Translations under genes and position numbers: made by a program
Source: Arthrobacter globiformis
GTDB lineage: Bacteria > Actinomycetota > Actinomycetes > Actinomycetales > Micrococcaceae
NCBI RefSeq assembly: GCF_003261175.1
Contig: NZ_QLNP01000034.1
Coordinates: 30,106-94,105 of the forward strand
Direction: 5' to 3'
Length of the DNA stretch: 64,000 bases
Shown: positions 1 through 64,000 of the stretch, in pieces
How positions within the stretch are numbered: the first letter of the stretch is position 1
How the letters are laid out: every line of letters begins with the position of its first letter
The notes under the pieces: generated by a model
Told to the model about the DNA's origin: nothing
The model's input: the letters and a program-made list of their open reading frames with translations, nothing else
Database searches by the model: none

Positions 1-502
1 CGGTGCCGAGCCGGCCCTCCGCGATCAGCTCCTTCGCGAGGGCCAGGGCGGGCACGCGGCGGTAGTTGAACCCGACCATGGACTGCACCCCGTTGACCCG
101 CGCCGCTCGCGCCGCCTCGGTCATGGCCTCGGCCTCCGCCAGGGTGTTGGCCAGTGGCTTCTCCACGAGCACGTGCTTCCCGGCTTCGAGGGCCGCGATG
201 GCGATCTCGGCGTGCATCCAGCCCGGGGCGCAGATGTCCACGATGTCGATGTCGTCCCGATCCAGGACCGAACGCCAGTCCGTCGCGGACTCGGCCCAGC
301 CGTACTTAGCTGCGGCGTTGGCGACCTGGCCGGCGTCCCGGCCGACGAGCACTTTCTGCACGAAGGCCGGGACGTCGAAGAAGGACGCGACGTTCCGCCA
401 CGCGTTCGAGTGGGCCTTGCCCATGAACGCGTAGCCGATCATCGCCACACCCAAAGGGCGGTTGTCTCCCGGTGGAGTGTCGGGGGATTCGGACGAAGTC
501 AT
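1..502 (-). CDS. Gfo/Idh/MocA-family oxidoreductase, 3' end missing
   Basis: The first 167 codons of a NAD(P)-dependent sugar or polyol dehydrogenase; the rest lies beyond base 1. The start is ATG at 502, with an AGGACC ribosome-binding site a few bases upstream. The N-terminal Rossmann part has a glycine-rich loop at residues 22-28 (IGYAFMG) and the family's EKP catalytic triplet at about 114-116 (VLVEKPLANT). It is the last visible gene of a leftward unit behind another Gfo/Idh protein and a sugar isomerase, 8 bases after the stop of the former. Such proteins oxidise or reduce ring hydroxyls of inositols, aldoses or keto-glycosides. The substrate cannot be read from this fragment. Confidence 0.9.
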   Translation of the reverse strand, partial: MTSSESPDTPPGDNRPLGVAMIGYAFMGKAHSNAWRNVASFFDVPAFVQKVLVGRDAGQVANAAAKYGWAESATDWRSVLDRDDIDIVDICAPGWMHAEIAIAALEAGKHVLVEKPLANTLAEAEAMTEAARAARVNGVQSMVGFNYRRVPALALAKELIAEGRLGT

Positions 503-510
503 TGCTGGTC

Positions 511-1629
511 CTAGAGGGTGGGTGCGGTGGGGTCCCAGTCCTCGGGGAGGGCTGGCGACGCGGGGGCAGAGCTTTCGACGTTGACGAAGGTGCCGGATTC
601 CACGGACTCGGAGATCGAGACCATCGTGTCCAGCACGTGGTAGGCCAGGTTGCCCGTGGCGCGGTGCGGAACCCCGGCCCGGATGGAGCGTGCCATGTCC
701 AGCACGCCCATGCCGCGGCCGTTGGACGGCCCCATGGCGGGGATAACTGTCCAGTCCTCGTCGCCGGCGCGCCAGAGCCGCACGTCGCCGTCGAAGTAGT
801 TGGGGTCCGGGAGGGAAATGGTTGCCTCGGTGCCGGTGATCTCCACGAAACCCATCCGCTGCCGCGGCGACTCGAACGAGAAGACGCTGTGAGAGGACTG
901 CCCGCCTTCGAACTCGGCCATGGCGCTGACGTGGGTTGGGACGTCCACGGTGAACTCTTCGCCGAGCTTGGGGCCGGATCCGATGACACGGACCTCCTTG
1001 GCTTTGGAACCGATGGCTGCGACCTTCCGGACGGAGCCGAAGGTCTGGACCAGGGCAGTGAGGTAGTAGGGGCCCATGTCGAAGAGGGGGCCGGCGCCGT
1101 ACTGGAACAGGAATGCCGGATTCGGGTGCCAGGACTCCGGGCCCGGGGTCTGGAACGTCGTCATGGCAGTGAGCGGGGTGCCGATCTCACCGCGTTCGAT
1201 GAGCCTGCGGGCAGTCTGGAGCCCGGCGCCGAGGAATGTGTCCGGCGCGGTGCCGAGGCGGATGCCTGCGGCGTCGGCCGTTTTAAGGAGCCCCAGCCCT
1301 GATTCGCGGTCCAGGGAGAAGGGTTTCTCCGTCCAGACATGCTTGCCAGCGTTAACGGCGGCGGCGGCTACTTCCACGTGCGCGGCCGGGATGGTCAGGT
1401 TGACGATGATTTCGACGTCGGGGTGGTTCAGTGCGGCGTCCACGCCTCCCCACTCCGGGATGCCGTATTCCTTGGCGCGTGCCCGGGCTGCCTCCTCGAA
1501 GAGGTCGGCGATGACGTGGACCTTCAGGTCCGGGAAGACCGTCAGGTTGTCCAGGTACTGCTTGCTGATGTTGCCCGCACCGATGACACCGACGCCGACC
1601 GGCCCGCGCCGGGTAGATGCGCCGCTCAT
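511..1629 (-). CDS. Gfo/Idh/MocA-family oxidoreductase
   Basis: A complete 372-residue dehydrogenase of usual length for the family. Residues 12-22 carry the dinucleotide-binding turn (GVGVIGAGNIS) and residues 101-103 the conserved EKP. A C-terminal alpha/beta domain follows, with the MGPYYLTALV segment that usually lines the substrate pocket. The start codon overlaps the end of the upstream sugar isomerase gene by four bases, so the two are translationally coupled. With a second Gfo/Idh gene just downstream, the pair may act in sequence on one sugar, for example oxidising and then reducing a keto-intermediate. The substrate is not known; fold and general reaction are secure. Confidence 0.92.
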   Translation of the reverse strand: MSGASTRRGPVGVGVIGAGNISKQYLDNLTVFPDLKVHVIADLFEEAARARAKEYGIPEWGGVDAALNHPDVEIIVNLTIPAAHVEVAAAAVNAGKHVWTEKPFSLDRESGLGLLKTADAAGIRLGTAPDTFLGAGLQTARRLIERGEIGTPLTAMTTFQTPGPESWHPNPAFLFQYGAGPLFDMGPYYLTALVQTFGSVRKVAAIGSKAKEVRVIGSGPKLGEEFTVDVPTHVSAMAEFEGGQSSHSVFSFESPRQRMGFVEITGTEATISLPDPNYFDGDVRLWRAGDEDWTVIPAMGPSNGRGMGVLDMARSIRAGVPHRATGNLAYHVLDTMVSISESVESGTFVNVESSAPASPALPEDWDPTAPTL

Positions 1630-2381
1630 GCCTGTGCGCCTTCGGTGGCCTTGGCGGAGGAGCTCAGGAACGCAAGCGACTGGGCGATGCCGTCGAAGAT
1701 GTCCCCCGAGTAGTCATCGAATTCCACGACGCCGACTTCCAGCGACTTGGCCGCGCCGATGACGTCCCAAACCGGGATTTTGCCCTGGCCGGCAGGCTGC
1801 TGGGCCTTGGTGTCGGTGTTCAGCGGGCCGTCCTTGATGTGAATGAACTTCACCGGGTCACCCAGCTTGGTCAGAATCTCCACCGGGTCCTGGCCGCCGA
1901 CGGCGACCCAGTAGGTGTCCACTTCCAGGACCAGCGCGGGGTCCAGCAGCCCTTCGAAGTACTCAAGCGCGGTCTGGCCCTCGATGCTGGACTCCAGCTC
2001 CCAGGCGTGGTTGTGGTAGCCCACGCGGATGCCGTATTCGGCGCCCTTTTTGGCAGCCGCGTTGAGCTTGGCCGCGGTGGCCTGGATGGTCTCCGCGTCC
2101 TGCCAGTGCTCGGCCGTAATGTACGGTTCGATCACCGTTCCGATACCCAGTTCCTTCGCGGCGGCGAAGATTTCGTCCTGGTCCTGGCTGAGCAGCGGGG
2201 CGTGGCCGGACGGCGCAGTGAGCCCGTACTCCTTCAGCGCGGCGCCGAGCTCCTTGGCTGTGGACACGAAGTTGTAAGGCTCAACCTGCGTGAAACCGAT
2301 CTCCGCGACCTTCTTGATGGTGTCGGCCAGGTCCTCCTGGATGGCGTTGCGGAGGGTATACAGCTGCAGTGAGTAAGACAT
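1626..2381 (-). CDS. Sugar phosphate isomerase/epimerase (xylose isomerase-like TIM barrel)
   Basis: A 251-residue protein of the AP endonuclease family 2/xylose isomerase-like fold, close to the usual 250-290 residues. It begins MSYSLQLYTLRNAI and contains the metal-site strands expected of the family: EPYN near residue 34, GYHNHAWELE near the middle, and LEVDTYWVAVGG and FIHIKDG in the second half, where Glu, Asp and His bind a divalent metal. It is the first gene of a leftward unit with two Gfo/Idh oxidoreductases. Members isomerise or epimerise sugars, or eliminate from 3-keto-glycosides. The context fits a keto-sugar or cyclitol pathway; the exact substrate is an open question. Confidence 0.9.
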   Translation of the reverse strand: MSYSLQLYTLRNAIQEDLADTIKKVAEIGFTQVEPYNFVSTAKELGAALKEYGLTAPSGHAPLLSQDQDEIFAAAKELGIGTVIEPYITAEHWQDAETIQATAAKLNAAAKKGAEYGIRVGYHNHAWELESSIEGQTALEYFEGLLDPALVLEVDTYWVAVGGQDPVEILTKLGDPVKFIHIKDGPLNTDTKAQQPAGQGKIPVWDVIGAAKSLEVGVVEFDDYSGDIFDGIAQSLAFLSSSAKATEGAQA

Positions 2382-2591
2382 GTCATTCCTTTGCGGCAGT
2401 TGGTTTGTTCTCGAAAGAGGGGCTTGCGGTTCAGGACGGCTACCAGCCGGCGAGACTTCCGCTGATGCCGCCGACGCTGAAGTATTGGTGGTGGCTCGAC
2501 AAGTCCATACCTCTTCGTAATTGCCGGAAAGCTCTGTCCGCCGCGACCGGTGATACTCGGATGCGGCTCACCGCTCAACCTAGAACCACTT

Positions 2592-2605
2592 TTGACGAAC
2601 GTCAA
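2592..2605. promoter_or_regulatory. Palindromic operator candidate between the sugar operon and the ROK gene
   Basis: A perfect palindrome TTGACG-AA-CGTCAA lies in the 296-base divergent region between the isomerase (leftward) and ROK (rightward) genes. It is nested in a longer imperfect repeat, ACTTTTG to CAAAAGT at 2589-2613. ROK repressors bind such AT-edged palindromes, so this is a plausible site for the adjacent regulator. That is inferred from position and symmetry only. Confidence 0.45.
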
Positions 2606-2634
2606 GCAAAAGTCAGAGGTTATCGATCTTCTTT

Positions 2635-2648
2635 GTGTCTTGTGACAC
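2635..2648. promoter_or_regulatory. Second palindrome upstream of the ROK gene
   Basis: GTGTC-TTGT-GACAC lies 30 bases before the ROK start codon and 30 bases from the first palindrome. It could be a second operator, perhaps for autoregulation, or a site for another regulator. No clear -10/-35 pair could be assigned around it. Confidence 0.35.
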
Positions 2649-2677
2649 TCAGAAGCATTCGTGCTATCACTGAAGCC

Positions 2678-3901
2678 ATGAGTCCACGAACGGGTAATAG
2701 CCAGACAGCGGAGCCGGTTGCCGCCGAGGGTACGGGCAGCCTGTCCCGCGCTGGCGACCTGTTCCAGCTGCTCCGCGACGGCAGGGCCCGGACCCGGGCC
2801 GAGCTGGCGCTGACCACCGGACTGGCGCGCTCCACGGTGGCTTCCCGCATTGATGCACTAATTGCCTCTGGGCTGGTGGGCCCCGCCGGTGAGGCGACAT
2901 CGAGCGGCGGCAGGCCACCGTCGCGCTTTGCCTTCAGGCCTGCCGCCCGGGCAGTGCTGGCTGTCGACGTCGGTGCCACCCACGTGATCATCGCGGTCAC
3001 CGACCTGGGCGGAAACATCCTCAGGGAACGGCGCCTGGTCCAGGATGTGGCCGCGGGGCCAGAGGCAGTGCTGGACCGGCTCGTGACCGAGGCGACGTCG
3101 CTGCTGCCGGAGACGGGACGGACTCCGGAGGACCTTGCCGGCTTCGGAATCGGCCTGCCGGGACCCGTGGAGCATGCCACCGGCATGCCGGTGAAACCGC
3201 CCATCATGCCGGGCTGGGACGGGTTCGACGTAGTCAGTTACGTCCAGCGCTCGTTCCCGGTGCCGGTGCTGGTGGACAACGACGTCAACATCATGGCGCT
3301 GGGTGAACGCACAGCCCATTGGCCGGAGCACGACAACGTCCTGTTTATCAAGGTGGCCACGGGCATCGGGGCCGGCATCATCAGCAACGGTGAACTGCAG
3401 CGCGGTGCCAATGGCACGGCCGGCGACCTGGGCCACGTCCGGGTGCCCAGGGGCGATGACGTCCTGTGCCGGTGCGGCAACTACGGCTGCCTTGAGGCGC
3501 TTGCGTCAGGCCCTGCAGTGGCGCGGACGCTGGCGGCGCAGGGCGTTCACGCAGAGAGCGGGGCCGACGTCCTTCGCTTGGTGGCCGAGGGCAACCTGCA
3601 GGCCATCCAGGCCCTGCGGCAGGCCGGGCGGGACGTGGGCGACGTGCTCGCCACCGTGGTGAATCTCCTGAATCCCTCCGTCATCGTCGTGGGCGGAAGC
3701 CTTGGCCAGGCGGGCGAGCACCTTATGGCGGGCGTGCGCGAAGTGGTCTACCGAAGGTCGCTGCCGCTTGCCACCACGCACCTGCGCATCGGCCTGTCCA
3801 TAGCGGGCAGCCAGGCTGCCGTGCTGGGCGCAAGCCAAATGGTGACCCAGCACGTCCTTTCCCCGACGGTCATCGAAGCAACACTGCAGGCCACGGGCTA
3901 G
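2678..3901 (+). CDS. ROK-family transcriptional repressor
   Basis: A 407-residue regulator. An N-terminal winged helix-turn-helix (about 20-80, with RTRAELALTTGLARSTVASR as the recognition segment) is followed by a ROK sugar-kinase-like domain with AVDVGATHVIIAV (phosphate-1 loop), a GIGAG loop and the ROK zinc motif CRCGNYGCLE. The start chosen is ATG 2678; the open frame runs further upstream but through the intergenic control region, with no homologous-looking sequence. It faces the leftward isomerase/oxidoreductase genes and precedes the rightward oxidoreductase/ThuA pair, so it probably represses both until a pathway sugar binds. The inducer is unknown. Confidence 0.9.
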   Translation: MSPRTGNSQTAEPVAAEGTGSLSRAGDLFQLLRDGRARTRAELALTTGLARSTVASRIDALIASGLVGPAGEATSSGGRPPSRFAFRPAARAVLAVDVGATHVIIAVTDLGGNILRERRLVQDVAAGPEAVLDRLVTEATSLLPETGRTPEDLAGFGIGLPGPVEHATGMPVKPPIMPGWDGFDVVSYVQRSFPVPVLVDNDVNIMALGERTAHWPEHDNVLFIKVATGIGAGIISNGELQRGANGTAGDLGHVRVPRGDDVLCRCGNYGCLEALASGPAVARTLAAQGVHAESGADVLRLVAEGNLQAIQALRQAGRDVGDVLATVVNLLNPSVIVVGGSLGQAGEHLMAGVREVVYRRSLPLATTHLRIGLSIAGSQAAVLGASQMVTQHVLSPTVIEATLQATG

Positions 3902-3967
3902 CCACCGGCAATGGGCTAGCCGCAGGAAGACCGACTTTCACACCCACGCGAAACGGAGCCTTGAACA

Positions 3968-5062
3968 TTGAGCAACCAGAAGAACCCACCCCTGAAGGTC
4001 GGCGTCGTCGGCATCGGCTGGGCCGGCCAGCAGCACATCGATGCCTACAAGAAGATCGACGGTGTGGAACTCGTCGCGGTCGCCGCGATGGAAGAGGACC
4101 TGCTGAGGAAAATCAAGGACGAGCACAGCGTCCCCCATACGTTTGCCCGCTGGGAGGACCTGATCGAACTCGACGGGCTCGACGCCGTCAGCGTGGCAGT
4201 ACCGACCTTCCTGCACGCCCCGATTGCCATCGCCGCCCTGGAGCGCGGCCTCCACGTCCTGAGCGAGAAGCCCCTGGCGCGCAACGGCGAGGAAGGGCTC
4301 CAGATGGTGGAGGCCGCACGGAAGGCCGGCCGCGTCCTGGACGTGGCCTTCAACCACCGCCGCCGCGGCGACATTCAAAAGCTGAAAGGCATCATCGACG
4401 ACGGCGAACTCGGCCGTCCGTACTACGCCAAGGCGTCGTGGCTGCGCCGGCAGGGCATCCCCATGCTCGGCAGCTGGTTCACCAACCCTGCGCTCGCAGG
4501 CGGGGGACCGTTGGCCGACATCGGCGTCCATGTCCTGGACTATGCCCTGCACCTGCTGGGCGAACCCCGGGTCCTCTCCGTCTCGGCGTCGACCCATTCT
4601 GAGCTGGGCCCCCGCGGCCTTGGCGGCAACGCCCGCTATACCGCCATGAAGTCCTCCCACAAGTTTGAGGTGGAGGACTTCGCCTCGGCGTTCATCCGTC
4701 TCGAAGGCGGCGGCACGCTGATCCTCGAAGCCGGCTGGGCCGCCTACCGGGACGAGGAGGACCTGATGGACTTCACCGTTTACGGCACCGACGGCGGAGC
4801 GGAACTCCGCGCCGTCGGGGCATCCAACGTCCCCGTCGCCGACGTCCGGGTCTTCAAGGAAAAGGACGGCGAGAACGCCGACTACGTGGTGGTCGCCGAG
4901 CCCGGCAGGGCGCACCAGGCCGTGGTGGAGGACTTTGTGGACGCCGTCCGCGGCGGTGAGACCGTATGGGGAGCCCACGACGGGTCACTCGCCCTGACCC
5001 GCGCCCTGGTGCTCGACGCCTGCTACCAGTCCGCCCTCGAACAGCGCGAAGTGAGGCTCTGA
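3968..5062 (+). CDS. Gfo/Idh/MocA-family oxidoreductase (ThuB-like context)
   Basis: A 364-residue dehydrogenase started at TTG 3968, the only start that keeps the whole Rossmann domain ([13 protein letters not shown] at about 11-23). The EKP motif is at about 100-102 (SEKPLARN), and a substrate-side segment [18 protein letters not shown] follows, whose conserved Asp and His fit the family active site. The ThuA-like gene starts two bases after its stop. In rhizobial trehalose utilisation ThuB (dehydrogenase) and ThuA are adjacent and handle 3-keto-disaccharides; the pairing here is similar, though the disaccharide is not known. Confidence 0.92.
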
Positions 5063-5063
5063 C

Positions 5064-5813
5064 ATGACCGAAAAACTCAACATCCTTGTCTGGAACGAAG
5101 GCGTCCACGAGGCGAACAACCAGCCGGAAACCATGGCCGAGATGTACCCCAACGGCATGCACGGCGCCATCGCCGACGGGCTCAGGGGCTTTTACCCGGA
5201 TTCCGGCATCACCACCGCCACGCTCGCCGACCCGGAGCACGGGCTCTCCGAGGAGACACTGGCCGCCACGGACGTGCTCCTGTGGTGGGGGCACGTGGCC
5301 CACGGTGACGTCAGCGACGAGGTGGTGGAGCGGGTGCAGCGGCACGTCCTGGGCGGCATGGGGCTGATCGTGCTGCACTCCGGACACTTCGCGAAGATCT
5401 TCACGAAACTGCTCGGCACCACGTGTTCGCTGAAGTGGCGCAATGAAGGCGAGCGGGAACTTGTGTGGACCGTGAAGCCGTCGCATCCGATTGCCGCCGG
5501 CGTGGAAAGCCCCATCGTGATCCCGAAGCAGGAGATGTACGGCGAGCTCTTCGACATTCCCGAGCCGGACGACCTCATCTTCATCAGCTCCTTCGAAGGC
5601 GGCGAGGTGTTCCGCTCGGGCGTGACGTTCACACGCGGGAAGGGCCGCATCTTCTACTTCAGCCCGGGCGACCAGGAGTACCCCGTGTACCACCAGCCGC
5701 AGATCCGGCAGGTGATCGCCAACGGCGTGGGCTGGGTGGCCCAGCCGGGCCGGTTCCGCGAGGAACCCGGTGTCAGCAACGCCCCGCGGGACTGGTTCCT
5801 GAACACGCCCTAA
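5064..5813 (+). CDS. ThuA-like trehalose-utilisation domain protein
   Basis: A 249-residue protein filling one ThuA domain (class I glutamine amidotransferase-like fold). Family features are visible: an N-terminal strand [12 protein letters not shown], the [14 protein letters not shown] segment, [14 protein letters not shown] in the position of the amidotransferase nucleophile elbow but without its cysteine, and the C-terminal [19 protein letters not shown]. ThuA proteins are thought to process keto-sugars made by the partner dehydrogenase, whose gene ends two bases upstream. The chemistry of this member is inferred from context. Confidence 0.88.
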
Positions 5814-5936
5814 GCGCGAACGGACCCCTGTGGCCCGGCGCTCCCGCCGCCCTGTCCGCCGGTAGGGGCGCCGCGTGATAGCAATGAGGGTGATGAAACC
5901 CTTTGCCCGCATCCAGCGCCCTGACGTCCGCGCCCT

Positions 5937-7130
5937 ATGAGGGACTCGATCGGAACGAATGTTCCCCGAAGCTGGATTCTCCTCGCGTGCATCGGCCTCA
6001 TCGCCCTCAACATGCGGGGTCCCTTCGTGGCGGTGGCGCCGGTGCTGGGCCCGATGCAGCAGGAACTGGGGTTCACACCCGTGGAGTTGGGCCTGCTGAC
6101 CGGGATTCCCGTGCTGTGCTTCTCGCTCGCGGCGCCCCTTGCCTCGCTCGCCGGGCGCCGGCTTGGTGCGGAACTGGCCATCACGCTCACGCTTGCGGGC
6201 GTCCTCGCCGGCGTGGCTGTCCGTTCGGCCGGCGGCGGTGCCATGGTGATGGCGGGTACGGTCATCCTGGGCCTGGCCATCACCGTGGGCAACATCGCGG
6301 TGCCGCTGATCATCCGGCGGGACTTCTCGCCGCGGCGCCAGGGGACCGCCATGGGCATCTACACCGCTGCCCTGAACGTCGGTTCGTTCGTAACGTCCGT
6401 GGTCACGGCGCCGCTGGCCGAGCTGGCCGGGTGGAGGGCGGCCATTGCAGGGTCGGCGGGCTTCGCCGTCGCGGCCGTCGGATTCTGGATTTTCGCGACC
6501 GGGCGCCGGGCCTTCCTCCCAGCAGCCGACGACGGTACGGGCGGCCCGCCCGCTGCCGGCCGCCCGGCGTCGCGCTGGATCACGGTGGGTTTGACGGTCG
6601 GGTTCGCGGGCCAGGCCATTTCCTACTATGGCGTGACCGCCTGGCTGCCCACCCTGCTGTCCGATGAACTCGGCATGACGCCCGCAGCGGCGGGAGCAGG
6701 CTCTTCACTGTTCCAGATCATGGCCATCGCGGGCGGCCTGGGCGTGCCGGTTGCGGCCCGGTTCATGAGTACGACGTCGGTTGCCGTCACCTTGGGTGCC
6801 ATGTGGCTAACCGTTCCGCTTGGGCTGCTGTTCGTTCCCCAGCTGTGGTGGCTGTGGTCTTCGCTCGGGGGAGTGGCGCAGGGCGGCGGCATCACCCTCA
6901 TCTTCATCGCGATCATCAAGCTCGCACGGGACCAGGCGTCCGCGGGCCGGATGTCGGCGACCGTCCAGGGTGTGGGCTACGGCGTCGCGGCCCTGTCTCC
7001 GACCGTTGTGGGCTACGTCCACAGCTCCTCGGGCACCTGGTCCATGCCTCTCCTGGTGATCCTCGGGTCCGTGCTGGCGTTCGTCATTTCAACAACGCTG
7101 TCCGTGCGGAAGGTGCCCCGCCAGCGCTAG
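5937..7130 (+). CDS. MFS transporter, CynX/NimT type
   Basis: A 397-residue integral membrane protein with about twelve predicted helices. The opening ACIGLIALNMRGPFVAVAPV and a 'TG-PVLCFSLAAPLA' second segment are typical of the cyanate/2-nitroimidazole transporter branch (CynX, NimT/YeaN). The linker between halves, about residues 195-215, is Ala/Gly/Pro-rich. The gene stands alone, 123 bases after the ThuA-like gene and 208 bases before the convergent malate synthase gene, so no substrate can be proposed from neighbours. Proton-coupled uptake or efflux of a small anion or organic acid is the family expectation. Confidence 0.85.
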   Translation: MRDSIGTNVPRSWILLACIGLIALNMRGPFVAVAPVLGPMQQELGFTPVELGLLTGIPVLCFSLAAPLASLAGRRLGAELAITLTLAGVLAGVAVRSAGGGAMVMAGTVILGLAITVGNIAVPLIIRRDFSPRRQGTAMGIYTAALNVGSFVTSVVTAPLAELAGWRAAIAGSAGFAVAAVGFWIFATGRRAFLPAADDGTGGPPAAGRPASRWITVGLTVGFAGQAISYYGVTAWLPTLLSDELGMTPAAAGAGSSLFQIMAIAGGLGVPVAARFMSTTSVAVTLGAMWLTVPLGLLFVPQLWWLWSSLGGVAQGGGITLIFIAIIKLARDQASAGRMSATVQGVGYGVAALSPTVVGYVHSSSGTWSMPLLVILGSVLAFVISTTLSVRKVPRQR

Positions 7131-7161
7131 GCCCGGTCCCGCCGTCGTACTTCCCAAACCT

Positions 7162-7232
7162 CATAGCGCGAACTGGCAGCTAACGCCCTCAAACCGGGGT
7201 TTTGGGGTCAGTAGCTGCCAGTTCGCGCTGTG
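7162..7232. repeat. Interspersed palindromic repeat, family A copy 1
   Basis: Perfect 18-bp inverted arms at 7165-7182 and 7212-7229 (AGCGCGAACTGGCAGCTA), with a partly complementary inner stem and a small loop. It lies between the convergent ends of the MFS and malate synthase genes. A second copy with the same arm sequence is at about 37944-38006. Function unknown; a REP/MITE-like element or transcription-end hairpin are both possible. Confidence 0.85.
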
Positions 7233-7338
7233 GGGTGGTTCCGCTGCCGGGCCGCCTCCCCGGCCTTCGGGGGTGCCTGTTGCGAAGGGCATGGCGGCCC
7301 GGCGGGCGGAAATCTGTGCCCTTTTTTGCCGGCGTGGA

Positions 7339-9009
<1,671 letters not shown>

Positions 9010-9038
9010 GGGAGTTCTCCTTTAAAGGTCCCAACTGG

Positions 9039-9086
9039 GTAGCAGTAAGTGTCGTTTTGAGCCTTCAAAACGACACCTACTGCTAC
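9039..9086. repeat. Long perfect-stem hairpin between aceA and aceB
   Basis: Inverted arms 9039-9060 and 9065-9086 pair over 22 bp with one mismatch around a 4-base loop; the arms read AGCAGTAAGTGTCGTTTTGA and its complement. It fills most of the 93-base gap between the isocitrate lyase stop and the malate synthase start. It may attenuate or stabilise the shared transcript, or be an interspersed repeat that landed there. No U-tract follows on either strand, so a simple intrinsic terminator is not supported. Confidence 0.8.
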
Positions 9087-9102
9087 TTACTTGGGGAAAT
9101 GA

Positions 9103-10431
9103 TTAGTGGAACTGGCCTTCTTCTGTGGATCCCACGAGGGCCAATGTGGATGCGTTCGGGTTGAGCGCAGTGGAGATGTCGTCGAAGTAGCCGGTGCCGA
9201 CTTCGCGCTGGTGCTTGGTTGCGGTGTAGCCGCGGGACTCGGAGGCGAATTCCTTTTCCTGCAGTTCGACGTAGGCGCTCATGCCCTCACGGGCGTAGCC
9301 GTGGGCGAGGTCGAACATCGAGTAGTTCAGGGCGTGGAATCCGGCCAGGGTGATGAACTGGAAGGTGAAGCCCATGGCGCCGAGTTCGCGCTGGAACTTG
9401 GCGATGGTGGCGTCGTCCAGGTGCTTGCGCCAGTTGAACGACGGCGAGCAGTTGTAGGAGAGCATCTGGTCCGGGAACTCGGCCTTGACGGCCTCGGCGA
9501 ACTTGCGGGCCAGCTCCAGGTCCGGGGTGCCCGTTTCCATCCAGATAAGGTCCGAGTAGGGGGCGTAGGCCTTGGCCCGGGCGATGCAGGGTTCGATGCC
9601 ATTGCGGACCTTGTAAAAGCCCTCGGCGGTGCGTTCGCCGGTGATGAATTCCTGGTCCCGCTCGTCGACGTCGGAGGTGATCAGGGTGGCTGCCTCGGCG
9701 TCGGTACGGGCGATGACGACGGACGGGGTGCCGGCGACGTCGGCGGCCAGGCGGGCCGCGTTCAGGGTCCGGACGTGCTGCTGGGTGGGAATGAGCACCT
9801 TGCCGCCGAGGTGGCCGCACTTCTTCTCCGAGGCGAGCTGGTCCTCCCAGTGAACGCCGGCCGCCCCGGCCTGGATCATGGACTTCATCAGCTCGTAGGC
9901 ATTCAGCGGACCGCCGAAGCCGGCCTCGGCGTCCGCGACGATCGGGACCAGCCAGTCCTCGACGGTCTGGATACCCTCGGAGAACTCGATCTGGTCTGCG
10001 CGGAGGAGCGCGTTGTTGATGCGGCGCACCACAGTGGGGACCGAATTGGCCGGGTACAGGGACTGATCCGGGTAGGTGTGGCCGGAGTTGTTCGCGTCAG
10101 CGGCGACCTGCCAGCCGGAAAGGTAGATGGCGCGCAGGCCCGCCTTGACCTGCTGCACGGCCTGGTTTCCGGTCAGGGCGCCCAGGGCGTTGGTGTACTT
10201 GCCGTCCTTGTGCTCCTCGGTGAGCTGCTTCCACAACTTCTCGGAACCGCGGCGGGCCAGCGTGTGCTCTTCGGAGACCCGGCCGCGGAGGCGGACGACA
10301 TCCGTTGCCTTGTAGTCACGGGTCACACCTTCCCAGCGCGGGTTGGCAGCCCACTCGAGCTCCAGTGCGGCGGCCTGTTCTGCTGTGTCCTGGCCGGACG
10401 GCTCCTGGGTGGGCTCAAATGCTGCAGTCAT
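9103..10431 (-). CDS. aceA: Isocitrate lyase
   Basis: A 442-residue isocitrate lyase, the usual prokaryotic size, cleaving isocitrate to glyoxylate and succinate. The catalytic loop KKCGHLGG is at about residues 203-210 with Cys205 as acid catalyst. Metal and substrate segments are visible as [30 protein letters not shown] and [11 protein letters not shown]. The start is ATG 10431, just after AAGGAGACAAAG; the frame continues upstream but without family sequence. It lies directly upstream of malate synthase and divergent from a RamB-like regulator, forming an acetate and fatty-acid growth module. Confidence 0.97.
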
Positions 10432-10558
10432 CTTTGTCTCCTTGTTAGCTCCCGGGCCATTCCGGGGTTCGTGGTTCCGGCCCGACCTTCGCTGCGCCTT
10501 TGCAGCTCCGGCCGGCTTTTCCGGTGGTGCTTCTTTCCGTGACACCTACTTTTCTGCA

Positions 10559-10594
10559 CTTTCCAACAGCTTTCTAGGGGAAAACTGTGGAAAG
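10559..10594. promoter_or_regulatory. Inverted repeat in the aceA/regulator divergent region
   Basis: CTTTCCAACAG (10559-10569) and CTGTGGAAAG (10585-10594) are near-perfect inverted arms around a 15-base spacer, ending two bases before the regulator's start codon. Position suggests an autoregulatory operator that could also control aceA. It does not match the corynebacterial RamB consensus well, so the binding protein is inferred, not shown. Confidence 0.4.
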
Positions 10595-10596
10595 AA

Positions 10597-12111
10597 ATGC
10601 AGTTCTTCACGTATTCTTCAGAAATGTCGCCTTCAAGCTGGAACAGGGAAGTTTCGCAGCCGTCGTCACCACAGTCGACGGCGGAACTGGACGTTATCTC
10701 GCTCGGCCGCCGTGTCCGCCATCTGCGCAAGCAGGCGGGACTGACGCTGGATGGCCTGAGTGCCGCCGTCGGCACCGCCCCGAGCCAGTTGAGCCTAATT
10801 GAAAATGGCAAGCGGGAACCCAAACTCGGCCTGCTACAACACCTGGCAACGGCGCTCAACGTCAGCATCGACCAGTTGCTCGGAGCCGAACCGCCCAGCC
10901 GCCGGGCAGGTCTGGAAATCGAGCTCGAACGCTACCAGCGGGGCCCCCTCTACGAGTCGCTGAACCTGCCCAAAATCCGCGTCAGTTCGCGGTTGCCGAT
11001 GGATGTCCTGGAGGCGCAGGTGGGGCTGCTGCACGAGCTCGAACGCAAGATGAACGAGCAGGTGGCGACGCCGGAGGAGGCCCGGCGCGCGAACGGCGAG
11101 CTGCGTGCCATGATGCGCGAGCGCGGCAACTATTTTCCGGAGTATGAGGCGGAGGCGCAGAAGGTCCTTAAGGGGGTCGGCTACACCACTGGTCCGCTCA
11201 GCCAGCACGTCATTGCCGACATCGCAGAGAACCTCGGTTTCAGCCTCCACCACGTGAGCGACCTGCCCCATTCCACGCGTTCGGTGACCGATTTGAAGAA
11301 CCGCAAAATTTATCTGACGCAGAGCGAGCGGCAGGACCACGACCCCCGCTCCGTGCTCCTGCAGGCCTTGGGGCACTACGTCCTGGGCCATGAAACGCCC
11401 CGCAACTACGGCGACTTCCTCGCGCAGCGGGTGGCCACGAACTATTTCGCGGCCGCGCTCCTGCTCCCGGAGCAGGCAACCGTGGAATTTCTGCAAAAGG
11501 CTAAGGCGGCGAAGGAGATCGCGGTCGAGGACATCCGGGATGCCTTCGCCGTGTCCTATGAGACCGCCGCGCACCGTTTCACCAACCTGGCCACCAAGCA
11601 CCTGGGCATCACCACGCATTTCCAGAAGACGCACCAGAGCGGAATCATCTACAAGGCCTACGAGAACGACGGCGTGAACTTCCCGCAGGACCACACGGGG
11701 GCGATCGAGGGGCAGCCGTCCTGCAAGGCCTGGACATCCCGTGCCGTGTTTGATGTGCCGGACAAGTTCAGCGCCTACAGCCAGTACACGGACACGGCGT
11801 CGGGCACGTACTGGTGCACCGCTCGCACCGACCGGTCGGCCAGCGGGCAGTTCTCGCTGAGCATCGGGGTCCCCTACCAGCACGTGAAGTGGTTCCGCGG
11901 ACGGGAAACGACAGCCCGGGCAACGTCCAACTGCCCCGACCCGAACTGCTGCAAACGCCCGCCGGCCGCGCTGACATCGGAGTGGGCGGGCAATGCCTGG
12001 CCCTCGGCGCGGGCGCACTCGCACCTGCTTGCCGCCATGCCCCCGGGCGCCTTCCCCGGCGTGGACGAGACCGAGGTATACACGTTCCTGCAGGCCCATT
12101 CGGGAAGCTGA
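10597..12111 (+). CDS. RamB-like XRE-family regulator of acetate metabolism
   Basis: A 504-residue regulator of the short-chain acyl-CoA/RamB family. An XRE helix-turn-helix spans about residues 36-95 (VRHLRKQAGLTLDGLSAAVG then SQLSLIENGKREP). A central ImmA/IrrE-like domain follows, in which the usual HExxH is degenerate (ALGHYVLGHE), and the C-terminal domain has a Cys cluster near TSNCPDPNCCKRPP. Corynebacterium RamB controls aceA, aceB and acetate-activation genes. Here it is divergent from aceA and ahead of a pyruvate:quinone oxidoreductase. Start taken at ATG 10597 with GGAAAG upstream; ATG 10624 is an alternative. Confidence 0.9.
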   Translation: MQFFTYSSEMSPSSWNREVSQPSSPQSTAELDVISLGRRVRHLRKQAGLTLDGLSAAVGTAPSQLSLIENGKREPKLGLLQHLATALNVSIDQLLGAEPPSRRAGLEIELERYQRGPLYESLNLPKIRVSSRLPMDVLEAQVGLLHELERKMNEQVATPEEARRANGELRAMMRERGNYFPEYEAEAQKVLKGVGYTTGPLSQHVIADIAENLGFSLHHVSDLPHSTRSVTDLKNRKIYLTQSERQDHDPRSVLLQALGHYVLGHETPRNYGDFLAQRVATNYFAAALLLPEQATVEFLQKAKAAKEIAVEDIRDAFAVSYETAAHRFTNLATKHLGITTHFQKTHQSGIIYKAYENDGVNFPQDHTGAIEGQPSCKAWTSRAVFDVPDKFSAYSQYTDTASGTYWCTARTDRSASGQFSLSIGVPYQHVKWFRGRETTARATSNCPDPNCCKRPPAALTSEWAGNAWPSARAHSHLLAAMPPGAFPGVDETEVYTFLQAHSGS

Positions 12112-12295
12112 CCGACGCTCTCGCAGATCCTGCAGGCTTTCCAGGTGCGCTCATGCACTCTTGCGGGAGGCCTGCTCTGCCCTGCAGGCTGGCCCGCTCA
12201 GGCGTCGTGTTGGGGAAGACTTGTCGTTGTGCCAAGGTGCGCGGACTATATTGGCCCTTGTCAGCCCACCAACCTGATTGCGGGAGCGTGCACCC

Positions 12296-14044
12296 ATGGC
12301 TAAGGAACTTGCCACCCAGCTCATCGAACAACTGCAGGCTGCCGGTGTGCAGCGGATCTATGGAATCGTCGGTGACAGCCTCAACCCAATCGTGGACGCC
12401 GTCCGCCAGACCGGCGGCTCGCAGCAGGGCGGCATCGACTGGATCCATGTCCGGCACGAAGAGGCCGCCGCCTTCGCCGCCGCGGCCGAAGCCCAGCTGA
12501 CAGGAAAGCTAGCAGTGTGCGCCGGCTCATGCGGCCCCGGCAACCTGCACCTGATCAACGGCCTGTACGACGCAAACCGTTCGGGCGCGCCGGTTCTGGC
12601 CATAGCCTCGCACATCCCCAGCAAGCAGATCGGCAGCGGTTTCTTCCAGGAAACCCATCCGGACCGGATCTTCAACGAATGCTCCGTCTACTCGGAGCTC
12701 ATCAGCACGGCTGAGCAGGCGCCGCGGGTGATGCACAACGCCATCCAGCACGCCGTCGCGTTGGGCGGCGTCGCCGTCGTCACCCTTCCGGGCGACATCG
12801 CCGGACTGGAGGCCACGGCCGAAACCCCGCTGCCCGCAAACTTCCGGCCCGCAACCCTGACCCCGGCGCCCGAAAGCGTCCGGGAGCTCGCCGACGCCAT
12901 CAACGCGGCCGGCAAGGTTGCCATCTTCGCCGGTGTGGGCACGCAGGGAGCCCATGACGAGGTCATTGCTCTGGCAGAACTGATCGGTGCGCCGGTCGGG
13001 CACACCCTGCGCGGCAAGGACTTCCTGCAGTACGACAACCCGTACGACATCGGCATGACCGGGCTGCTGGGCTATGGTGCCGCGGCGGAGGGGATCGAGG
13101 ACGCGGACCTGCTGATCCTGCTGGGCACCGACTTCCCGTACGACCAGTTCCTGCCAGGAACCCGCACCGCCCAGGTGGACCGTGCCGCCCACAGGCTGGG
13201 CCGGCGGACCGACGTTGACATCGCCGTCCACGGCGACGTCCTGCCAACCCTCAACGCGCTGATGCCCCTGCTCGCACCGAAGAGGAGCCGCCGCTTCCTT
13301 AACCAGATGCTCAAGAAACACGACCGGCTCATGAACAAGGCTGTGGGCGCCTACACCCGCAAGGTGGAAAAGAAGCAGCCGATCCATCCCGAATATGCGG
13401 CGTCCCTGCTGGACCAGGTGGCGGCCGAGGATGCCGTTTTCACCGCGGACACCGGCATGTGCAACGTGTGGACCGCCCGCTACATCAACCCGCTGGGCAC
13501 GCGCCGGCTGATCGGCTCGTACCTGCACGGCTCGATGGCCAATGCGCTGCCGCACGCGATTGGCGCGCAGGTCGCGTACCCCGGGCGCCAGGTCATTTCG
13601 GTGTCGGGCGACGGCGGGCTGTCCATGCTGCTCGGCGAGCTCATCACCGTTGCCGCCCACCGGCTGCCGGTTAACGTGGTGGTCTTCAACAACTCCACCC
13701 TGGGCATGGTCAAGCTGGAGATGCTGGTGGACGGCCTGCCGGACTTCGGCGTGGACGTGCCCGACGCCGACTACGCCGCCGTTGCCCGCGCCCTCGGCTT
13801 CCACGCGGTGCGAGTCACGGATCCAGCCCGGATTGAGGACGCGTACCGTGAGGCCTTCGCCCATCCGGGGCCGTCGCTGGTAGAGCTCATCACGGATCCG
13901 AAGGCACTGTCGATCCCGCCGAAAATCACCGGCTCGCAGGTCCTCGGGTTCGCCACCGCCATGTCCAAGGTGGTCCTGAACCGCGGCGCCGGCGAGGCCG
14001 TGAGCATGGCGCGGAGCAACCTCCGGAACATTCCGCGGCGTTAG
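12296..14044 (+). CDS. poxB: Pyruvate:quinone oxidoreductase (pyruvate oxidase, ThDP/FAD)
   Basis: A 582-residue thiamine-diphosphate enzyme of the PoxB/Pqo type, oxidising pyruvate to acetate and CO2 and passing electrons to quinone at the membrane face. The N-terminal half has YGIVGDSLNPIVDA, the catalytic Glu region VRHEEAAAFAA and CAGSCGPGNLHLINGLYDA. The centre binds FAD. The C-terminal half has the ThDP motif GDGGLSMLLGELIT to FNNSTLGM and a lipid-binding type tail ending ARSNLRNIPRR. Start is ATG 12296 behind GGGAGCG. Its place after the glyoxylate genes and RamB-like regulator links acetate production with acetate reuse. Confidence 0.93.
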   Translation: MAKELATQLIEQLQAAGVQRIYGIVGDSLNPIVDAVRQTGGSQQGGIDWIHVRHEEAAAFAAAAEAQLTGKLAVCAGSCGPGNLHLINGLYDANRSGAPVLAIASHIPSKQIGSGFFQETHPDRIFNECSVYSELISTAEQAPRVMHNAIQHAVALGGVAVVTLPGDIAGLEATAETPLPANFRPATLTPAPESVRELADAINAAGKVAIFAGVGTQGAHDEVIALAELIGAPVGHTLRGKDFLQYDNPYDIGMTGLLGYGAAAEGIEDADLLILLGTDFPYDQFLPGTRTAQVDRAAHRLGRRTDVDIAVHGDVLPTLNALMPLLAPKRSRRFLNQMLKKHDRLMNKAVGAYTRKVEKKQPIHPEYAASLLDQVAAEDAVFTADTGMCNVWTARYINPLGTRRLIGSYLHGSMANALPHAIGAQVAYPGRQVISVSGDGGLSMLLGELITVAAHRLPVNVVVFNNSTLGMVKLEMLVDGLPDFGVDVPDADYAAVARALGFHAVRVTDPARIEDAYREAFAHPGPSLVELITDPKALSIPPKITGSQVLGFATAMSKVVLNRGAGEAVSMARSNLRNIPRR

Positions 14045-14063
14045 TAGAAAGTACCGACGGCGG

Positions 14064-14420
14064 TTATCGTCTTTGGCGCTCGGCGGCGAGAAGCGCCGCC
14101 GTCCTTTCGATGAGCCCGTAGGGGATGGGCTTGCCGAGGGGGAACTTGAGCGTGCCCTTGGCGGACCGGAAGTGCGCGATCTCAGCCTGGAACGCGTCGT
14201 CACCGGACGGTAACGGGTAGACCGAAATATGCTGCGCCCAGCCTGCGAAGTACACGACATACTTGCCGCCGAGGGTGACGGTCGGGATGCCGTAGCTGAT
14301 CATTTCGCCGGAACCCGGCACGGCAGCGCGGCATCTGCGCCGGACCTCCCGGAGGACATCCTGCACGTCGGCGGGAAACTGGGCGATGTACTCGTCGACG
14401 TTGTCGAAATGCTGGGCCAT
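14064..14420 (-). CDS. DUF1801-family (YdhG-like) small protein
   Basis: A 118-residue protein of the DUF1801/YdhG class, recognised by the opening VDEYIAQFPADVQDVLREVR, the central GEMISYGIPTVTL, YVVYFAGWAQHISVYPLP and the C-terminal KGTLKFPLGKPIPYGLIER. The family is small, cytosolic and annotated as an iron-chaperone-like fold, but biochemical evidence is thin. The start is ATG 14420; the frame remains open upstream but without conserved sequence. It converges on the pyruvate oxidase gene with a 19-base gap. Confidence 0.88.
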   Translation of the reverse strand: MAQHFDNVDEYIAQFPADVQDVLREVRRRCRAAVPGSGEMISYGIPTVTLGGKYVVYFAGWAQHISVYPLPSGDDAFQAEIAHFRSAKGTLKFPLGKPIPYGLIERTAALLAAERQRR

Positions 14421-14643
14421 GCCACGCTCCTTCACGATCGATCCACCGCGCTCCGCCGATGCCTTGAGAATACGCCCGCGCAGGAATGAGGGCGCGTTGC
14501 CGAAAACGTTGCGGAAACTGAGAGGGCGTCGGACGGGTGAGACCAAAGCGACGGCAAACCGTGACCGGGCAGGCATCGTTACTGTCGGACCCCGCTGGTT
14601 GACTGAGTACGTACGGTGTTCTCCGGACGAGCCGAGGACTGCA

Positions 14644-15918
14644 ATGAACAGGATTCGAATGGCCAAAATGGTGGCGGCCTCGGCCGTAGTGGCGCTTGCG
14701 ACGGCGTGTTCGGCGCCGGTGCCGGGACTGGTGAAGGCCGACGGCGTGGAGCGGGTTTCGGTGGACGGCACGGCTTACGCCGCCGAATACCGCTCGTTCC
14801 GGGACGCCGCCCTTGGGCTCGGCCTGGCACTGCTGGCCGACGGCGGGGACGGTTCGGGCGGGAACGTGGTGTCCTCGCCGGGAAGCCTGCTGGTTGCCTT
14901 GGCGATGCTTCGAGCCGGCGCCTCCGGGGAATCGGCTACCGAGCTGGACAGCGTTGTGGGGTTCCCGGAGAAGCGCGATCAGGCCATGAATGCGCTGCTC
15001 GCGTCCCTGGCGACGTTCGACGGTGACCCGGGGGCCGTGGACGAGGACAACCCGCCGCGGCAGCCGGTCATGCATGCCGCCAACGGATTGTTCGTGGACA
15101 AGGACGTGCAGGCCGGCGAGGCATTCCTCGGCACGCTGGCCAAGCACTACGGGACCGGCGTGTATGCGGTGGACTTCCGCAATGAGGGTGCCACCAAGCC
15201 CGCGATCGATGCCTGGGTGGACACCAACACGGGCGGCCGGATCAAGCAGGCGCCGGCGAAGTACGATCCGCGGAACACCTTCAGCCTGCTCAATGCCGTG
15301 TGCTTCGCAGCAGCCTGGCAAACCCCGTTTGATCCGGGCTCCACATCGGATTTGCCCTTCACCACTGGCGGGGGAGAGGAAGCCGACGTCCCCGCCATGC
15401 ACAACCTGCTGGAGATGAAGTACGCGGAAGGCGCCGGCTGGCGGGCCGTGGACCTCCCGTATGCCGAGGGATTCGTGATGCGTCTGGTCCTGCCGGAAGC
15501 TATCGACTCCCATGCCTCATTCGGGGCGCCTCAACTCACGGAAATCGCGGATGCCATGGGCGCCGCGCCTCTGGAGACGGTGCAGATCCAGCTGCCCCGC
15601 TGGGACCACAAAAGCAGCTTCGATCTGCGCCGGGTCCTGGAAGCCGCCGGACTGCATAAGACGCTCACCACCACTGAGGACTTCAACGCGATCCAGCCGA
15701 AAATGACCATCACGCAGGCAGCGCAGGCCGCCAACATCACGGTGGCGGAGAAGGGAACGGTGGCTGCAGCGGTGACCCAGATCAACGGCATGGTCACTGG
15801 CGCGCCACCCCAGCCCGAGCACACCATCGACTTCGACCGGCCGTTCCATTACCAGATCGTGCACGTCGAAACAGGGCTGCCGCTGTTCATGGGAACAGTG
15901 GCCGACCCCCGCTCCTGA
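14644..15918 (+). CDS. Serpin-family serine protease inhibitor, lipoprotein
   Basis: A 424-residue serpin. The first 22 residues form a lipoprotein-type signal (AASAVVALATAC, Cys22 as lipid anchor), so the inhibitor should sit on the outer face of the membrane. The serpin fold is seen in NVVSSPGSLLVALAMLRAGA, in FVDKDVQAGEAFL, and in the C-terminal hinge/breach region: ITVAEKGTVAAA, then a reactive loop and the signature DRPFHYQIVHVETGLPLFMG. Length beyond the signal, about 400 residues, is normal. The small-residue hinge (GTVAAAV) is compatible with an inhibitory serpin. Target protease unknown; neighbours give no clue. Confidence 0.92.
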   Translation: MNRIRMAKMVAASAVVALATACSAPVPGLVKADGVERVSVDGTAYAAEYRSFRDAALGLGLALLADGGDGSGGNVVSSPGSLLVALAMLRAGASGESATELDSVVGFPEKRDQAMNALLASLATFDGDPGAVDEDNPPRQPVMHAANGLFVDKDVQAGEAFLGTLAKHYGTGVYAVDFRNEGATKPAIDAWVDTNTGGRIKQAPAKYDPRNTFSLLNAVCFAAAWQTPFDPGSTSDLPFTTGGGEEADVPAMHNLLEMKYAEGAGWRAVDLPYAEGFVMRLVLPEAIDSHASFGAPQLTEIADAMGAAPLETVQIQLPRWDHKSSFDLRRVLEAAGLHKTLTTTEDFNAIQPKMTITQAAQAANITVAEKGTVAAAVTQINGMVTGAPPQPEHTIDFDRPFHYQIVHVETGLPLFMGTVADPRS

Positions 15919-15930
15919 TCAAACCAACGC

Positions 15931-16803
15931 TTAGCGCGGGCCGCCCTGCCAGAGGGCTTCGAACGGGGCACCCGAGGCCACGCGGTTGCGGATGCCGGCG
16001 GTCACGAAATCCTTGGCCGTGCGCGCTGCCTCCAGCGGCGAAGCGCCCTTCGCCAGCTCGGCCGTCACTGCCGCGGCGAGCGAGCATCCGGCGCCGGAGA
16101 CGGCGACCTCGCCCACCTTCGGAGCGCTGAGGACCTCGAGGGTTTCGCCGTCGTAGAAGACGTCGACGGCGTCGGGCCCGGACAGGCGCACGCCGCCCTT
16201 GGCCAGCACCACGGCTCCGCTCAGCTCGTGGATACGGACTGCCGCAGCCTTGAGGGAGTCGACGTCGGTAATCTCCAGGCCGGACAGCGATTCCGCCTCG
16301 AAGTGGTTGGGCGTGACGAACGTAGCGAGCGGCAGGATCTGCGCCTTGAGTGCTTGGTCCGTGTCCAGCGCGTGGCCCGGTTCCTGGCCCTTGCAGATCA
16401 GCACCGGGTCCAGGACAACATTGCTGAACGCACCCGCAGCCAGCGCGGAGGCCACGGTCGAAATGGTGTCCGGGCTGCCCAGCATGCCGATCTTCACCGT
16501 GTCCAGCACGGAAGGTGCGCCGGAAGCGGGACCGTAGGCCGCCGTCGTCGCCTCCAGCTGGTGCGCGATGACTTCCTGGTCCACGGGCACGAAGCGGTGG
16601 TTCCAGTCATTCTTTGGGTCGAACGAGACGATGCACGTGAGGTTGGCGATGCCGAAGACGCCCAGTTCCTGGAAGGTCTTCAGGTCGGCCTGGGCCCCGG
16701 CACCGCCGGTCGCCTCCGAGCCGGCGATGGTCAGGACGACGGCGGGAGCCGTCCCGGCGGCCGGGTTCGCCCCGGAAAGGTTTTCAGAAGCAACAGAAGT
16801 CAT
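15931..16803 (-). CDS. Hydroxymethylpyrimidine/phosphomethylpyrimidine or pyridoxal kinase (ThiD/PdxK family)
   Basis: A 290-residue kinase of the ribokinase-like ThiD/PdxK branch. It has [20 protein letters not shown] near the N-terminus, [39 protein letters not shown] and a C-terminal anion hole [20 protein letters not shown], where GAGC (GTGC in most relatives) precedes the catalytic residue position. The usual catalytic Asp after the anion hole is replaced, since the text reads [10 protein letters not shown] rather than GTGDxFAAA; Cys here is typical of the ThiD/PdxK group. Start ATG 16803, AGGA upstream. Thiamin or vitamin B6 salvage cannot be separated by sequence alone. Confidence 0.88.
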
Positions 16804-16887
16804 CGTTCCATCCTGCCATGGCCCGGGAGCCTGCATGCCCTGGGAGCAGCGCCATGCCCCGAAGCCGGCCGCAGCTGGGGGCCCTGC

Positions 16888-17868
16888 CTAACCATGCAGC
16901 GTGCGGTAGGCCTCCGCCGCAGCGGGATGCAGGGGCAGATCCGCCGTGTTGATCAGGGTGTCCGGGCTCAGGAACTGAACGCCGAGGCTGGACCGGGGAA
17001 CGAGCTCGTCGGCGTGATCGACCAGCAGCCTGACAGTGTTCCGGACGATGCCGCCGTCAAGGTCGCCACGGCACAGCAGGAGGTTCGCCACGCCCACGGT
17101 CCAGACGGACCCGGCTCCCGGGTAGCCGCTTCCGGGAATCAGGACACGGTCGTAGAAAGCACCGAAGCGGTCGCGAAGGGGCCGGACCAGGCTGGAGAGG
17201 TCGAGCAGCCGAAGCCCCGGCTCGTCGTTCGCCTTCGTGATGGCGGCTGTCGGAACACCGCCCGACCAGAACAGCGCGTCCACGGCTTTCCTTCGAAGCG
17301 CGCCCAGCCCGTCGTTGAGACCCAGATTGACTTCCGTAACGGCCCTGGCCGAGCCTGCCAGCCCGGACACTTCCAGGATCCTCTTGGCCGTCAGCGATGT
17401 TCCCGACCCCGCCTCACCAATCCCGATCCTCCTGCCCGTGAGGTCGCGGTAGTTTCCGATTCCGCTGTCCCGCCGCACCAGGCAGTGGACATAGTTTTCG
17501 TAGACCTTCCCGACGGCGACCATCGCCCCGGCGGGCTGGCCCACAGTCTGCTGCACAGCGGCATCGAGGAGCGCGACGGCGAACGTTGCCTCGCCGGCGA
17601 CCAGTCGCTTCATGTTGTCCAGGCTGCCGCCGGTGGTCAGGGGTTCTGCGCGTTGCGCGATCCCGTGGCGCTGGAGCGACTCGGCAAGAAGAGTGGCGAA
17701 CTCGAGGTAGAACCCGCCCGCTTCACCGCCGGCCACGGTCACCCTGGCGGGACCCGGTGACGCAGTGCATGCCGCAATGCCCGGGAAGCTAACGGCCCCG
17801 AGGGCCAGGCCCAGTCCGGACTTCAGGACCCCGCGCCGGCCCACTGGGTGCTGTCTTCCCGGCCTCAT
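16888..17868 (-). CDS. TAXI-family solute-binding lipoprotein
   Basis: A 326-residue extracellular binding protein of the TRAP-associated TAXI family. The N-terminus has a twin-arginine type signal (GRRGVLKSG) and a lipobox ending at Cys34 (GIAAC). The mature part starts [20 protein letters not shown] and contains [27 protein letters not shown] and [20 protein letters not shown], hallmark TAXI segments. Its start overlaps the sensor kinase stop (ATGA), giving a three-gene unit of response regulator, kinase and TAXI. No TRAP membrane subunits are nearby, so it may present ligand to the kinase rather than to a transporter. Confidence 0.92.
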
Positions 17869-19292
17869 GGTCGCCATCCTTCCCGGGCAGCGGCGGGAAA
17901 TTCCAGGATTGCACGGAGACCGTGCGGATCGCGTCCCCGAAGCGTCAGGCGTCCCCCGTTCGCACCTGCCAGCCGGTCCACAATGGTCATTCCCAGTCCC
18001 GTGCCTCGAATGTTGCCGTGGCTCGGGGAGCGCCAAAACCGCGTGGCTGCAGCGCCGAGCTCTTCGGGCGGCAGCCCAGGGCCGTCGTCGGACACTTCTA
18101 CCACCACTGAGGCGCCCAGCGGGCGGGCCTCCACCGTAATGGTGGCCCCGGGGGCGTACTTGATGGCATTGGTGATCAGCTCACCCACCATCTGGGCGAG
18201 CTCGGCGGCGCTGCAGCGAAGCTCCAGTGGCGGTTCCGGAGGAGCAGCCAAAACGAGGCTGGAGCCGACGGATTTGGCGGCGGGGCGTGCCCGGTCCACT
18301 TCCTCCTGCAGCACGGGGTACGGATCGATGGGCTGCACGGTGCCGCCCGCGCCCGGTCTCAAAGTTTCGTTGGCCGCGCCCTCGGAAGCCCGGTGCTCGG
18401 CGGTGGCCAACTTCAGGACGTCGTCCAGGATCTCCTCCACGCGCTCGAGTTCCTTCACGACCCCCGCAGCTTTGGCCCGTTCAGCGTCGGTCCGGAGTTC
18501 CAGCTGCAGCAGGTCGATCCGCAGCCGCAGCGCGCCGATGGGGTTGCGGAGCTGGTGCGAGGTGTCGGCGATGAGCCGACGCTGGGACTCGGTGCTGCTG
18601 CTCAGTGTCTCGGCCATTTTGGTGAAGGAGCGGCTCAGTTCCTTGAGTTCGGGGGGCCCGGCCTCGGGAAGCCGCGCGGCCCTGCCGGTGGCCTCCAGTT
18701 CCGCTACCGCCGAGTTCAGCCGCAGCACCGGCCGGATCACCCATCCTGTGGCACGGAGCGCCCCCAGGAGCAGGACTGCAGAAAGCCCCGCCGCGCCCAA
18801 ACCCACCAGCAGCCAGCGTTCGCGAAGCTTCTGCCGTGCCGGCCCGAGGTCCACTTCCAGGACGGCTTCACCCAGCACCTGGCTGGCGCTGCCGAACGAG
18901 CGCGAAATAAGTGCTCTGCCCGAGCCAAACGGCTGCAACGGCTCAAGCGTTGTGTCATTGAGGTTCAAGCTGGCCCGGGAGATCGCATCCCGCACGTCGG
19001 GGCGGTCCGGGGTAAGCCCGCCGGACTGCACCGTGGCGGCCTCCTGCAGTCGAACGATGACGCCCTCGCCGTAAAGGCTGGAGTAACGATCCATCTCGCG
19101 CCGGAGCTGCGTCGTGTCGCCGCTTTGCGAGGCGTCGTACGCAACCTGGGCAAACCGGTTGAGCCCCGAGACGCGATTGATCTGGACTTCCTGGGTCAGC
19201 TCCCGGCCAGCCGAGGTGAGGATGGCGGTGGAGACCGCCAGCACCATCACCAGGGCGAACAGGCTCAGGATGCCCAGGACCCGGCGCTTCAC
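17865..19292 (-). CDS. Sensor histidine kinase, TctE/EnvZ type
   Basis: A 475-residue membrane kinase. Helix 1 spans about residues 5-25, an extracellular sensor domain follows to about 160, helix 2 spans about 160-180, then HAMP to about 235. The dimerisation/phosphoacceptor box is IADTSHQLRNPIGALRLRID with His246. The ATP-binding domain has ELITNAIKYAPG (N box), EVSDDGPGLPPEE (G1) and RGTGLGMTIVDRLAGANGG (G2). It overlaps the response regulator by four bases upstream and the TAXI gene downstream, so all three are co-translated. The extracellular sensor presumably reports on the TAXI ligand. Confidence 0.95.
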   Translation of the reverse strand: MKRRVLGILSLFALVMVLAVSTAILTSAGRELTQEVQINRVSGLNRFAQVAYDASQSGDTTQLRREMDRYSSLYGEGVIVRLQEAATVQSGGLTPDRPDVRDAISRASLNLNDTTLEPLQPFGSGRALISRSFGSASQVLGEAVLEVDLGPARQKLRERWLLVGLGAAGLSAVLLLGALRATGWVIRPVLRLNSAVAELEATGRAARLPEAGPPELKELSRSFTKMAETLSSSTESQRRLIADTSHQLRNPIGALRLRIDLLQLELRTDAERAKAAGVVKELERVEEILDDVLKLATAEHRASEGAANETLRPGAGGTVQPIDPYPVLQEEVDRARPAAKSVGSSLVLAAPPEPPLELRCSAAELAQMVGELITNAIKYAPGATITVEARPLGASVVVEVSDDGPGLPPEELGAAATRFWRSPSHGNIRGTGLGMTIVDRLAGANGGRLTLRGRDPHGLRAILEFPAAAREGWRP

Positions 19293-19957
19293 GTTTGATC
19301 CGCTTCGACCCGGTATCCCACGCCCCGGACGTTGATGATGAAGCCGGGCAGCTGCAGCTTGGACCTCAGTCCGGTGAGGTGCACATCCAGGGCCCGGGAC
19401 GAGGCCAAGAAAGCATCACCCCATAGGGCATCGAGGATCTGTTCGCGGGTCACCACGGAGCCGGCGTTCCGGGCCAGCAGGGCCAGGAGATCGAATTCCG
19501 TTGCCGTCAGTGAGAGGACCCGGGATCCGATTGCCGCCACCCGCCGGTCGAGGTCGACGTCGAGTTCGCCCAGGACGATGCTGTGGGACCTCTCCGGGCC
19601 GCCGCGGCCCGCCCGCCGTGTCACCGCTTCAATCCGGGCGAGGAGCTCCACCAGCTTTACCGGCTTGACCAGGTAGTCGTCAGCGCCGGAGCGGAGGCCC
19701 AGGACCACGCTTCGTTCGTCGTCGCGTGCAGTGAGGATGAGGATGGGGCAGCCCGTAACCTGGCGAAGCTTCCGCAGGAGCTCGAGGCCGTCCATGTCCG
19801 GAAGCCCGAGGTCCAGAAGGATGACTTCGTGTTCGCGGTGGACCAGCAATGCGTCCGCACCCCGGGACACACGATGTGGTTTGTGGCCTGCGGATACGAC
19901 GGCCGCCTCGAGGGCCGACGCCATCGCGTCGTCGTCCTCGACGATGAGCACGCGCAT
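19289..19957 (-). CDS. OmpR/TctD-type response regulator
   Basis: A 222-residue two-domain regulator. The receiver domain has the acidic pocket EDD (7-9), phosphoacceptor Asp49 in ILLDLGLPDMDG, Thr76 and Lys98 (YLVKPV). The C-terminal winged helix has LSLTATEFDLLALLARNAG and SSRALDVHLTGLRSKL. The start is ATG 19957; upstream sequence in the same frame has no homologous character. It is the first gene of the regulator-kinase-TAXI unit, divergent from an MHS transporter whose expression it probably controls. Confidence 0.95.
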   Translation of the reverse strand: MRVLIVEDDDAMASALEAAVVSAGHKPHRVSRGADALLVHREHEVILLDLGLPDMDGLELLRKLRQVTGCPILILTARDDERSVVLGLRSGADDYLVKPVKLVELLARIEAVTRRAGRGGPERSHSIVLGELDVDLDRRVAAIGSRVLSLTATEFDLLALLARNAGSVVTREQILDALWGDAFLASSRALDVHLTGLRSKLQLPGFIINVRGVGYRVEADQT

Positions 19958-20354
19958 TGCCTGTTTCCTCTGCCTTCGTTGCGGTTGGCGGACATCGGAG
20001 TCCGTTTGGACATTACTCCTTGTCTGCGGATTTCGCCTTGTTGCTGCCGTGGCAGGATGACGGAGTGCCTGCGATGCCGTTGGGCGAAGTGCAAAGGCGA
20101 CCCGCCGCCGTCGGCAGTTTCCAATTCCTAAGGAAGTGTTAGGAAATGCCTCTCCACGTTGGATGTGCCAAGGATCACGCATAAGTTGGCAGGTGTCCTC
20201 TTGCACTATCTGCCGGCAAGGCGACCGGTTCGGGGCAGTCGGCTGAGGACCCCCAACGCCGCACAGACGCAGGGAAGCCCGGAGCAGGATTCCGGCAGGA
20301 CACCCATTTCGCACCCCGGACGCCGACGGTGGCACCGACCAGGAAGGTTCATTG
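19958..20354. promoter_or_regulatory. 397-base divergent control region, two-component operon and MHS transporter
   Basis: No convincing gene is present in this stretch. Two symmetrical motifs stand out: TTCCTAA-7 bases-TTAGGAA at 20125-20145, and TGCCAA to TTGGCA at 20166-20191. Either is a candidate site for the OmpR-type regulator encoded on the left side. The transporter has a good ribosome-binding site, AGGAAGG, at 20341-20347. Confidence 0.5.
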
Positions 20355-21782
20355 ATGAGCACCCAGCACGCCGCGCCCCACAGCGCGGCACCCAGCGAGG
20401 CCGCACAGACACGCAGGGCCGTAAGCAACATCCTCAAGGGCTCCGCCGGCAACCTCGTGGAGTGGTACGACCTCTACGTCTACACAGTCTTCGCGGCGTA
20501 CTTCCAGGCACACTTCTTCAATTCCAAGGACGAGCTCCAGGCCGGCCTCGAAGCGATGGCCGTTTTCTCGACGTCGTTCCTTATGCGCCCCATCGGCAGC
20601 TGGTTCTTCGGACGGTACGCTGACCGCAACGGGCGCAAGGCGGCCCTGACCCTCAGCGTGACCCTGATGTCCGCGGGGTCCTTCGCAATCGCGATCCTCC
20701 CGACGAAGGATGTCATCGGGATCTGGGCCCTGGTCCTGCTGATCCTCATCCGTGTGCTGCAGGGCTTCTCCGTGGGCGGCGAATACGGCACCAGCGCCAC
20801 GTACATGTCCGAGGCCGCCACGTCCAAACGACGCGGCTTCTTCTCCAGCTTCCAGTACGTGACCCTGGTCGGCGGCCAGATGCTGGCCCTGCTGGTTCTG
20901 GTGATCCTGCAGAACTCCCTGGGCGACGGCCTGCTGAAGGAATGGGGCTGGCGCATCCCGTTCGCCATCGGCGGCGTTGCGGCGCTGGTGGTCCTGTGGC
21001 TCCGGCGTTCCATGGAGGAGACGGTTTCGGCGGAGCAGGTCCAGGCGGCCAAGGCTCCTGCCGCAGCCGGACAGGCCCAGCCCGGGACCCTGCGGCTCCT
21101 GTTCACTGAGCACTGGAAGCCGCTGCTGATCTGCATCGGCGTGACGCTGGGCGGCACCGTGGCCTTCTACACCTACACCAACTTCATCCTGAAGTTCATG
21201 AACGATACGTCCGGCATCGCCAAGACCGACACGTCCGTGATCAACTTCTGGGCGCTGTTCATCTTCATGCTGCTCCAGCCCGTCTACGGCATCATCTCGG
21301 ACAAGGTGGGCCGCAAGCCGCTGCTCCTCTGGTTCGGCATCACCGGCGTGCTCTTCACCTGGCCGCTGCTCTCCACCCTGGCCGGAACCAAGGATCCGTT
21401 CACGGCGTTCCTGCTGATGATGGGCGGCCTGCTGATCGTGGGGGGCTACACGTCCATCAACGCCCTTGTGAAGGCCGAGCTCTTCCCGGCGTCCATCCGC
21501 GCGCTCGGCGTGGGCCTGGGCTACGCCATCGCCAACTCGCTGTTCGGCGGCACCGTCCCGCTGATCGGCGCGGCGCTGCAGAAGTCGGACCAGGTGGATC
21601 TGTTCTTCACCTACGTCACCGTCGCGGTCGGTGTGTCCCTGCTGGTCTACATCTTCGCGCTGAAGAACAAGAAGACCACCCACCTGGACCGCGAACAGGG
21701 CCCCGCCTGGTCCGGCGCGGCTGCAGGCGCTTCGGCCGGCGCGGTGCGCAAGGATGACGACGAGGACTTCGTCAACGCCTAA
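20355..21782 (+). CDS. MHS-family MFS transporter (metabolite:H+ symporter, KgtP/ProP-like)
   Basis: A 475-residue transporter with about twelve helices. The metabolite:H+ symporter signatures are present: GSAGNLVEWYDLYVYTVFAA in the first helix, SFLMRPIGSWFFGRYADRNG with the RxGR loop, and VLQGFSVGGEYGTSATYMSE in helix 4-5. Relatives carry alpha-ketoglutarate, citrate, shikimate or proline/betaine with protons. The start is ATG 20355, with AGGAAGG seven bases upstream. Divergence from a TctDE-like system with a TAXI binding protein favours a di- or tricarboxylate, as an inference from context. Confidence 0.92.
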   Translation: MSTQHAAPHSAAPSEAAQTRRAVSNILKGSAGNLVEWYDLYVYTVFAAYFQAHFFNSKDELQAGLEAMAVFSTSFLMRPIGSWFFGRYADRNGRKAALTLSVTLMSAGSFAIAILPTKDVIGIWALVLLILIRVLQGFSVGGEYGTSATYMSEAATSKRRGFFSSFQYVTLVGGQMLALLVLVILQNSLGDGLLKEWGWRIPFAIGGVAALVVLWLRRSMEETVSAEQVQAAKAPAAAGQAQPGTLRLLFTEHWKPLLICIGVTLGGTVAFYTYTNFILKFMNDTSGIAKTDTSVINFWALFIFMLLQPVYGIISDKVGRKPLLLWFGITGVLFTWPLLSTLAGTKDPFTAFLLMMGGLLIVGGYTSINALVKAELFPASIRALGVGLGYAIANSLFGGTVPLIGAALQKSDQVDLFFTYVTVAVGVSLLVYIFALKNKKTTHLDREQGPAWSGAAAGASAGAVRKDDDEDFVNA

Positions 21783-21812
21783 AGCCCGAGCTTCGGCTAG
21801 CCCGGCTCTGCG

Positions 21813-21881
21813 CCGTTTCGACGGTTCCCTGCCCCGCTAGACGTACCGCAACGTCTAGCCCGCAGGGAACCGTCTAAACGG
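21813..21881. repeat. Interspersed palindromic repeat, family B copy 1
   Basis: Outer arms 21813-21832 and 21862-21881 pair over 20 bp with one mismatch (CCGTTTCGACGGTTCCCTGC). An inner 9-bp stem GCTAGACGT/ACGTCTAGC at 21836-21844 and 21851-21859 completes a near-perfect hairpin. Other copies are at 22891-22962 and 58691-58755. Confidence 0.9.
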
Positions 21882-21897
21882 GCTGAACTGCGAACCC

Positions 21898-22830
21898 TCA
21901 AAACCCTCGGGCCAGCGCGTGGAGCACCCGGTACTTGAACTCCTGCTCCCGGAACAGGTCCTTCCACTCGACCCGGACGAAAATCCACCCCTGCTCCATG
22001 AGCGCCTTTTCTCGTCGGCGTTCCTCGAAAACCACCTCGCTCGTGGGCCGGTAATCGAAGTACTTGGTCTTGCCATCGAACTCCAGGGCAACCTTCCGCC
22101 TGGGCCATGCAAAGTCCAGGCGGTGCTCGCCCAAGGATGTCCGCACCACGTATTGGAGCTCGGGCGGCGGAATCCTGAGCCTGTGGATGAGTTCCCGGGT
22201 CAAGCTCTCACCGGCAGACTCGGAGCGGGCATCCACCAACTCCAGTGCCCGGCGCAATGCTACAACCCCGTTACGGCCCCCCAACGCCGTGCAGTAGTCC
22301 CGCAGCAGGTGCAGGTCGGCGCCCAGGCGGGCCGCGTGGTCCACCAGGATCAGTGCCTGACGAACGTTAAACATCAGGCAACAGTCCACCACGGTCCGCT
22401 CCAGGGAGGTGCACCGCAGACCGTCCACGAAAGCCAGTTCCCGGCTGCCCAGTTGCCTGGTGTGAGCTACTACGCCGCGCGCGTGGGAGACAGCGGACGG
22501 GCAGCCCGCCTGGGTCAGATGGACCATATCGTCGACGCCCCACAGATGGAGGCTCTGCAGGCTGGCGCCTGAAGTGTGGCTGTAAACGAAGCCGCCGGCC
22601 GACGTCGTGCGTGTACCGTGCGCATGGGCGAAAATCAGCTGGCGACGGCGGCCCCCTGCGTTCAGGCCCGTCCACCAGCTACCTCGCGCATAGCAGCCAC
22701 GGCGCACGCGGACCAAGGTTCCATCCCTAACGAGTTGCGCGATCGCCCGCGAGTTCAGCCCGCACTGCAGGAGCTGGGCGGTCCGCCAGAGGTCTTCAGC
22801 GACGGGCAGAGCGGGGATGCGTGAGTTCAT
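21898..22830 (-). CDS. AbiEi-like/DUF559-domain protein
   Basis: A 310-residue protein with an N-terminal winged-helix domain like AbiEi antitoxins (LLQCGLNSRAIAQLVRDGTLVRVRRGCYA, residues about 22-48), a central all-alpha region, and a C-terminal restriction-endonuclease-like DUF559 part. The last has RLDFAWPRRKVALEFDGKTKYFDY and VFEERRREKALMEQGW, where Asp, Glu and Lys fit a PD-(D/E)xK site. Such proteins are common singletons in Actinobacteria, some annotated as type IV antitoxins, but no partner toxin gene is adjacent. The gene lies between two copies of palindromic repeat B, hinting at mobilisation or chance clustering. Confidence 0.75.
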   Translation of the reverse strand: MNSRIPALPVAEDLWRTAQLLQCGLNSRAIAQLVRDGTLVRVRRGCYARGSWWTGLNAGGRRRQLIFAHAHGTRTTSAGGFVYSHTSGASLQSLHLWGVDDMVHLTQAGCPSAVSHARGVVAHTRQLGSRELAFVDGLRCTSLERTVVDCCLMFNVRQALILVDHAARLGADLHLLRDYCTALGGRNGVVALRRALELVDARSESAGESLTRELIHRLRIPPPELQYVVRTSLGEHRLDFAWPRRKVALEFDGKTKYFDYRPTSEVVFEERRREKALMEQGWIFVRVEWKDLFREQEFKYRVLHALARGF

Positions 22831-22890
22831 CTCCCCACCATGGCCACGGCAGTGACAGAGGCACAGAGTCTCCCGCTCCTATGTGGAGAA

Positions 22891-22962
22891 CGCCGTTTCG
22901 ACGGTTCCCTGCCCGTTCGACGTTCCGCGACGTCTAGTGCGCAGGGAACCGTCGAAACGGCG
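22891..22962. repeat. Interspersed palindromic repeat, family B copy 2
   Basis: Perfect 22-bp arms at 22891-22912 and 22941-22962 (CGCCGTTTCGACGGTTCCCT at the outer left), with a 28-base centre that contains a shorter inner stem. It is the cleanest of the three family B copies. It separates the AbiEi-like gene from tgt. Confidence 0.92.
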
Positions 22963-22975
22963 GCGGCCACGGCCC

Positions 22976-24310
<1,335 letters not shown>

Positions 24311-24340
24311 TCAAGTGTGCCAGCTAACAGTCGCGGACCC

Positions 24341-25066
24341 TTACTGGAGGGGTTCTGATGTGGGGTAGTTCTCAGAGCGCCAGTCGTCCCACAGGGAACG
24401 GATCGTTTCCATGCTGTTCGCGCCGAGATCGTACAGCGAGAGAATCACGAGCGATCCGCCGTCGGGCCTTTTCTCGGGAATCACGGGCTGGTCGGCCACG
24501 ATCAGCAGGCCCTCACCGTGCTCCGCGTAGCTGTGCACCGTCAGCCCCACCTGGTGGTTGGTCTTGTGCCAGACCCTGCCCGAGACTTCCTCGCCGGTGG
24601 CCAGGGTGAGCGAATACTCTTCACCGGGAGCGGGGATATCCTTGAGCCCGAGTTTCTCGATGGCGGACCCGCCGCTGCCAGGGACGGAGAAATAGCAGGT
24701 CCGGCGCTTGCCGTGGGGATGGCGCTCCAACGCAAACCTCAGCTGCTGCAGGAAGATGAGCCATCCTTGGGTGATGTCCTCGTCCCACGCGGCCCATTCT
24801 GAGTTGTGGTCCACCCCGGAACGGGTGACGCGGACCTCGGTTCCGGTGGGCACGGGCTTGAGCTCGAAGACATCGCCGTTGTTGACAGTCAGCGTGGTGT
24901 GGTCCGGTCCTTCGACCACGTTGTTGCTGAAGTAGATCTCATTGATTTCCGCCGCCAATTCGTCGGCCTCCCAGCCGTGCCACTGCGCGACTTTCGAGGG
25001 TTCACGCAGCATCGTCCAAACCTGCGGCGCGTCCGAATTGATCACAACGCTGAGATTGTTCGTCAT
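24341..25066 (-). CDS. SRPBCC (START-like) domain protein
   Basis: A 241-residue protein with two START/AHSA1-like halves. The first opens NLSVVINSDAPQVWTMLREPSKVAQWHGWE, a standard SRPBCC beginning, and has EVRVTRSGVDHNSEWAAW before the long C-terminal helix region QGWLIFLQQLRFALERHPHGK. The second half (GLTVHSYAEHGEGLLIVADQP and LYDLGANSMETIRSLWDDWR) resembles a partial repeat of the fold. Members bind hydrophobic ligands or act as Hsp90 co-chaperone-like proteins. No defined role here; an isolated gene between tgt and a protein of unknown function. Confidence 0.8.
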   Translation of the reverse strand: MTNNLSVVINSDAPQVWTMLREPSKVAQWHGWEADELAAEINEIYFSNNVVEGPDHTTLTVNNGDVFELKPVPTGTEVRVTRSGVDHNSEWAAWDEDITQGWLIFLQQLRFALERHPHGKRRTCYFSVPGSGGSAIEKLGLKDIPAPGEEYSLTLATGEEVSGRVWHKTNHQVGLTVHSYAEHGEGLLIVADQPVIPEKRPDGGSLVILSLYDLGANSMETIRSLWDDWRSENYPTSEPLQ

Positions 25067-25157
25067 GGCCTGAATCTACAACTTGGGGTGCAACCCGGGC
25101 TAGAGGAAAGCCCGGTGGAAAACGGGTGCAGTCGTGCAGGGGCAGGCCAGTGACGGC

Positions 25158-26273
25158 CTAGGCCCGCACGGATTCCAGTTCGTTCGCAATCCGCCGCTCC
25201 AGTTCCGATCCGCTGATGGTCTGCGATCCGCCGTGGGCGCGCAGGAACAGCAGCGATTCCAGGCGCAGCAGCCGCCACTCGCGCTCCGCCTCATGGTTGG
25301 AGTTGTCGATGGAGCGGAAAATTTCTTTGTCGTACAGGTTCGGCTCGTTGAGTGAGCGCTGGCGCACCCTGGCCTGCATCCGCGCCTTGAACGGATCCGT
25401 CTCCTGGTTCTCCGGAGCCCGGAGCAGCTTCTCATACACGGCGGCCCGGTCCTTGTGCCCTGTCTGGCGGCACACGTAGCTGGACAGCGCGAGCGACGCC
25501 TCCACCGATCCCCAGCGCCCCGGGTTACCGTCGAAGGGCAGCACGTTCAGCAGGTCGGCGACCGCCAGCGCGGCCTCGGCGTCCTTGAGCATGACGAACA
25601 GCTCATGCGCGAGGTCGCTCAGGTCCTTCAGGCAGCTGCCCGACTTGGTGTTGATGCCCTTGACCAGCTTGTCGGCCAGCAGTTGCACTCCGGTGGAGTC
25701 CGGATGGGCCTCCGCCACGGCTTCCACCACGGATTCAGGCGTCCCGGAGGGCTGCGGGATGAGGGCAAGATCGTCGGCGCTGGGGCCGATCACCACCGGG
25801 GTGGTGGCCGGCAGGGGAGGGACGACGACGGCGGCAGGCGCCGTCCGCACAGGCTCCGCAGGTGCCTGGTTCCCCACTACGGAGTTCCCCACGACGGAAA
25901 GGGGAGTGCCGGCGTCGGACGCCTGGGCACCGGACGCCTGGGCACCGTCCGCCGTTCCGGCGCCGTCTGCGCTGGTGGCACCTTCGACGACGGAAGCGGT
26001 CCTTGCAGCGTCATTGCCGGCGTCTGCCGGGGCATGGAAGTCGTCAACCGCGGGTTCGGTGATCCGCACGGACGAGCCGGCAGCGATGCGCAGCGTGCCG
26101 CCGCCGGTGAGGGTCGCAAGGATGGTGGCGGGACTGCCGAAATCATCGGTTTCGACTTCTACGGAGTGGATTTCCGCGGACCGCTCGCCATCCGGCAAGA
26201 GCAGGTGGTCGCCCGCCCGCAGAGAGCCCGCCTGCTGTTCACGGTAGGTCTTGGCAGCTGCAGGGTGGTTCAT
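25158..26273 (-). CDS. Hypothetical protein with low-complexity centre
   Basis: A 371-residue protein of no recognised function. The first 75 residues form a small beta-rich domain (GDHLLLPDGERSAEIHSVEVETDDFGSPA) like a regulatory or binding module. Residues about 80-190 are Ala/Gly/Val/Pro-rich and contain short duplicated units (ASGAQAS and VVGNSVVGN), a disordered linker. The C-terminal half, about 190-370, is helical and charged (LLADKLVKGINTKSGSCLKDLSDLAHELFV, EREWRLLRLESLLFLRAHG). It starts at ATG 26273 after AGGAC. I recall similar proteins in related Arthrobacter genomes, but no family name is certain. Confidence 0.7.
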   Translation of the reverse strand: MNHPAAAKTYREQQAGSLRAGDHLLLPDGERSAEIHSVEVETDDFGSPATILATLTGGGTLRIAAGSSVRITEPAVDDFHAPADAGNDAARTASVVEGATSADGAGTADGAQASGAQASDAGTPLSVVGNSVVGNQAPAEPVRTAPAAVVVPPLPATTPVVIGPSADDLALIPQPSGTPESVVEAVAEAHPDSTGVQLLADKLVKGINTKSGSCLKDLSDLAHELFVMLKDAEAALAVADLLNVLPFDGNPGRWGSVEASLALSSYVCRQTGHKDRAAVYEKLLRAPENQETDPFKARMQARVRQRSLNEPNLYDKEIFRSIDNSNHEAEREWRLLRLESLLFLRAHGGSQTISGSELERRIANELESVRA

Positions 26274-26358
26274 CGGGAGTCCTTAAGTTCTCTTGCGGTC
26301 CGCCCAACAGTCTACAAAGGAGAGGGTGCGAAGTCCGGGAGGCGCGGGCGCCCGGGCG

Positions 26359-26898
26359 TCAGCTGCCGACGCCGGCGTAGGCCAGGGCCTGCTTCACCAG
26401 GGCGCCGCGGCCGCCGGCGAACTCGAGCTGCACGCCGTCGCTGAGCACTTCCTGGGGCGTCATCCAAGTCAGCTCCAGCGCGTCCTGGCGGGGATCGCAT
26501 TCGCCGGTTACAGGGATGATGTAGGCCAGCGATACGGCGTGCTGGCGGTCGTCGGTGAACCCGGTGTGGGAGGGTGCAGGGAAGTATTCGGCCACGGTGA
26601 ACGGCACCGGGCTGATCGGCAGCTGGGGGAATGCCAGCGGGCCGAGGTCCTTTTCCATGTGCCGCAGCAGGGCGGCGCGGATGGTCTCGCGGTAGAGCAC
26701 CCGGCCGGAGACGAGGGACCGGACCATGGTGCCGTCCTCGTCCGCCTGCAGGAGCGTGCCCACCTCATTCACGAACCCGAGTGGATCCAGCCGGACCGGC
26801 ACCGCCTCCACGTAGACCATCGGAAGCCTGCCTCGGGCTTCGAAGAGATCTTCGTCCGAGAGCCAGCCGGGGTTGGGGTCAGGGGTGCGCACGTTCAT
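26359..26898 (-). CDS. Nudix-like protein (DUF4916 type), degenerate box
   Basis: A 179-residue protein with the beta-alpha-beta layout of Nudix hydrolases. The region corresponding to the Nudix box reads SGRVLYRETIRAALLRHMEKDLG: the RExxEE catalytic helix is changed to RHMEKD, so two of the metal-binding Glu are not in the usual pattern. This matches the DUF4916 branch, whose substrate is uncertain. N-terminal GWLSDEDLFEARGRLPMVYVEA and C-terminal ALELTWMTPQEVL are also typical. ATG 26898 is the start. Activity should be treated as unproven. Confidence 0.75.
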   Translation of the reverse strand: MNVRTPDPNPGWLSDEDLFEARGRLPMVYVEAVPVRLDPLGFVNEVGTLLQADEDGTMVRSLVSGRVLYRETIRAALLRHMEKDLGPLAFPQLPISPVPFTVAEYFPAPSHTGFTDDRQHAVSLAYIIPVTGECDPRQDALELTWMTPQEVLSDGVQLEFAGGRGALVKQALAYAGVGS

Positions 26899-26935
26899 GA
26901 GTCATTTTTACCCCATCGCCACAGGTCCGGCCGCC

Positions 26936-26990
26936 GAGGCGTGAGATTCCACCGCTTAGAGGCAGGCAAAGCGGCGGGATCTCACCCCTC
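26936..26990. repeat. Imperfect palindrome between Nudix-like and VOC genes
   Basis: Arms 26936-26957 and 26969-26990 match at 19 of 22 positions (GAGGCGTGAGATTCCACCGC with its complement) around an 11-base loop. It lies in the 135-base gap downstream of the VOC gene and upstream of the Nudix-like gene. Possibly a member of another interspersed family; only one copy is in this window. Confidence 0.7.
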
Positions 26991-27033
26991 GATTTGCCGC
27001 CCTACGACGGCCGCTGGGGTAGGGGAGCGGGGG

Positions 27034-27762
27034 CTACGACGGGCGCCGGGCGGAGATCCAGAGCGGTGCCCGCTGGGTTGCCGCGCCGTCATTGTCGGGA
27101 TGCGGCACATGCAGGGTGCGTCCGAAGGCCTCCTCGGTCAGCGTAACCTCGTGTCCGGCGCCAGTGAGCCGGTCCCGCAGGGCGTCAAGGTCGCCGGCGT
27201 ACTCGAAACCCAGTCCTGCGTGCGCCGCGCCGGTACCGGGCCGGGCCATCAGGACTCCGCCGTTCTTGGCCGTGAAGTCGGCGGTTTCGTCGTCGTCAGG
27301 GGCCGGCCGGAACCGTGCTCCGATGTCCCGCAGTGCCTGGGCGGCGGCGGTCACATCTTCGCTGAACCAGACCTCCACCACGGCCAGCGCCGGATCGGCA
27401 TCCGCGCAGATGGCCCCGTGGACGGCCTTGTCCGCGAAAAAGATGAAGCCGTCCGCGCCCGTGATCCGGCAGGAGTCGCCGTGGTCCGCCTGCACGAGTT
27501 CGGCGGAGGAGGTGTCCGATTCCGCGCCGGACTGGTTGGTGCGCCGGGCAAACTCCTCAAGGTCGCCGACCTCCACGCCAAAGTGCGTGACGCCGTCCTC
27601 CGCCGCGCCCGGCTCGGCCTGGTGCAGCGCCAGCCGGCCCGCCCCGGCGTCGTACTCCCGCCAGGAGCCCTCATCGGTGGACTTGATCATCCCCAGGTCG
27701 GTGAGGAGCCGCTCCCAAGGTTCAAACCGGGACGTGAAGTGGATGGGGCGGACACGAAGCAT
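27034..27762 (-). CDS. VOC-family (glyoxalase/bleomycin resistance) protein
   Basis: A 242-residue protein with two VOC modules. The first runs LRVRPIHFTSRFEPWERLLTDLG to about residue 113, with HFGVEVGDLEEFAR and GFIFFADKAVH. The second begins VVEVWFSEDVTAAAQALRDIGAR and ends with LHVPHPD. The usual metal-binding His/Glu positions are only partly conserved, so enzymatic activity is uncertain. The start is ATG 27762 with GGAGAG just upstream. No functional partner is adjacent. Confidence 0.8.
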   Translation of the reverse strand: MLRVRPIHFTSRFEPWERLLTDLGMIKSTDEGSWREYDAGAGRLALHQAEPGAAEDGVTHFGVEVGDLEEFARRTNQSGAESDTSSAELVQADHGDSCRITGADGFIFFADKAVHGAICADADPALAVVEVWFSEDVTAAAQALRDIGARFRPAPDDDETADFTAKNGGVLMARPGTGAAHAGLGFEYAGDLDALRDRLTGAGHEVTLTEEAFGRTLHVPHPDNDGAATQRAPLWISARRPS

Positions 27763-27904
27763 GCTCTCTCCTCGAACTCGAAACACCAGGATCTTCGAAA
27801 ACGGCGCCGACATGGCCATGATGCCACGTCTTGAACCACGAAACACCGGGTTAAACCAGCGGGCACCGGGTTGAATCCAGGGGCGCTGCAGGCAGAATAG
27901 GCAC

Positions 27905-28513
27905 ATGGCTGTGGAACTCGAGGAACTGCTGGTGCCCGACGCCGTCGCGTGGCGGACGTGGCTGGAATCCCACCACAGCGACAGCCCGGGCGTCTGGCTC
28001 GTCCTGCACAAGAAGGGCGGCAACGTCACCGAACTCGACTACAACGCCGCCCTGGACGAGGCGCTGTGCTTCGGCTGGATCGACGGCCAAGTCAAAAAGC
28101 GCGACGGCGACAGTTACTTCCAGCGCATGACCCGCCGGGGTGCCAAGAGCCCCTGGTCCGAGCGGAACGTCGGCCACGTGGCCCGCCTGGACGCAGAAGG
28201 GAAGATGACCGCTCCCGGCTGGGCCGCCGTCGACGCCGCCAAAGCCGACGGCCGCTGGGAGGCCGCCTATGCGGGACCGGCGACGGCGGAGGTCCCTGCG
28301 GACCTGGCCGCCGCCATCGCCGCCGTGCCTGAGGCGCAGGCCATGTTCGATGTGCTCACGTCCGTGAACCGCTACGCGCTGATCTACCGGACCAATTCGG
28401 TCAAGCAGGCCTCCACTCGGGAGCGCAAAATCGCCGGGTTTGTCGAGATGCTGGCCCGCGGTGAGACGCCGTATCCGCAGAAGAAGCGCCCGGCTCAAAA
28501 TCCCGCTGGTTGA
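27905..28513 (+). CDS. YdeI/OmpD-associated-family protein
   Basis: A 202-residue cytosolic protein of the YdeI/OmdA family, linked in other bacteria to resistance against bacteriocins or antimicrobial peptides. The N-terminal block WRTWLESHHSDSPGVWLVLHKK and the diagnostic ALCFGWIDGQVKKRD and RAKSPWSERN-like segments are visible, followed by PAEVPADLAAAIAAVPEAQAMF and a C-terminal Lys/Arg tail. The last codons and stop fall inside an interspersed GGTTGAGCCTGTCG repeat, so the tail sequence PAG may be repeat-derived. Start ATG 27905. Confidence 0.85.
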   Translation: MAVELEELLVPDAVAWRTWLESHHSDSPGVWLVLHKKGGNVTELDYNAALDEALCFGWIDGQVKKRDGDSYFQRMTRRGAKSPWSERNVGHVARLDAEGKMTAPGWAAVDAAKADGRWEAAYAGPATAEVPADLAAAIAAVPEAQAMFDVLTSVNRYALIYRTNSVKQASTRERKIAGFVEMLARGETPYPQKKRPAQNPAG

Positions 28514-28590
28514 GCCTGTCGCTTCGTCCCGCCGGTTGAGCCTGTCGAAACCGGGGGGCTTGATCTCGACAAAGCTCGATCAGCGCGGCG
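28508..28590. repeat. GGTTGAGCCTGTCG interspersed repeat, two tandem partial copies
   Basis: The 14-base unit GGTTGAGCCTGTCG occurs at 28508-28521 and again at 28534-28547, followed by AAACCGG and a diverged opposite arm (TCTCGACAAAGCTCGATCA). It is a repeat type I recall as common between genes in Arthrobacter-like genomes. The first copy provides the stop codon of the upstream YdeI-like gene (TGA at 28511-28513). Confidence 0.75.
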
Positions 28591-28632
28591 CCGCGCTAAA
28601 ATTGGTGCCTACTCCCAACACGAACGGCGAAC

Positions 28633-30333
28633 ATGCAGCGGTATTCCCTACGCACGCTGAGCCCACGCGGGCGGTGGATTGCGGCGGCAGTGGCCCTGGC
28701 TCTAGTGCTGTCTTTGGTGACGGTAATCGGCCTGGCTCGCCGTTCAAATGACGGCGGAACGCAGGGCGGTGCCGGATCTCAGGGCGGCGGACCCCAAAGC
28801 AGCGGTGGCACCCAGAGCGAAGCACCGAAGTCGTTCAGCAGGCCGGAGGGCGCCTCGCAGTTCCGGCCCTCCTACCACCTCACCCCTGCCAAAGAGTGGA
28901 TGAACGATCCGCAGCGGCCGTTCCTGCTGGACGGCGTCTGGCATTACTACTACCTTTACAACGCGGACCACCCCGAGGGGAACGGCACCGAATGGTTCCA
29001 CGTCACCAGCACCGACCTGGTGCACTGGAAGGACGAGGGCGTCGCCATTGAGAAGTTCAAAAACGGCCTCGGGGACATTGAGACCGGCAGCGCCGTGGTG
29101 GACCAGGACAACACCGCCGGCTTCGGGAAGGGCGCCGTCGTCGCCGTCATGACCCAGCAGGACAAAGGCGTGCAGCGGCAGTCCCTGTTCTATTCCACGG
29201 ACAAGGGCTACACCTTCAAGGCCGCCGACGGGAATCCGGTCATGGAGAACCCCGGGGCGCAGCACTGGCGCGACCCGAAAATCATCCGTGACGAGGCCCG
29301 CGGACAGTGGGTGATGGCGCTGGCGGAGGGGGAGAAGATCGGCCTCTACACCTCAAAGGACCTCAAGGACTGGCGCTACGTGTCGGGCTTCGAGCGGAGG
29401 GGCCTGGGAATCCTCGAATGCCCCGACCTCTTCCAGCTGGATCTCGACGGCGACCCCGCCAAACGCACCTGGGTCCTGGCCGCCAGCGCGAACGGCACCG
29501 CGGAAGGCAGGACCACCGGCGTGGCCTACTGGACCGGGACCTTTGACGGAACCGCGTTCACCCCTGCGGAGGACAAACACCAGTGGCTAGACGCCGGCTC
29601 CGACTTTTATGCCGCCGTCACCTGGGACGATCCCCGGCTTTCGGAAAACGAACGGATGGCGTCCCGCCACGCGATCGGCTGGATGAACAACTGGACGTAC
29701 GCCCGGCAGCTGCCCACCACGGACTGGCAGGGCGGCGCCGACTCGATCGTGCGGGACATCCGGCTGAAAACCTTGCGGGGCAGGCCTACCCTCGTCTCCG
29801 CCCCGACCCCGGCGCTGTCCACGCTGGAGGGCGAAGCCAAGACGGCCGGGAGCAGGGAGCTAACCCCGGAGGGCGCCGGTGATCTTCCCGCGCCCGCTGG
29901 CGGCGCCTACCGGCTGGACGTGACCCTGGAACGTGCACCGGGCGACGACGGCACGGAGGGCCTGCTGAAGCTCGGCAGCGCCGGGGCGGACTACGCCACG
30001 GTGGGCTACAACTTCGAGACGGGCACGGCGTGGGTGAGCCGGGCGGCAGTGGTGCCGGGCTCAGAAGCCCTGGGACCTCTCTTTACCGAGCGCAGGAGCG
30101 CGCAGAGCCCGCCCCGCGGCGGCAGCCCGCAGGGAAGGGGCAGCGTGGAGCTGACAGTCTTTGTGGACTATTCCTCGGTTGAGGTCTTCGTGAACGGCGG
30201 CGAGCAGACCCTGACGTCGGTGGTGCTGCCGCCCACCGGGCAGCCGGCGGTCAGCGCCGCTACGGCCGGCGGGAAGCTGACGCTGAAGTCTTTCAAGTAC
30301 ACGCCGCTGGCCACCGTGCTGACGGCACGCTAG
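28633..30333 (+). CDS. Glycoside hydrolase family 32 (levanase/fructan hydrolase), secreted or anchored
   Basis: A 566-residue GH32 enzyme hydrolysing beta-fructosides such as levan, inulin or sucrose. A membrane segment (WIAAAVALALVLSLVTVIGL, about 15-34) and a Gly/Ser/Gln-rich linker to about residue 65 place it outside the cell. The five-bladed propeller has the nucleophile motif WMNDP (Asp92), RDP at 213-215 and the acid/base ECPDLF (Glu262). The C-terminal beta-sandwich ends with VFVDYSSVEVFVNGGEQTLTS. No Cys lipobox is seen, so a cleaved signal or an anchor are both possible. No transporter or kinase for fructose is adjacent. Confidence 0.95.
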   Translation: MQRYSLRTLSPRGRWIAAAVALALVLSLVTVIGLARRSNDGGTQGGAGSQGGGPQSSGGTQSEAPKSFSRPEGASQFRPSYHLTPAKEWMNDPQRPFLLDGVWHYYYLYNADHPEGNGTEWFHVTSTDLVHWKDEGVAIEKFKNGLGDIETGSAVVDQDNTAGFGKGAVVAVMTQQDKGVQRQSLFYSTDKGYTFKAADGNPVMENPGAQHWRDPKIIRDEARGQWVMALAEGEKIGLYTSKDLKDWRYVSGFERRGLGILECPDLFQLDLDGDPAKRTWVLAASANGTAEGRTTGVAYWTGTFDGTAFTPAEDKHQWLDAGSDFYAAVTWDDPRLSENERMASRHAIGWMNNWTYARQLPTTDWQGGADSIVRDIRLKTLRGRPTLVSAPTPALSTLEGEAKTAGSRELTPEGAGDLPAPAGGAYRLDVTLERAPGDDGTEGLLKLGSAGADYATVGYNFETGTAWVSRAAVVPGSEALGPLFTERRSAQSPPRGGSPQGRGSVELTVFVDYSSVEVFVNGGEQTLTSVVLPPTGQPAVSAATAGGKLTLKSFKYTPLATVLTAR

Positions 30334-30409
30334 ACGCGCCGGTGCCGTAGACAGCGTCGCTGGCGCGCGCCATGGCGGCACGCCGCCCAGCGGAAATGTC
30401 AGCGGAACG

Positions 30410-31573
30410 TTAGTCGGAATCGAGCGGGAAGGCCACGGCTTCGCCCACCACGCGCAGGCAGAGTTCGGTGCCGGGCTGGGCGATGGACGCGTTCCAGTGC
30501 CGGATGGTAATCACCTCACCGCCGCCGGGATAGCGGTGGTCGGGCATGGCGCCGGCCAGCTTGGGCGGCACGGCGAGCTTGAGCCGCACGGTGGTCTCGG
30601 GGCCGAAGTAGTCGGTGTCCACCACCACGCCGCGGATGGGCCCATCCTCAGCGATGCGGATCTGCTCGGGACGCAGCATGAGCTGGACGCGGCCCTGTGC
30701 GGGCGGGCGCCGGACGGGGATCCCGCCCAGCGAGCACGTGGCCAGCGACCCCTCCATCCACGCGTCTAGGATGACGGCGTCGCCCAGGAACTCAGCGGTG
30801 GCACGGTCCGCCGGCCGGGTGTAAACGACGAACGGGTTGCCGATCTGAGCCAGCTTGCCGCCCCGCATCACCGCCACCTGGTCCGCGAAGGACAGGGCCT
30901 CGGCCTGGTCGTGGGTGACCAGGATGGTGGTCACCCCGGCCTCGCTGAGGACCTTGGCAACCGCACGCCGGGTGGCCACCCGCAGTCCGGCGTCCAGGGC
31001 GGAGAACGGCTCGTCCAGCAGCATGAGTTCCGGCTCACGGGCCAGTGCCCGGGCCAGGGCGACGCGCTGCTGCTGGCCGCCGGAGAGCTGGTGCGGCCGG
31101 CGCTTGGCCATGGCCGTGTCCAGCGACACCATTTCGAGGAGTTCGTTGACCCGGGCGTTAACCGCGCGGCGGCCGCCGTCGAGCTTTGCGGCATTGAGCC
31201 CGAAGGCGATGTTCTGCCCCACGGTCAGGTGTGGGAACAGGGCGCCGTCCTGGGCCACGTAGCCGACGTGGCGCTTGTGCGCGGGCTTCCACACGCCGTC
31301 GCCCGCCACCGGGGAACCGTTCAGCGAGATGCTGCCGGTGCCCGGGTGTTCAAACCCGGCGATCAGCCGGAGCAGGGTGGTTTTGCCGGAACCCGAGGGG
31401 CCCACGATCGCGGTTGTTCCGCCCTTGGCCACTGACAGGTTCACGCCCTTGAGGACGGCCTGCGAGCCGAAGTTCTTGGTGACGGAGTCGATCTCCAGGT
31501 GGCTGTTGGTGCTTGGCGCCACGGACCGTGAGATCCGCGGTTCCGGAAGCCTGGACGGGGATTGTTCGGTCAC
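30410..31573 (-). CDS. fbpC: Iron(III) ABC importer, ATP-binding subunit (FbpC/AfuC type)
   Basis: A 387-residue ATPase powering the Fe(III) permease encoded just upstream. Walker A is GPSGSGKTT (about 58-66), the signature is QLSGGQQQRVALARAL, Walker B is ELMLLDEPFSALD, and the switch His is in ILVTHDQAEA. A C-terminal TOBE-like region with VQLMLRPEQIRIAEDGP follows, as in FbpC/PotA. The start is GTG 31573, overlapping the permease stop by one step (GTGA), so translation is coupled. Expression should follow the iron-box promoter at about 34.3 kb. Confidence 0.92.
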   Translation of the reverse strand: MTEQSPSRLPEPRISRSVAPSTNSHLEIDSVTKNFGSQAVLKGVNLSVAKGGTTAIVGPSGSGKTTLLRLIAGFEHPGTGSISLNGSPVAGDGVWKPAHKRHVGYVAQDGALFPHLTVGQNIAFGLNAAKLDGGRRAVNARVNELLEMVSLDTAMAKRRPHQLSGGQQQRVALARALAREPELMLLDEPFSALDAGLRVATRRAVAKVLSEAGVTTILVTHDQAEALSFADQVAVMRGGKLAQIGNPFVVYTRPADRATAEFLGDAVILDAWMEGSLATCSLGGIPVRRPPAQGRVQLMLRPEQIRIAEDGPIRGVVVDTDYFGPETTVRLKLAVPPKLAGAMPDHRYPGGGEVITIRHWNASIAQPGTELCLRVVGEAVAFPLDSD

Positions 31574-33162
31574 TGTCCCGCTACTTTCTTGGACTGCTGG
31601 AAGAGCAAATAGGTCATGGGCGCCGAGATGGCGATCATGAGCAGGGCGTACGGCGCCGCGCCGGCGTAGTCGATTTCGCTGCTCTTGCTCCAGAACTCGG
31701 TGGCCAGGGTCCGGGTCCCGTTGGGGGAGAGCAGCAGCGTGGCGGTCAGCTCGTTGGCGATGCCGAGGAAGACGAGCGCCGCCCCGCCGGCTGCAGCGGG
31801 GGCGGTGAGCCGGAGCGTCACGCGGATGAAGGACAGCAGCGGAGGCGTACCCAGGGCCTGGGCCGCCTCATCCAGCTCCTTGGGTGCCTGGGCCAGGCCG
31901 GCACGGATGTTGACCAGCGCGCGCGGCAGGAACAGGAGGATGTAGGCGGCCACCAGGACGCCCGCCGTCTGGTAGACGCCGGGGACCAGCCGGATGCTGA
32001 CGGTGACGAAGGCCAGGGCCACCACGATGCCGGGCATGGAGCTTGTGACGTAGTTGGAAAGTTCGAGGGCCTTGCTGAACCAGCTGGCATGCCGCACGGC
32101 CAGGTACGCCATGGGGAAGGCGACAACGGTGGTGGCTCCGGCGCCCGCCAGCCCGTACAGCAGGGTCTGCCACAGCGCCGGAACGAATTCGTCAGCCGCC
32201 CAGATGTCAGCGCCGCCGGCAATGATCCAGCGCAGCACGAACAGCAGCGGCAGCCCGAAGGCAAGCAGGGTCAGGCCGAGCAGGGCCAGCTGGGCCGGTA
32301 CCTGGTAGGCGTGCAGCGGCAGGCGCAGGGCCTTGGCCTGCGCGCCGGAGCCCACGCGGGCGTACCGGGCGGTGCCGCGGCTGCGCACCTCGACCAGGAG
32401 CAGGAGGAGGCAGAAGAACACCAGCACGCTGGCCAGCATGGTGCCTGCTGCGCCGTTGAACGTGGACTGGTACTGCACCATGATGGCCGTGGTAAACGTG
32501 TCGAATCGGATCATCGCGAAGGCGCCGTACTCGGCCAGCAGGTGCAGAGCCACTAGCAGCGCGCCGCCAGTCATCGCGATCCGGAGCTGCGGCAGGACCA
32601 CACGGAAAAAGGCCCGCCAGGCCCCCAGCCCGAGGGATGCAGCCGACTGCTCTACGGCGGGATCCAGCCGGCTCAGCGTCGCGGCGGCGGGAATGTAGAC
32701 CAGCGGGAAGTAGGAGAGCGTGGCAATAAGGACGCCGGAAAACAGCCCGTGCAGGGACGGCACAGCGGAAACCCACGCGTAGCTGTTGACGAAGGCAGGG
32801 ATGGCCAGCGGCGCCGCGAGCAGCACGGCCCACACCTTCTGCCCGCGCAGCGTGGTGCGTTCCACGAGCCACGCGCCGCCCACGCCCAGGATGAGGCACA
32901 GCGGCACCGTGAGCACGATCAGGAGCACGGTGTTGAGCAGCAGCTCACCGACCCGCGGGCGTACGATCAGTTCAATTGCGGTGTCCCAGCCCGTGGCCAT
33001 GGTCATGAAGACGACGTAGCCCAGGGGCAGGAGCGAAAACAGGGCGATCAGCACGGCCAGGACGGCCACAGTTGAAACGCCGAAAGGCGGGCGGGGGCGC
33101 TTGCCCCGGCCCGCCGTCGTCGTGCTTCCGGATGTCTCCGGAGCCGATACTTGCGTGATCAC
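31570..33162 (-). CDS. fbpB: Iron(III) ABC importer, permease (FbpB type, duplicated domain)
   Basis: A 530-residue permease with two binding-protein-dependent transport domains in one chain and about twelve helices, the FbpB/AfuB arrangement. Two EAA-like loops are recognisable, LEQSAASLGLGAWRAFFRVVLP in spirit (read EQSAASLGLG) and ELDEAAQALGTPPLLSFIRVTL. The start is GTG 33162, four bases after the binding-protein stop at 33167. It forms the Fe(III) channel between the lipoprotein and the ATPase. About 40 residues at the N-terminus are polar and likely cytosolic. Confidence 0.92.
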   Translation of the reverse strand: MITQVSAPETSGSTTTAGRGKRPRPPFGVSTVAVLAVLIALFSLLPLGYVVFMTMATGWDTAIELIVRPRVGELLLNTVLLIVLTVPLCLILGVGGAWLVERTTLRGQKVWAVLLAAPLAIPAFVNSYAWVSAVPSLHGLFSGVLIATLSYFPLVYIPAAATLSRLDPAVEQSAASLGLGAWRAFFRVVLPQLRIAMTGGALLVALHLLAEYGAFAMIRFDTFTTAIMVQYQSTFNGAAGTMLASVLVFFCLLLLLVEVRSRGTARYARVGSGAQAKALRLPLHAYQVPAQLALLGLTLLAFGLPLLFVLRWIIAGGADIWAADEFVPALWQTLLYGLAGAGATTVVAFPMAYLAVRHASWFSKALELSNYVTSSMPGIVVALAFVTVSIRLVPGVYQTAGVLVAAYILLFLPRALVNIRAGLAQAPKELDEAAQALGTPPLLSFIRVTLRLTAPAAAGGAALVFLGIANELTATLLLSPNGTRTLATEFWSKSSEIDYAGAAPYALLMIAISAPMTYLLFQQSKKVAGQ

Positions 33163-33166
33163 AGAA

Positions 33167-34213
33167 TTAGAGCAGTCCTGCCTTGGTCATCAGTTCGGTG
33201 ACCTTCTTGGAGTTGAGCTTGGCAGGGTCCACGGTGGGAGCCGCAAGTTCCTTGATGGGAACCAGCTTGTCGTTGGCCGGGACACCGGAGGCGATGGCGT
33301 ACTCGAAGGACGTGCCCTTCTGCAGGACCTCCTGGCCCTTCTTGCCGGTGATGAACTTCAGGAACGCCTGGGCCTTCTCCGCGTTCTTGGACGACTTCAG
33401 GACGCCGCCGCCCGACACCGACAGGAACGCGCCCGGGTCCTGGTTCTTGAAGTAGTGCGGCGTTACGTTGTTGGAGTTCTCGCCGGTCTTGGCCTGGTCG
33501 CCGTAGTAGTAGTAGTGGTAGATCAGCGCGGCATCAACCTCGCCGGCGTTCACTGCCTTCATGGCGGTGTTGTTGCCCTTGTAGGCGGTGAAGTTCTCCT
33601 TCATGCCCTTCAGCCAAGCCTCGGCAGCGGCCTCGCCCTTGAGCTCAACGAGGGCGGAGACGATGGCCTGGAAGTCGGCGCCGCTCGGGGAGGCTGCCCA
33701 CTTGCCCTTCCACTCCGGCTTGGCCAGGTCCAGCATGGACTTCGGCAGCTTGTCCTCGGAGATCTTGTTCTTGTCGTACACCAGGACGGTGGAGCGGGCG
33801 GCAATGCCGGTCCACTTATTGGTGCTGGGGCGGAACTCCGCCGGAACCTGGGCCACCGTGTCCTTGTCAACGTCGGCGAACAGGCCGGCGTTCTCCACCT
33901 GCGCCATTGCGGGGGAGTTCTCCGTGAGGAAGACGTCCGCCGGTGAGGCTGCGCCTTCCTGGACGATCTGGTTGGACATCTCGGTGTCGTCACCCTGGCG
34001 CAGCGTCACCTTGATGCCGGTTTCCGCGGTGAAAGCGTCCGCCCATTCCTTGGTGAGGCTTTCATGCTGGGCGTTGTAGACCGTGATCTCGCCCTTGGAG
34101 GCGTCAGCCGAGGACGAGGCAGCGGGGGAAGTGCTGGAGCCGCAGGCCGAGAGGCCCAGGGCTGCGGTGGCGGCGATCGCGATGCCGGCCAGCGCGTTAT
34201 TGCGGATCTTCAT
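33167..34213 (-). CDS. fbpA: Iron(III)-binding lipoprotein (FbpA type)
   Basis: A 348-residue extracellular binding protein of the class-IV Fe(III) group. The signal MKIRNNALAGIAIAATAALG ends in the lipobox LSAC with Cys24. The mature chain has ITVYNAQHESLTKEWADAF and the C-terminal DAALIYHYYYYGDQAKTGE, a Tyr-rich stretch matching the tandem tyrosines that bind ferric iron in FbpA. The start is ATG 34213; an in-frame TTG seven codons upstream is less likely. Two IdeR/DtxR-like boxes lie upstream, so repression by iron is expected. Confidence 0.94.
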   Translation of the reverse strand: MKIRNNALAGIAIAATAALGLSACGSSTSPAASSSADASKGEITVYNAQHESLTKEWADAFTAETGIKVTLRQGDDTEMSNQIVQEGAASPADVFLTENSPAMAQVENAGLFADVDKDTVAQVPAEFRPSTNKWTGIAARSTVLVYDKNKISEDKLPKSMLDLAKPEWKGKWAASPSGADFQAIVSALVELKGEAAAEAWLKGMKENFTAYKGNNTAMKAVNAGEVDAALIYHYYYYGDQAKTGENSNNVTPHYFKNQDPGAFLSVSGGGVLKSSKNAEKAQAFLKFITGKKGQEVLQKGTSFEYAIASGVPANDKLVPIKELAAPTVDPAKLNSKKVTELMTKAGLL

Positions 34214-34271
34214 CGGGGGTGCTTCTTTCTGCAAAAGTCTCGTGGGCCAGGCCCGCTGTGAGCTGGGGAAG

Positions 34272-34290
34272 TTAGGTGAAGCTCACTCGA
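34272..34290 (-). promoter_or_regulatory. Weaker IdeR/DtxR-like box upstream of fbpA
   Basis: The 19 bases starting TTAGGTGAAGCTCAC match the IdeR consensus TTAGGTTAGGCTAACCTAA at 13 positions. The site lies just downstream (toward the gene) of the strong box, 58 bases before the fbpA start. It is a candidate second dimer site. Confidence 0.45.
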
Positions 34291-34296
34291 AAAACT

Positions 34297-34315
34297 GTAG
34301 GTTAGCCAAACCTAA
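34297..34315 (-). promoter_or_regulatory. Strong IdeR/DtxR iron box upstream of fbpA
   Basis: The 19-base motif GTAGGTTAGCCAAACCTAA agrees with the IdeR/DtxR consensus at 17 of 19 positions and is nearly palindromic. It sits about 85 bases before the fbpA start codon, between that gene and the convergent-tail GH76 gene. Repression of fbpABC in iron-replete cells is the expected role. Confidence 0.8.
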
Positions 34316-34377
34316 GCACCAAGCGACAAGGGCCTTAAGTGATGAGGATCACATCAATTACGACACTGTTGCGTATC

Positions 34378-35616
34378 CTAATTGGCACCCGACCCCGAGC
34401 CCGCTGCCACTGACGCCGCCGCCTCCAGTGCCATCCAGGCCTGCAGCTGGGTGGAAAGTTCGACGGCGGTGCCCGGGGGATAAGTGTCGCCCGCCGGCCG
34501 CCGGGGTTCGAAGGAGAACACCGGTTCGCCGGCCCGGCCGTGCCGGGCCAGCCGTTCGCCTGTCGCGATCAGCCGGCGGCCGGCCCAGAGGGCCCCGGCC
34601 GTGCCGGTGACCAGCCCTGCTGCTGTGGTCCGGACGTCCAGCGGCAGGCGCTGGTCGTTGGCGGCCAGCGCCAGGTAGCGGGTGAGGATGCCGGTGAACA
34701 GTCCGCCGTCGCCGGTGCCGTCGCACCGGAGGACCAGGCTGGGCGCGCCGGTGACGCTGCCGGCGTTGCCTGGCAGGGTGAGGTGCTCCGCCACTGCGCG
34801 CACAACGGTGGATGCGCGTTCCAGATTGGCGGGCCCGCCGAGCTCCAGCAGGGCGCCGAGGACGGGTCCCTGGTTGTAGGTGTAGATCGCCTCCTCCAGC
34901 ACGGTCTCCCCGGTGCTGCGGATCCGGATGCCGTCCAGGTAGAGCCCGCGGGCGGAGTCGAACAGCCGCGCATCCAGCCAGTCGAGCAGCGCCTGCGCCT
35001 TGGCGGTGTTGCCTGTGCGTGCATAGTAGAGCGCCACCGGTGCCGTGGCCGGGGTGTTCTTGAAGTCCCGCTTGGTGCTCCAGAACGTACCGCCGCCGAG
35101 GTCGTCGGTGGAGGCCGAGTCGAACTGCAGCGTCAGGCTCTTGCGGATCCTCTCCTGGCGCCGGGGGCTGGGACGCCGGCTCTCCTCGGCGAGCCGCTCC
35201 AAGCGGAGTGTGGACAGGGCCAGCCAGGCCATGTCGTCGTAGTAATGATTAACGAACGTCAGGAAATTCCGCAGCCGGATGCCGGTGACCAGCCGCGAGG
35301 CGAGCTGGCCAGCGCTGGGGCGGGCGGCGCCGTCGAACTTTTCCGGCGGCCGCCCCGCCCTCCCGAGTTCGCGAAAACCCGCGTCCACGAGGCAGTCCAG
35401 GTAATGCGCCTGCCACCAGTAGTGCCACGGGCGGCGGAGGTTCTCGATGCGGCCGGAGGGGCGGGCGGTGGCTGCGATGTGCGTCCCGGGCAGGAAAAAC
35501 AGGCGCTGGCCGAACAGGTGCGTTACCGACCGCGCGGCCTCATTGGCCCGCTCTGCCCAAGCGGTTGCGGGGTCGGGGATGGCCTCTGGGGCGGCATTAG
35601 CGTCTGGCTGGATCAT
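34378..35616 (-). CDS. Glycoside hydrolase family 76 protein (alpha-1,6-mannanase-like)
   Basis: A 412-residue (alpha/alpha)6-barrel protein of GH76, a family that includes endo-alpha-1,6-mannanases. The catalytic double Asp is visible in NHYYDDMAWLAL (Asp127, Asp128). WHYWWQAHYLDCLVDA and EEAIYTYNQGPVLGALLELG are further core segments. No signal peptide is evident, so the protein is probably cytosolic or exported without a classical signal; in that case it could trim an internal glycan. Start ATG 35616. The tail GSGSGAN is low complexity. Confidence 0.88.
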   Translation of the reverse strand: MIQPDANAAPEAIPDPATAWAERANEAARSVTHLFGQRLFFLPGTHIAATARPSGRIENLRRPWHYWWQAHYLDCLVDAGFRELGRAGRPPEKFDGAARPSAGQLASRLVTGIRLRNFLTFVNHYYDDMAWLALSTLRLERLAEESRRPSPRRQERIRKSLTLQFDSASTDDLGGGTFWSTKRDFKNTPATAPVALYYARTGNTAKAQALLDWLDARLFDSARGLYLDGIRIRSTGETVLEEAIYTYNQGPVLGALLELGGPANLERASTVVRAVAEHLTLPGNAGSVTGAPSLVLRCDGTGDGGLFTGILTRYLALAANDQRLPLDVRTTAAGLVTGTAGALWAGRRLIATGERLARHGRAGEPVFSFEPRRPAGDTYPPGTAVELSTQLQAWMALEAAASVAAGSGSGAN

Positions 35617-35745
35617 TCGGCCAGCCTAGCGAACCGCCCGCCGGCGACCCGCGCGAGCGTGACGAACCGCCGGCCTGGCAACCCGCCAGCGTGGCGAGCG
35701 GTCATCCTAAAAGCGGGTGGCGCGGGTGCATCCGCCGCCCGTTTC

Positions 35746-35763
35746 AGTTAACATTCACTAACT
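35746..35763. promoter_or_regulatory. AT-rich inverted repeat upstream of the SDR/acyl-CoA dehydrogenase pair
   Basis: AGTTA-8 bases-TAACT (35746-35763) stands out as an AT-rich patch in GC-rich sequence 58 bases before the SDR start, followed directly by AACGTT. TetR-type regulators of fatty-acid degradation use similar symmetric TTAAC/GTTAA sites. Which regulator binds, if any, is unknown. Confidence 0.4.
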
Positions 35764-35820
35764 AACGTTCGCGGCCGGGATCCGGATCCGCATCGACCTG
35801 TTCCGCATCAAGGAGGATGT

Positions 35821-36651
35821 ATGGAAATCGAGGGTTCCGTCGCGCTCATCACGGGCGGTGCATCCGGTCTGGGTGCCGCCACGGCCCGGCGACTGTTTGA
35901 CGCCGGCGCCTCTGTGGTTCTCGCCGACCTCGGCACCTCGGCCGGCGCCGCGTACGCCGACGAGCTGAATGCGGCCGGCCCGCAGAACCTTGCGGGCGCC
36001 GCTTCAGGCCGCGAGGTGGCAGCCCCCAAAGCGGTCTTCGTTCCCGCAGACGTGACCAGCGAGGAACAGGTGCAGGCCGCTGTGGACGCCGCCGTCGGGA
36101 TGGGACCCCTGCGGGTCGTGGTGAACTGCGCCGGAATCGCCACGCCGGGCAAGGTGCTGGGGCGCGACGGCGTGCTGCCGCTGGAAACCTTCCAGCGCGT
36201 CATCCAGATCAACCTGGTGGGGACCTTCAACGTGGTCCGGCTGGCCGCCGCCGCGATGGCCGCCACCGAGCCTGCCGTCACCGAGCTCGGCGGACAGGAA
36301 CGCGGCGTTATCATCAACACCGCCTCGGTTGCCGCGTTCGACGGGCAGATCGGCCAGCCCGCCTACGCTGCATCCAAGGGCGGCGTGGCCGCCATGACCC
36401 TGCCTCTGGCCCGCGAACTGGCCCGGTCCCTCATCCGTGTGGTGACCATCGCACCCGGGATTTTCGAGACCCCGATGATGGCCGGACTGCCGCAGGAGGC
36501 GCAGGAGTCACTGGGCCGGCAGGTGCCGCATCCGTCCCGCCTGGGCCGGCCGGCTGAGTATGCAAACCTCGCCGCGCACGTCGTGGAGAATGCCATGCTC
36601 AATGGCGAAACCATCCGCCTCGACGGCGCCATCCGGATGGGCCCGAAGTGA
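35821..36651 (+). CDS. Short-chain dehydrogenase (3-hydroxyacyl-CoA dehydrogenase type II-like)
   Basis: A 276-residue SDR of the HSD17B10/3-hydroxyacyl-CoA dehydrogenase type II group. The nucleotide loop TGGASGLG is at about 11-18, NCAGIA follows the central strand, and the active site is NTASV with YAASK (Ser/Tyr/Lys). [17 protein letters not shown] and [10 protein letters not shown] at the end match this group. A strong AAGGAGG precedes ATG 35821. The following acyl-CoA dehydrogenase starts inside its stop codon (GTGA), so the two form an operon for beta-oxidation of a fatty or branched acyl-CoA. Confidence 0.92.
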
Positions 36652-37916
36652 CCGGCGCCGGACTTCCCTCCACCGATGTGACCGGCACGGGAGTGGGCGG
36701 GGCCAAGCAGGCGACGCCCGCCGTCGACATCGATACCCTGCCCACCGCCGACTTTTTCGCCTACGAGTCCCTGCTCAGCGCTTCCGAACAGCGGAAACTG
36801 AGCGAACTGCGGGAGTTCCTGGCCGCGGAGATCGCGCCGTTTGCCGGGGACTGGTGGAACAAGGCCGAATTTCCGGCGCATATCCTCCCCAAGCTGGCCG
36901 CCCTGAAGCTGAGCACCCCCGCCCAGCGCGGCTACAGCCACCTGTTCGCCGGGCTGGTGATTGCGGAGATGACGCGCGTGGACACGTCGGTCGCCACGTT
37001 TTTCCTGGTCCACCACGACCTCTTCGTCGAGTCGCTCTACCGGTTCGGCTCCGAGGACCAGCGCAGCCGGTACCTCGACGACGCCTCGAACCTGAGGACC
37101 ACGGGTGCGTTTGCCCTGACCGAACCGGATCACGGCTCCGACGTCGCCGGCGGCATGGAGACGCGGGCGCGCCGGATATCGGGCCGTACGGGAGAGACCG
37201 ACGGCGGTGGGGACTGCTGGGTGCTCAACGGCGCCAAGCGGTGGATCGGCAACGGGACGTTCTGCGACTACATGCTGGTGTGGGCGCGGGACGAGGCTGA
37301 CGGGGCGGTCCGCGGCTTCATCGTGGACGCCAGCCTGCCCGGAGTGAGCCGCAGCCGGATCGAGAACAAGATCGCGCTGCGCACCGTGCAGAACGCCGAC
37401 ATCGTTTTCGACAACGTGCGGGTTGCCGAGGCAGACCGATTTGCGGGCATCAGCAGTTTCGAGGACACCAACGAACTGCTCCGCGGCTCACGCATTATGG
37501 TCGCGTGGCAGGCCGTGGGGCAGCAGCTGGCGGCGTTCGACGTCGCCCGGCAGTACGCCGTCGAACGCCAGCAGTTCGGCCGTCCGCTGGCGAGGTTCCA
37601 GCTCATCCAGCACCAGCTGGTGTCCATGCTGGGCAACGCCGTGGCGAGCATGGGCATGATGGCCCGGATCGCGCAGCTGCAGGAGCAGGGTGCCGGGATG
37701 GCCCAGGTGGCGCTGGCCAAGTCGTACACGTCGGCGAGGATGCGCGAAACCGTGGCGATGGGCCGGTCCATTCTGGGCGGCAATGGCATCGTCACGGATT
37801 ACCGGATGGCCAAGATTTTCGCCGACGCCGAGGCCATCTACACCTACGAGGGCTCGTACGAGATCAACACGCTGATCGTAGGCCGCGCAGTCACAGGCGT
37901 CTCCGCGATCGTCTAG
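36648..37916 (+). CDS. Acyl-CoA dehydrogenase (glutaryl-CoA/branched-chain type)
   Basis: A 422-residue flavoprotein removing two hydrogens from an acyl-CoA, with electrons going to ETF. Signature segments are [60 protein letters not shown] and the catalytic-base region [21 protein letters not shown]. The YEG base position is like that of glutaryl-CoA dehydrogenase. An N-terminal extension of about 40 residues precedes the fold. The start is GTG 36648, overlapping the SDR stop. The SDR would oxidise the hydroxyacyl-CoA formed later in the same pathway. Confidence 0.93.
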
Positions 37917-37943
37917 GTGGCTTCATTCCCCGGCCCGGCTCCT

Positions 37944-38006
37944 GCGCGAACTGGCAGCTAATGCCCGCAAATCTCCGTTTTGAGGGCGTTACCTGCCAGT
38001 TCGCGC
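37944..38006. repeat. Interspersed palindromic repeat, family A copy 2
   Basis: Arms 37944-37960 and 37990-38006 pair with one mismatch (GCGCGAACTGGCAGCTA and complement), with an inner stem ATGCCCGCAAA to TTTGAGGGCGT. It shares 17 arm bases with the copy at 7165-7229. It lies between convergent acyl-CoA dehydrogenase and DUF1684 genes. Confidence 0.85.
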
Positions 38007-38030
38007 CCAGGACGGCGGCCTGCGGAGTGC

Positions 38031-38849
38031 CTAGGAGCCGGGCTGCTTTTCGCCGGCTTCGATCCGCGCGTCCAGGCTGTTGTTCCGCACCGGCATCGGG
38101 CACGTGCCGTAGGGCGTGAAGGCGCTGGGGTAGTTGATGGCGCGGTTGAAGTCCAGGACCACGGAGCCGTCCGGCCGCGGGCGCGCGGTGGACACCTTCC
38201 GCCATTCGTCCGTCGTTTCGCCGTTCGTCTCGTCATGGAACGTGACTGTCAGGGCCCCGAGCTTCTCCTCCTCGGCATGGAGCCGGTACTCGTGGTCCTT
38301 GCCGGGCAGCCGGAACACCAGTTCGCCGACGCTGCGGTGCACCCCGTCCACCAGCGGATTGGCGGTGGAAATGGGCACGTCCACGGGTTCCGGGTAGGCC
38401 TCGAACCTGGCCTCCACGGCGAGGTCGGGCCGGTAATCGAAGGTGGGCACGCCGTCGAACTCGGTGAACACCGGCGACGCGGAATCCCGGGTGCGGACCG
38501 CGTATCTGTCCGCACGCATAGCCAGCTCCACCACAACCCGCCGGCCGTCCGCGTCGCCGAACTGCACCCACATGAGCGACTCCTCATTGGCGAGCCGCGC
38601 AGTGACGGTCCCGTCCACCGGCTCCCCGGTCTCCACGAGCGTCAGCCCGTCGGACGCCGCGGCGGTGAGCGTCGCCGTCGTGCCGTCCGCTGACCACAGT
38701 CCAGGGACGAGGTCGACGGCGGCGGGCTGGCCTTCCAGCCACTGGAATGATGTGAGGGTGAGCCAGCCGTGTTCGGCCGCGAGTGCGGTGTTGCGGCCTT
38801 TGCGGAAGCGGAGCCAGCGCTCCAGCTGGGCGTCTGCTGCGGTGCTCAT
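38031..38849 (-). CDS. DUF1684-domain protein
   Basis: A 272-residue protein of the DUF1684 family, recognised by WLTLTSFQWLEGQPAAVDLVPGLWSADG, ELAMRADRYAVRTRDSASPVFTEFDGVPTFDY and the C-terminal SVVLDFNRAINYPSAFTPYGTCPMP. Family members are uncharacterised beta-rich proteins. The start is ATG 38849, with GGAGGACAC just upstream; an upstream in-frame ATG at 38894 is less well placed. It is divergent from a small membrane protein gene and probably transcribed alone. Confidence 0.85.
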   Translation of the reverse strand: MSTAADAQLERWLRFRKGRNTALAAEHGWLTLTSFQWLEGQPAAVDLVPGLWSADGTTATLTAAASDGLTLVETGEPVDGTVTARLANEESLMWVQFGDADGRRVVVELAMRADRYAVRTRDSASPVFTEFDGVPTFDYRPDLAVEARFEAYPEPVDVPISTANPLVDGVHRSVGELVFRLPGKDHEYRLHAEEEKLGALTVTFHDETNGETTDEWRKVSTARPRPDGSVVLDFNRAINYPSAFTPYGTCPMPVRNNSLDARIEAGEKQPGS

Positions 38850-38925
38850 GTGTCCTCCAACGGTGTATGCCAATTTGGCCAGCTTAGGGGTCAAACCGGG
38901 GCCGCGTCAGGCGTAGCCTTGGGGT

Positions 38926-39258
38926 ATGGCCTTGGACGCTGTTCTGACGGTGCTGGTTTGCGTTGCCATCGTGTTGGCGCTGACCCTCGCGGGGATGGCT
39001 GTGCAGAAGCGGGGGGTCGATCCGAAAGGTGCCGCGGGAACGCTGGGAAGCGCCCTGGCAGGGTTTGATCCGGCCACCGGCACCCCGACGCATTCGGAGG
39101 CGCTGGCGGCGCGGGAGGAACAGAAACGAAAGCGGCATGAAGCGCCCAGCGCGGGTCCCGGACCGGAGGCGAACGGTCCGTATTCGGGCCGGATCCGGTT
39201 GCCCGCGGCCCCTCTACAGCCACCGGCCGTTCCGGTTCAAGGACCCGACAGCATCTGA
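38926..39258 (+). CDS. Small single-pass membrane protein of unknown function
   Basis: A 110-residue protein with one hydrophobic helix at about residues 5-25 (AVLTVLVCVAIVLALTLAGM) followed by a charged, Pro/Ala-rich cytosolic tail. It has no recognised domain. It starts at ATG 38926, 76 bases from the divergent DUF1684 gene and ahead of PEP carboxylase. Coding potential is plausible from its clean start and membrane segment, but function is unknown. Confidence 0.6.
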   Translation: MALDAVLTVLVCVAIVLALTLAGMAVQKRGVDPKGAAGTLGSALAGFDPATGTPTHSEALAAREEQKRKRHEAPSAGPGPEANGPYSGRIRLPAAPLQPPAVPVQGPDSI

Positions 39259-39373
39259 GACATATTCCCGGGCTTCGGCCGGCTGCGGGTAACATCCCAT
39301 AGGAACAGTAACCGGGCTCACAGTATCCAGCGCAGTGTACGAGCCAAAGTCGAACACTCGAAAGATAGTTTCC

Positions 39374-42184
39374 ATGGCTGACACTGCAATGAATTCAGAA
39401 ACAGATCTCGCCGCCGAACTCCGCGCCGACGTACGCCGAGTCTCCACCCTGCTGGGCGAATCCCTGGTCCGCCAGCACGGCCCCGAGCTCCTCGACCTGG
39501 TGGAGCAGGTGCGCCTGCTCACCAAGGAATCCAAGGAGGCCGCCCGCGGCGGAGCGGAGGCCACCGGCCCCTGGAGCGCGCACGACGTCGTGGCCCAGGT
39601 CCGCGAGCTGCTCGCCTCCCTGCCGCTCGAGCAGGCGACCGACCTGGTCCGGGCCTTCGCCTTCTACTTCCACCTCGCCAACGCCGCCGAACAGGTCCAC
39701 CGGGTCCGCGGGCTGCGCACCAGGCAGGAGAAGGACGGCTGGCTGGCCAAGGCCGTCGAGGACATCGCGGGGCAGGCCGGTCCAGCGGTGCTGCAGGAAG
39801 TGGTCAACGAGCTGGATGTGCGCCCGATCTTCACCGCGCACCCCACCGAGGCGTCCCGCCGCTCGGTGCTGGACAAGATCCGCAAGCTCTCGGACGTGCT
39901 GGCCCAGCCCACCGAGGAGGGCACCAGCGCCCGGCGCCGGCAGGACCGCCAGCTGTCCGAAATGATCGACCAGATGTGGCAGACGGACGAGCTGCGCCAG
40001 GTCCGGCCCACTCCCGTGGACGAGGCCCGCAACGCCATCTACTACCTCGACAGCATCCTGACCGATGCGCTGCCGGAGATGCTGACGGATTTCTCCGAAC
40101 TCCTCGACGAACACGGCGTCACACTGCCGGCCCAGAATGCTCCGATCCGCTTCGGCTCCTGGATCGGCGGTGACCGCGACGGCAACCCCAACGTCACCGC
40201 CGCCGTCACGCACGAGATCCTGCAGCTGCAGAACCAGCATGCGGTGCGGATCAGCATCGCCATGATCGACGAACTCATCTCCGTCCTGTCCAACTCCACC
40301 GCCCTCGCCGGCGCCGACCAGGCGCTCCTCGATTCGATCGACGCCGACCTCGCGAAGCTGCCCGGCCTGGACCGCCGCATCCTGGAACTCAATGCCCAGG
40401 AGCCCTACCGGCTGAAGCTGACCTGCATCAAGGCCAAGCTCATCAACACCGGCAAGCGGGTGGCCGCAGGGTCCAGGCACCAGCCGGGGCGTGACTACAC
40501 CTCCACCGAGGAGCTCATCGCCGAACTCGAACTGCTGGAACTGTCCCTGCGCAACCACTCGGCGTCCCTTGCCGCGGACGGCGCGCTGGCACGTGTCCGC
40601 CGCGCCATCGCCTCCTTCGGCCTCCACCTGGCCACCCTCGACATCCGCGAGCACGCCGACCACCACCACGACGCCGTCGGTCAGCTCATGGACCGCCTCG
40701 GCGGTCCCGGCATCCGCTATGCAGAACTGACCCGGGGCGAGCGCCTCGAGGTCCTGAGCGCCGAGCTCGCCTCCCGCCGTCCGCTCTCCGGCCACCCGAT
40801 TAAGCTCGACGGCGCCGCTGACGGCACGTACGACGTCTTCCGTGAGATCCGCCGCGCCCTGCGCACATACGGCCCGGACGTCATCGAGACCTACATCATC
40901 TCCATGACGCGCGGCGCCGACGATGTCCTGGCTGCCGCGGTGCTGGCGCGAGAGGCCGGCCTGGTCAGCATCTTCGGCGACGCCCCGTACGCCAAGATCG
41001 GCTTCGCGCCGCTGCTGGAGACCGTCGAGGAACTGCGCGCCTCGGCGGAGATCGTGGACCAGCTGCTGTCCGACCCGTCCTACCGTGAGCTGGTCCGGCT
41101 CCGCGGGGATGTCCAGGAGGTCATGCTCGGCTACTCGGACTCCAACAAGGAATCCGGCGTGATGACCAGCCAGTGGGAAATCCACAAGACCCAGCGGAAG
41201 CTGCGCGACATCGCTTCCAAGCACGGCGTCCGCGTGCGCCTGTTCCACGGCCGCGGTGGTTCCGTGGGCCGCGGCGGCGGACCCACCTACGACGCCATCA
41301 TGGCGCAGCCGAACGGCGTCCTCGAAGGCGAAATCAAGTTCACCGAACAGGGCGAGGTCATCTCGGACAAGTACTCCCTGCCGGAACTTGCCCGGGAAAA
41401 CCTGGAGCTGTCCCTCGCCGCCGTGCTGCAGGGATCGGCGCTGCACCGCACGCCGCGCACCTCGGACGACCAGCGCGAGCGGTTCGGGCATGTCATGGAG
41501 ACCATTTCCGACGCCGCGTTCGCCCGTTATCGCAGCCTCATCGACCACCCCGACCTGCCGGCCTACTTCCTGGCCTCGACGCCGGTGGAGCAGCTCGGTT
41601 CGCTGAACATTGGTTCCCGCCCGTCCAAGCGCCCGGATTCCGGAGCCGGGCTCGGCGGCCTGCGTGCCATCCCGTGGGTGTTCGGGTGGACCCAGTCACG
41701 GCAGATCGTGCCGGGCTGGTTCGGCGTCGGCTCCGGGCTGAAAGCGGCACGGGAAGCCGGGAACTCGGCCCAGCTCGTGGAGATGATGCACGGCTGGCAC
41801 TTCTTCCGCTCGGTGCTGTCCAACGTGGAGATGACCCTCGCCAAGACGGACATGGAGATCGCCGGATACTACGTTGACACCCTGGTCCCGGCGGAACTGC
41901 ACCATCTTTTCCGCACCATCCGCGAGGAGTATGAACTCACCGTCTCCGAGATCCAGAACCTCACCGGCGAAAACCTGCTGCTGGACGCCCAGCCCACACT
42001 CAAGCGGTCCCTGGAAATCCGCGACCAGTACCTCGACCCGATCAGCTACCTCCAGGTGGAACTGCTCCGCCGCGTGCGGGCGGAAGGTGCCAGCATGGCC
42101 GCGGGCGAGATCGACGAGCGCCTGCAGCGGGCCATGCTCATCACCGTCAACGGTGTGGCAGCAGGCCTCCGCAACACCGGGTAG
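39374..42184 (+). CDS. ppc: Phosphoenolpyruvate carboxylase
   Basis: A 936-residue anaplerotic enzyme carboxylating PEP to oxaloacetate. The catalytic His region [16 protein letters not shown] and the segment [20 protein letters not shown] are present. So are the mobile loop and active-site [18 protein letters not shown] and the allosteric C-terminus ending [13 protein letters not shown]. Length is near the bacterial norm. ATG 39374 is used; a GTG at 39335 keeps the frame but adds non-conserved residues. The gene stands alone. It complements the glyoxylate genes at the PEP-pyruvate-oxaloacetate node. Confidence 0.97.
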
Positions 42185-42195
42185 CCCGGACGCCC

Positions 42196-42350
42196 TCTCT
42201 CCTTTCGCCGGTTTTCCCAAACGCTCTCTCACTTTTGACCGGTTTTTCCCGGACGCTCTCGCACCGAAAAAGTTCGGTGCGACAGCGTTTGCGTTTGGGC
42301 GGCAGCACGTGAGCCAGCGTCGATGGAATTGCTGCGGAAAGTGAGAGAGG
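42196..42350. repeat. Compound repeat region after ppc
   Basis: This gap of about 155 bases between ppc and the FecE-type gene holds CTCTCTCACTTT at 42224-42235 and its inverted partner AAAGTGAGAGAG at 42338-42349. Between them is a perfect 10-bp hairpin TCGCACCGAA/TTCGGTGCGA (42259-42268, 42273-42282). Direct repeats of CCGGTTTT-CCC and ACGCTCTC occur on the left side. It looks like a decayed or nested palindromic element; a terminator role for either flanking gene is possible. Confidence 0.7.
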
Positions 42351-42351
42351 G

Positions 42352-43110
42352 TCAGCTGCCGTAGTGCACCACGATGGTCCGGCGGGGCGTCGTGCTGGGG
42401 ACACCGTCGCCGTCGTCGGAATAGGCCACGGTGCTCACGCGCACACCATAGAGGGCTGAGAGTTCGGCGTCGGTCAGGAGTTCCGCCGCGTGTCCGGTCC
42501 GCACACCCGAGCGACCCAACAGGACCACCCGGTCGGCCAGGTGCAGGGCGTGGTCTGGATGGTGGGTGCTCAGGAGCAGGGCCATCCCGTCGGCCATCAG
42601 TTCCCGCAGCAGCGTCAGGACGCGTGCCTGGTTCTTGAGGTCCAGGCCGGTGGCGGGTTCGTCCAGCACTAGGATTGGCGAACCGGCGGCGATGGCCCGG
42701 GCGATCAGTATAAGCTGCTGCTCGCCTCCGCTGAGGGTGGGGAAACGCCGGTCCCGCAGCCCTGCAGCGCCCACCCGCTCCATCGCGTCCAGAGCTGCGT
42801 CGTGGTCGGATGGCCCGGGCGTCCGGAACACGCCAACGTGCCGCGCCCGCCCCATCAGGACCATGTCCAGCGCCCGGTAGGCAAAGGCGCTGCCGTGGGC
42901 CTGCGGGACGTAGCCGGCGCTCTCACTCCGCCGGACCGTTCCCTCCTGCGGGTCCAGCAACCCGGCGGCACAGCGCACCAGCGTGGTCTTGCCGCTGCCG
43001 TTGGGGCCCAAGACGGCGGTGGCGGTCCCCGGCGGCACCCGGAAGCTGACGCCGCGGAACACCCAGTCGCGGGGCGAGTAGCCGAAGCCCACGGCGTCGA
43101 GTTCAAGCAC
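42352..43110 (-). CDS. FecCDE-type ABC importer, ATPase
   Basis: A 252-residue ATPase of the siderophore/haem/vitamin B12/nickel importer family. Walker A is GPNGSGKTT, the signature LSGGEQQLILIARA, Walker B is PILVLDEPATGLD, and the switch is LSTHHPDHALHLAD. It ends the unit of binding protein, permease and ATPase; its GTG start overlaps the permease stop by eight bases. No IdeR-like box precedes the unit, so iron control is not indicated. It is the nearest transporter to the hydrogenase genes. Confidence 0.93.
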   Translation of the reverse strand: MLELDAVGFGYSPRDWVFRGVSFRVPPGTATAVLGPNGSGKTTLVRCAAGLLDPQEGTVRRSESAGYVPQAHGSAFAYRALDMVLMGRARHVGVFRTPGPSDHDAALDAMERVGAAGLRDRRFPTLSGGEQQLILIARAIAAGSPILVLDEPATGLDLKNQARVLTLLRELMADGMALLLSTHHPDHALHLADRVVLLGRSGVRTGHAAELLTDAELSALYGVRVSTVAYSDDGDGVPSTTPRRTIVVHYGS

Positions 43111-44170
43111 TGTCCCAGACCCTCTCCCGGTTCCGGCGCAGGAGCAGGAAGAACACGGGCGCGCCGATCAGGGCCGTGAGGACCCCGAGCGGGATCTCCC
43201 CGGCGGTGGCGGTGCGGGCGATGGTGTCCACCAAAACGATGTAGGCGCCGCCCAGCAGGAAGGACACCGGTAGAAGGACACGGTGGTCCGGCCCCACCCA
43301 CATCCGGGCAAGGTGCGGGATCACCAGGCCGACCCAGCTCACGGCGCCGCTGACCGCCACTGCGCCGGCCACAATCAGCGCCACCGCAACGAGCACCACC
43401 CACCGGAGCGGACGCGGGCGCACACCCAGGGCGGCCGCGTCCTCGTCGCCGAGGGACAGCACGTTGATCCGCCAGCGCAGGGCAACGAGGACGGCGGCCC
43501 CGCCAAGGACTGGGATCAGGGCCACCGCCACTTTGGCGAAGGTTGCCGTGGATACGCTGCCCAGCAGCCAGAAGACGATGGCGGGCAGCGTGGTGTTGGG
43601 GTCCGCAATGTAGGTCACCAGGGCCACCAGCGCCGAGAAGAACGATCCCGTGACCACGCCGCCGAGCACAATCATGAGCATCGGCGTCCCGGCGCGGCCC
43701 GAGGTGATCAGGAACAGGGTCCCGAGTGCCAGCAGCCCGCACACAAATGAGCCGCCCACCAGGAGGAGCGGACCCAGCCCGAGCAGCAGCGCCAGGGCAC
43801 CGCCGAAGGACGCGCCGGCGGACACACCGATGATCTCGGGGCTGACCAGGGGATTGCGGAAAATGGCCTGCAGCGCTGCGCCGCCGATCGCCAGGCCGCC
43901 GCCCACCAGCAACGCCAGCAGGACCCGGGGCAGCCGGACCAGCAGCACCACATTCTGTTCAGTGCCGCTGGCCTGGACCTGAACCGGCGCGAGTTGGGTG
44001 GCCAGGATCTGGACCACGTGGTCCAGCGGCACGCTGTACCGCCCCACCGCCAGTGCCAGCAGCGCCACGGCGGCAAGGAAGCAGGCAGTTAAGGCGATGG
44101 GAACGACGACGGCGGGTTCCCGCCGTCGCTCTCCCGCCTCCCGTTTCCCAAGCGTTTGTTCATCAAGCAT
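43103..44170 (-). CDS. FecCD-type ABC importer, permease
   Basis: A 355-residue permease of the FecCD/BtuC family with about ten helices. RLPRVLLALLVGGGLAIGGAALQAIFRNPLVSPEIIGVS is the family's N-terminal signature, with GGVVTGSFFSALVAL in the middle and VSWVGLVIPHLARMWVG followed by ARTATAGEIPLGVLTALIGAPVFFLLLRR at the end. The N-terminal cytosolic region is longer than usual. It overlaps the binding-protein gene by eight bases. Substrate may be a siderophore, haem, cobalamin or chelated nickel. Confidence 0.93.
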   Translation of the reverse strand: MLDEQTLGKREAGERRREPAVVVPIALTACFLAAVALLALAVGRYSVPLDHVVQILATQLAPVQVQASGTEQNVVLLVRLPRVLLALLVGGGLAIGGAALQAIFRNPLVSPEIIGVSAGASFGGALALLLGLGPLLLVGGSFVCGLLALGTLFLITSGRAGTPMLMIVLGGVVTGSFFSALVALVTYIADPNTTLPAIVFWLLGSVSTATFAKVAVALIPVLGGAAVLVALRWRINVLSLGDEDAAALGVRPRPLRWVVLVAVALIVAGAVAVSGAVSWVGLVIPHLARMWVGPDHRVLLPVSFLLGGAYIVLVDTIARTATAGEIPLGVLTALIGAPVFFLLLRRNRERVWDSA

Positions 44171-45296
44171 TGAACTGCCGGTAGTTGGCGGACTGCCCGT
44201 TCTCCGCGGTCCAGAGAATCTTGTCCAGTTCAGTCTTCGTGAGCTCGTGGTTGTACAGGAACCTGAAGTATTCGGAGGCCTTGCTCCGCACCGCCGACCT
44301 CTGCTGCGGGAAGGCGATGTCGCCCAACCAGTGCCACATCAGCGCCGACTCCTGCCCGGGCGGATCCCAGCGGTAGCCGCCCAGCGGAACTTTGTACACG
44401 CGCTTCGAGCGGACCGCGGCCACGTTCTGCCACACGGGGTCCGAGTAGATGTCCTGCGGCATGGCGGCGTCGAAGTTGCCCAGCAGGATGACCTCGGGGT
44501 CCCAGCGCAGGACCTGCTCGATGTCCACGCCCACCATCCCGGAACCGGTCAGCGGGTCCTTGCCGGTTGGCGGGTTGGAGCCGCCCACCAGCTTGATGTA
44601 GTAGTCGTTGTAGCTGTTGGCGCCGGCGACCTTGAGACCGCCGGTGAAGCGGTTGAAGTACAGGATGCTCGGCCCTTTGGAAGACCGCCCGGCCGCCAGG
44701 GACTTGACCTCGGCAAGCTCCCGGTCGCTCCGGGTCTTGAGCTCGGTGGCACGTTCGGGCTTGCCGAGCATGGCGGCGAACATGGTGACCCAGGCGTCCA
44801 CGTCCTCCTGAGTACCGGAGTTTTTCAGCCCCAGAACCTGAAGCCCCGCCTTCTCCAGGGGCTCGATGAGTGGCGCGTCCGACCATTGGACCACCACGTC
44901 CGGGTTGAGGGCCCGGATGCTCTCAGCGTTGGCGGTGAAGTCCTGGGTGGCGATGTCGTGCGGCAGGTCCAGGGCGGCGGGAAACATGGAGCCCATGATG
45001 CCGTCGCGCATGGCCACCCAGGACGCGTTGTGCATGGCCGCGAGATGGTCGGCGCTGCGGTCGACGGCGACCAGCAGGGACGCCGACGGCATCGGGATAG
45101 TCACCACCCGGGCCACCGGCCGGTCAAAGGACAGGGTCTTGCCGCGCTGGTCGGTGAGGCTGATGCTGTTGGTGCTGCCCGCAGGGGACGACGGCGGGGC
45201 GGTGCCGGATGCGCCGCATCCGGCCAGCAGGGCGGCGGAGCCGCCCGCAACGAACACCTGTAGGGCGGCGCGGCGGTTTAGGTCTGCAGCTGTCAT
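44163..45296 (-). CDS. FecB/FepB-type substrate-binding lipoprotein
   Basis: A 377-residue class-III binding protein. It begins with a twin-arginine type signal (NRRAALQVFVAGGSAALLAGC; Cys27 of the lipobox). The mature chain follows the Fe-siderophore/B12/Ni pattern: ARVVTIPMPSASLLVAVD, LNPDVVVQWSDAPLIEPLEKAGL and WDPEVILLGN. The C-terminal WHWLGDIAFPQ is like those of cobalt/nickel or molybdate-type binding proteins, but I cannot assign the ligand. It is the first gene of the three-gene importer and faces the DUF6390-like gene across about 200 bases. Confidence 0.92.
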   Translation of the reverse strand: MTAADLNRRAALQVFVAGGSAALLAGCGASGTAPPSSPAGSTNSISLTDQRGKTLSFDRPVARVVTIPMPSASLLVAVDRSADHLAAMHNASWVAMRDGIMGSMFPAALDLPHDIATQDFTANAESIRALNPDVVVQWSDAPLIEPLEKAGLQVLGLKNSGTQEDVDAWVTMFAAMLGKPERATELKTRSDRELAEVKSLAAGRSSKGPSILYFNRFTGGLKVAGANSYNDYYIKLVGGSNPPTGKDPLTGSGMVGVDIEQVLRWDPEVILLGNFDAAMPQDIYSDPVWQNVAAVRSKRVYKVPLGGYRWDPPGQESALMWHWLGDIAFPQQRSAVRSKASEYFRFLYNHELTKTELDKILWTAENGQSANYRQFNA

Positions 45297-45498
45297 CGTT
45301 GACTCCCTGCGCGTGGGTCTTCACAGCATCCGCTCCAGGGCCAGGGCTGTCAACGCTTTCTCCTGCGTTCGGCGACGTGCCGGTCCAGCTGCCCGGACCC
45401 GCCGGCCCGCGGCCGGTCCCTTGTCGGCGCCATGTCCTCTTGTCCGGGTCAGGGCCCGGTGTTACTTTCAGAGGACGCTCGCAGAAGGTGGCCACGGG

Positions 45499-46272
45499 AT
45501 GGTTATCGATGGTGCCCAGTTGTTCGTCCGCTATGCTTATCCGCCCAATTCACGGGGCAGTTGCGGCCCACCGGACAGCGACGCCCTGCTGCACTACGGG
45601 CAGTCCGGTGTCACGGACCAGGGGCTCCGCGAACTTGCCAAGGGCTTTGCCGGCGCGTGGCCCTACCTCGAACTGATCGCCGGATCGCATGGCATCGCCG
45701 ATCCGCTGGACGCCCGCGTGGTGGAGGCCTACTGGGTGGGCAACAGCCTCCTGGATACAGTCGGCATCACGAACCTGGGCAATTCCATGGAGGACAGGTT
45801 CCGGGCGCGCACCGGCCGGCAGTTCCCGCATCTGGTGGAAGGCGTGCTGGCGGGCGGGGTCCCGCACCACAGTTTCCACGTGTTCGAAATTTACCCGTGG
45901 CTGGGCCTGCTCCGCGATGAACGCCGGCACGCCACCGCGCTGAACGTGCTGGACAGGTGCCGGATCCGCTGGGGGCAGGTGCTCGCGATCTCCGGGGACG
46001 ACGCCGTGGTGCGGTCCCGGCCGCTGGTCTGGGACGGCACAGCCCTGGACGTCGGCGAACCCGTGGTGGAATCAGCCAAATTTGCCGTGAACGGGACCGG
46101 CTTCGTGGCCGGGCTGGCCGTAGGCGACGTCGTCTCACTGCACTGGGACTGGGTGTGCGACCGCCTCTCCACCCACCAGCTGCAGCAGCTCAAGCACTTT
46201 ACGGCGCGGCATCTCCGGATTGCCAACAGCGGCGTCGAACACCGCGGCGCAGCCATAGCGCTCGAACACTAG
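45499..46272 (+). CDS. DUF6390-like hydrogenase-associated protein
   Basis: A 257-residue protein I recognise as the DUF6390 type, recurrent next to actinobacterial hydrogenase genes. It opens DGAQLFVRYAYPPNSRGSCGPPDSDALL and contains AYWVGNSLLDTVGITNLGNSMEDRFRARTG, HHSFHVFEIYPWLGLL and, at the end, SLHWDWVCDRLSTHQLQQLKHFTARHLRIAN. No catalytic motif can be named. It is convergent with the hydrogenase operon and is the only gene on the opposite strand in the block, so it may be expressed separately. Start is ATG 45499 with GAAGGTGG upstream. Confidence 0.8.
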   Translation: MVIDGAQLFVRYAYPPNSRGSCGPPDSDALLHYGQSGVTDQGLRELAKGFAGAWPYLELIAGSHGIADPLDARVVEAYWVGNSLLDTVGITNLGNSMEDRFRARTGRQFPHLVEGVLAGGVPHHSFHVFEIYPWLGLLRDERRHATALNVLDRCRIRWGQVLAISGDDAVVRSRPLVWDGTALDVGEPVVESAKFAVNGTGFVAGLAVGDVVSLHWDWVCDRLSTHQLQQLKHFTARHLRIANSGVEHRGAAIALEH

Positions 46273-46273
46273 C

Positions 46274-46293
46274 GCCGGGCAGCAGCGCCCGGC
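46274..46293 (+). terminator. GC hairpin after the DUF6390-like gene
   Basis: GCCGGGC (46274-46280), a 6-base loop, and GCCCGGC (46287-46293) form a short hairpin starting two bases after the stop. No U-tract follows, so it may act only as a weak terminator or be incidental. Confidence 0.3.
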
Positions 46294-46340
46294 CACCAGC
46301 CCTGCGAGCAGCAAAAGCGGCACGCTACGGTGACTGTGGC

Positions 46341-46715
46341 CTACGGTGACTGCGGCGCGGCACCGTCGGAATGCTTGGGGGTCTTGACGGCCGTCGCATC
46401 GCGGGCGGACGACTCGCCGGTTGGCCGGCCGGCAGGCGAATCATCGGTTCCTGTGTGCTCGCGTCCCGGTTCGGTGCCCTCCTTCTTGATGACGTCCTCG
46501 CCCCTGCGGGTGGTGCTGACGCCGACGCCAGCCGGAGCGGGTGCCGCGTCTTCAGGGGTTTCGTCGGCTCCGGGCTGGGCGGGTTCCTTCAGCGGCGGTT
46601 CGCTGCCGAAGGCCCGGGCTGTCCCTGGGGCGGTGCCTTCTGCCGCGCCCTTTTCGGTTTCCTGGGCGGTGCCCGTTTCGTCGCCGGCGGGGTCAGGCTG
46701 GTTCGTGGGTGACAT
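46341..46715 (-). CDS. Small disordered protein at the end of the hydrogenase operon
   Basis: A 124-residue protein rich in Gly, Ala, Pro, Thr, Glu and Ser with no hydrophobic core, so probably intrinsically disordered. It overlaps the 3' end of hypC by 23 bases, suggesting co-transcription and coupled translation. Residues 65-85 hold a basic/acidic patch (TTRRGEDVIKKEGTEPGRE). No function can be assigned. The last codons and stop lie within a 16-bp tandem duplication. Confidence 0.6.
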   Translation of the reverse strand: MSPTNQPDPAGDETGTAQETEKGAAEGTAPGTARAFGSEPPLKEPAQPGADETPEDAAPAPAGVGVSTTRRGEDVIKKEGTEPGREHTGTDDSPAGRPTGESSARDATAVKTPKHSDGAAPQSP

Positions 46716-46998
46716 GCTGCTCTCCTTGTGGTGGTTGTGCCGGCTGGGATCCGGGTCCGGTGACCGCCGGGCGGCCCATCAGCTCCAGTCCGTCCATGGC
46801 CTGTTCCGCGCCCGCGGCGTCCACGCGTTCCAGCGCGAAGCCCATGTGGATCAGGACCCAGGTGCCGGGTTCCAGGGGGCCCTCATCCAGCAGCCCGATG
46901 TTGATCTTCCGCTGCACTCCGGCCACATCGACGAGTGCGAGCTGGCCGCCGTACCCCTCGAGGAGTTCAACGACCCTGCCGGGTATTCCAAGGCACAT
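46693..46998 (-). CDS. hypC: Hydrogenase maturation factor HypC
   Basis: A 101-residue HypC/HybG chaperone. The N-terminal MCLGIPGRVVEL carries the invariant Cys2, which binds the Fe(CN)2CO precursor with HypD and delivers it to the large subunit. GVQRKINIGLLDEGPLEPGTWVLIHMGFALERVD completes the OB-fold. The C-terminal 20 residues are polar and family-unusual. It follows the maturation protease by 14 bases and precedes a disordered small protein. HypD and HypE, its known partners, are not in the window. Confidence 0.95.
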   Translation of the reverse strand: MCLGIPGRVVELLEGYGGQLALVDVAGVQRKINIGLLDEGPLEPGTWVLIHMGFALERVDAAGAEQAMDGLELMGRPAVTGPGSQPAQPPQGEQHVTHEPA

Positions 46999-47012
46999 GT
47001 ACAGACACCGCC

Positions 47013-47522
47013 CTACTTCAAAGTGGAGAACCGGTTTGGAGTGGAAGAGTGCCGGCCGAGCAGGGACACGACGGCGGCGGCTGCCTCGGGCACCGCAGCG
47101 GCCACCGCTGGCGAGAGGCCGATGCCTTCGGTCAGGTCTGCGGGGACACAGCCCACCACGTACGTGGCCGGGAGGCTCCCGCCCATGGATCGAAGCCGGC
47201 CCAGCACGGCCGCCGGGTCCATGCCGTGGGGATCGAGCATGGCCCGGCCATCCACGTCAGCCGCGCTGACCTGGAGCACGCGGATGCTGCCCGGGGCCGA
47301 GTTCCCGTCCGCCGGGACCGTGTCCACGAGGACCAGGAGGTCGACGCCGGCGAGGAGATCGTAGGCCAGGTGCATGCCGCGGATGCCGTAGTCCACGACG
47401 CGGACGCCGGGGGCCAGCGGCTGCTGCGGATGGCCGGCGAGGTGCCGTGCCACCTCGGGGCCGAAGCCGTCGTCGTGCAGGAACAGGTTCCCGACGCCGG
47501 CCACGAGGACGCCGCCGGTCAC
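47013..47522 (-). CDS. Hydrogenase maturation protease (HyaD/HybD type)
   Basis: A 169-residue endopeptidase that trims the C-terminal extension of the large subunit after nickel insertion. The start is GTG 47522, overlapping the stop of the 39-aa gene upstream (GTGA). The family motif VAGVGNLFLHDDGFGPEVARHL is at the N-terminus, with Asp18 in the position of the first nickel ligand; DYGIRGMHLAYDLLAG and VLVDTVPADG give the second; the His of the third is in the LDPHGMDPAAVL region. It ends in a tail LGRHSSTPNRFSTLK. Confidence 0.93.
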   Translation of the reverse strand: MTGGVLVAGVGNLFLHDDGFGPEVARHLAGHPQQPLAPGVRVVDYGIRGMHLAYDLLAGVDLLVLVDTVPADGNSAPGSIRVLQVSAADVDGRAMLDPHGMDPAAVLGRLRSMGGSLPATYVVGCVPADLTEGIGLSPAVAAAVPEAAAAVVSLLGRHSSTPNRFSTLK

Positions 47523-47638
47523 ATCCGCCGCACTTTCATGTACCGCCGGATGTCCGGAACTGCCCGGATCCCGACGTAGATGCCCCAGAGGGCCATCGCT
47601 GCCAGCACTGAAACAGTGGCCATTCCTATTGCCTTCAT
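47519..47638 (-). CDS. 39-residue membrane microprotein (DUF6893-like)
   Basis: MKAIGMATVSVLAAMALWGI and then YVGIRAVPDIRRYMKVRRM: one transmembrane helix (about 5-25) and a basic tail, consistent with cytosolic side C-terminus. The start codon overlaps the upstream stop (ATGA at 47635-47638), and its own stop overlaps the protease start (GTGA at 47519-47522), so it is translated as part of the chain. I recognise it as the DUF6893 type seen beside actinobacterial hydrogenases. It could anchor the soluble enzyme to the membrane or quinone pool; this is inference. Confidence 0.75.
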   Translation of the reverse strand: MKAIGMATVSVLAAMALWGIYVGIRAVPDIRRYMKVRRM

Positions 47639-49062
47639 TGCGGGTTTTCCTTTCCCTCCAGCGGCTCCAGTTCGTCCGGCGCATAGTAGAAGGACCGGCC
47701 GTAGCCCTCGTGGAGGTCGGCCGCCGGATCCTGCTCGAGGACGAGTCCGACGTGGGTGCTGCCGTCGACGTCGAAGTGCACGCTGGTGACCCGCCCGGTC
47801 TGTCCGCCGAAGAACAGGTCCTGGGCGTCGGCGCGCCGGTTCGGGTGCACACGCACCCGGCTGCCGCGCGCCACTGCCACGCCGTCGATCACGACGGCGT
47901 CCTGGTCCGGCCGGACACGGGCCTCCGCCTCCGGATTCCACCATGGAACGTCGTGGCTGGCCGTGCTCCACGATTCGGCGGCGGCGGTTCCGGCGGCGGT
48001 GTCATCGGGATCCGCGGCGAAAGCGTGCGGGTTCCGCAGGGCGCCGTGCAGCTGCTGGAGATCTTCCGGTGACATCGCCTCACAGCGGTCGATGACGGCG
48101 GCGCCCCGCGGGTCCGTCGCCCGTGCCTCGGCCTTTTCCTCGTCGGTCAGCGTCAGCACCCGCAGGGTGAGGATCTCGTCGATTTCGGTGGAGTCGTACA
48201 GCGCCACCGAACTTTCCGGGGCGACGGCGGGATGGTCGTAGAGAATGATGGGCGAGACCAGCAGCACGTCGGTCTGGCCTTCGGGGCCGGCCAGCACCGG
48301 CCAGCAGCGGTGCTGGGAACACCGCCCGGCCGCTGGCTGTGCCCAAGCTGGCGGGTCCAGCAGCGAGACGAAATCCCCGTCCCGCACGCCGAGCAGCACG
48401 TGGGCCCCGATGAAGGAGACCGCGGTGGCGTCCTGCCGGTTCCCGGCCGGCAGGGGATGGGACGGCAGGGGACCGCCCGACAGCGGATGGGCAGTGTTGG
48501 CCGCGGTGACGGTGAGCCGCAGCAGCCCGCCGGACTCTTCGGCGGCGGTCAGCCGCAGTTCGCCGTGGAGAGCACGACGGCGGCGCACCAGCCGGCCGGC
48601 CGGCCTCCCGGCGTCGTCCCTGAGCTCCTCGACGTCGAGTCCCTCCGGTACCTCCACGGGCAGGACCTGTCCGGCCCGGAGCTGGGCCACGGAGAACGGC
48701 CCGAACGCAATTTCCTGTTCGACGGCCTCGTCCCAGCTCAGCCAGTTCGCACCGCCCACGGTGAGGCTGTCCACGGGAGTAAACCCGCCGCCGTCGCCCG
48801 CTTTTTCTGCCGTGCGCGTCTGCAGCTGCAGGAAGCGGAAGTGGATTTCAAGCCCGGCCTCGGGGCCGGGGGCAAGCAGGCAGTCGGCGCTCAGGGACGG
48901 TTCCTCCCCGCTGCCGTCCTCCGCGGCGCCCGGCGGACCCAGGATCCCGAACTGCCAGCGGATCTGGTTCTTCTGGGCGGAGGCGCGGTAGGGGTAGAGC
49001 AGGTAGCCCTCGTAGAGGACGGCGTCGGCGACGGCACGGGCAAGGGCCAGGCTGGTGTTCAT
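47635..49062 (-). CDS. Hydrogenase-cluster protein of unknown function, 475 aa
   Basis: No enzymatic motif can be named. The N-terminal half has ALARAVADAVLYEGYLLYPYRASAQKNQIRWQFGIL, then a long mixed alpha/beta region with WLSWDEAVEQEIAFGPFSVAQL. The C-terminal 75 residues, VAVARGSRVRVHPNRRADAQDLFFGGQTGRVTSVHFDVDG and HVGLVLEQDPAADLHEGYGR, look like an SH3/nitrile-hydratase-beta type barrel. Cys residues are scattered (SADCLLAPG, RCSQHRCWPVL) but form no clear cluster. Start ATG 49062 overlaps the DUF6084-like stop; its stop overlaps the microprotein start. Its strict position suggests a role in hydrogenase assembly or scaffolding. Confidence 0.8.
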   Translation of the reverse strand: MNTSLALARAVADAVLYEGYLLYPYRASAQKNQIRWQFGILGPPGAAEDGSGEEPSLSADCLLAPGPEAGLEIHFRFLQLQTRTAEKAGDGGGFTPVDSLTVGGANWLSWDEAVEQEIAFGPFSVAQLRAGQVLPVEVPEGLDVEELRDDAGRPAGRLVRRRRALHGELRLTAAEESGGLLRLTVTAANTAHPLSGGPLPSHPLPAGNRQDATAVSFIGAHVLLGVRDGDFVSLLDPPAWAQPAAGRCSQHRCWPVLAGPEGQTDVLLVSPIILYDHPAVAPESSVALYDSTEIDEILTLRVLTLTDEEKAEARATDPRGAAVIDRCEAMSPEDLQQLHGALRNPHAFAADPDDTAAGTAAAESWSTASHDVPWWNPEAEARVRPDQDAVVIDGVAVARGSRVRVHPNRRADAQDLFFGGQTGRVTSVHFDVDGSTHVGLVLEQDPAADLHEGYGRSFYYAPDELEPLEGKENPQ

Positions 49063-49712
49063 GGCCGTTCTCCGGACACATCGGCCGTGGCCTGGGCGAG
49101 CAGCGTCTCCACCGCGGCTTCCCACGACGTGAGGCCCGCGGCGGACTTGTACCGGGCGAGTGCTGCCAGGACGTCGCGGTCCAGGCGGATCCATCCGGCG
49201 TTGGGGAAGTACTGGTCCATCAGGCTGCGCCAGGCGGTGACCGGCAGCTCATACGACGCTTCGAGGTCCCACGGCACCTGTTCCACGCTGAACCCGGTCT
49301 GCCCTTTAGTGAACACGGTGCCGGAGAACAGCAGCTCCAGCGGTATCTCGCCATCGCGTAGGGCATGCAGGTATTTGGCGGCGGCCACGTCGAAATCAAA
49401 GGTGCAGGGCAGTGGGAGGTCCGCCTCGGTGCTGCCCGTGAAACCCTGCACCATGGCGCTGCACTGCATCCAGACGAACGACTTGAGCGTGGTGGGCCAG
49501 CGGCCGCGGCCGCCGAAGAGGTCCAGCAGGCCTGTCTCCTCCTCCGGCCCGTAGCCGCGGCGCTGCGGCAGGATCCGGACCTGGCAGCGGAGCGCCACTG
49601 CGTGCACGGTGGCACCGGTGCTTTCCGTCACCTGCAACCTGGCCGTCATTTGCGGGGCGGCGGCGTAGGGTTCGGGCCGGATCTCCAGCACGGCGAAGGA
49701 AAGCTCCGTCAC
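49059..49712 (-). CDS. DUF6084-like hydrogenase-associated protein
   Basis: A 217-residue protein of the type I remember as DUF6084. It has ELSFAVLEIRPEPYAAAPQMTARLQVTESTGA as a strand-rich opening, AVALRCQVRILPQRRGYG, then LLDLFGGRGRWPTTLKSFVWMQC and VPWDLEASYELPVTAWRSLMDQYFPN. Strand-rich N-terminal and helical C-terminal parts suggest a beta-sandwich with helices; no cofactor motif is clear. It overlaps the DUF5947-like stop by four bases and the 475-aa gene by four. A binding or scaffold protein is my guess from context. Confidence 0.8.
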   Translation of the reverse strand: MTELSFAVLEIRPEPYAAAPQMTARLQVTESTGATVHAVALRCQVRILPQRRGYGPEEETGLLDLFGGRGRWPTTLKSFVWMQCSAMVQGFTGSTEADLPLPCTFDFDVAAAKYLHALRDGEIPLELLFSGTVFTKGQTGFSVEQVPWDLEASYELPVTAWRSLMDQYFPNAGWIRLDRDVLAALARYKSAAGLTSWEAAVETLLAQATADVSGERP

Positions 49713-50473
49713 CGGAAGCCTCCCGCGCCGGACCCCGTACTGTCGGATGCTTCGCGACCCGATGCGGCGCTCGCGGATGCCGGGCTGGCGGAATCTGCCG
49801 GCGCCGGAACGCTGCGCCGGGAGATCCGGTCGAAGAAGGCGGCGAGCTCATCGCGCGCCTCCTGGCCGCCGTCGAACCCCCGCCAGAGGCGGCGGAGCCG
49901 GCCCACCAGTTCGTAGCAGGCGTCCACCGGAACGAGGTGGCAGTCCGCTGCGGCCCTGCCCGGGCCGCGGATCAGCAGCGCCTCGGTGTCCGGCGCCGCG
50001 AGGCCGAGGGCCGGGTTGCGGGCCAGCACGGCGTCCCAGGCGGCGAGGGGCAGTTCCGATTCGGTGGCCCCGGCCGGGCCCGGGTAGAACGCCACCGTGC
50101 GGCCGAGTTTGGAACTGTGGAAGAAGAACGCCAGGCCCACCGGAATTTCCAGTTCGTCCCACTGCCCAGGGCCGAGATCGAAGCCGGGGAAGGAGAGGTA
50201 TCTGTCCGGCACCGAGCGGTAGCGCATATGGGCCGTCGCATCGGTGAAGAGGAGGTAGCAGGGCCGGCAGGTGCACATCATCGCGTGGCTCCCCAAGTCC
50301 ACCACGTGCTGGTGTGCATCGGAAATCGGTTCGCCGCACATTTCGCAGCATTCCCCGGCGGCGGGAGCAGGCCGGTTCGCCGAAATTCGCCGCAGTAAGG
50401 CCACCGGCAAGGTGCCGTTGGCCTGGCCGCTTTCCGGGCCGCGCCCTGTACCTCCTCCGTTCTCCATGTTCAT
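49709..50473 (-). CDS. DUF5947-like Cys-rich protein
   Basis: A 254-residue protein with an N-terminal metal-binding patch: ECCEMCGEPISDAHQHVVD (Cys42, Cys43, Cys46, His54, His56) and SHAMMCTCRPCYLLF (His63, Cys67, Cys69, Cys72). This pairing resembles a zinc finger or an iron-sulfur site. The rest, RYLSFPGFDLGPGQWDELEIPVGLAFFFHSSKLGRTVAFYPGPAG, is strand-rich. The C-terminal 35 residues are Ser/Ala/Gly-rich and probably disordered. I recognise the DUF5947 pattern from memory. It begins two bases after the NifU-Rieske gene and overlaps DUF6084. Confidence 0.8.
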   Translation of the reverse strand: MNMENGGGTGRGPESGQANGTLPVALLRRISANRPAPAAGECCEMCGEPISDAHQHVVDLGSHAMMCTCRPCYLLFTDATAHMRYRSVPDRYLSFPGFDLGPGQWDELEIPVGLAFFFHSSKLGRTVAFYPGPAGATESELPLAAWDAVLARNPALGLAAPDTEALLIRGPGRAAADCHLVPVDACYELVGRLRRLWRGFDGGQEARDELAAFFDRISRRSVPAPADSASPASASAASGREASDSTGSGAGGFR

Positions 50474-50474
50474 C

Positions 50475-51677
50475 TCAGCGGTCCTGTCCGCCGGCTGCCT
50501 GTAGTTCAGGGGCCATACCGGGTGCCGGCGTCGAGGTGGGCACGGCTGCCTCAGCCGCAGGTGCCGACTGCACGGACTCCGCTGCTGGCACGGCCGCCTC
50601 AGCCGCAGGTACCGACTGCACGGACACCGCCGCCGGGACGGGTTCCAGCCGGGCCGGTGTCACCAGCGGGATTGCCTGCACCGGCGTCACGGCTGCCGGG
50701 GCTGCCGGTGCCGGGGATACCGGCAACGGCCCGGACTGCACGGACACCGTCGGGACCGCCACGGACATCACTCCGCTCCGGACCAGCAGGGGAAGCGGCT
50801 CCAGGTGCAGGTCCTTGTCCTCGAGGCAGGTGCCCGCCCGCCGCACATCAAAGTGGCCGCGGCAGGTGGGGCAGGTGAGCAGGCCTCCGCCAACCGGTGC
50901 CGCGAGGGCGCGCTGGAGGACGGCGCCGGCCATCGAGCCTGTGCAGCGGGGGCAGTAGTCGCGGTACGCGTAGATGTCCTGCCCGGTGCGGCAGGCCAGC
51001 ACCGCGTAGCCGCCGACCAGGAAGCCTGCCACCTCGCCGGGTTCGAGCCCGGCGATCTCCGGAACCGGTTCCCACGTGCCGCCGGACATGTCGTGCCAGG
51101 ATTCTGCGGGCGTGCCGCCCGCCGGATTGTTCACCCGGACCAGCAACGAGTCCACCGGAATCAGCGCCGGGGCGCCCGGCTGTTTTTCCGCTTCGACGAC
51201 GTCGATGGCCGCCACCTCGGGGGCGGCGTTCTGGATGGCCTCCTCGACGGCGTACTTGAGGGTGACGGACGACGACGGGCACCCCTGGCAGGTGCCGAGC
51301 AGCTTGAGCCGCACCACGCCGTCGGGACTGATGCCTTCGAGCTCCACGTCGCCGCCGTGGGAGCCAAGGTAGGGCCGGACACTGTCCAGCGCCGCGGCCA
51401 CCCGTGCCTCCAGTGAATGGGGGTGCAGCCCGTGGATCACCAGGAGGCCGGCCACCAGATTGTCAGCGGTCAGCGCTTCCAGAGTGACGTCGTCGAGCTT
51501 TCCATGGGCCTGCAGGATCTCCATGATCCGCTGCAGTCCCGCGCCGTAAAGGTCTGTCACCTGCCGGACCAGGTCCTCGGCACGGCCGCGGGCCACCGCC
51601 CCGCCGGCGCCGAGGGCGTCAAGGAGTGTGCCTATTTGGTCGCCGCTTTGCAGCGCCGGCCGGTCCCCGCCGAGCAT
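50475..51677 (-). CDS. NifU-domain protein fused to a four-Cys Rieske-fold domain
   Basis: A 400-residue protein. Residues about 90-165 are a NifU C-terminal domain with LGTCQGCPSSSVTLKYAVEEAI (Cys130, Cys133), a scaffold for Fe-S clusters. Residues about 195-290 show a Rieske-like fold (PEIAGLEPGEVAGFLVGG, CRTGQDIYAYRDYCPRCTGSM, LTCPTCRGHFDVRRAG). The canonical CxH and CxxH pairs are CPRC (242-245) and CPTC (269-272), so both His ligands are missing and four Cys remain. Residues 300-400 are a Pro/Ala/Val tail with duplicated VQSxPAAEAAVP units. It starts four bases before the large subunit stop. Likely an electron carrier or Fe-S donor for this enzyme. Confidence 0.9.
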   Translation of the reverse strand: MLGGDRPALQSGDQIGTLLDALGAGGAVARGRAEDLVRQVTDLYGAGLQRIMEILQAHGKLDDVTLEALTADNLVAGLLVIHGLHPHSLEARVAAALDSVRPYLGSHGGDVELEGISPDGVVRLKLLGTCQGCPSSSVTLKYAVEEAIQNAAPEVAAIDVVEAEKQPGAPALIPVDSLLVRVNNPAGGTPAESWHDMSGGTWEPVPEIAGLEPGEVAGFLVGGYAVLACRTGQDIYAYRDYCPRCTGSMAGAVLQRALAAPVGGGLLTCPTCRGHFDVRRAGTCLEDKDLHLEPLPLLVRSGVMSVAVPTVSVQSGPLPVSPAPAAPAAVTPVQAIPLVTPARLEPVPAAVSVQSVPAAEAAVPAAESVQSAPAAEAAVPTSTPAPGMAPELQAAGGQDR

Positions 51678-51680
51678 GGC

Positions 51681-53474
51681 CTACTCGCCGGTCAGGGTCT
51701 GGGTGGGGGAGTGGAGCATGTCCAGCGTCTGCCCGTTGCCCAGGTACATGTGGACACCGCAGGGCAGGCAGGGATCGAAGCTGCGGACGGTCCGCATGAT
51801 GTCGATTCCCTTGAAGTGCTCCCGGTCGTTCTCCTCAAAGATCGGCTGCCCCTGGACCGCGTCCTCGTAGGGGCCGGAAACGCCGTTGGAGTCGGTGGGG
51901 CTGGCATTCCAGGGGGTGGGCGGGTAAGGGTGGTAGTTGGCGATCTTGCCGTCGCGGATCACCATGTGGTGGGACAGGACGCCGCGGACCGCCTCGGTGA
52001 AGCCGCAGCCGATGCCTTCATCCGGGACCTCGAAGGTTTCCCACGTCTTGGTGCGGCCGGCCCGGATTTCCTCGAGGGCCTTTTCCGCGAAGTGCAGCGC
52101 AGCAGCCGCGGCGTAGGCCTGGAAGTAGGTGCGGGCGCGGTTGCGTTCGAGCGTATTGCTCCACTGCGGGATGTTCCACTCGAAGGTGACGGGTCCCTTC
52201 AGAGCAGTCTTGGGCAGGTTGATCTGGACGCTCCTGCCGGTGGCCTTGAGGTAGCCGATGTCCACGAGTCCGGCGAGCGCGGTGGCCCAGAGCCGTGCGA
52301 GCGGGCCGCCGCCGGTATCCAGGGCCAGGTTGTCCTGGCCGTCGAACCAGCGCGGGGACATGACCCAGCTGTACTTGTCCGAGAGGTCGCGCTTCTGCGG
52401 CCGCGGGTTGGTGTGCTGGTTCCACGGGTGCCTGCGGTCCACCGGGTTCCCCAGCGGATCGTGGGTGACGAACATTTCCTGGTCCTCCCAGTCCTCGTAG
52501 TACGAGGAGCCGAGCATGATCCGCAGGCCCAGGTTGATGCGCACCAGGTCGGTGGTGACCAGTTTGCCGTCCACCACCACGCCCGGGGTGACGAACATCT
52601 TCCGGCCCCACTCGGTCATGTCCTTGTATTCGAAGTTGCAGTAGTCCGGGTCCTGCAGCGACCCCCAGCAGCCCAGCAGCGTCCGCCGGAGCCCCACCTG
52701 CTCATAGCCCGGCAGTGCCTCGTAGAAGAAGTCGAACAGGTCGTCGTGCATCGGAACGACCTTCTTCATGAACTCGACGTAGCGCATGAGCCGGGTGAGG
52801 TAGTCCGTCATCAGTTGGATCGTGGCCACCGTCCCCACACCGCCCGGATAGAGCGTGGAGGGGTGCACGTGGCGGCCCTCCATCAGGCAGAACATCTCAC
52901 GGGTGGCCCGGCTAACCTGCAGGGCCTCCCGGTAGAACTCGCCGGTGAAGGGGTTCAGCGAGCGCATGATGTCGGCGATGGTCCGGTAGCCGTGGTCGGA
53001 CTCATGGGGTGCCCGGGTGTTTTCCGCCTTGGCGAGGACGCCGGGGTTGGTTTCGGAGACCATCTTTTCGCAGTAGTCCACGCCAACGAGGTTTTCCTGG
53101 AAGATGTTGTGGTCGAACATGTACTCGGCGGCTTCGCCCAGGTTGACGATCCATTCCCCAAGGTTCGGGGGCTTGACGCCGTAGGCCATGTTTTGCGTAT
53201 AGCAGGAGCAGGTGGCGTGGTTGTCGCCGCAGATCCCGCAGATGCGGCTGGTGATGAAGTGGGCGTCCCTCGGGTCCTTGCCTTTCATGAAGAGGGAGTA
53301 GCCGCGGAAGATCGAGGAGGTGCTCTTGCATTCCACGACCTGGTTGTTCTCGAAGTCGATCTTTGTGTAGATGCCGAGGCTGCCGACGATCCTGGTGATG
53401 GGATCCCAGTTCATTTCCACCAGGTTGTCGTTACCCGTTCCGCTTCCGGAACCCATGGGAATTGTGGACGTCAT
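51681..53474 (-). CDS. hhyL: [NiFe] hydrogenase large subunit, group 1h type
   Basis: A 597-residue catalytic subunit. The L1 motif RICGICGDNHATCSC is at about 77-91 (Cys79, Cys82 nickel ligands). The L2 motif DPCLPCGVH is at about 567-575 (Cys569, Cys572), followed by 22 residues (MYLGNGQTLDMLHSPTQTLT...) to be removed on maturation. The L1 form, with DNHATC, is that of the actinobacterial high-affinity group (Hhy, also called group 5), known for oxidising H2 at atmospheric level in the presence of oxygen. It starts at ATG 53474; a longer frame upstream runs into the small subunit gene. Subunits are soluble. Confidence 0.95.
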   Translation of the reverse strand: MTSTIPMGSGSGTGNDNLVEMNWDPITRIVGSLGIYTKIDFENNQVVECKSTSSIFRGYSLFMKGKDPRDAHFITSRICGICGDNHATCSCYTQNMAYGVKPPNLGEWIVNLGEAAEYMFDHNIFQENLVGVDYCEKMVSETNPGVLAKAENTRAPHESDHGYRTIADIMRSLNPFTGEFYREALQVSRATREMFCLMEGRHVHPSTLYPGGVGTVATIQLMTDYLTRLMRYVEFMKKVVPMHDDLFDFFYEALPGYEQVGLRRTLLGCWGSLQDPDYCNFEYKDMTEWGRKMFVTPGVVVDGKLVTTDLVRINLGLRIMLGSSYYEDWEDQEMFVTHDPLGNPVDRRHPWNQHTNPRPQKRDLSDKYSWVMSPRWFDGQDNLALDTGGGPLARLWATALAGLVDIGYLKATGRSVQINLPKTALKGPVTFEWNIPQWSNTLERNRARTYFQAYAAAAALHFAEKALEEIRAGRTKTWETFEVPDEGIGCGFTEAVRGVLSHHMVIRDGKIANYHPYPPTPWNASPTDSNGVSGPYEDAVQGQPIFEENDREHFKGIDIMRTVRSFDPCLPCGVHMYLGNGQTLDMLHSPTQTLTGE

Positions 53475-53502
53475 TGTCTTCGCCTGTCTGGAATTGGGTG
53501 GG

Positions 53503-54561
53503 TTACCAGGTGCGCCGGGCCCCGGTGAGGAGCTCGGGTCCGGGCCGGCGCCACTTGGGCTCCTGGTCCAGGGTGTGCGTCGTGATGCCCCGCAAGGTCC
53601 GGATGGCGGAGCCGTAGGGCCGGATGGTGCTGGTGGAAAACCTGCCGCCGGGAGGCTCGTCCATGAAGGGCATGAACTTGTCAGGGAAGCCGGGCATGGT
53701 GCAGCCGATGCAGATGCCGCCGACGTTGGGGCAGCCGCCAATGCCGTTCATCCAGCCGCGCTTGGGCACGTTGCACTTCACCACCGGGCCCCAGCAGCCG
53801 AGCTTGACGATGCACTTGGGGGAGCCGTACTCGCTGGCGAAGTCGCCCTGCTCGTAGTAGCCGGCCCGGTCGCAGCCCTCGTGGACCGTCTTGCCGAACA
53901 GCCAGGTGGGTCGCAGTGCCTCATCCAGCGGAATCATCGGTGCCTGGCCGGTGGCCTGGTAGAGCAGGTACGTCATGGTTTCGGAGAGGTTGTCTGGCTG
54001 GATCGGGCATCCTGGCAAACACACGATGGGGATGCCGGCCTTGGACTTCCAGTCGTAGCCGAGGTAGTCCGGCACGCCCATGGCGCCGGTCGGATTGCCG
54101 GCCATGGCGTGGATGCCGCCGTAGGTTGCGCAGGTTCCGGCGGCGATGATCGCGGTGGCCTTGGGTGCCAGACGGTCCAGCCACTCGCTGGTGGTGATGG
54201 GCTGGCCGGTCTCGAGGTCATTGCCGAACCCGCACCAGTAGCCGCCGGGGTCGTGGAGTTTTTCGTTGGGAATGGATCCCTCGACCACCAGCACGAACGG
54301 TTCAAGTTCGCCCCGGTCCGCCTTGCGGAACCATTCCAGGAAATCGTCGGCCCCTTCCTGCGGGCCGCATTCGAAGTCGATCAGCGGCCAGTGCATGGCG
54401 ATCTTCGGCAGGCCGGGCAGCGACCCGAGGGCAATTTCCTCGACGCTCGGCTGGGTGGCCGCGGTCAGGGCGACCGAGTCGCCGTCACAACTGAGCCCTG
54501 CGTTGATCCACAGCACGTGGATAAGGGCTTCTTCGGCCTTGAGGGAAGTTTCCGTAGGCAT
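53503..54561 (-). CDS. hhyS: [NiFe] hydrogenase small subunit, group 1h type
   Basis: A 352-residue subunit carrying three Fe-S clusters. No twin-arginine signal is present (MPTETSLKAEEALIHVLWIN), so the enzyme stays inside the cell. The proximal cluster segment is LSCDGDSVAL: the usual CxGC is CDGD, so Cys28 is Asp, as in the 3Cys1Asp cluster of the Ralstonia actinobacterial-type enzyme. Other ligands lie in AAGTCATYGG, CLPGCPIQP and the distal stretch HEGCDRAGYY to CWGPVVKC and GGCPNVGGICIGC. It precedes the large subunit with a 28-base gap. Confidence 0.95.
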   Translation of the reverse strand: MPTETSLKAEEALIHVLWINAGLSCDGDSVALTAATQPSVEEIALGSLPGLPKIAMHWPLIDFECGPQEGADDFLEWFRKADRGELEPFVLVVEGSIPNEKLHDPGGYWCGFGNDLETGQPITTSEWLDRLAPKATAIIAAGTCATYGGIHAMAGNPTGAMGVPDYLGYDWKSKAGIPIVCLPGCPIQPDNLSETMTYLLYQATGQAPMIPLDEALRPTWLFGKTVHEGCDRAGYYEQGDFASEYGSPKCIVKLGCWGPVVKCNVPKRGWMNGIGGCPNVGGICIGCTMPGFPDKFMPFMDEPPGGRFSTSTIRPYGSAIRTLRGITTHTLDQEPKWRRPGPELLTGARRTW

Positions 54562-54592
54562 CGTTGCCTCTTTCAGTGCCCCTGCTGGGGTT

Positions 54593-55480
54593 TCAGTGTG
54601 CTTCTGTCAGGGAAGCGGTCAAGGGAACTGACCGCTTCCCTGAGGTGGGCGCCGCCGCTTGGGAGGTGGCGCCGTCGAGCCAGCCGTACCAGGCGGCGAG
54701 GCCTTCGCCGGTGGCGGCGGACAGGGTGAGGAATTCGGCCCGCGGATTGATCTGCCGGATCCGGCGCAGGCATAGGTCGACGTCGAAGTCGACGTAGGGA
54801 AGCAGGTCCGATTTGTTGACGATCACGAGGTCGGCTGCCATGAACATGTGCGGGTATTTCTGGGGTTTGTCATCACCTTCCGTTACCGAGACGATCACCA
54901 CCTTGGCCGTTTCGCCGAGGTCAAAAAGCGCGGGGCAGACGAGGTTGCCCACATTTTCAATGAAGACCGTGGAGCCCGGCTCTGGCGACAGCGCATCGAG
55001 GCCGTGCCGCAGCATGTCGGCGTCGAGATGGCAGCCGGCTCCGGTATTGATCTGGATGACGGGGCGCCCGGTGGCGCGGATGCGGTCCGCGTCGAGGGAC
55101 GTCTCCTGGTCCCCTTCGATGACACCTGCGTCCAGGCGCCCGCCGAGTTCGGTAAGCGTGCGGACCAGGAGGGTGGTCTTGCCGGCACCGGGTGAACTCA
55201 TGACGTTGAAGGCGCGGACTCCGCGGCCGGCAAGCCAGCCGCGGTTCGTGGCGGCCAGCAGGTCGTTCTTGGCCAGCAGGTTCTGCTCGAGCACGACGGT
55301 TTCTGTGCCCGCTGCCGCATGGTGGTGCCCGTCGGCGTGCCCGTGCTCATGGGTGTACGTGCGCCCGTGCTCATCGGCATGACTGTGCAGGTGCCCCTGC
55401 CCGGGTGGTGTTTGCAGTTCTCCTGCGAGGTTTGAAATGCGGGTGCCGGCCTCGTCGCCGCAACCGCATGTTGTACACAT
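54593..55480 (-). CDS. hypB: Hydrogenase nickel-incorporation GTPase HypB
   Basis: A 295-residue HypB. The N-terminal high-affinity nickel motif CTTCGCG (Cys2, Cys5, Cys7) is followed by a His-rich stretch (residues 30-54, ten His), then a SIMIBI GTPase with Walker A SSPGAGKTT (about 95-103), IEGDQETSLDADRI, and the metal-bridging CH motif in TGAGCHLDADML, plus NKSD. HypA delivers to and receives nickel from it. It sits three bases after hypA and 31 bases before the small subunit gene, as the second gene of the operon. Confidence 0.96.
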   Translation of the reverse strand: MCTTCGCGDEAGTRISNLAGELQTPPGQGHLHSHADEHGRTYTHEHGHADGHHHAAAGTETVVLEQNLLAKNDLLAATNRGWLAGRGVRAFNVMSSPGAGKTTLLVRTLTELGGRLDAGVIEGDQETSLDADRIRATGRPVIQINTGAGCHLDADMLRHGLDALSPEPGSTVFIENVGNLVCPALFDLGETAKVVIVSVTEGDDKPQKYPHMFMAADLVIVNKSDLLPYVDFDVDLCLRRIRQINPRAEFLTLSAATGEGLAAWYGWLDGATSQAAAPTSGKRSVPLTASLTEAH

Positions 55481-55483
55481 GCC

Positions 55484-55813
55484 CTATGCCACCTCCACGG
55501 ACATCAGCATCAGCTCGCGGCCGCTGAGGACTTCGACGTCCGCGCTTCCGCAAGGGCAAAGCAGAATGAGATCGCTCAGGGTGAATTCGTCCTGGCAGCT
55601 GCGGCACCGTCCGCGGCCCCGCGGTTCGTCGATCTGCAGCCGCGCGCCAGCCAGCGGAGTGCCGGCCGCTGCCACGTCAAAACAAAAACGCACGGCATCA
55701 GCCAGTACGCCGGAAAGGGGACCGATCTTTAGGTTGACCGCAGTGACCGTCCGTTCACCTGTGCGGTCCAGAACGGCGTCGACAAGGCCCTGCGTGATGG
55801 AGAGTTCGTGCAT
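55484..55813 (-). CDS. hypA: Hydrogenase nickel-incorporation protein HypA
   Basis: A 109-residue metallochaperone. Nickel is bound by the N-terminal MHE (His2, Glu3). The zinc domain has CRSC (70, 73) and LCPCGS (86, 88), so the second pair is C-x-C rather than the textbook C-x2-C. The start is ATG 55813; the frame continues upstream without family sequence. It is the first gene of the leftward hydrogenase operon, with about 190 bases of upstream sequence facing a small unrelated gene. Confidence 0.93.
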   Translation of the reverse strand: MHELSITQGLVDAVLDRTGERTVTAVNLKIGPLSGVLADAVRFCFDVAAAGTPLAGARLQIDEPRGRGRCRSCQDEFTLSDLILLCPCGSADVEVLSGRELMLMSVEVA

Positions 55814-56001
55814 GATCGCGCCCCTTTTTGCCAAGATAGGCTCGCGCCAGAGAAAACGCAACCGTCCGAATATCCGCCCGCCATTCCCCGCTTCGAACGG
55901 ACAGTTAGGGCCCTTCCGGGGCCGGACCTTGGGGCGTTAATTATCCGTTGGCGCTGCATCCAACGCGCCGTGCCTCTCGCGCCTGGCGCTAGTGTGGGAG
56001 G

Positions 56002-56307
56002 ATGCCGTCGTTCCAGACCAGACTCAAGATCACCGGGCTGAAGCCGGGCAACCGTCCCGAGACCGTGATGGACACCGCCGTCGAGTCGCTCAGGTCCCGG
56101 CACCATGTGGAGTCGCACCAGCTGGAACTGGCCGGGGGCGTGCCGCAACTCAACCTGCGGTTCCTCGTGGAGCCGACCGAATACAACAGTGAGAACAGCG
56201 CGGCGCGGGAGTCGGCAGCCGTGATGCGCGACGCCGTCGAACGCGTTGCGCTGACAGGCTCGCTTGCGGTGCTTCGCCGCAGCCGCGGCCGCTGGGCGCC
56301 CGTTTAG
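56002..56307 (+). CDS. Conserved-looking small protein of unknown function
   Basis: A 101-residue basic protein starting at ATG 56002 behind GGGAGG, a good ribosome-binding site. SFQTRLKITGLKPGNRPETVMDTAVESL, then LNLRFLVEPTEYNSENSAARESAAVMRDAVERV suggests an alpha/beta domain with a charged C-terminal helix. No family name is recalled. It is transcribed away from hypA, across 188 bases, and so could share a control region with the hydrogenase genes. The convergent DedA-like gene follows. Confidence 0.65.
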   Translation: MPSFQTRLKITGLKPGNRPETVMDTAVESLRSRHHVESHQLELAGGVPQLNLRFLVEPTEYNSENSAARESAAVMRDAVERVALTGSLAVLRRSRGRWAPV

Positions 56308-56341
56308 GGCTTCGCCGCCCGGACCTTTGTTTGCCCCGACC

Positions 56342-56971
56342 CTAATGGTCCGGAGCGGGGGCACTGCCCGGCTCGTCCACGGGGGAGCGGTCGCCGCGGC
56401 GGCGCGTGACGATCAGACCCACGACGGCGCCAATCACCAGGCCAACGGCCACACCGATCAGCGAACTCGCCCAAAAGGGCAGCCCCGTTGCGGAGCCCGT
56501 GAAGAAGCCGAGGCCCACGAGCCACGTCGCCCACAGGACCGCTCCCAGGGCGGCGCACAGGCTGAAGCCCCGGGTGGAGACGTCGGCGATGCCTGCGGCG
56601 GCCGACGTCGCCAGCCGTCCTCCCGGGATAAAGCGGGCCCCGATGATGGTGCCGTAAGCGGAGGAGCGGCCCGCCTTGGCGATGGCCTCGTGGATGCCGC
56701 GGTGGATCTTCCGGCCCCACGTCCAGCGGTCCAGGATGTGGCTCAGCCGGCGCTTGAACAGCTGGAACACCACCACGTCACCCAGCCACGATGCGGAGGC
56801 GGACAGGAGGCCCACCAGGAACAGGTTTGCGCGTCCCTCGGCGGACAGGGCACCGCCCGTGATCAGGACCATCTCGGACGGGATGGGCGGAAAAATGGCA
56901 TCGCCCAGGACGGCCGGAATGATCCAGAAGTAGATCGCCGTGCTCCAGGTGTCCGGGTTGCCGAAGTCCAT
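56342..56971 (-). CDS. DedA-family membrane protein
   Basis: A 209-residue DedA/SNARE-associated family membrane protein with four to five helices. The family's membrane motif is visible in IFPPIPSEMVLITGGAL, with GDVVVFQLFKRRLSHIL and a GARFIPGGRLATSAAAGIA segment typical of DedA. The basic tail RRRGDRSPVDEPG is cytosolic. The start chosen is ATG 56971; a GTG two codons upstream is possible. DedA proteins take part in lipid flipping and envelope homeostasis. Confidence 0.88.
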   Translation of the reverse strand: MDFGNPDTWSTAIYFWIIPAVLGDAIFPPIPSEMVLITGGALSAEGRANLFLVGLLSASASWLGDVVVFQLFKRRLSHILDRWTWGRKIHRGIHEAIAKAGRSSAYGTIIGARFIPGGRLATSAAAGIADVSTRGFSLCAALGAVLWATWLVGLGFFTGSATGLPFWASSLIGVAVGLVIGAVVGLIVTRRRGDRSPVDEPGSAPAPDH

Positions 56972-57121
56972 TTGCACAACGTACCGCACCCGGAGCGGGA
57001 ACGCGCTGGGCGGACGGCCACGGCAGGACTCCGGCAGCTGGCAGGACTCCGACACCCGGTCGAACTCCGACGCGTGGCGGACCCCTTCGCCGTGGCCGGT
57101 TGGCAATGCCACACTGGCTGC

Positions 57122-57661
57122 ATGCGGATAGAGATCGTTGAGGGTGATATCACCGGACGGCCGGTGGACGCGGTGGTGAATGCCGCCAACTCTTCGTTGC
57201 TGGGTGGCGGGGGTGTGGACGGGGCGATCCATCGGGCGGCTGGGCCCGAGCTGCTGGCGGCCTGCCGCGAGCTGCGGGCAACGACGCTGCAGGACGGTCT
57301 GCCGGTGGGCGCTGCGGTGGCGACCCCAGGGTTCGGGCTGCCGGCGCGCTGGGTCATCCACACCGTCGGGCCCAACCGCCACGCCGGGCAGACAAACCCC
57401 GCGCTGCTCGCGTCCTGTTTCACCGAGAGCCTGCGGGTTGCCGAGGGCCTGGGTGTCCGGTCGCTGGCTTTTCCCGCGGTAGGCGCGGGGGTCTACGGCT
57501 GGGACGCCCGCCAGGTGGCGCAGGTGGCGTTCGACGCCGTCCGATCCTATGTCGCACGCTCTGAAGAAGGCGGAGAACAGGGCGTGGAGTTGGTGGAGTT
57601 CGTGCTTTTTGGCCCGGAAACCGTGGCGGACTTTCGGTATGTCCTTGAAGGTGCTCCCTAG
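57122..57661 (+). CDS. Macro-domain protein (O-acetyl-ADP-ribose deacetylase type)
   Basis: A 179-residue single macro domain. MRIEIVEGDITGRPVDAVVNAANSSL, GGGGVDGAIHRAAG and the C-terminal VGAGVYGWD form the ADP-ribose pocket seen in the YmdB/MacroD group, which removes acetyl from O-acetyl-ADP-ribose and ADP-ribose from acidic residues. Start at ATG 57122 excludes the longer frame upstream, which overlaps the divergent DedA gene. No ADP-ribosyltransferase lies nearby. Confidence 0.92.
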   Translation: MRIEIVEGDITGRPVDAVVNAANSSLLGGGGVDGAIHRAAGPELLAACRELRATTLQDGLPVGAAVATPGFGLPARWVIHTVGPNRHAGQTNPALLASCFTESLRVAEGLGVRSLAFPAVGAGVYGWDARQVAQVAFDAVRSYVARSEEGGEQGVELVEFVLFGPETVADFRYVLEGAP

Positions 57662-57691
57662 CGGATGAGGTTCGGTGGGACGTCGGCCTGG

Positions 57692-58645
57692 CTAGCGGAC
57701 TTCGCTGAGTTGGAGGCGGCTGCGGTACTCGACGGGTTCCTTGGTGATGGGGTCCACGAACCGGATGCCGCGTGCCAGCAGCTGGAGCGGCTTGGTGTAG
57801 TCGTCGGGCGCCTTGTCCAGCAGCTCGGGGTAGAACGAATCGTGCAGGATGCCCAGCCCCAGAGAGGCCATGTGCACGCGGAGCTGGTGGGTTTTCCCTG
57901 AATGCGGTTCGAGCCGGTAAAGGCCACGGCGTCCTGCCCCGGCTGGCGGATGGCCACCGGCGTCGGCACCGTCGAACGTCCGCAGCAGGTCGATGCGGGT
58001 TTCCGCGTTAGGCTCGCCGTCGATGACCTCCGCCAGAAGGTAGCTGCGGGACTTCGTCATCCGGTTGCGGACCACCACCGGGAAGTCGACGGCGGGATGT
58101 CCGGCAGCCGGTTCAGCCGCGGACACGCACTCGTACTCCTTCTGGACCTGGCGCTTCTCGAAGAGAACCTGGTACTTCCCGCGGGTCTCGGGGTTGGTCG
58201 AGAGCAGGAGGATGCCCGCCGTCATGCGGTCCAGGCGGTGCATCGGGATCAGGTCCGGGAGGTCCAGCTGGTTGCGGAGCCGGACCAGCGCCGATTCCTG
58301 GATGTACGTGCCGCCCGGGGTGGTGGGCAGGAAGTGCGGTTTGTCTACCACCAGGATGTGCTCGTCCTGGTGCAGGATGTTCAGCTCCACGGGCAGCCGG
58401 GTTTCCGGCGGGAGCGTGCGGTAGTACCAGATGAAGGTGTGGTCCTCGAGCCTGGTGCCGCGGTGCAGGGGGATGCCGCCCTCGCCCACGATCTCGCCGG
58501 CGTCGAACCGGTCCTCGATGCCCTGGGGGTCGATGTGGCCCCAGCGGTGCATCATGTAGTCCATTGCGGTGTCCCAGGGGCCCCCGTCCGGGAGGCGCAG
58601 GCGGGTCGCGTTCACGCCGTCGCGCACGGGAAGGGGGGATTGCAT
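57692..58645 (-). CDS. RluA-family pseudouridine synthase
   Basis: A 317-residue enzyme of the RluA group, isomerising uridine in rRNA or tRNA. The catalytic motif HRLDRMTAGILLL carries the essential Asp, with PLHRGTRLEDHTFIWYY upstream of DEHILVVDKPHFLPTTPGG and RLEPHSGKTHQLRVHMA as the third motif. An N-terminal S4-like extension of about 80 residues is present. Start taken at ATG 58645; a GTG one codon earlier is also possible. The target cannot be predicted. Confidence 0.9.
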   Translation of the reverse strand: MQSPLPVRDGVNATRLRLPDGGPWDTAMDYMMHRWGHIDPQGIEDRFDAGEIVGEGGIPLHRGTRLEDHTFIWYYRTLPPETRLPVELNILHQDEHILVVDKPHFLPTTPGGTYIQESALVRLRNQLDLPDLIPMHRLDRMTAGILLLSTNPETRGKYQVLFEKRQVQKEYECVSAAEPAAGHPAVDFPVVVRNRMTKSRSYLLAEVIDGEPNAETRIDLLRTFDGADAGGHPPAGAGRRGLYRLEPHSGKTHQLRVHMASLGLGILHDSFYPELLDKAPDDYTKPLQLLARGIRFVDPITKEPVEYRSRLQLSEVR

Positions 58646-58690
58646 CACCGGTCCATTCTACTTTGCGCGCGGTTCCTGCTCATTGCAGCC

Positions 58691-58755
58691 CCGTTTCGAC
58701 GGTTCCCTGCGCACACGACGACCCGCGTCGAATCTGCAGGGAACCGTCGAAACGG
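58691..58755. repeat. Interspersed palindromic repeat, family B copy 3
   Basis: Perfect 20-bp arms at 58691-58710 and 58736-58755, identical in arm sequence to the copies at about 21.8 and 22.9 kb. A 5-bp inner stem CGACG/CGTCG (58716-58720, 58726-58730) is different in sequence from the other copies. It lies between the pseudouridine synthase and ArsR genes, just upstream of the latter's promoter. Confidence 0.9.
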
Positions 58756-58776
58756 CGACGGACGAGAAAAATATTA

Positions 58777-58806
58777 TTGACAAATAAAATTGTCGGTGAG
58801 GATACT
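58777..58806 (+). promoter_or_regulatory. Probable leaderless promoter and operator of the ArsR gene
   Basis: TTGACA at 58777-58782 (-35) and GATACT at 58801-58806 (-10) are separated by 18 bases. Transcription would begin close to the ATG at 58813, which implies a leaderless message. GACAA-6 bases-TTGTC (58779-58794) overlaps the -35 element and is a candidate autoregulatory operator. Confidence 0.5.
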
Positions 58807-58812
58807 TGAACC

Positions 58813-59442
58813 ATGTTGGACATCGAAGTGATCGAGGACCCGGCGGCGGCGGAGGCTTCGCTGGATCCAATCCGGACCCGCATCCTCCAGGAGCTGGCCG
58901 AGCCCGGCTCGGCCACGCAGCTCGCCGCGAAGGTTGGGCTGCCGCGGCAAAAGGTGAACTACCACCTCAAGGCACTCGAGCGGCACGGCCTCGTGGAGCT
59001 GGTGGAGGAGCGCCGCAAGGGCAACGTCACCGAGCGCGTACTGCGGGCAACGGCAGCCTCCTACCTCATCTCCCCGGTGGCGCTGCAGTCGGTGGCGCCG
59101 GACCCGCGCCGTTTCGCGGACCGGTTCTCGGCCTTCTGGCTGCTGGCGCTCGCCGGCCGCATGGTCCAGGAAATGGGGAAGCTCATTGCCGGTGCTGCCG
59201 CCGCGCGGCAGACACTGGCCACGTTCGCTATCGACGGCGAAGTCACCTTCCGCAGCGCGGCCGACCGGGCCGCGTTCGCCGAGGATCTGGGCGTGGCGGT
59301 CACCCGGCTCGTGGACAAGTACCACCACGCCGGCGCCGGCGGACGGAAGCACAGGCTCGTCGTCGCGCTTCACCCGGCGCTCAAGCCCGAAACACAGGAC
59401 TCAACCAAAACCATTCCAGCTAAGGGGCAGGACAATGACTGA
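58813..59442 (+). CDS. ArsR-family helix-turn-helix regulator
   Basis: A 209-residue protein with an ArsR-type winged helix at about residues 15-95: IRTRILQELAEPGSATQLAAKVGLPRQKVNYHLKALERHGLVELVEERRKGNVTER. The second half, with FSAFWLLALAGRMVQEMGKLIAGAAAARQTLATF, is helical and of unknown ligand. It starts at ATG 58813. The SRPBCC gene overlaps its 3' end by eight bases, a common ArsR-SRPBCC pairing in Actinobacteria, in which the regulator controls the pair. Confidence 0.88.
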   Translation: MLDIEVIEDPAAAEASLDPIRTRILQELAEPGSATQLAAKVGLPRQKVNYHLKALERHGLVELVEERRKGNVTERVLRATAASYLISPVALQSVAPDPRRFADRFSAFWLLALAGRMVQEMGKLIAGAAAARQTLATFAIDGEVTFRSAADRAAFAEDLGVAVTRLVDKYHHAGAGGRKHRLVVALHPALKPETQDSTKTIPAKGQDND

Positions 59443-60127
59443 CGACCGGAAATTCGAAATTGTTTTTGACACCGAGCTGCCCGGCACCCCGGAGCGGGTC
59501 TGGGAAGCCGTCACCAAGGGCACGCCGGGCTGGATGTTCCCGACCGACCAGTGGCCGGACGTGAAGACTGTGGAGGAGTATCCGCACCACCTGGTGTCGC
59601 GCATGGACGGTCCGGACGGCTGGTTCAACCAGCTCGAGCATGTACTGGAGCCGGTCGACGGCGGCCGGGCCAGGCTCCACTACGTCCACAGCGGCATCTT
59701 CGCGGACGACTGGGACCAGCAGTACGACGGCGCCAGCAAACACACGGAGTTCTACCTCCACACCCTGGGCCAGTACCTGAAGCACTTCGACGGCCAGCCC
59801 GTGGTTTTCACGGATGTCCAGGCGCCCGCCGCTTCGCAGACGCCTGACGGCTTTGCGCAGCTCAAGAAGGCGCTCGGCGTGGATAGTGCGTCGCAGGGCG
59901 ACGGTTTTGATGTGAAGGTCGACGGCGTCGGGCGGCTCACCGGGCAGGTGGACTTCTCCAACGCGAACTTCCTGGGCCTCCGGACCGGGGACGCCCTCTA
60001 CCGCTTCTTCGGCCGCAATGCGTTCGGCGCACCCGTGGGCATGACCGTCCACGACTTCAGCGGCAGCGGTGATTCCGAGGCCACCGCCGAAGCCTGGGGC
60101 GGGTTCCTAGGCAAGGTCTACGCGTAG
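59435..60127 (+). CDS. SRPBCC (AHSA1-like) domain protein
   Basis: A 230-residue protein with EIVFDTELPGTPERVWEAVTKGTPGWMFP as the START-like opening, then VSRMDGPDGWFNQLEHVLEP and HTEFYLHTLGQYLKHFDGQPVVF. A C-terminal stretch after about residue 135 (GFAQLKKALGVDSASQGDGFDVKV) is an additional small domain. It overlaps the ArsR gene by eight bases; start ATG 59435 has AAGGGGCAGG upstream. Ligand binding or stress response is the family expectation. Confidence 0.87.
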   Translation: MTDDRKFEIVFDTELPGTPERVWEAVTKGTPGWMFPTDQWPDVKTVEEYPHHLVSRMDGPDGWFNQLEHVLEPVDGGRARLHYVHSGIFADDWDQQYDGASKHTEFYLHTLGQYLKHFDGQPVVFTDVQAPAASQTPDGFAQLKKALGVDSASQGDGFDVKVDGVGRLTGQVDFSNANFLGLRTGDALYRFFGRNAFGAPVGMTVHDFSGSGDSEATAEAWGGFLGKVYA

Positions 60128-60145
60128 GCCGTTAGCCGCCCGAGG

Positions 60146-61627
60146 TCAGGCGATGGCGGCGGCGTGGGAGTCCCGGAGTGAACGCCTCAGCTGCGGGGCG
60201 GCGTCGAGCCTGGCCTGGGCTGCACGCAGCGCGAGGACTGCCGTCTCCAGCTGGTCCGGCGGCAGCGTGAACGGAATGCGAAGGAAGTTCTCGAACACCC
60301 CGCCCACGCCGAAGCGCGGACCGGCAGCGAGGCGGATACCGAGTTCCGGGGCGATGACCGTCAGCGCCGTGCTGCTGGGCGACGGCAGCCGGCACCAGAC
60401 GGCAAGACCGCCGTCGGGCTTCTCCGCCTCCCACAGGGGCAGGTGGACCTTGAGCAGGTCCAGCAGCGCAGAGCGGTTGTCCCGGAGTGCGGACAGCCGG
60501 GCCGGCAGGGGATCGGCCAGGTTGCGCACCAGATGGGCCGCTGCAAGCTGCTCCACCACCGGGCCGCCCAGATCCATCGTGGTCCGGACTGCCGCGAACC
60601 GCTGAATCAGGCTCTCCGATGCACGGATCCAGCCCGTGCGCATGCCAGCCCAGTGCGATTTGCTCAGCGATCCTATGGACACCACGGACGAACTGAAGGA
60701 AGCCAGCGGCGCCGTTGTGCCGCCGTCGAGATTCAGTTCACGGAGCGTCTCGTCCACCACCAGGACAGTGCCCGAGGCCGCGGCGGCACGGACCAGCCGC
60801 CGGCGCTGCGCGTCGGGCATCAGCCGGCCGGTGGGGTTGTGGAAATCCGAGACCGTATAGAACATGCGGGGCCGCTGCTGCGTCAGGGCAGACTCGACCG
60901 AGTCCATGTCCCAGCCCCGCTCCGGCGTTGGCGGAAGGGGGACCGGCACGATGCGGCAGCCCGTCGCACGGATGGCGTCGAGCGCGTTCGGGTAGGTCGG
61001 CTGCTCCACGAGGACCTTGTCCTGTTTGCCGACCAGCGCCCGCAGCACGATGTTCAGCGCATGCTGCGCGCCGGACGTCACCAGGATCTGCCCGGCTGCG
61101 GTGGGCACGCCGGCGTCGGCATAGTGCCTGGCAATCGCCTCCCGAAGCGCCGGCACGCCCACGGCGTCGTAGCCGAAGCCGGGCAGCAGGGCAGGCAGTT
61201 CCGTGAGGGCGGCGGCGAAGGCCTGGTGGACCGATTCGCCGCTGGCCGGGAGCGACGCGTACGCGAGGTCGATGACGCCGTCGGGAACGGCCAGGCCCGG
61301 CGCCCCCGACATGCCAGCGCGGGAGTCCCGCTGCTGTCCTGCCGTGTAGGCCGTCCGCGGCAGGCACGTGCGGCCCCGAGTGCCCTGGCCGGTGGTCAGG
61401 AACCCCTGTTCACGCAGGCTCGCGTACGCCGCCGTCACGGTGGTGCGGCTGACGGAGAGGGTGGCGGACAGTGTCCGTTCGCTGGGCAGCGCAGTGCCCA
61501 GCGGGATGCGGCCGTCCAAGACCAAAAGACGCACGACGTCGGCCAGTTCCCGGTACGCGGGTGCGTGGCCGCGGTGCCACTGCCCCAGGAGACGGGCGAG
61601 GGCGGTGGGTGTGAGAGATCCGGACAT
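60146..61627 (-). CDS. MocR/PdxR-type GntR-aminotransferase regulator
   Basis: A 493-residue fusion of a GntR winged helix (about 10-80, LPSERTLSATLSVSRTTVTAAYASLREQG) with a class-I aminotransferase fold. The PLP lysine is Lys323 in SIGSLSKSHWAGMRTGW; TSGAQHALNIVLRALVG and DFHNPTG are PLP-site segments. In relatives it senses PLP or amino acids. It is divergent from a YczE-like membrane protein, a classic MocR-YczE pair; a symmetric site lies between them. Start ATG 61627. Confidence 0.93.
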   Translation of the reverse strand: MSGSLTPTALARLLGQWHRGHAPAYRELADVVRLLVLDGRIPLGTALPSERTLSATLSVSRTTVTAAYASLREQGFLTTGQGTRGRTCLPRTAYTAGQQRDSRAGMSGAPGLAVPDGVIDLAYASLPASGESVHQAFAAALTELPALLPGFGYDAVGVPALREAIARHYADAGVPTAAGQILVTSGAQHALNIVLRALVGKQDKVLVEQPTYPNALDAIRATGCRIVPVPLPPTPERGWDMDSVESALTQQRPRMFYTVSDFHNPTGRLMPDAQRRRLVRAAAASGTVLVVDETLRELNLDGGTTAPLASFSSSVVSIGSLSKSHWAGMRTGWIRASESLIQRFAAVRTTMDLGGPVVEQLAAAHLVRNLADPLPARLSALRDNRSALLDLLKVHLPLWEAEKPDGGLAVWCRLPSPSSTALTVIAPELGIRLAAGPRFGVGGVFENFLRIPFTLPPDQLETAVLALRAAQARLDAAPQLRRSLRDSHAAAIA

Positions 61628-61629
61628 GA

Positions 61630-61669
61630 GGCCAGTATTTCAAACTGGCCATGGAAAACAAGGCCAGTT
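61630..61669. promoter_or_regulatory. MocR operator candidate: inverted and direct GGCCAGT half-sites
   Basis: AACTGGCC (61643-61650) and GGCCAGTT (61662-61669) form an exact inverted repeat with an 11-base spacer. A third half-site, GGCCAGTA (61630-61637), is a direct repeat of the second at 32-bp spacing and abuts the regulator start. MocR proteins often use an inverted pair plus a direct repeat; this geometry fits, as an inference. Confidence 0.6.
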
Positions 61670-61687
61670 GTGCCTCAGGATGGTTCA

Positions 61688-62350
61688 ATGATGATCCGCA
61701 GACTCGTACAGCTCTTCACCGGCCTCGCCATGTACGGTATTTCGCTGGCTATGTTTATCCGGGCCGGGCTCGGGCTGGACCCCTGGGACGTGTTCCATCA
61801 GGGCGTTGCCGGCAAGACAGGCCTGAGCATCGGCGCGGTGGTCATCATTGTCAGTTTCCTGGTGCTGCTGCTGTGGATCCCGCTGCGGCAGCGGCCGGGC
61901 TTCGGCACGCTCTGCAATGCCATCCTCGTGGGCGTCTTCGCCGATGTCGGGCTTGCCCTGATCCCCGTGTTTTCCCACCTCGGCGGCCAGATCGCGATGC
62001 TTGGCGGTGCCGTGGTGCTCAACGGCGTCGCCTCGGCCTGCTACATCGGCGCCCGCTTCGGCCCCGGCGCCCGTGACGGGCTCATGACGGGCCTGGCCCG
62101 GCGCACCGGCTGGTCCGTGCGCCTGTCCCGGACGCTGATCGAGGTGGTGGTGCTCGCCGCGGGCTGGCTCCTCGGCGGCTCTGTCGGAGTGGGCACTGTG
62201 GTTTACGCGCTGGCGATCGGCCCGCTGGTCCAGCTCCTGCTGCCGTACTTCCTGGTTCCGGCCCGGGAACCGGCCGCCGCTGGTGGAACCGTCAAGGCAA
62301 AGTCCGGGAACCGTGAAGATCAGCCGGAGGAACCGGTCGCCGCTTCCTGA
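61688..62350 (+). CDS. YczE/YitT-family membrane protein
   Basis: A 220-residue membrane protein with five or six helices, opening RRLVQLFTGLAMYGISLAMFIRAGLGLDPWDVFHQG, the YczE signature. The middle has GQIAMLGGAVVLNGVASACYIGARFGPGARDGLMTG. A 30-residue cytosolic tail ends the protein. ATG 61688 and 61691 are adjacent starts. In relatives these proteins sit beside MocR regulators and may transport a B6-related or amino-acid compound; the substrate is not established. Confidence 0.88.
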   Translation: MMIRRLVQLFTGLAMYGISLAMFIRAGLGLDPWDVFHQGVAGKTGLSIGAVVIIVSFLVLLLWIPLRQRPGFGTLCNAILVGVFADVGLALIPVFSHLGGQIAMLGGAVVLNGVASACYIGARFGPGARDGLMTGLARRTGWSVRLSRTLIEVVVLAAGWLLGGSVGVGTVVYALAIGPLVQLLLPYFLVPAREPAAAGGTVKAKSGNREDQPEEPVAAS

Positions 62351-62362
62351 CGCGCGTCGTCG

Positions 62363-63265
62363 TTACGCGTCGGGGCCGCTCAATAACGGCTGACACTTCG
62401 GGCAGAAGTAGATGTCGCGTTCCTCCGTGACGGCAGTGGTCGCGCTGCCGGGACTGCCCGCAATCCCGGTTCCTGCACCGCTTCTGCCCGGGACACTCTT
62501 CCCCAGCACGGCGCGGCGGATGGGCGTGCGGCAGCGCAGGCACGGCTGGTGCTCGCGCCGGTACACCCAGTAGCCCGGCCGGCCGGCCGCACGGCCCACC
62601 GGAGTTCCGCGGGCGTTGACCACGGTGGTCCGGCGGCCCGGTCCGAGGTTGGCCTCGAGCAGCTGCTTGGCATCGGCAAATATCGCCGGCCAGTCCTTCA
62701 CGGCGGCCGCCGGTGATGCCGGGTGGATGCCGGCCAGGAAGCACACCTCGCAGCGGTAGATGTTTCCGATGCCGGCGAGGTTGCTCTGGTCCAGCAGTGC
62801 CACCCCCACCGGTACGTCGGGCCGGGCCGCCACGCGGCGCTCGGCCTCGGCCGGGTCCCAGTCCGGGCCTAGCAGGTCCGGGCCGAGGAAGCCCACGGCT
62901 TTGTCTTCTTCGCTGGTCTTGATCACCTCAAGCAGGCCCAGGGAAAATCCGACGGCGTCTGCAACGTCCGTGCGGAGGACGCACCGGGCCGTGAATCCCG
63001 GCTTCCGCCACCTGCCCCCGGGCGGGTAGACCTGCCAGCTGCCCTCCATCTTCAGGTGCGAGTGGATGGTCAGCCGCTCCTCGGCCGGTCCCACCAGTCG
63101 CATCAGCAGGTGCTTGCCGCGGGGGATAACCTCCTCCATGGTCCAGCCGGCCAGGTTCAGCGTGGCGAAGCGGGGCACCCGGAAGTCGGATGCGAGAAGC
63201 TTCTGGCCGGCGAGGGCAGCGTGCAGCTGGTTGGCGGCGCGCCAGACGGAGTCGCCTTCAGGCAC
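62363..63265 (-). CDS. Fpg/Nei-family DNA glycosylase (Nei2-like)
   Basis: A 300-residue endonuclease VIII-type glycosylase/AP lyase. The N-terminal PEGDSVWR provides the Pro nucleophile and Glu. LTIHSHLKMEGSWQVY and ALLDQSNLAGIGNIYRCEVCFLAGIHP form the helix-two-turn-helix with the catalytic residues. The zinc finger has CLRC and, 42 residues later, CPKC, with a Gly/Ser-rich insertion of about 25 residues (GKSVPGRSGAGTGIAGSPGS). It overlaps the preceding lhr stop by eight bases and starts at GTG 63265. Repair of oxidised pyrimidines is the role. Confidence 0.93.
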   Translation of the reverse strand: MPEGDSVWRAANQLHAALAGQKLLASDFRVPRFATLNLAGWTMEEVIPRGKHLLMRLVGPAEERLTIHSHLKMEGSWQVYPPGGRWRKPGFTARCVLRTDVADAVGFSLGLLEVIKTSEEDKAVGFLGPDLLGPDWDPAEAERRVAARPDVPVGVALLDQSNLAGIGNIYRCEVCFLAGIHPASPAAAVKDWPAIFADAKQLLEANLGPGRRTTVVNARGTPVGRAAGRPGYWVYRREHQPCLRCRTPIRRAVLGKSVPGRSGAGTGIAGSPGSATTAVTEERDIYFCPKCQPLLSGPDA

Positions 63266-64000
63266 GGATCCTCAGTCCCTTCGGTGTGGAATAGGCCCCG
63301 GCGGCCGTCAGCGCAGACGCCGCAGGAGTGTCGAGGATGCCGTGGCCGTTGACCTTTTCCATGACGAGCTTGTCCACGGCACCGCGCTTCACCACGTCCA
63401 CGAGGGCGCCCGCTGCGGCGGCGAGGACGGATTCGTCTTCCGTGAACACCAGCAACGTCTTGCCTCCACGTTCCACGTACAGCACCAGCGCGCCGTCGAC
63501 CAGTACCACGAGTGCACCCGCCTTCCGCCCCGGGCGGTGCCCGCTTCCGGCCTCGACATTGCCGGCAGGCCACGACAGGGCCGCGCCGTAGGGGTTGGCC
63601 GGGTCGGTCGCCGCCAGGGCCAGCGCCACGGGTTCCGGCTTGGCCAGCTGGGCGTCATCGGTGTACGAACGCAGCCGGTCGACGGTGGCGGGCACGGCGA
63701 ACTGGGCGGCACCCAGATGTTCGATGAAGTACCCGCGCCTGCACCGTCCGGCCTCCTCCAGCCGGGCCAGGACCTTGTACATGAGCCCGAATCCGCCGAG
63801 GATATTCTCGGCCATGACGGATCCGCGGGTGACCACGCCATACCTGTCCAGCAGCAACTCCGCGGTGGCGCGGGCGTGGGTCGTGGCGTCGAGCTCGGGT
63901 GTGGGAAGCGCGGACCAGCGCCCGGCCGCGAGCGGCGGGGTGGGGACCGCGCCGCCGGCCGAGCCGTAGCGTCCGCCGGACAGTCCCGGGGAGCCGAGCA
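63258..64000 (-). CDS. lhr: Lhr-type DNA helicase, C-terminal part
   Basis: The last 247 or so codons of a large helicase-related protein; the start and the helicase core lie beyond base 64000. The visible part has RATAELLLDRYGVVTRGSVMAEN and then GGFGLMYKVLARLEEAGRCRRGYFIEHLGAAQFAVPATVDRLR, which match the Lhr C-terminal domain. Its tail is LVMEKVNGHGILDTPAASALTAAGAYSTPKGLRIRA. The start codon of the glycosylase gene is inside its 3' end, so Lhr and a glycosylase are co-expressed, fitting a DNA repair unit. Confidence 0.92.
   Translation of the reverse strand, partial: LGSPGLSGGRYGSAGGAVPTPPLAAGRWSALPTPELDATTHARATAELLLDRYGVVTRGSVMAENILGGFGLMYKVLARLEEAGRCRRGYFIEHLGAAQFAVPATVDRLRSYTDDAQLAKPEPVALALAATDPANPYGAALSWPAGNVEAGSGHRPGRKAGALVVLVDGALVLYVERGGKTLLVFTEDESVLAAAAGALVDVVKRGAVDKLVMEKVNGHGILDTPAASALTAAGAYSTPKGLRIRA

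Follow-up and report, generated by a model that had tools for sequence, protein, structure and literature searches.

A group 1h-type [NiFe]-hydrogenase operon in Arthrobacter globiformis lies close to an iron-complex-type ABC importer, and searched members of the genus yielded none of the maturation proteins HypD, HypE and HypF. Importer and HypD are mutually exclusive in the loci examined, and the retained gene set is under selection. We tentatively propose that the operon works and that the importer functionally replaces the HypDEF arm of maturation, a reading that we place somewhat short of probable.

The ORF list shows twelve leftward genes with short or overlapping junctions at positions 46341-55813 of the window (the 64,000-nucleotide stretch of DNA analysed here), confirming the layout given by the first-pass annotation (Table 1). 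Matches to Pfam and NCBIfam bear out its identification of both subunits, HypA, HypB, HypC and a protease, here of the HycI type, and also support HhyE, DUF5947, DUF6084 and DUF6893. Downstream of the operon are a DUF6390 gene (45499-46272, +) and then the importer genes (42352-45296, -).

Table 1 Genes of the hydrogenase operon and of the region downstream of it.
Feature	Position in window	Strand	Support
hypA, nickel metallochaperone	55484..55813	-	PF01155 E=7.5e-30
hypB, nickel GTPase, His-rich N-terminus	54593..55480	-	TIGR00073 265.7 bits, cut-off 121.2
hhyS, small subunit, no Tat signal (by eye)	53503..54561	-	PF14720, PF01058
hhyL, large subunit	51681..53474	-	PF00374 218.6 bits; best PDB 5aa5_C 1068 bits
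hhyE, NifU domain and four-Cys Rieske-like domain	50475..51677	-	PF01106; Rieske_2 sub-threshold
DUF5947 protein	49709..50473	-	PF19372 E=6.7e-73
DUF6084 protein	49059..49712	-	PF19562 E=5.1e-96
475-aa conserved protein, no Pfam family	47635..49062	-	present in 79/81 loci
DUF6893 protein, 39 aa	47519..47638	-	PF21833 E=4.2e-9
Hydrogenase maturation protease	47013..47522	-	TIGR00072 117.9 bits
hypC, Cys2 and His51 retained	46693..46998	-	PF01455 E=5.9e-22
124-aa low-complexity protein	46341..46715	-	no family; 6/81 loci, near relatives only
DUF6390 protein	45499..46272	+	PF19927 E=9.5e-92
Type A importer substrate-binding protein (SBP)	44163..45296	-	PF01497 (Peripla_BP_2) 84.7 bits
Type A importer FecCD-type permease, overlapping both neighbours	43103..44170	-	PF01032 E=2e-79
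Type A importer ATPase	42352..43110	-	PF00005 E=1.5e-24

The predicted assignment of HhyL as a group 1h-type [NiFe]-hydrogenase large subunit, already made in the first-pass annotation, is well supported: its best PDB alignment, at 1068 bits, is to 5aa5_C, the actinobacterial-type hydrogenase of C. necator (the second-best PDB entry scores 164), and it shares 77.8% identity with the C. necator pHG1 copy over residues 17-591. The nickel-binding motifs L1 (RICGICGDNH) and L2 (DPCLPCGVH) are intact and are kept in all 81 aligned HhyL rows, the 22-residue C-terminal extension is likewise intact, and by eye the start of HhyS has no RR signal, so the L1 form and missing Tat signal noted earlier both hold. 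Between the HypD-positive and HypD-less kinds, 365 of the 597 HhyL alignment columns are invariant, and no position among the 597 distinguishes one kind from the other. Strong purifying selection acts on hhyL (dN/dS 0.017-0.046), and purifying selection is also seen on the small subunit, the nickel chaperones, HypC and the protease. An uninterrupted hhyL frame of at least 599 aa is present in 33 of 35 genus copies; in one genus member, G386, it is frameshifted. Our literature searches listed nothing on H2 uptake by Arthrobacter, and the papers naming the genus that we checked do not treat its hydrogenase.

HypE and HypF are the known cyanide-making pair, and together with HypD they are regarded as essential for assembly of the iron side of the [NiFe] centre. 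PMC10657181 reports that every characterised [NiFe]-hydrogenase requires six Hyp proteins. The operon had been described as complete-looking, which the maturation genes contradict: relative to canonical HypABCDEF maturation, HypA, HypB, HypC, the endopeptidase and the C-terminal extension are kept, whereas searches of genus genomes detected no HypD, HypE or HypF. Profile searches detected HypD in none of 199 genus genomes, including the organism's own, in which the TIGR00075 (HypD) profile was negative. The HypD-negative set covers all 35 hhyL-positive genomes and the one-contig genomes G254, G321, G373 and G415. HypF and HypE were each absent from 41 genus genomes, with best background scores of 37.7 bits (cut-off 466.1) and 31.7 bits (cut-off 251.6), and the same searches were positive in five related control genomes.

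Of 80 named loci, 58 are HypD-positive and 22 come from genomes without HypD. hypF-hypD-hypE follows hypC in 41 of the 58 HypD-positive relatives, whereas in the window the importer takes the downstream position. A search within the fetched loci returned no HypE or HypF in Cryobacterium or in the lineages with the type B importer described below. Five loci, L078, L086, L095 (only 2.6 Mb), L097 and L111, are from MAGs; L097 is tabulated as HypD-less and is probably an incomplete MAG, because its near-identical sister L084 has HypD. A sample of the phylum gave DUF6084 in 24 of 246 genomes, all of which match PF00374, one of them weakly. HypD is missing from three of these 24 (G000, G008 and G042), and G042, a fragmented assembly with pieces of hypE and hypF, was left out of the HypDEF-less count.

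The type A importer near the operon is encoded by a single run of overlapping genes for an SBP, a FecCD permease and an ABC ATPase, and as judged from its sequence it is of the iron-siderophore/FecCD type. FecCD-type importers serve in the uptake of cobalamin, haem and siderophore iron, and can also import nickel complexes. This one has the same three-part architecture as such cofactor and iron importers and, unlike the others, is tied to a hydrogenase without its own ligand-making enzymes. Near its start the SBP has RR and a Cys (by eye), resembling a Tat lipoprotein, and R7, R8 and C26 are invariant in 16 rows; its dN/dS is 0.14-0.16. Distant relatives of it that lie on plasmids carry ABC transporter annotations and are accompanied by iron permeases, and a relative in Methylosinus is located between TonB siderophore receptors. 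The SBP also weakly resembles chains labelled nickel-binding (4ino/4ls3). Its AlphaFold model is poor (mean pLDDT 58.6) and was not used to examine the pocket.

Within the genus, the SBP is present in 34 of 35 hhyL-positive genomes and in 1 of 164 hhyL-negative ones. In G442, the hhyL-positive exception, hhyL lies where a contig ends. In the hhyL-negative one, G317, hypA and a hypB fragment (its first 27 residues) are joined to an SBP lacking its start, which appears to be a cluster remnant or a misassembly. All 16 HypD-less loci from Arthrobacter, Pseudarthrobacter and Cryobacterium have the type A importer, which is inverted and adjoins hypA in Cryobacterium L070 and lies 11 kb away in MA-N2. 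The type A operons form one clade, so the genus-wide co-occurrence of importer and hydrogenase counts as one event.

A different ABC importer, type B, is found in four of the five HypD-less loci from Modestobacter, Blastococcus and Nocardioidaceae; in the fifth, L086, the contig ends, and the remaining 2.2 kb hold no importer. Counting all HypD-less loci outside Arthrobacter, Pseudarthrobacter and Cryobacterium, type B is present in four of six, the other locus without an importer being L097, which is cut. The type B solute-binding proteins match generic families only, from which the cargo is not readable. No SBP or permease of either type occurs in the 58 HypD-positive loci, and 20 stretches examined past hypD gave no importer orthologue. 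One HypD-positive genome, L238, does have a distant type B relative near its cluster. The type B operons do not form one clade in the tree (p-AU 4.8e-48), and HypD-less L111 is sister to HypD-positive L085 from Nocardioides donggukensis. The swap of HypDEF for an importer has happened several times independently.

The loss of HypDEF together with an iron-complex-type importer alongside suggests that a building block is taken up from outside. The lipoprotein-like SBP would capture an extracellular iron complex with cyanide and perhaps carbonyl ligands, which the FecCD permease and ATPase would bring into the cell. HypC, aided by DUF6390 or other cluster proteins, could then take over the Fe moiety and deliver it to apo-HhyL, after which HypA and HypB would insert nickel and the protease would trim the HhyL C-terminus. 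We infer an active enzyme and an iron complex as cargo, from which Fe(CN)2CO or a precursor of it would come. According to PMC8692609, the HypC relative HybG carries Fe(CN)2CO and is the only one of the two to contact the apo-enzyme, HypD making no contact. Against a HypD-free path, the mechanism as reviewed in PMC12134894 has HypD helping to hold the Fe group. The fuller proposal is one of cofactor salvage, with Fe(CN)2CO or an iron-cyanide precursor imported from soil and two unrelated importers repeatedly replacing hypF-hypD-hypE; we regard it as conceivable and rather doubtful. We know of no extracellular Fe(CN)2CO-type compound and, to our knowledge, none has ever been looked for.

Alternatively, Fe(CN)2CO could be made by an unknown endogenous pathway, with the importer just bringing nickel or iron. 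The capacity of FecCD systems for nickel complexes, the SBP's match to nickel-binding chains and the nickel/cobalt transporter beside the C. necator cluster all fit such a role. However, a need for metal explains neither the exclusion between importer and HypD nor the repeated swaps, and the conserved neighbours examined include no obvious replacement enzyme; we consider this explanation unlikely, if not strongly so. Another possibility is that the importer has no link to the hydrogenase and is just carried along beside it. Its genes form their own transcription unit, set apart by DUF6390 on the opposite strand, and the single type A clade would be compatible with this, but it has been retained through the rearrangements in L070 and MA-N2, and importers of unrelated families are found in equivalent surroundings in other lineages without HypD, which makes mere proximity very improbable.

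The absence of HypE and HypF from 41 genus genomes and of HypD from 199 could instead reflect an active site of another type, one that lacks the customary cyanide ligands and is built from an imported metal complex. The invariant HhyL columns, none of which separates the two kinds, and the retention of HypC, the protease and the C-terminal extension render this improbable. There is similarly little probability that the operon is inactive or has a function other than H2 oxidation: the stated need for six Hyp proteins in all characterised enzymes (PMC10657181), the G386 frameshift and the state of G317, where the cluster is largely gone or the assembly is faulty, point that way, yet purifying selection covers the subunits and retained maturation proteins, and nearly all genus copies of hhyL are uninterrupted. 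Many assemblies are fragmented, and HypDEF might have been missed or lie on unsequenced DNA; the uniform absence of HypD, closed genomes included, from searches that are strongly positive in relatives makes this extremely improbable.

A common soil genus with the enzyme and without HypD, HypE and HypF either breaks the six-Hyp rule or keeps a dead enzyme despite strong selection. Vitamin B12 is known as a shared good, and if salvage is true, HypDEF would be dispensable and the hydrogenase cofactor would be another such good. Atmospheric H2 oxidation is a major H2 sink. Should the iron moiety come in through the importer, this process would depend in part on organometallic cross-feeding, and active hydrogenases might need fewer maturation genes.

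The cluster of C. necator H16 (pHG1) resembles the present one in having both subunits, a NifU protein, DUF5947 (WP_011153989.1) and a long hypothetical protein, these last two in the same places as DUF5947 and the 475-aa protein here, as well as DUF6084, the protease, HypC, HypA and HypB. In contrast to the present operon, it contains hypF, hypD and hypE, no FecCD importer is annotated in the 27.7 kb examined, and at 192 aa its NifU protein is shorter than HhyE. The Hhy hydrogenase of M. smegmatis, as described in PMC6883350, has HhyS, HhyL and an HhyE in which NifU is accompanied by two more CxxC motifs, and deletion of its HhyE showed the protein to be required for H2 consumption. Unlike the Arthrobacter genomes, the named Mycobacterium and Mycolicibacterium genomes in the sample, which does not include M. 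smegmatis, have HypD.

The survey of gene neighbourhoods across 81 loci (window counted) found a conserved association of accessory genes with the hydrogenase. The fixed set claimed earlier holds for hhyE, DUF5947, DUF6084 and the 475-aa protein, each in 79-81 loci, the two loci without the full set (L097 and L114) being cut, and fails for the 124-aa protein (6 of 81). DUF6893 was detected in 33, probably an undercount because the protein has only 39 residues. Calling these genes unknown is apt for the 475-aa protein, whose best Pfam score of 17.9 bits falls short of the cut-off of 25, and the 124-aa protein, which matches nothing in Pfam or NCBIfam at E <= 1. It does not suit HhyE, tested in M. 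smegmatis, or DUF5947, DUF6084 and DUF6893, named Pfam families catalogued by family, not function; this is not an unnoticed set. Novelty of the accessory proteins was ruled out, as most belong to named families and also occur in C. necator.

HhyE matches NifU (PF01106) above the cut-off and Rieske_2 slightly below it (25.3 bits against 27), and carries the Cys motifs CQGC, CPRC and CPTC. Cys2 and His51 of HypC are invariant in 22 aligned rows. DUF6390, found in HypD-less and HypD-positive clusters alike, has invariant C154 and H215 (25 rows), which is suggestive of a second HypC-like chaperone. The hhalign match of its C-terminal half to HypC is weak (probability 41.6 over 39 columns); Foldseek gave mostly ribosomal OB-fold-like matches with E above 0.05, with no HypC in the best 50 of 612. 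DUF6893, with a single hydrophobic stretch (best 19-residue mean hydropathy 1.88) and a basic tail, is possibly a membrane anchor.

An ORF reading of the window confirmed the twelve leftward genes that the first-pass annotation had placed at 46341-55813, and its assignment to group 1h is upheld by the large subunit HhyL, whose best PDB match is the actinobacterial-type enzyme of C. necator (5aa5_C, 1068 bits; next match, 164). The "fixed set of unknown genes" described there stands in part: the accessory genes are the same as those known from C. necator pHG1, and the 124-aa low-complexity protein falls outside the set, as it is limited to near relatives (6 of 81 loci, the window included). Because pHG1 shares these genes and HhyE has already been tested in M. 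smegmatis, where a deletion study reports it to be required for H2 consumption (PMC6883350), the cluster as first described is of a known kind. Searches of the literature by name returned no mention of DUF5947, DUF6084 or DUF6893 among the matches listed; the DUF6893 peptide is, from its sequence, a candidate membrane anchor for Hhy.

Features of the hydrogenase region in the window
Feature	Position	Strand	Remarks
Type A ABC importer, three overlapping genes	42352-45296	-	Peripla_BP_2, FecCD and ABC_tran matches
DUF6390	45499-46272	+	Downstream of operon
124-aa low-complexity protein	46341-46715	-	
DUF6893, 39-aa peptide	47519-47638	-	One hydrophobic stretch
HypA, HypB	within 46341-55813	-	Family profile matches
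HhyS, HhyL	within 46341-55813	-	Hydrogenase subunits; family profile matches
HhyE	within 46341-55813	-	NifU and Rieske-like domain bearing four cysteines
DUF5947, DUF6084	within 46341-55813	-	Family profile matches
475-aa protein	within 46341-55813	-	
HycI-type protease; HypC	within 46341-55813	-	Family profile matches
Macro-domain ORF, VTT-domain ORF, pseudouridine synthase	56264-58648	+, -, -	Immediately upstream of operon; no tie to hydrogenase seen

The operon is not, however, complete as it had appeared: neither TIGR00075 nor PF01924 found HypD in the window's genome. DUF6084 occurs in 24 of 246 genomes sampled across the phylum, each of which also gave a hit to a hydrogenase, though a weak hit in one case, and HypD was found in 21 of these, being missing from the window's genome, one of the same genus and a fragmented one (G042). 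Within the genus, a search found the large subunit in 35 of 199 genomes and HypD in none of the 199, one-contig assemblies included. HypF and HypE were sought in 48 genomes, 41 of them from the genus (35 hhyL-positive, 6 negative). The best genus scores were 37.7 bits for HypF (cut-off 466.1) and 31.7 bits for HypE (cut-off 251.6); the HypF matches were C-terminal scraps or short N-terminal stretches (~50-100 residues) whose length suggests acylphosphatase-like proteins. Both proteins exceeded their cut-offs in five control genomes (G023, G038, G096, G182 and G098), HypF was split and HypE good in G205, and G042 held scraps of each. HypA, HypB, HypC and the protease are retained.

Named relatives were compared next. 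Of the 591 matches to an HhyL scan, the best 80, all of them named loci, were used (L093 and L096 belong to one genome), and HypD is present in the genomes of 32 of 50 and 26 of 30 of them. The 22 HypD-less loci, none of which contains hypD, hypE or hypF, comprise L056-L071 (15 Arthrobacter/Pseudarthrobacter and Cryobacterium frigoriphilum), the Blastococcus MAGs L078 and L086, Modestobacter sp. DSM 44400 (L087), a Nocardioidaceae MAG (L095), a Nocardioides MAG (L111) and L097, a cut MAG locus of doubtful status. Among HypD-positive loci, 41 of 58 show the order hypC-hypF-hypD-hypE, with DUF6390 after hypE in 27 of the 41; 8 lack hypF, hypD and hypE inside the locus and 9 have a different layout or are cut. 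The fetched loci of Rhodococcus wratislaviensis, opacus and jostii (L110, L117, L127) have no hypF-D-E, yet the search of their genomes did find HypD.

Among the 16 loci L056-L071, 15 include the FecCD/siderophore-type (type A) importer; for the remaining one, Arthrobacter sp. MA-N2 (L064), it lies ~11 kb from hypC. In the Cryobacterium locus it is inverted and adjoins hypA, and DUF6390 was not found. L078, L087, L095 and L111 have hypC, then DUF6390, then on the opposite strand an importer of a different family (type B: generic solute-binding, BPD_transp_1 and ABC domains); L086 has no importer in the ~2.2 kb between DUF6390 and the end of the locus. No substrate-binding protein (SBP) or permease of either type matched in any of the 58 HypD-positive loci. 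As these often end shortly past DUF6390, we also examined 10.4-14.1 kb past hypD in each of 20 HypD-positive genomes, 17 of them named. Neither the SBP nor the permease of type A turned up in these stretches, nor did any orthologue of type B. The nearest finds were a distantly related Fbp-like transporter in L238 (30% identity and 36 bits for its SBP) and, in four further genomes, just ATPases of the general ABC kind. DUF6390 itself, present in 19 of 22 HypD-less and 36 of 58 HypD-positive loci (55 of 80; farther off in the L064 genome), is a frequent member of both kinds of group 1h cluster. Its C-terminal half is mostly β-strands in a predicted model, and its invariant Cys and His may resemble those of HypC.

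A search of the 199 genus genomes with the window SBP (E <= 1e-20) found it in 35: 34 of 35 hhyL-positive genomes and 1 of 164 others. In the positive genome without it (G442), hhyL is truncated where its contig stops. The SBP without hhyL comes from G317, an assembly of 410 contigs at 83% completeness. This copy starts ~70 residues late and adjoins hypA plus a hypB fragment of 27 N-terminal residues, so that the hydrogenase cluster there has been either deleted or misassembled. Fisher tests gave p = 5e-36 for SBP against hhyL in the genus and p = 7e-17 for importer against HypD in the named loci (20/22 HypD-less vs 0/58 HypD-positive); as both ignore relatedness, the tree outweighs them. In a tree of 34 hand-picked concatenates (15 HypD-less, 19 HypD-positive), type A operons form one clade (support 100/100). 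The five rows labelled B (L078, L087, L095, L111 and, by kinship, L086) do not form one clade (p-AU 4.8e-48), nor do A and B together (4.7e-65), values that serve as a guide as the groups were defined after the loci were inspected. L111 (Nocardioides RYN_201) is sister to HypD-positive N. donggukensis (L085; 100/99). On an 81-row HhyS+HhyL tree, the HypD-less label must change 6 times, the doubtful L097 included, and well-supported branches make at least 3 of these changes unavoidable.

In the published scheme (PMC12130793, PMC8692609, PMC12134894), cyanide is produced by HypE with HypF, the iron is bound by HypC together with HypD, and Fe(CN)2CO reaches the apo-enzyme on chaperones of the HypC type; PMC12134894 adds that HypCD loaded with the finished group is O2-insensitive and that CO supplied from outside can be built in. 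The absent genes serve steps that precede completion of the Fe(CN)2CO group, and the retained genes work together with it or at later steps. Because an iron-complex-type importer stands in place of genes that act before completion, the simplest account of both would be that it replaces the missing Hyp proteins by bringing in the finished group or an iron-cyanide precursor. SBP relatives occur in 36 plasmid records, three of which were inspected: in Methylosinus and Agrobacterium an annotated "iron ABC transporter permease" follows, the Methylosinus pair being flanked by annotated TonB-dependent siderophore receptors, and in the Proteus stretch the SBP relative alone is visible. The SBP also resembles, less strongly, chains annotated as nickel-binding, which keeps alive the alternative that the importer carries nickel instead. 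On the import account, the hydrogenase itself is of a known type, and what would be new is its maturation, apparently by way of import. Among the open-paper matches listed, no title or abstract opening reported Hyp-lacking Actinobacteria, absence of hypDEF, or Arthrobacter hypD/hypF or H2 uptake, and the passages checked in listed papers that mention Arthrobacter do not concern its hydrogenase.

Several features of the HypD-less clusters bear on whether the enzyme is functional. At the 85% level, no position separates HypD-less from HypD-positive rows in HhyL, HhyS, DUF5947, DUF6084 or the protease; three do so in HypA and one each in HypB, HypC and the 475-aa protein. One one-contig genome (G386) has hhyL split by a frameshift, either sequencing error or decay, in an otherwise full cluster with importer. 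Across six type A locus pairs (five for SBP), dN/dS was 0.017-0.046 for hhyL, 0.016-0.047 for hhyS, 0.045-0.29 for hypC and 0.14-0.16 for SBP. The nickel-binding motifs L1 and L2 and the 21-22-residue C-terminal extension of HhyL are kept in 23 of 23 HypD-less rows, and HypC Cys2 and His51 in all 22 aligned rows.
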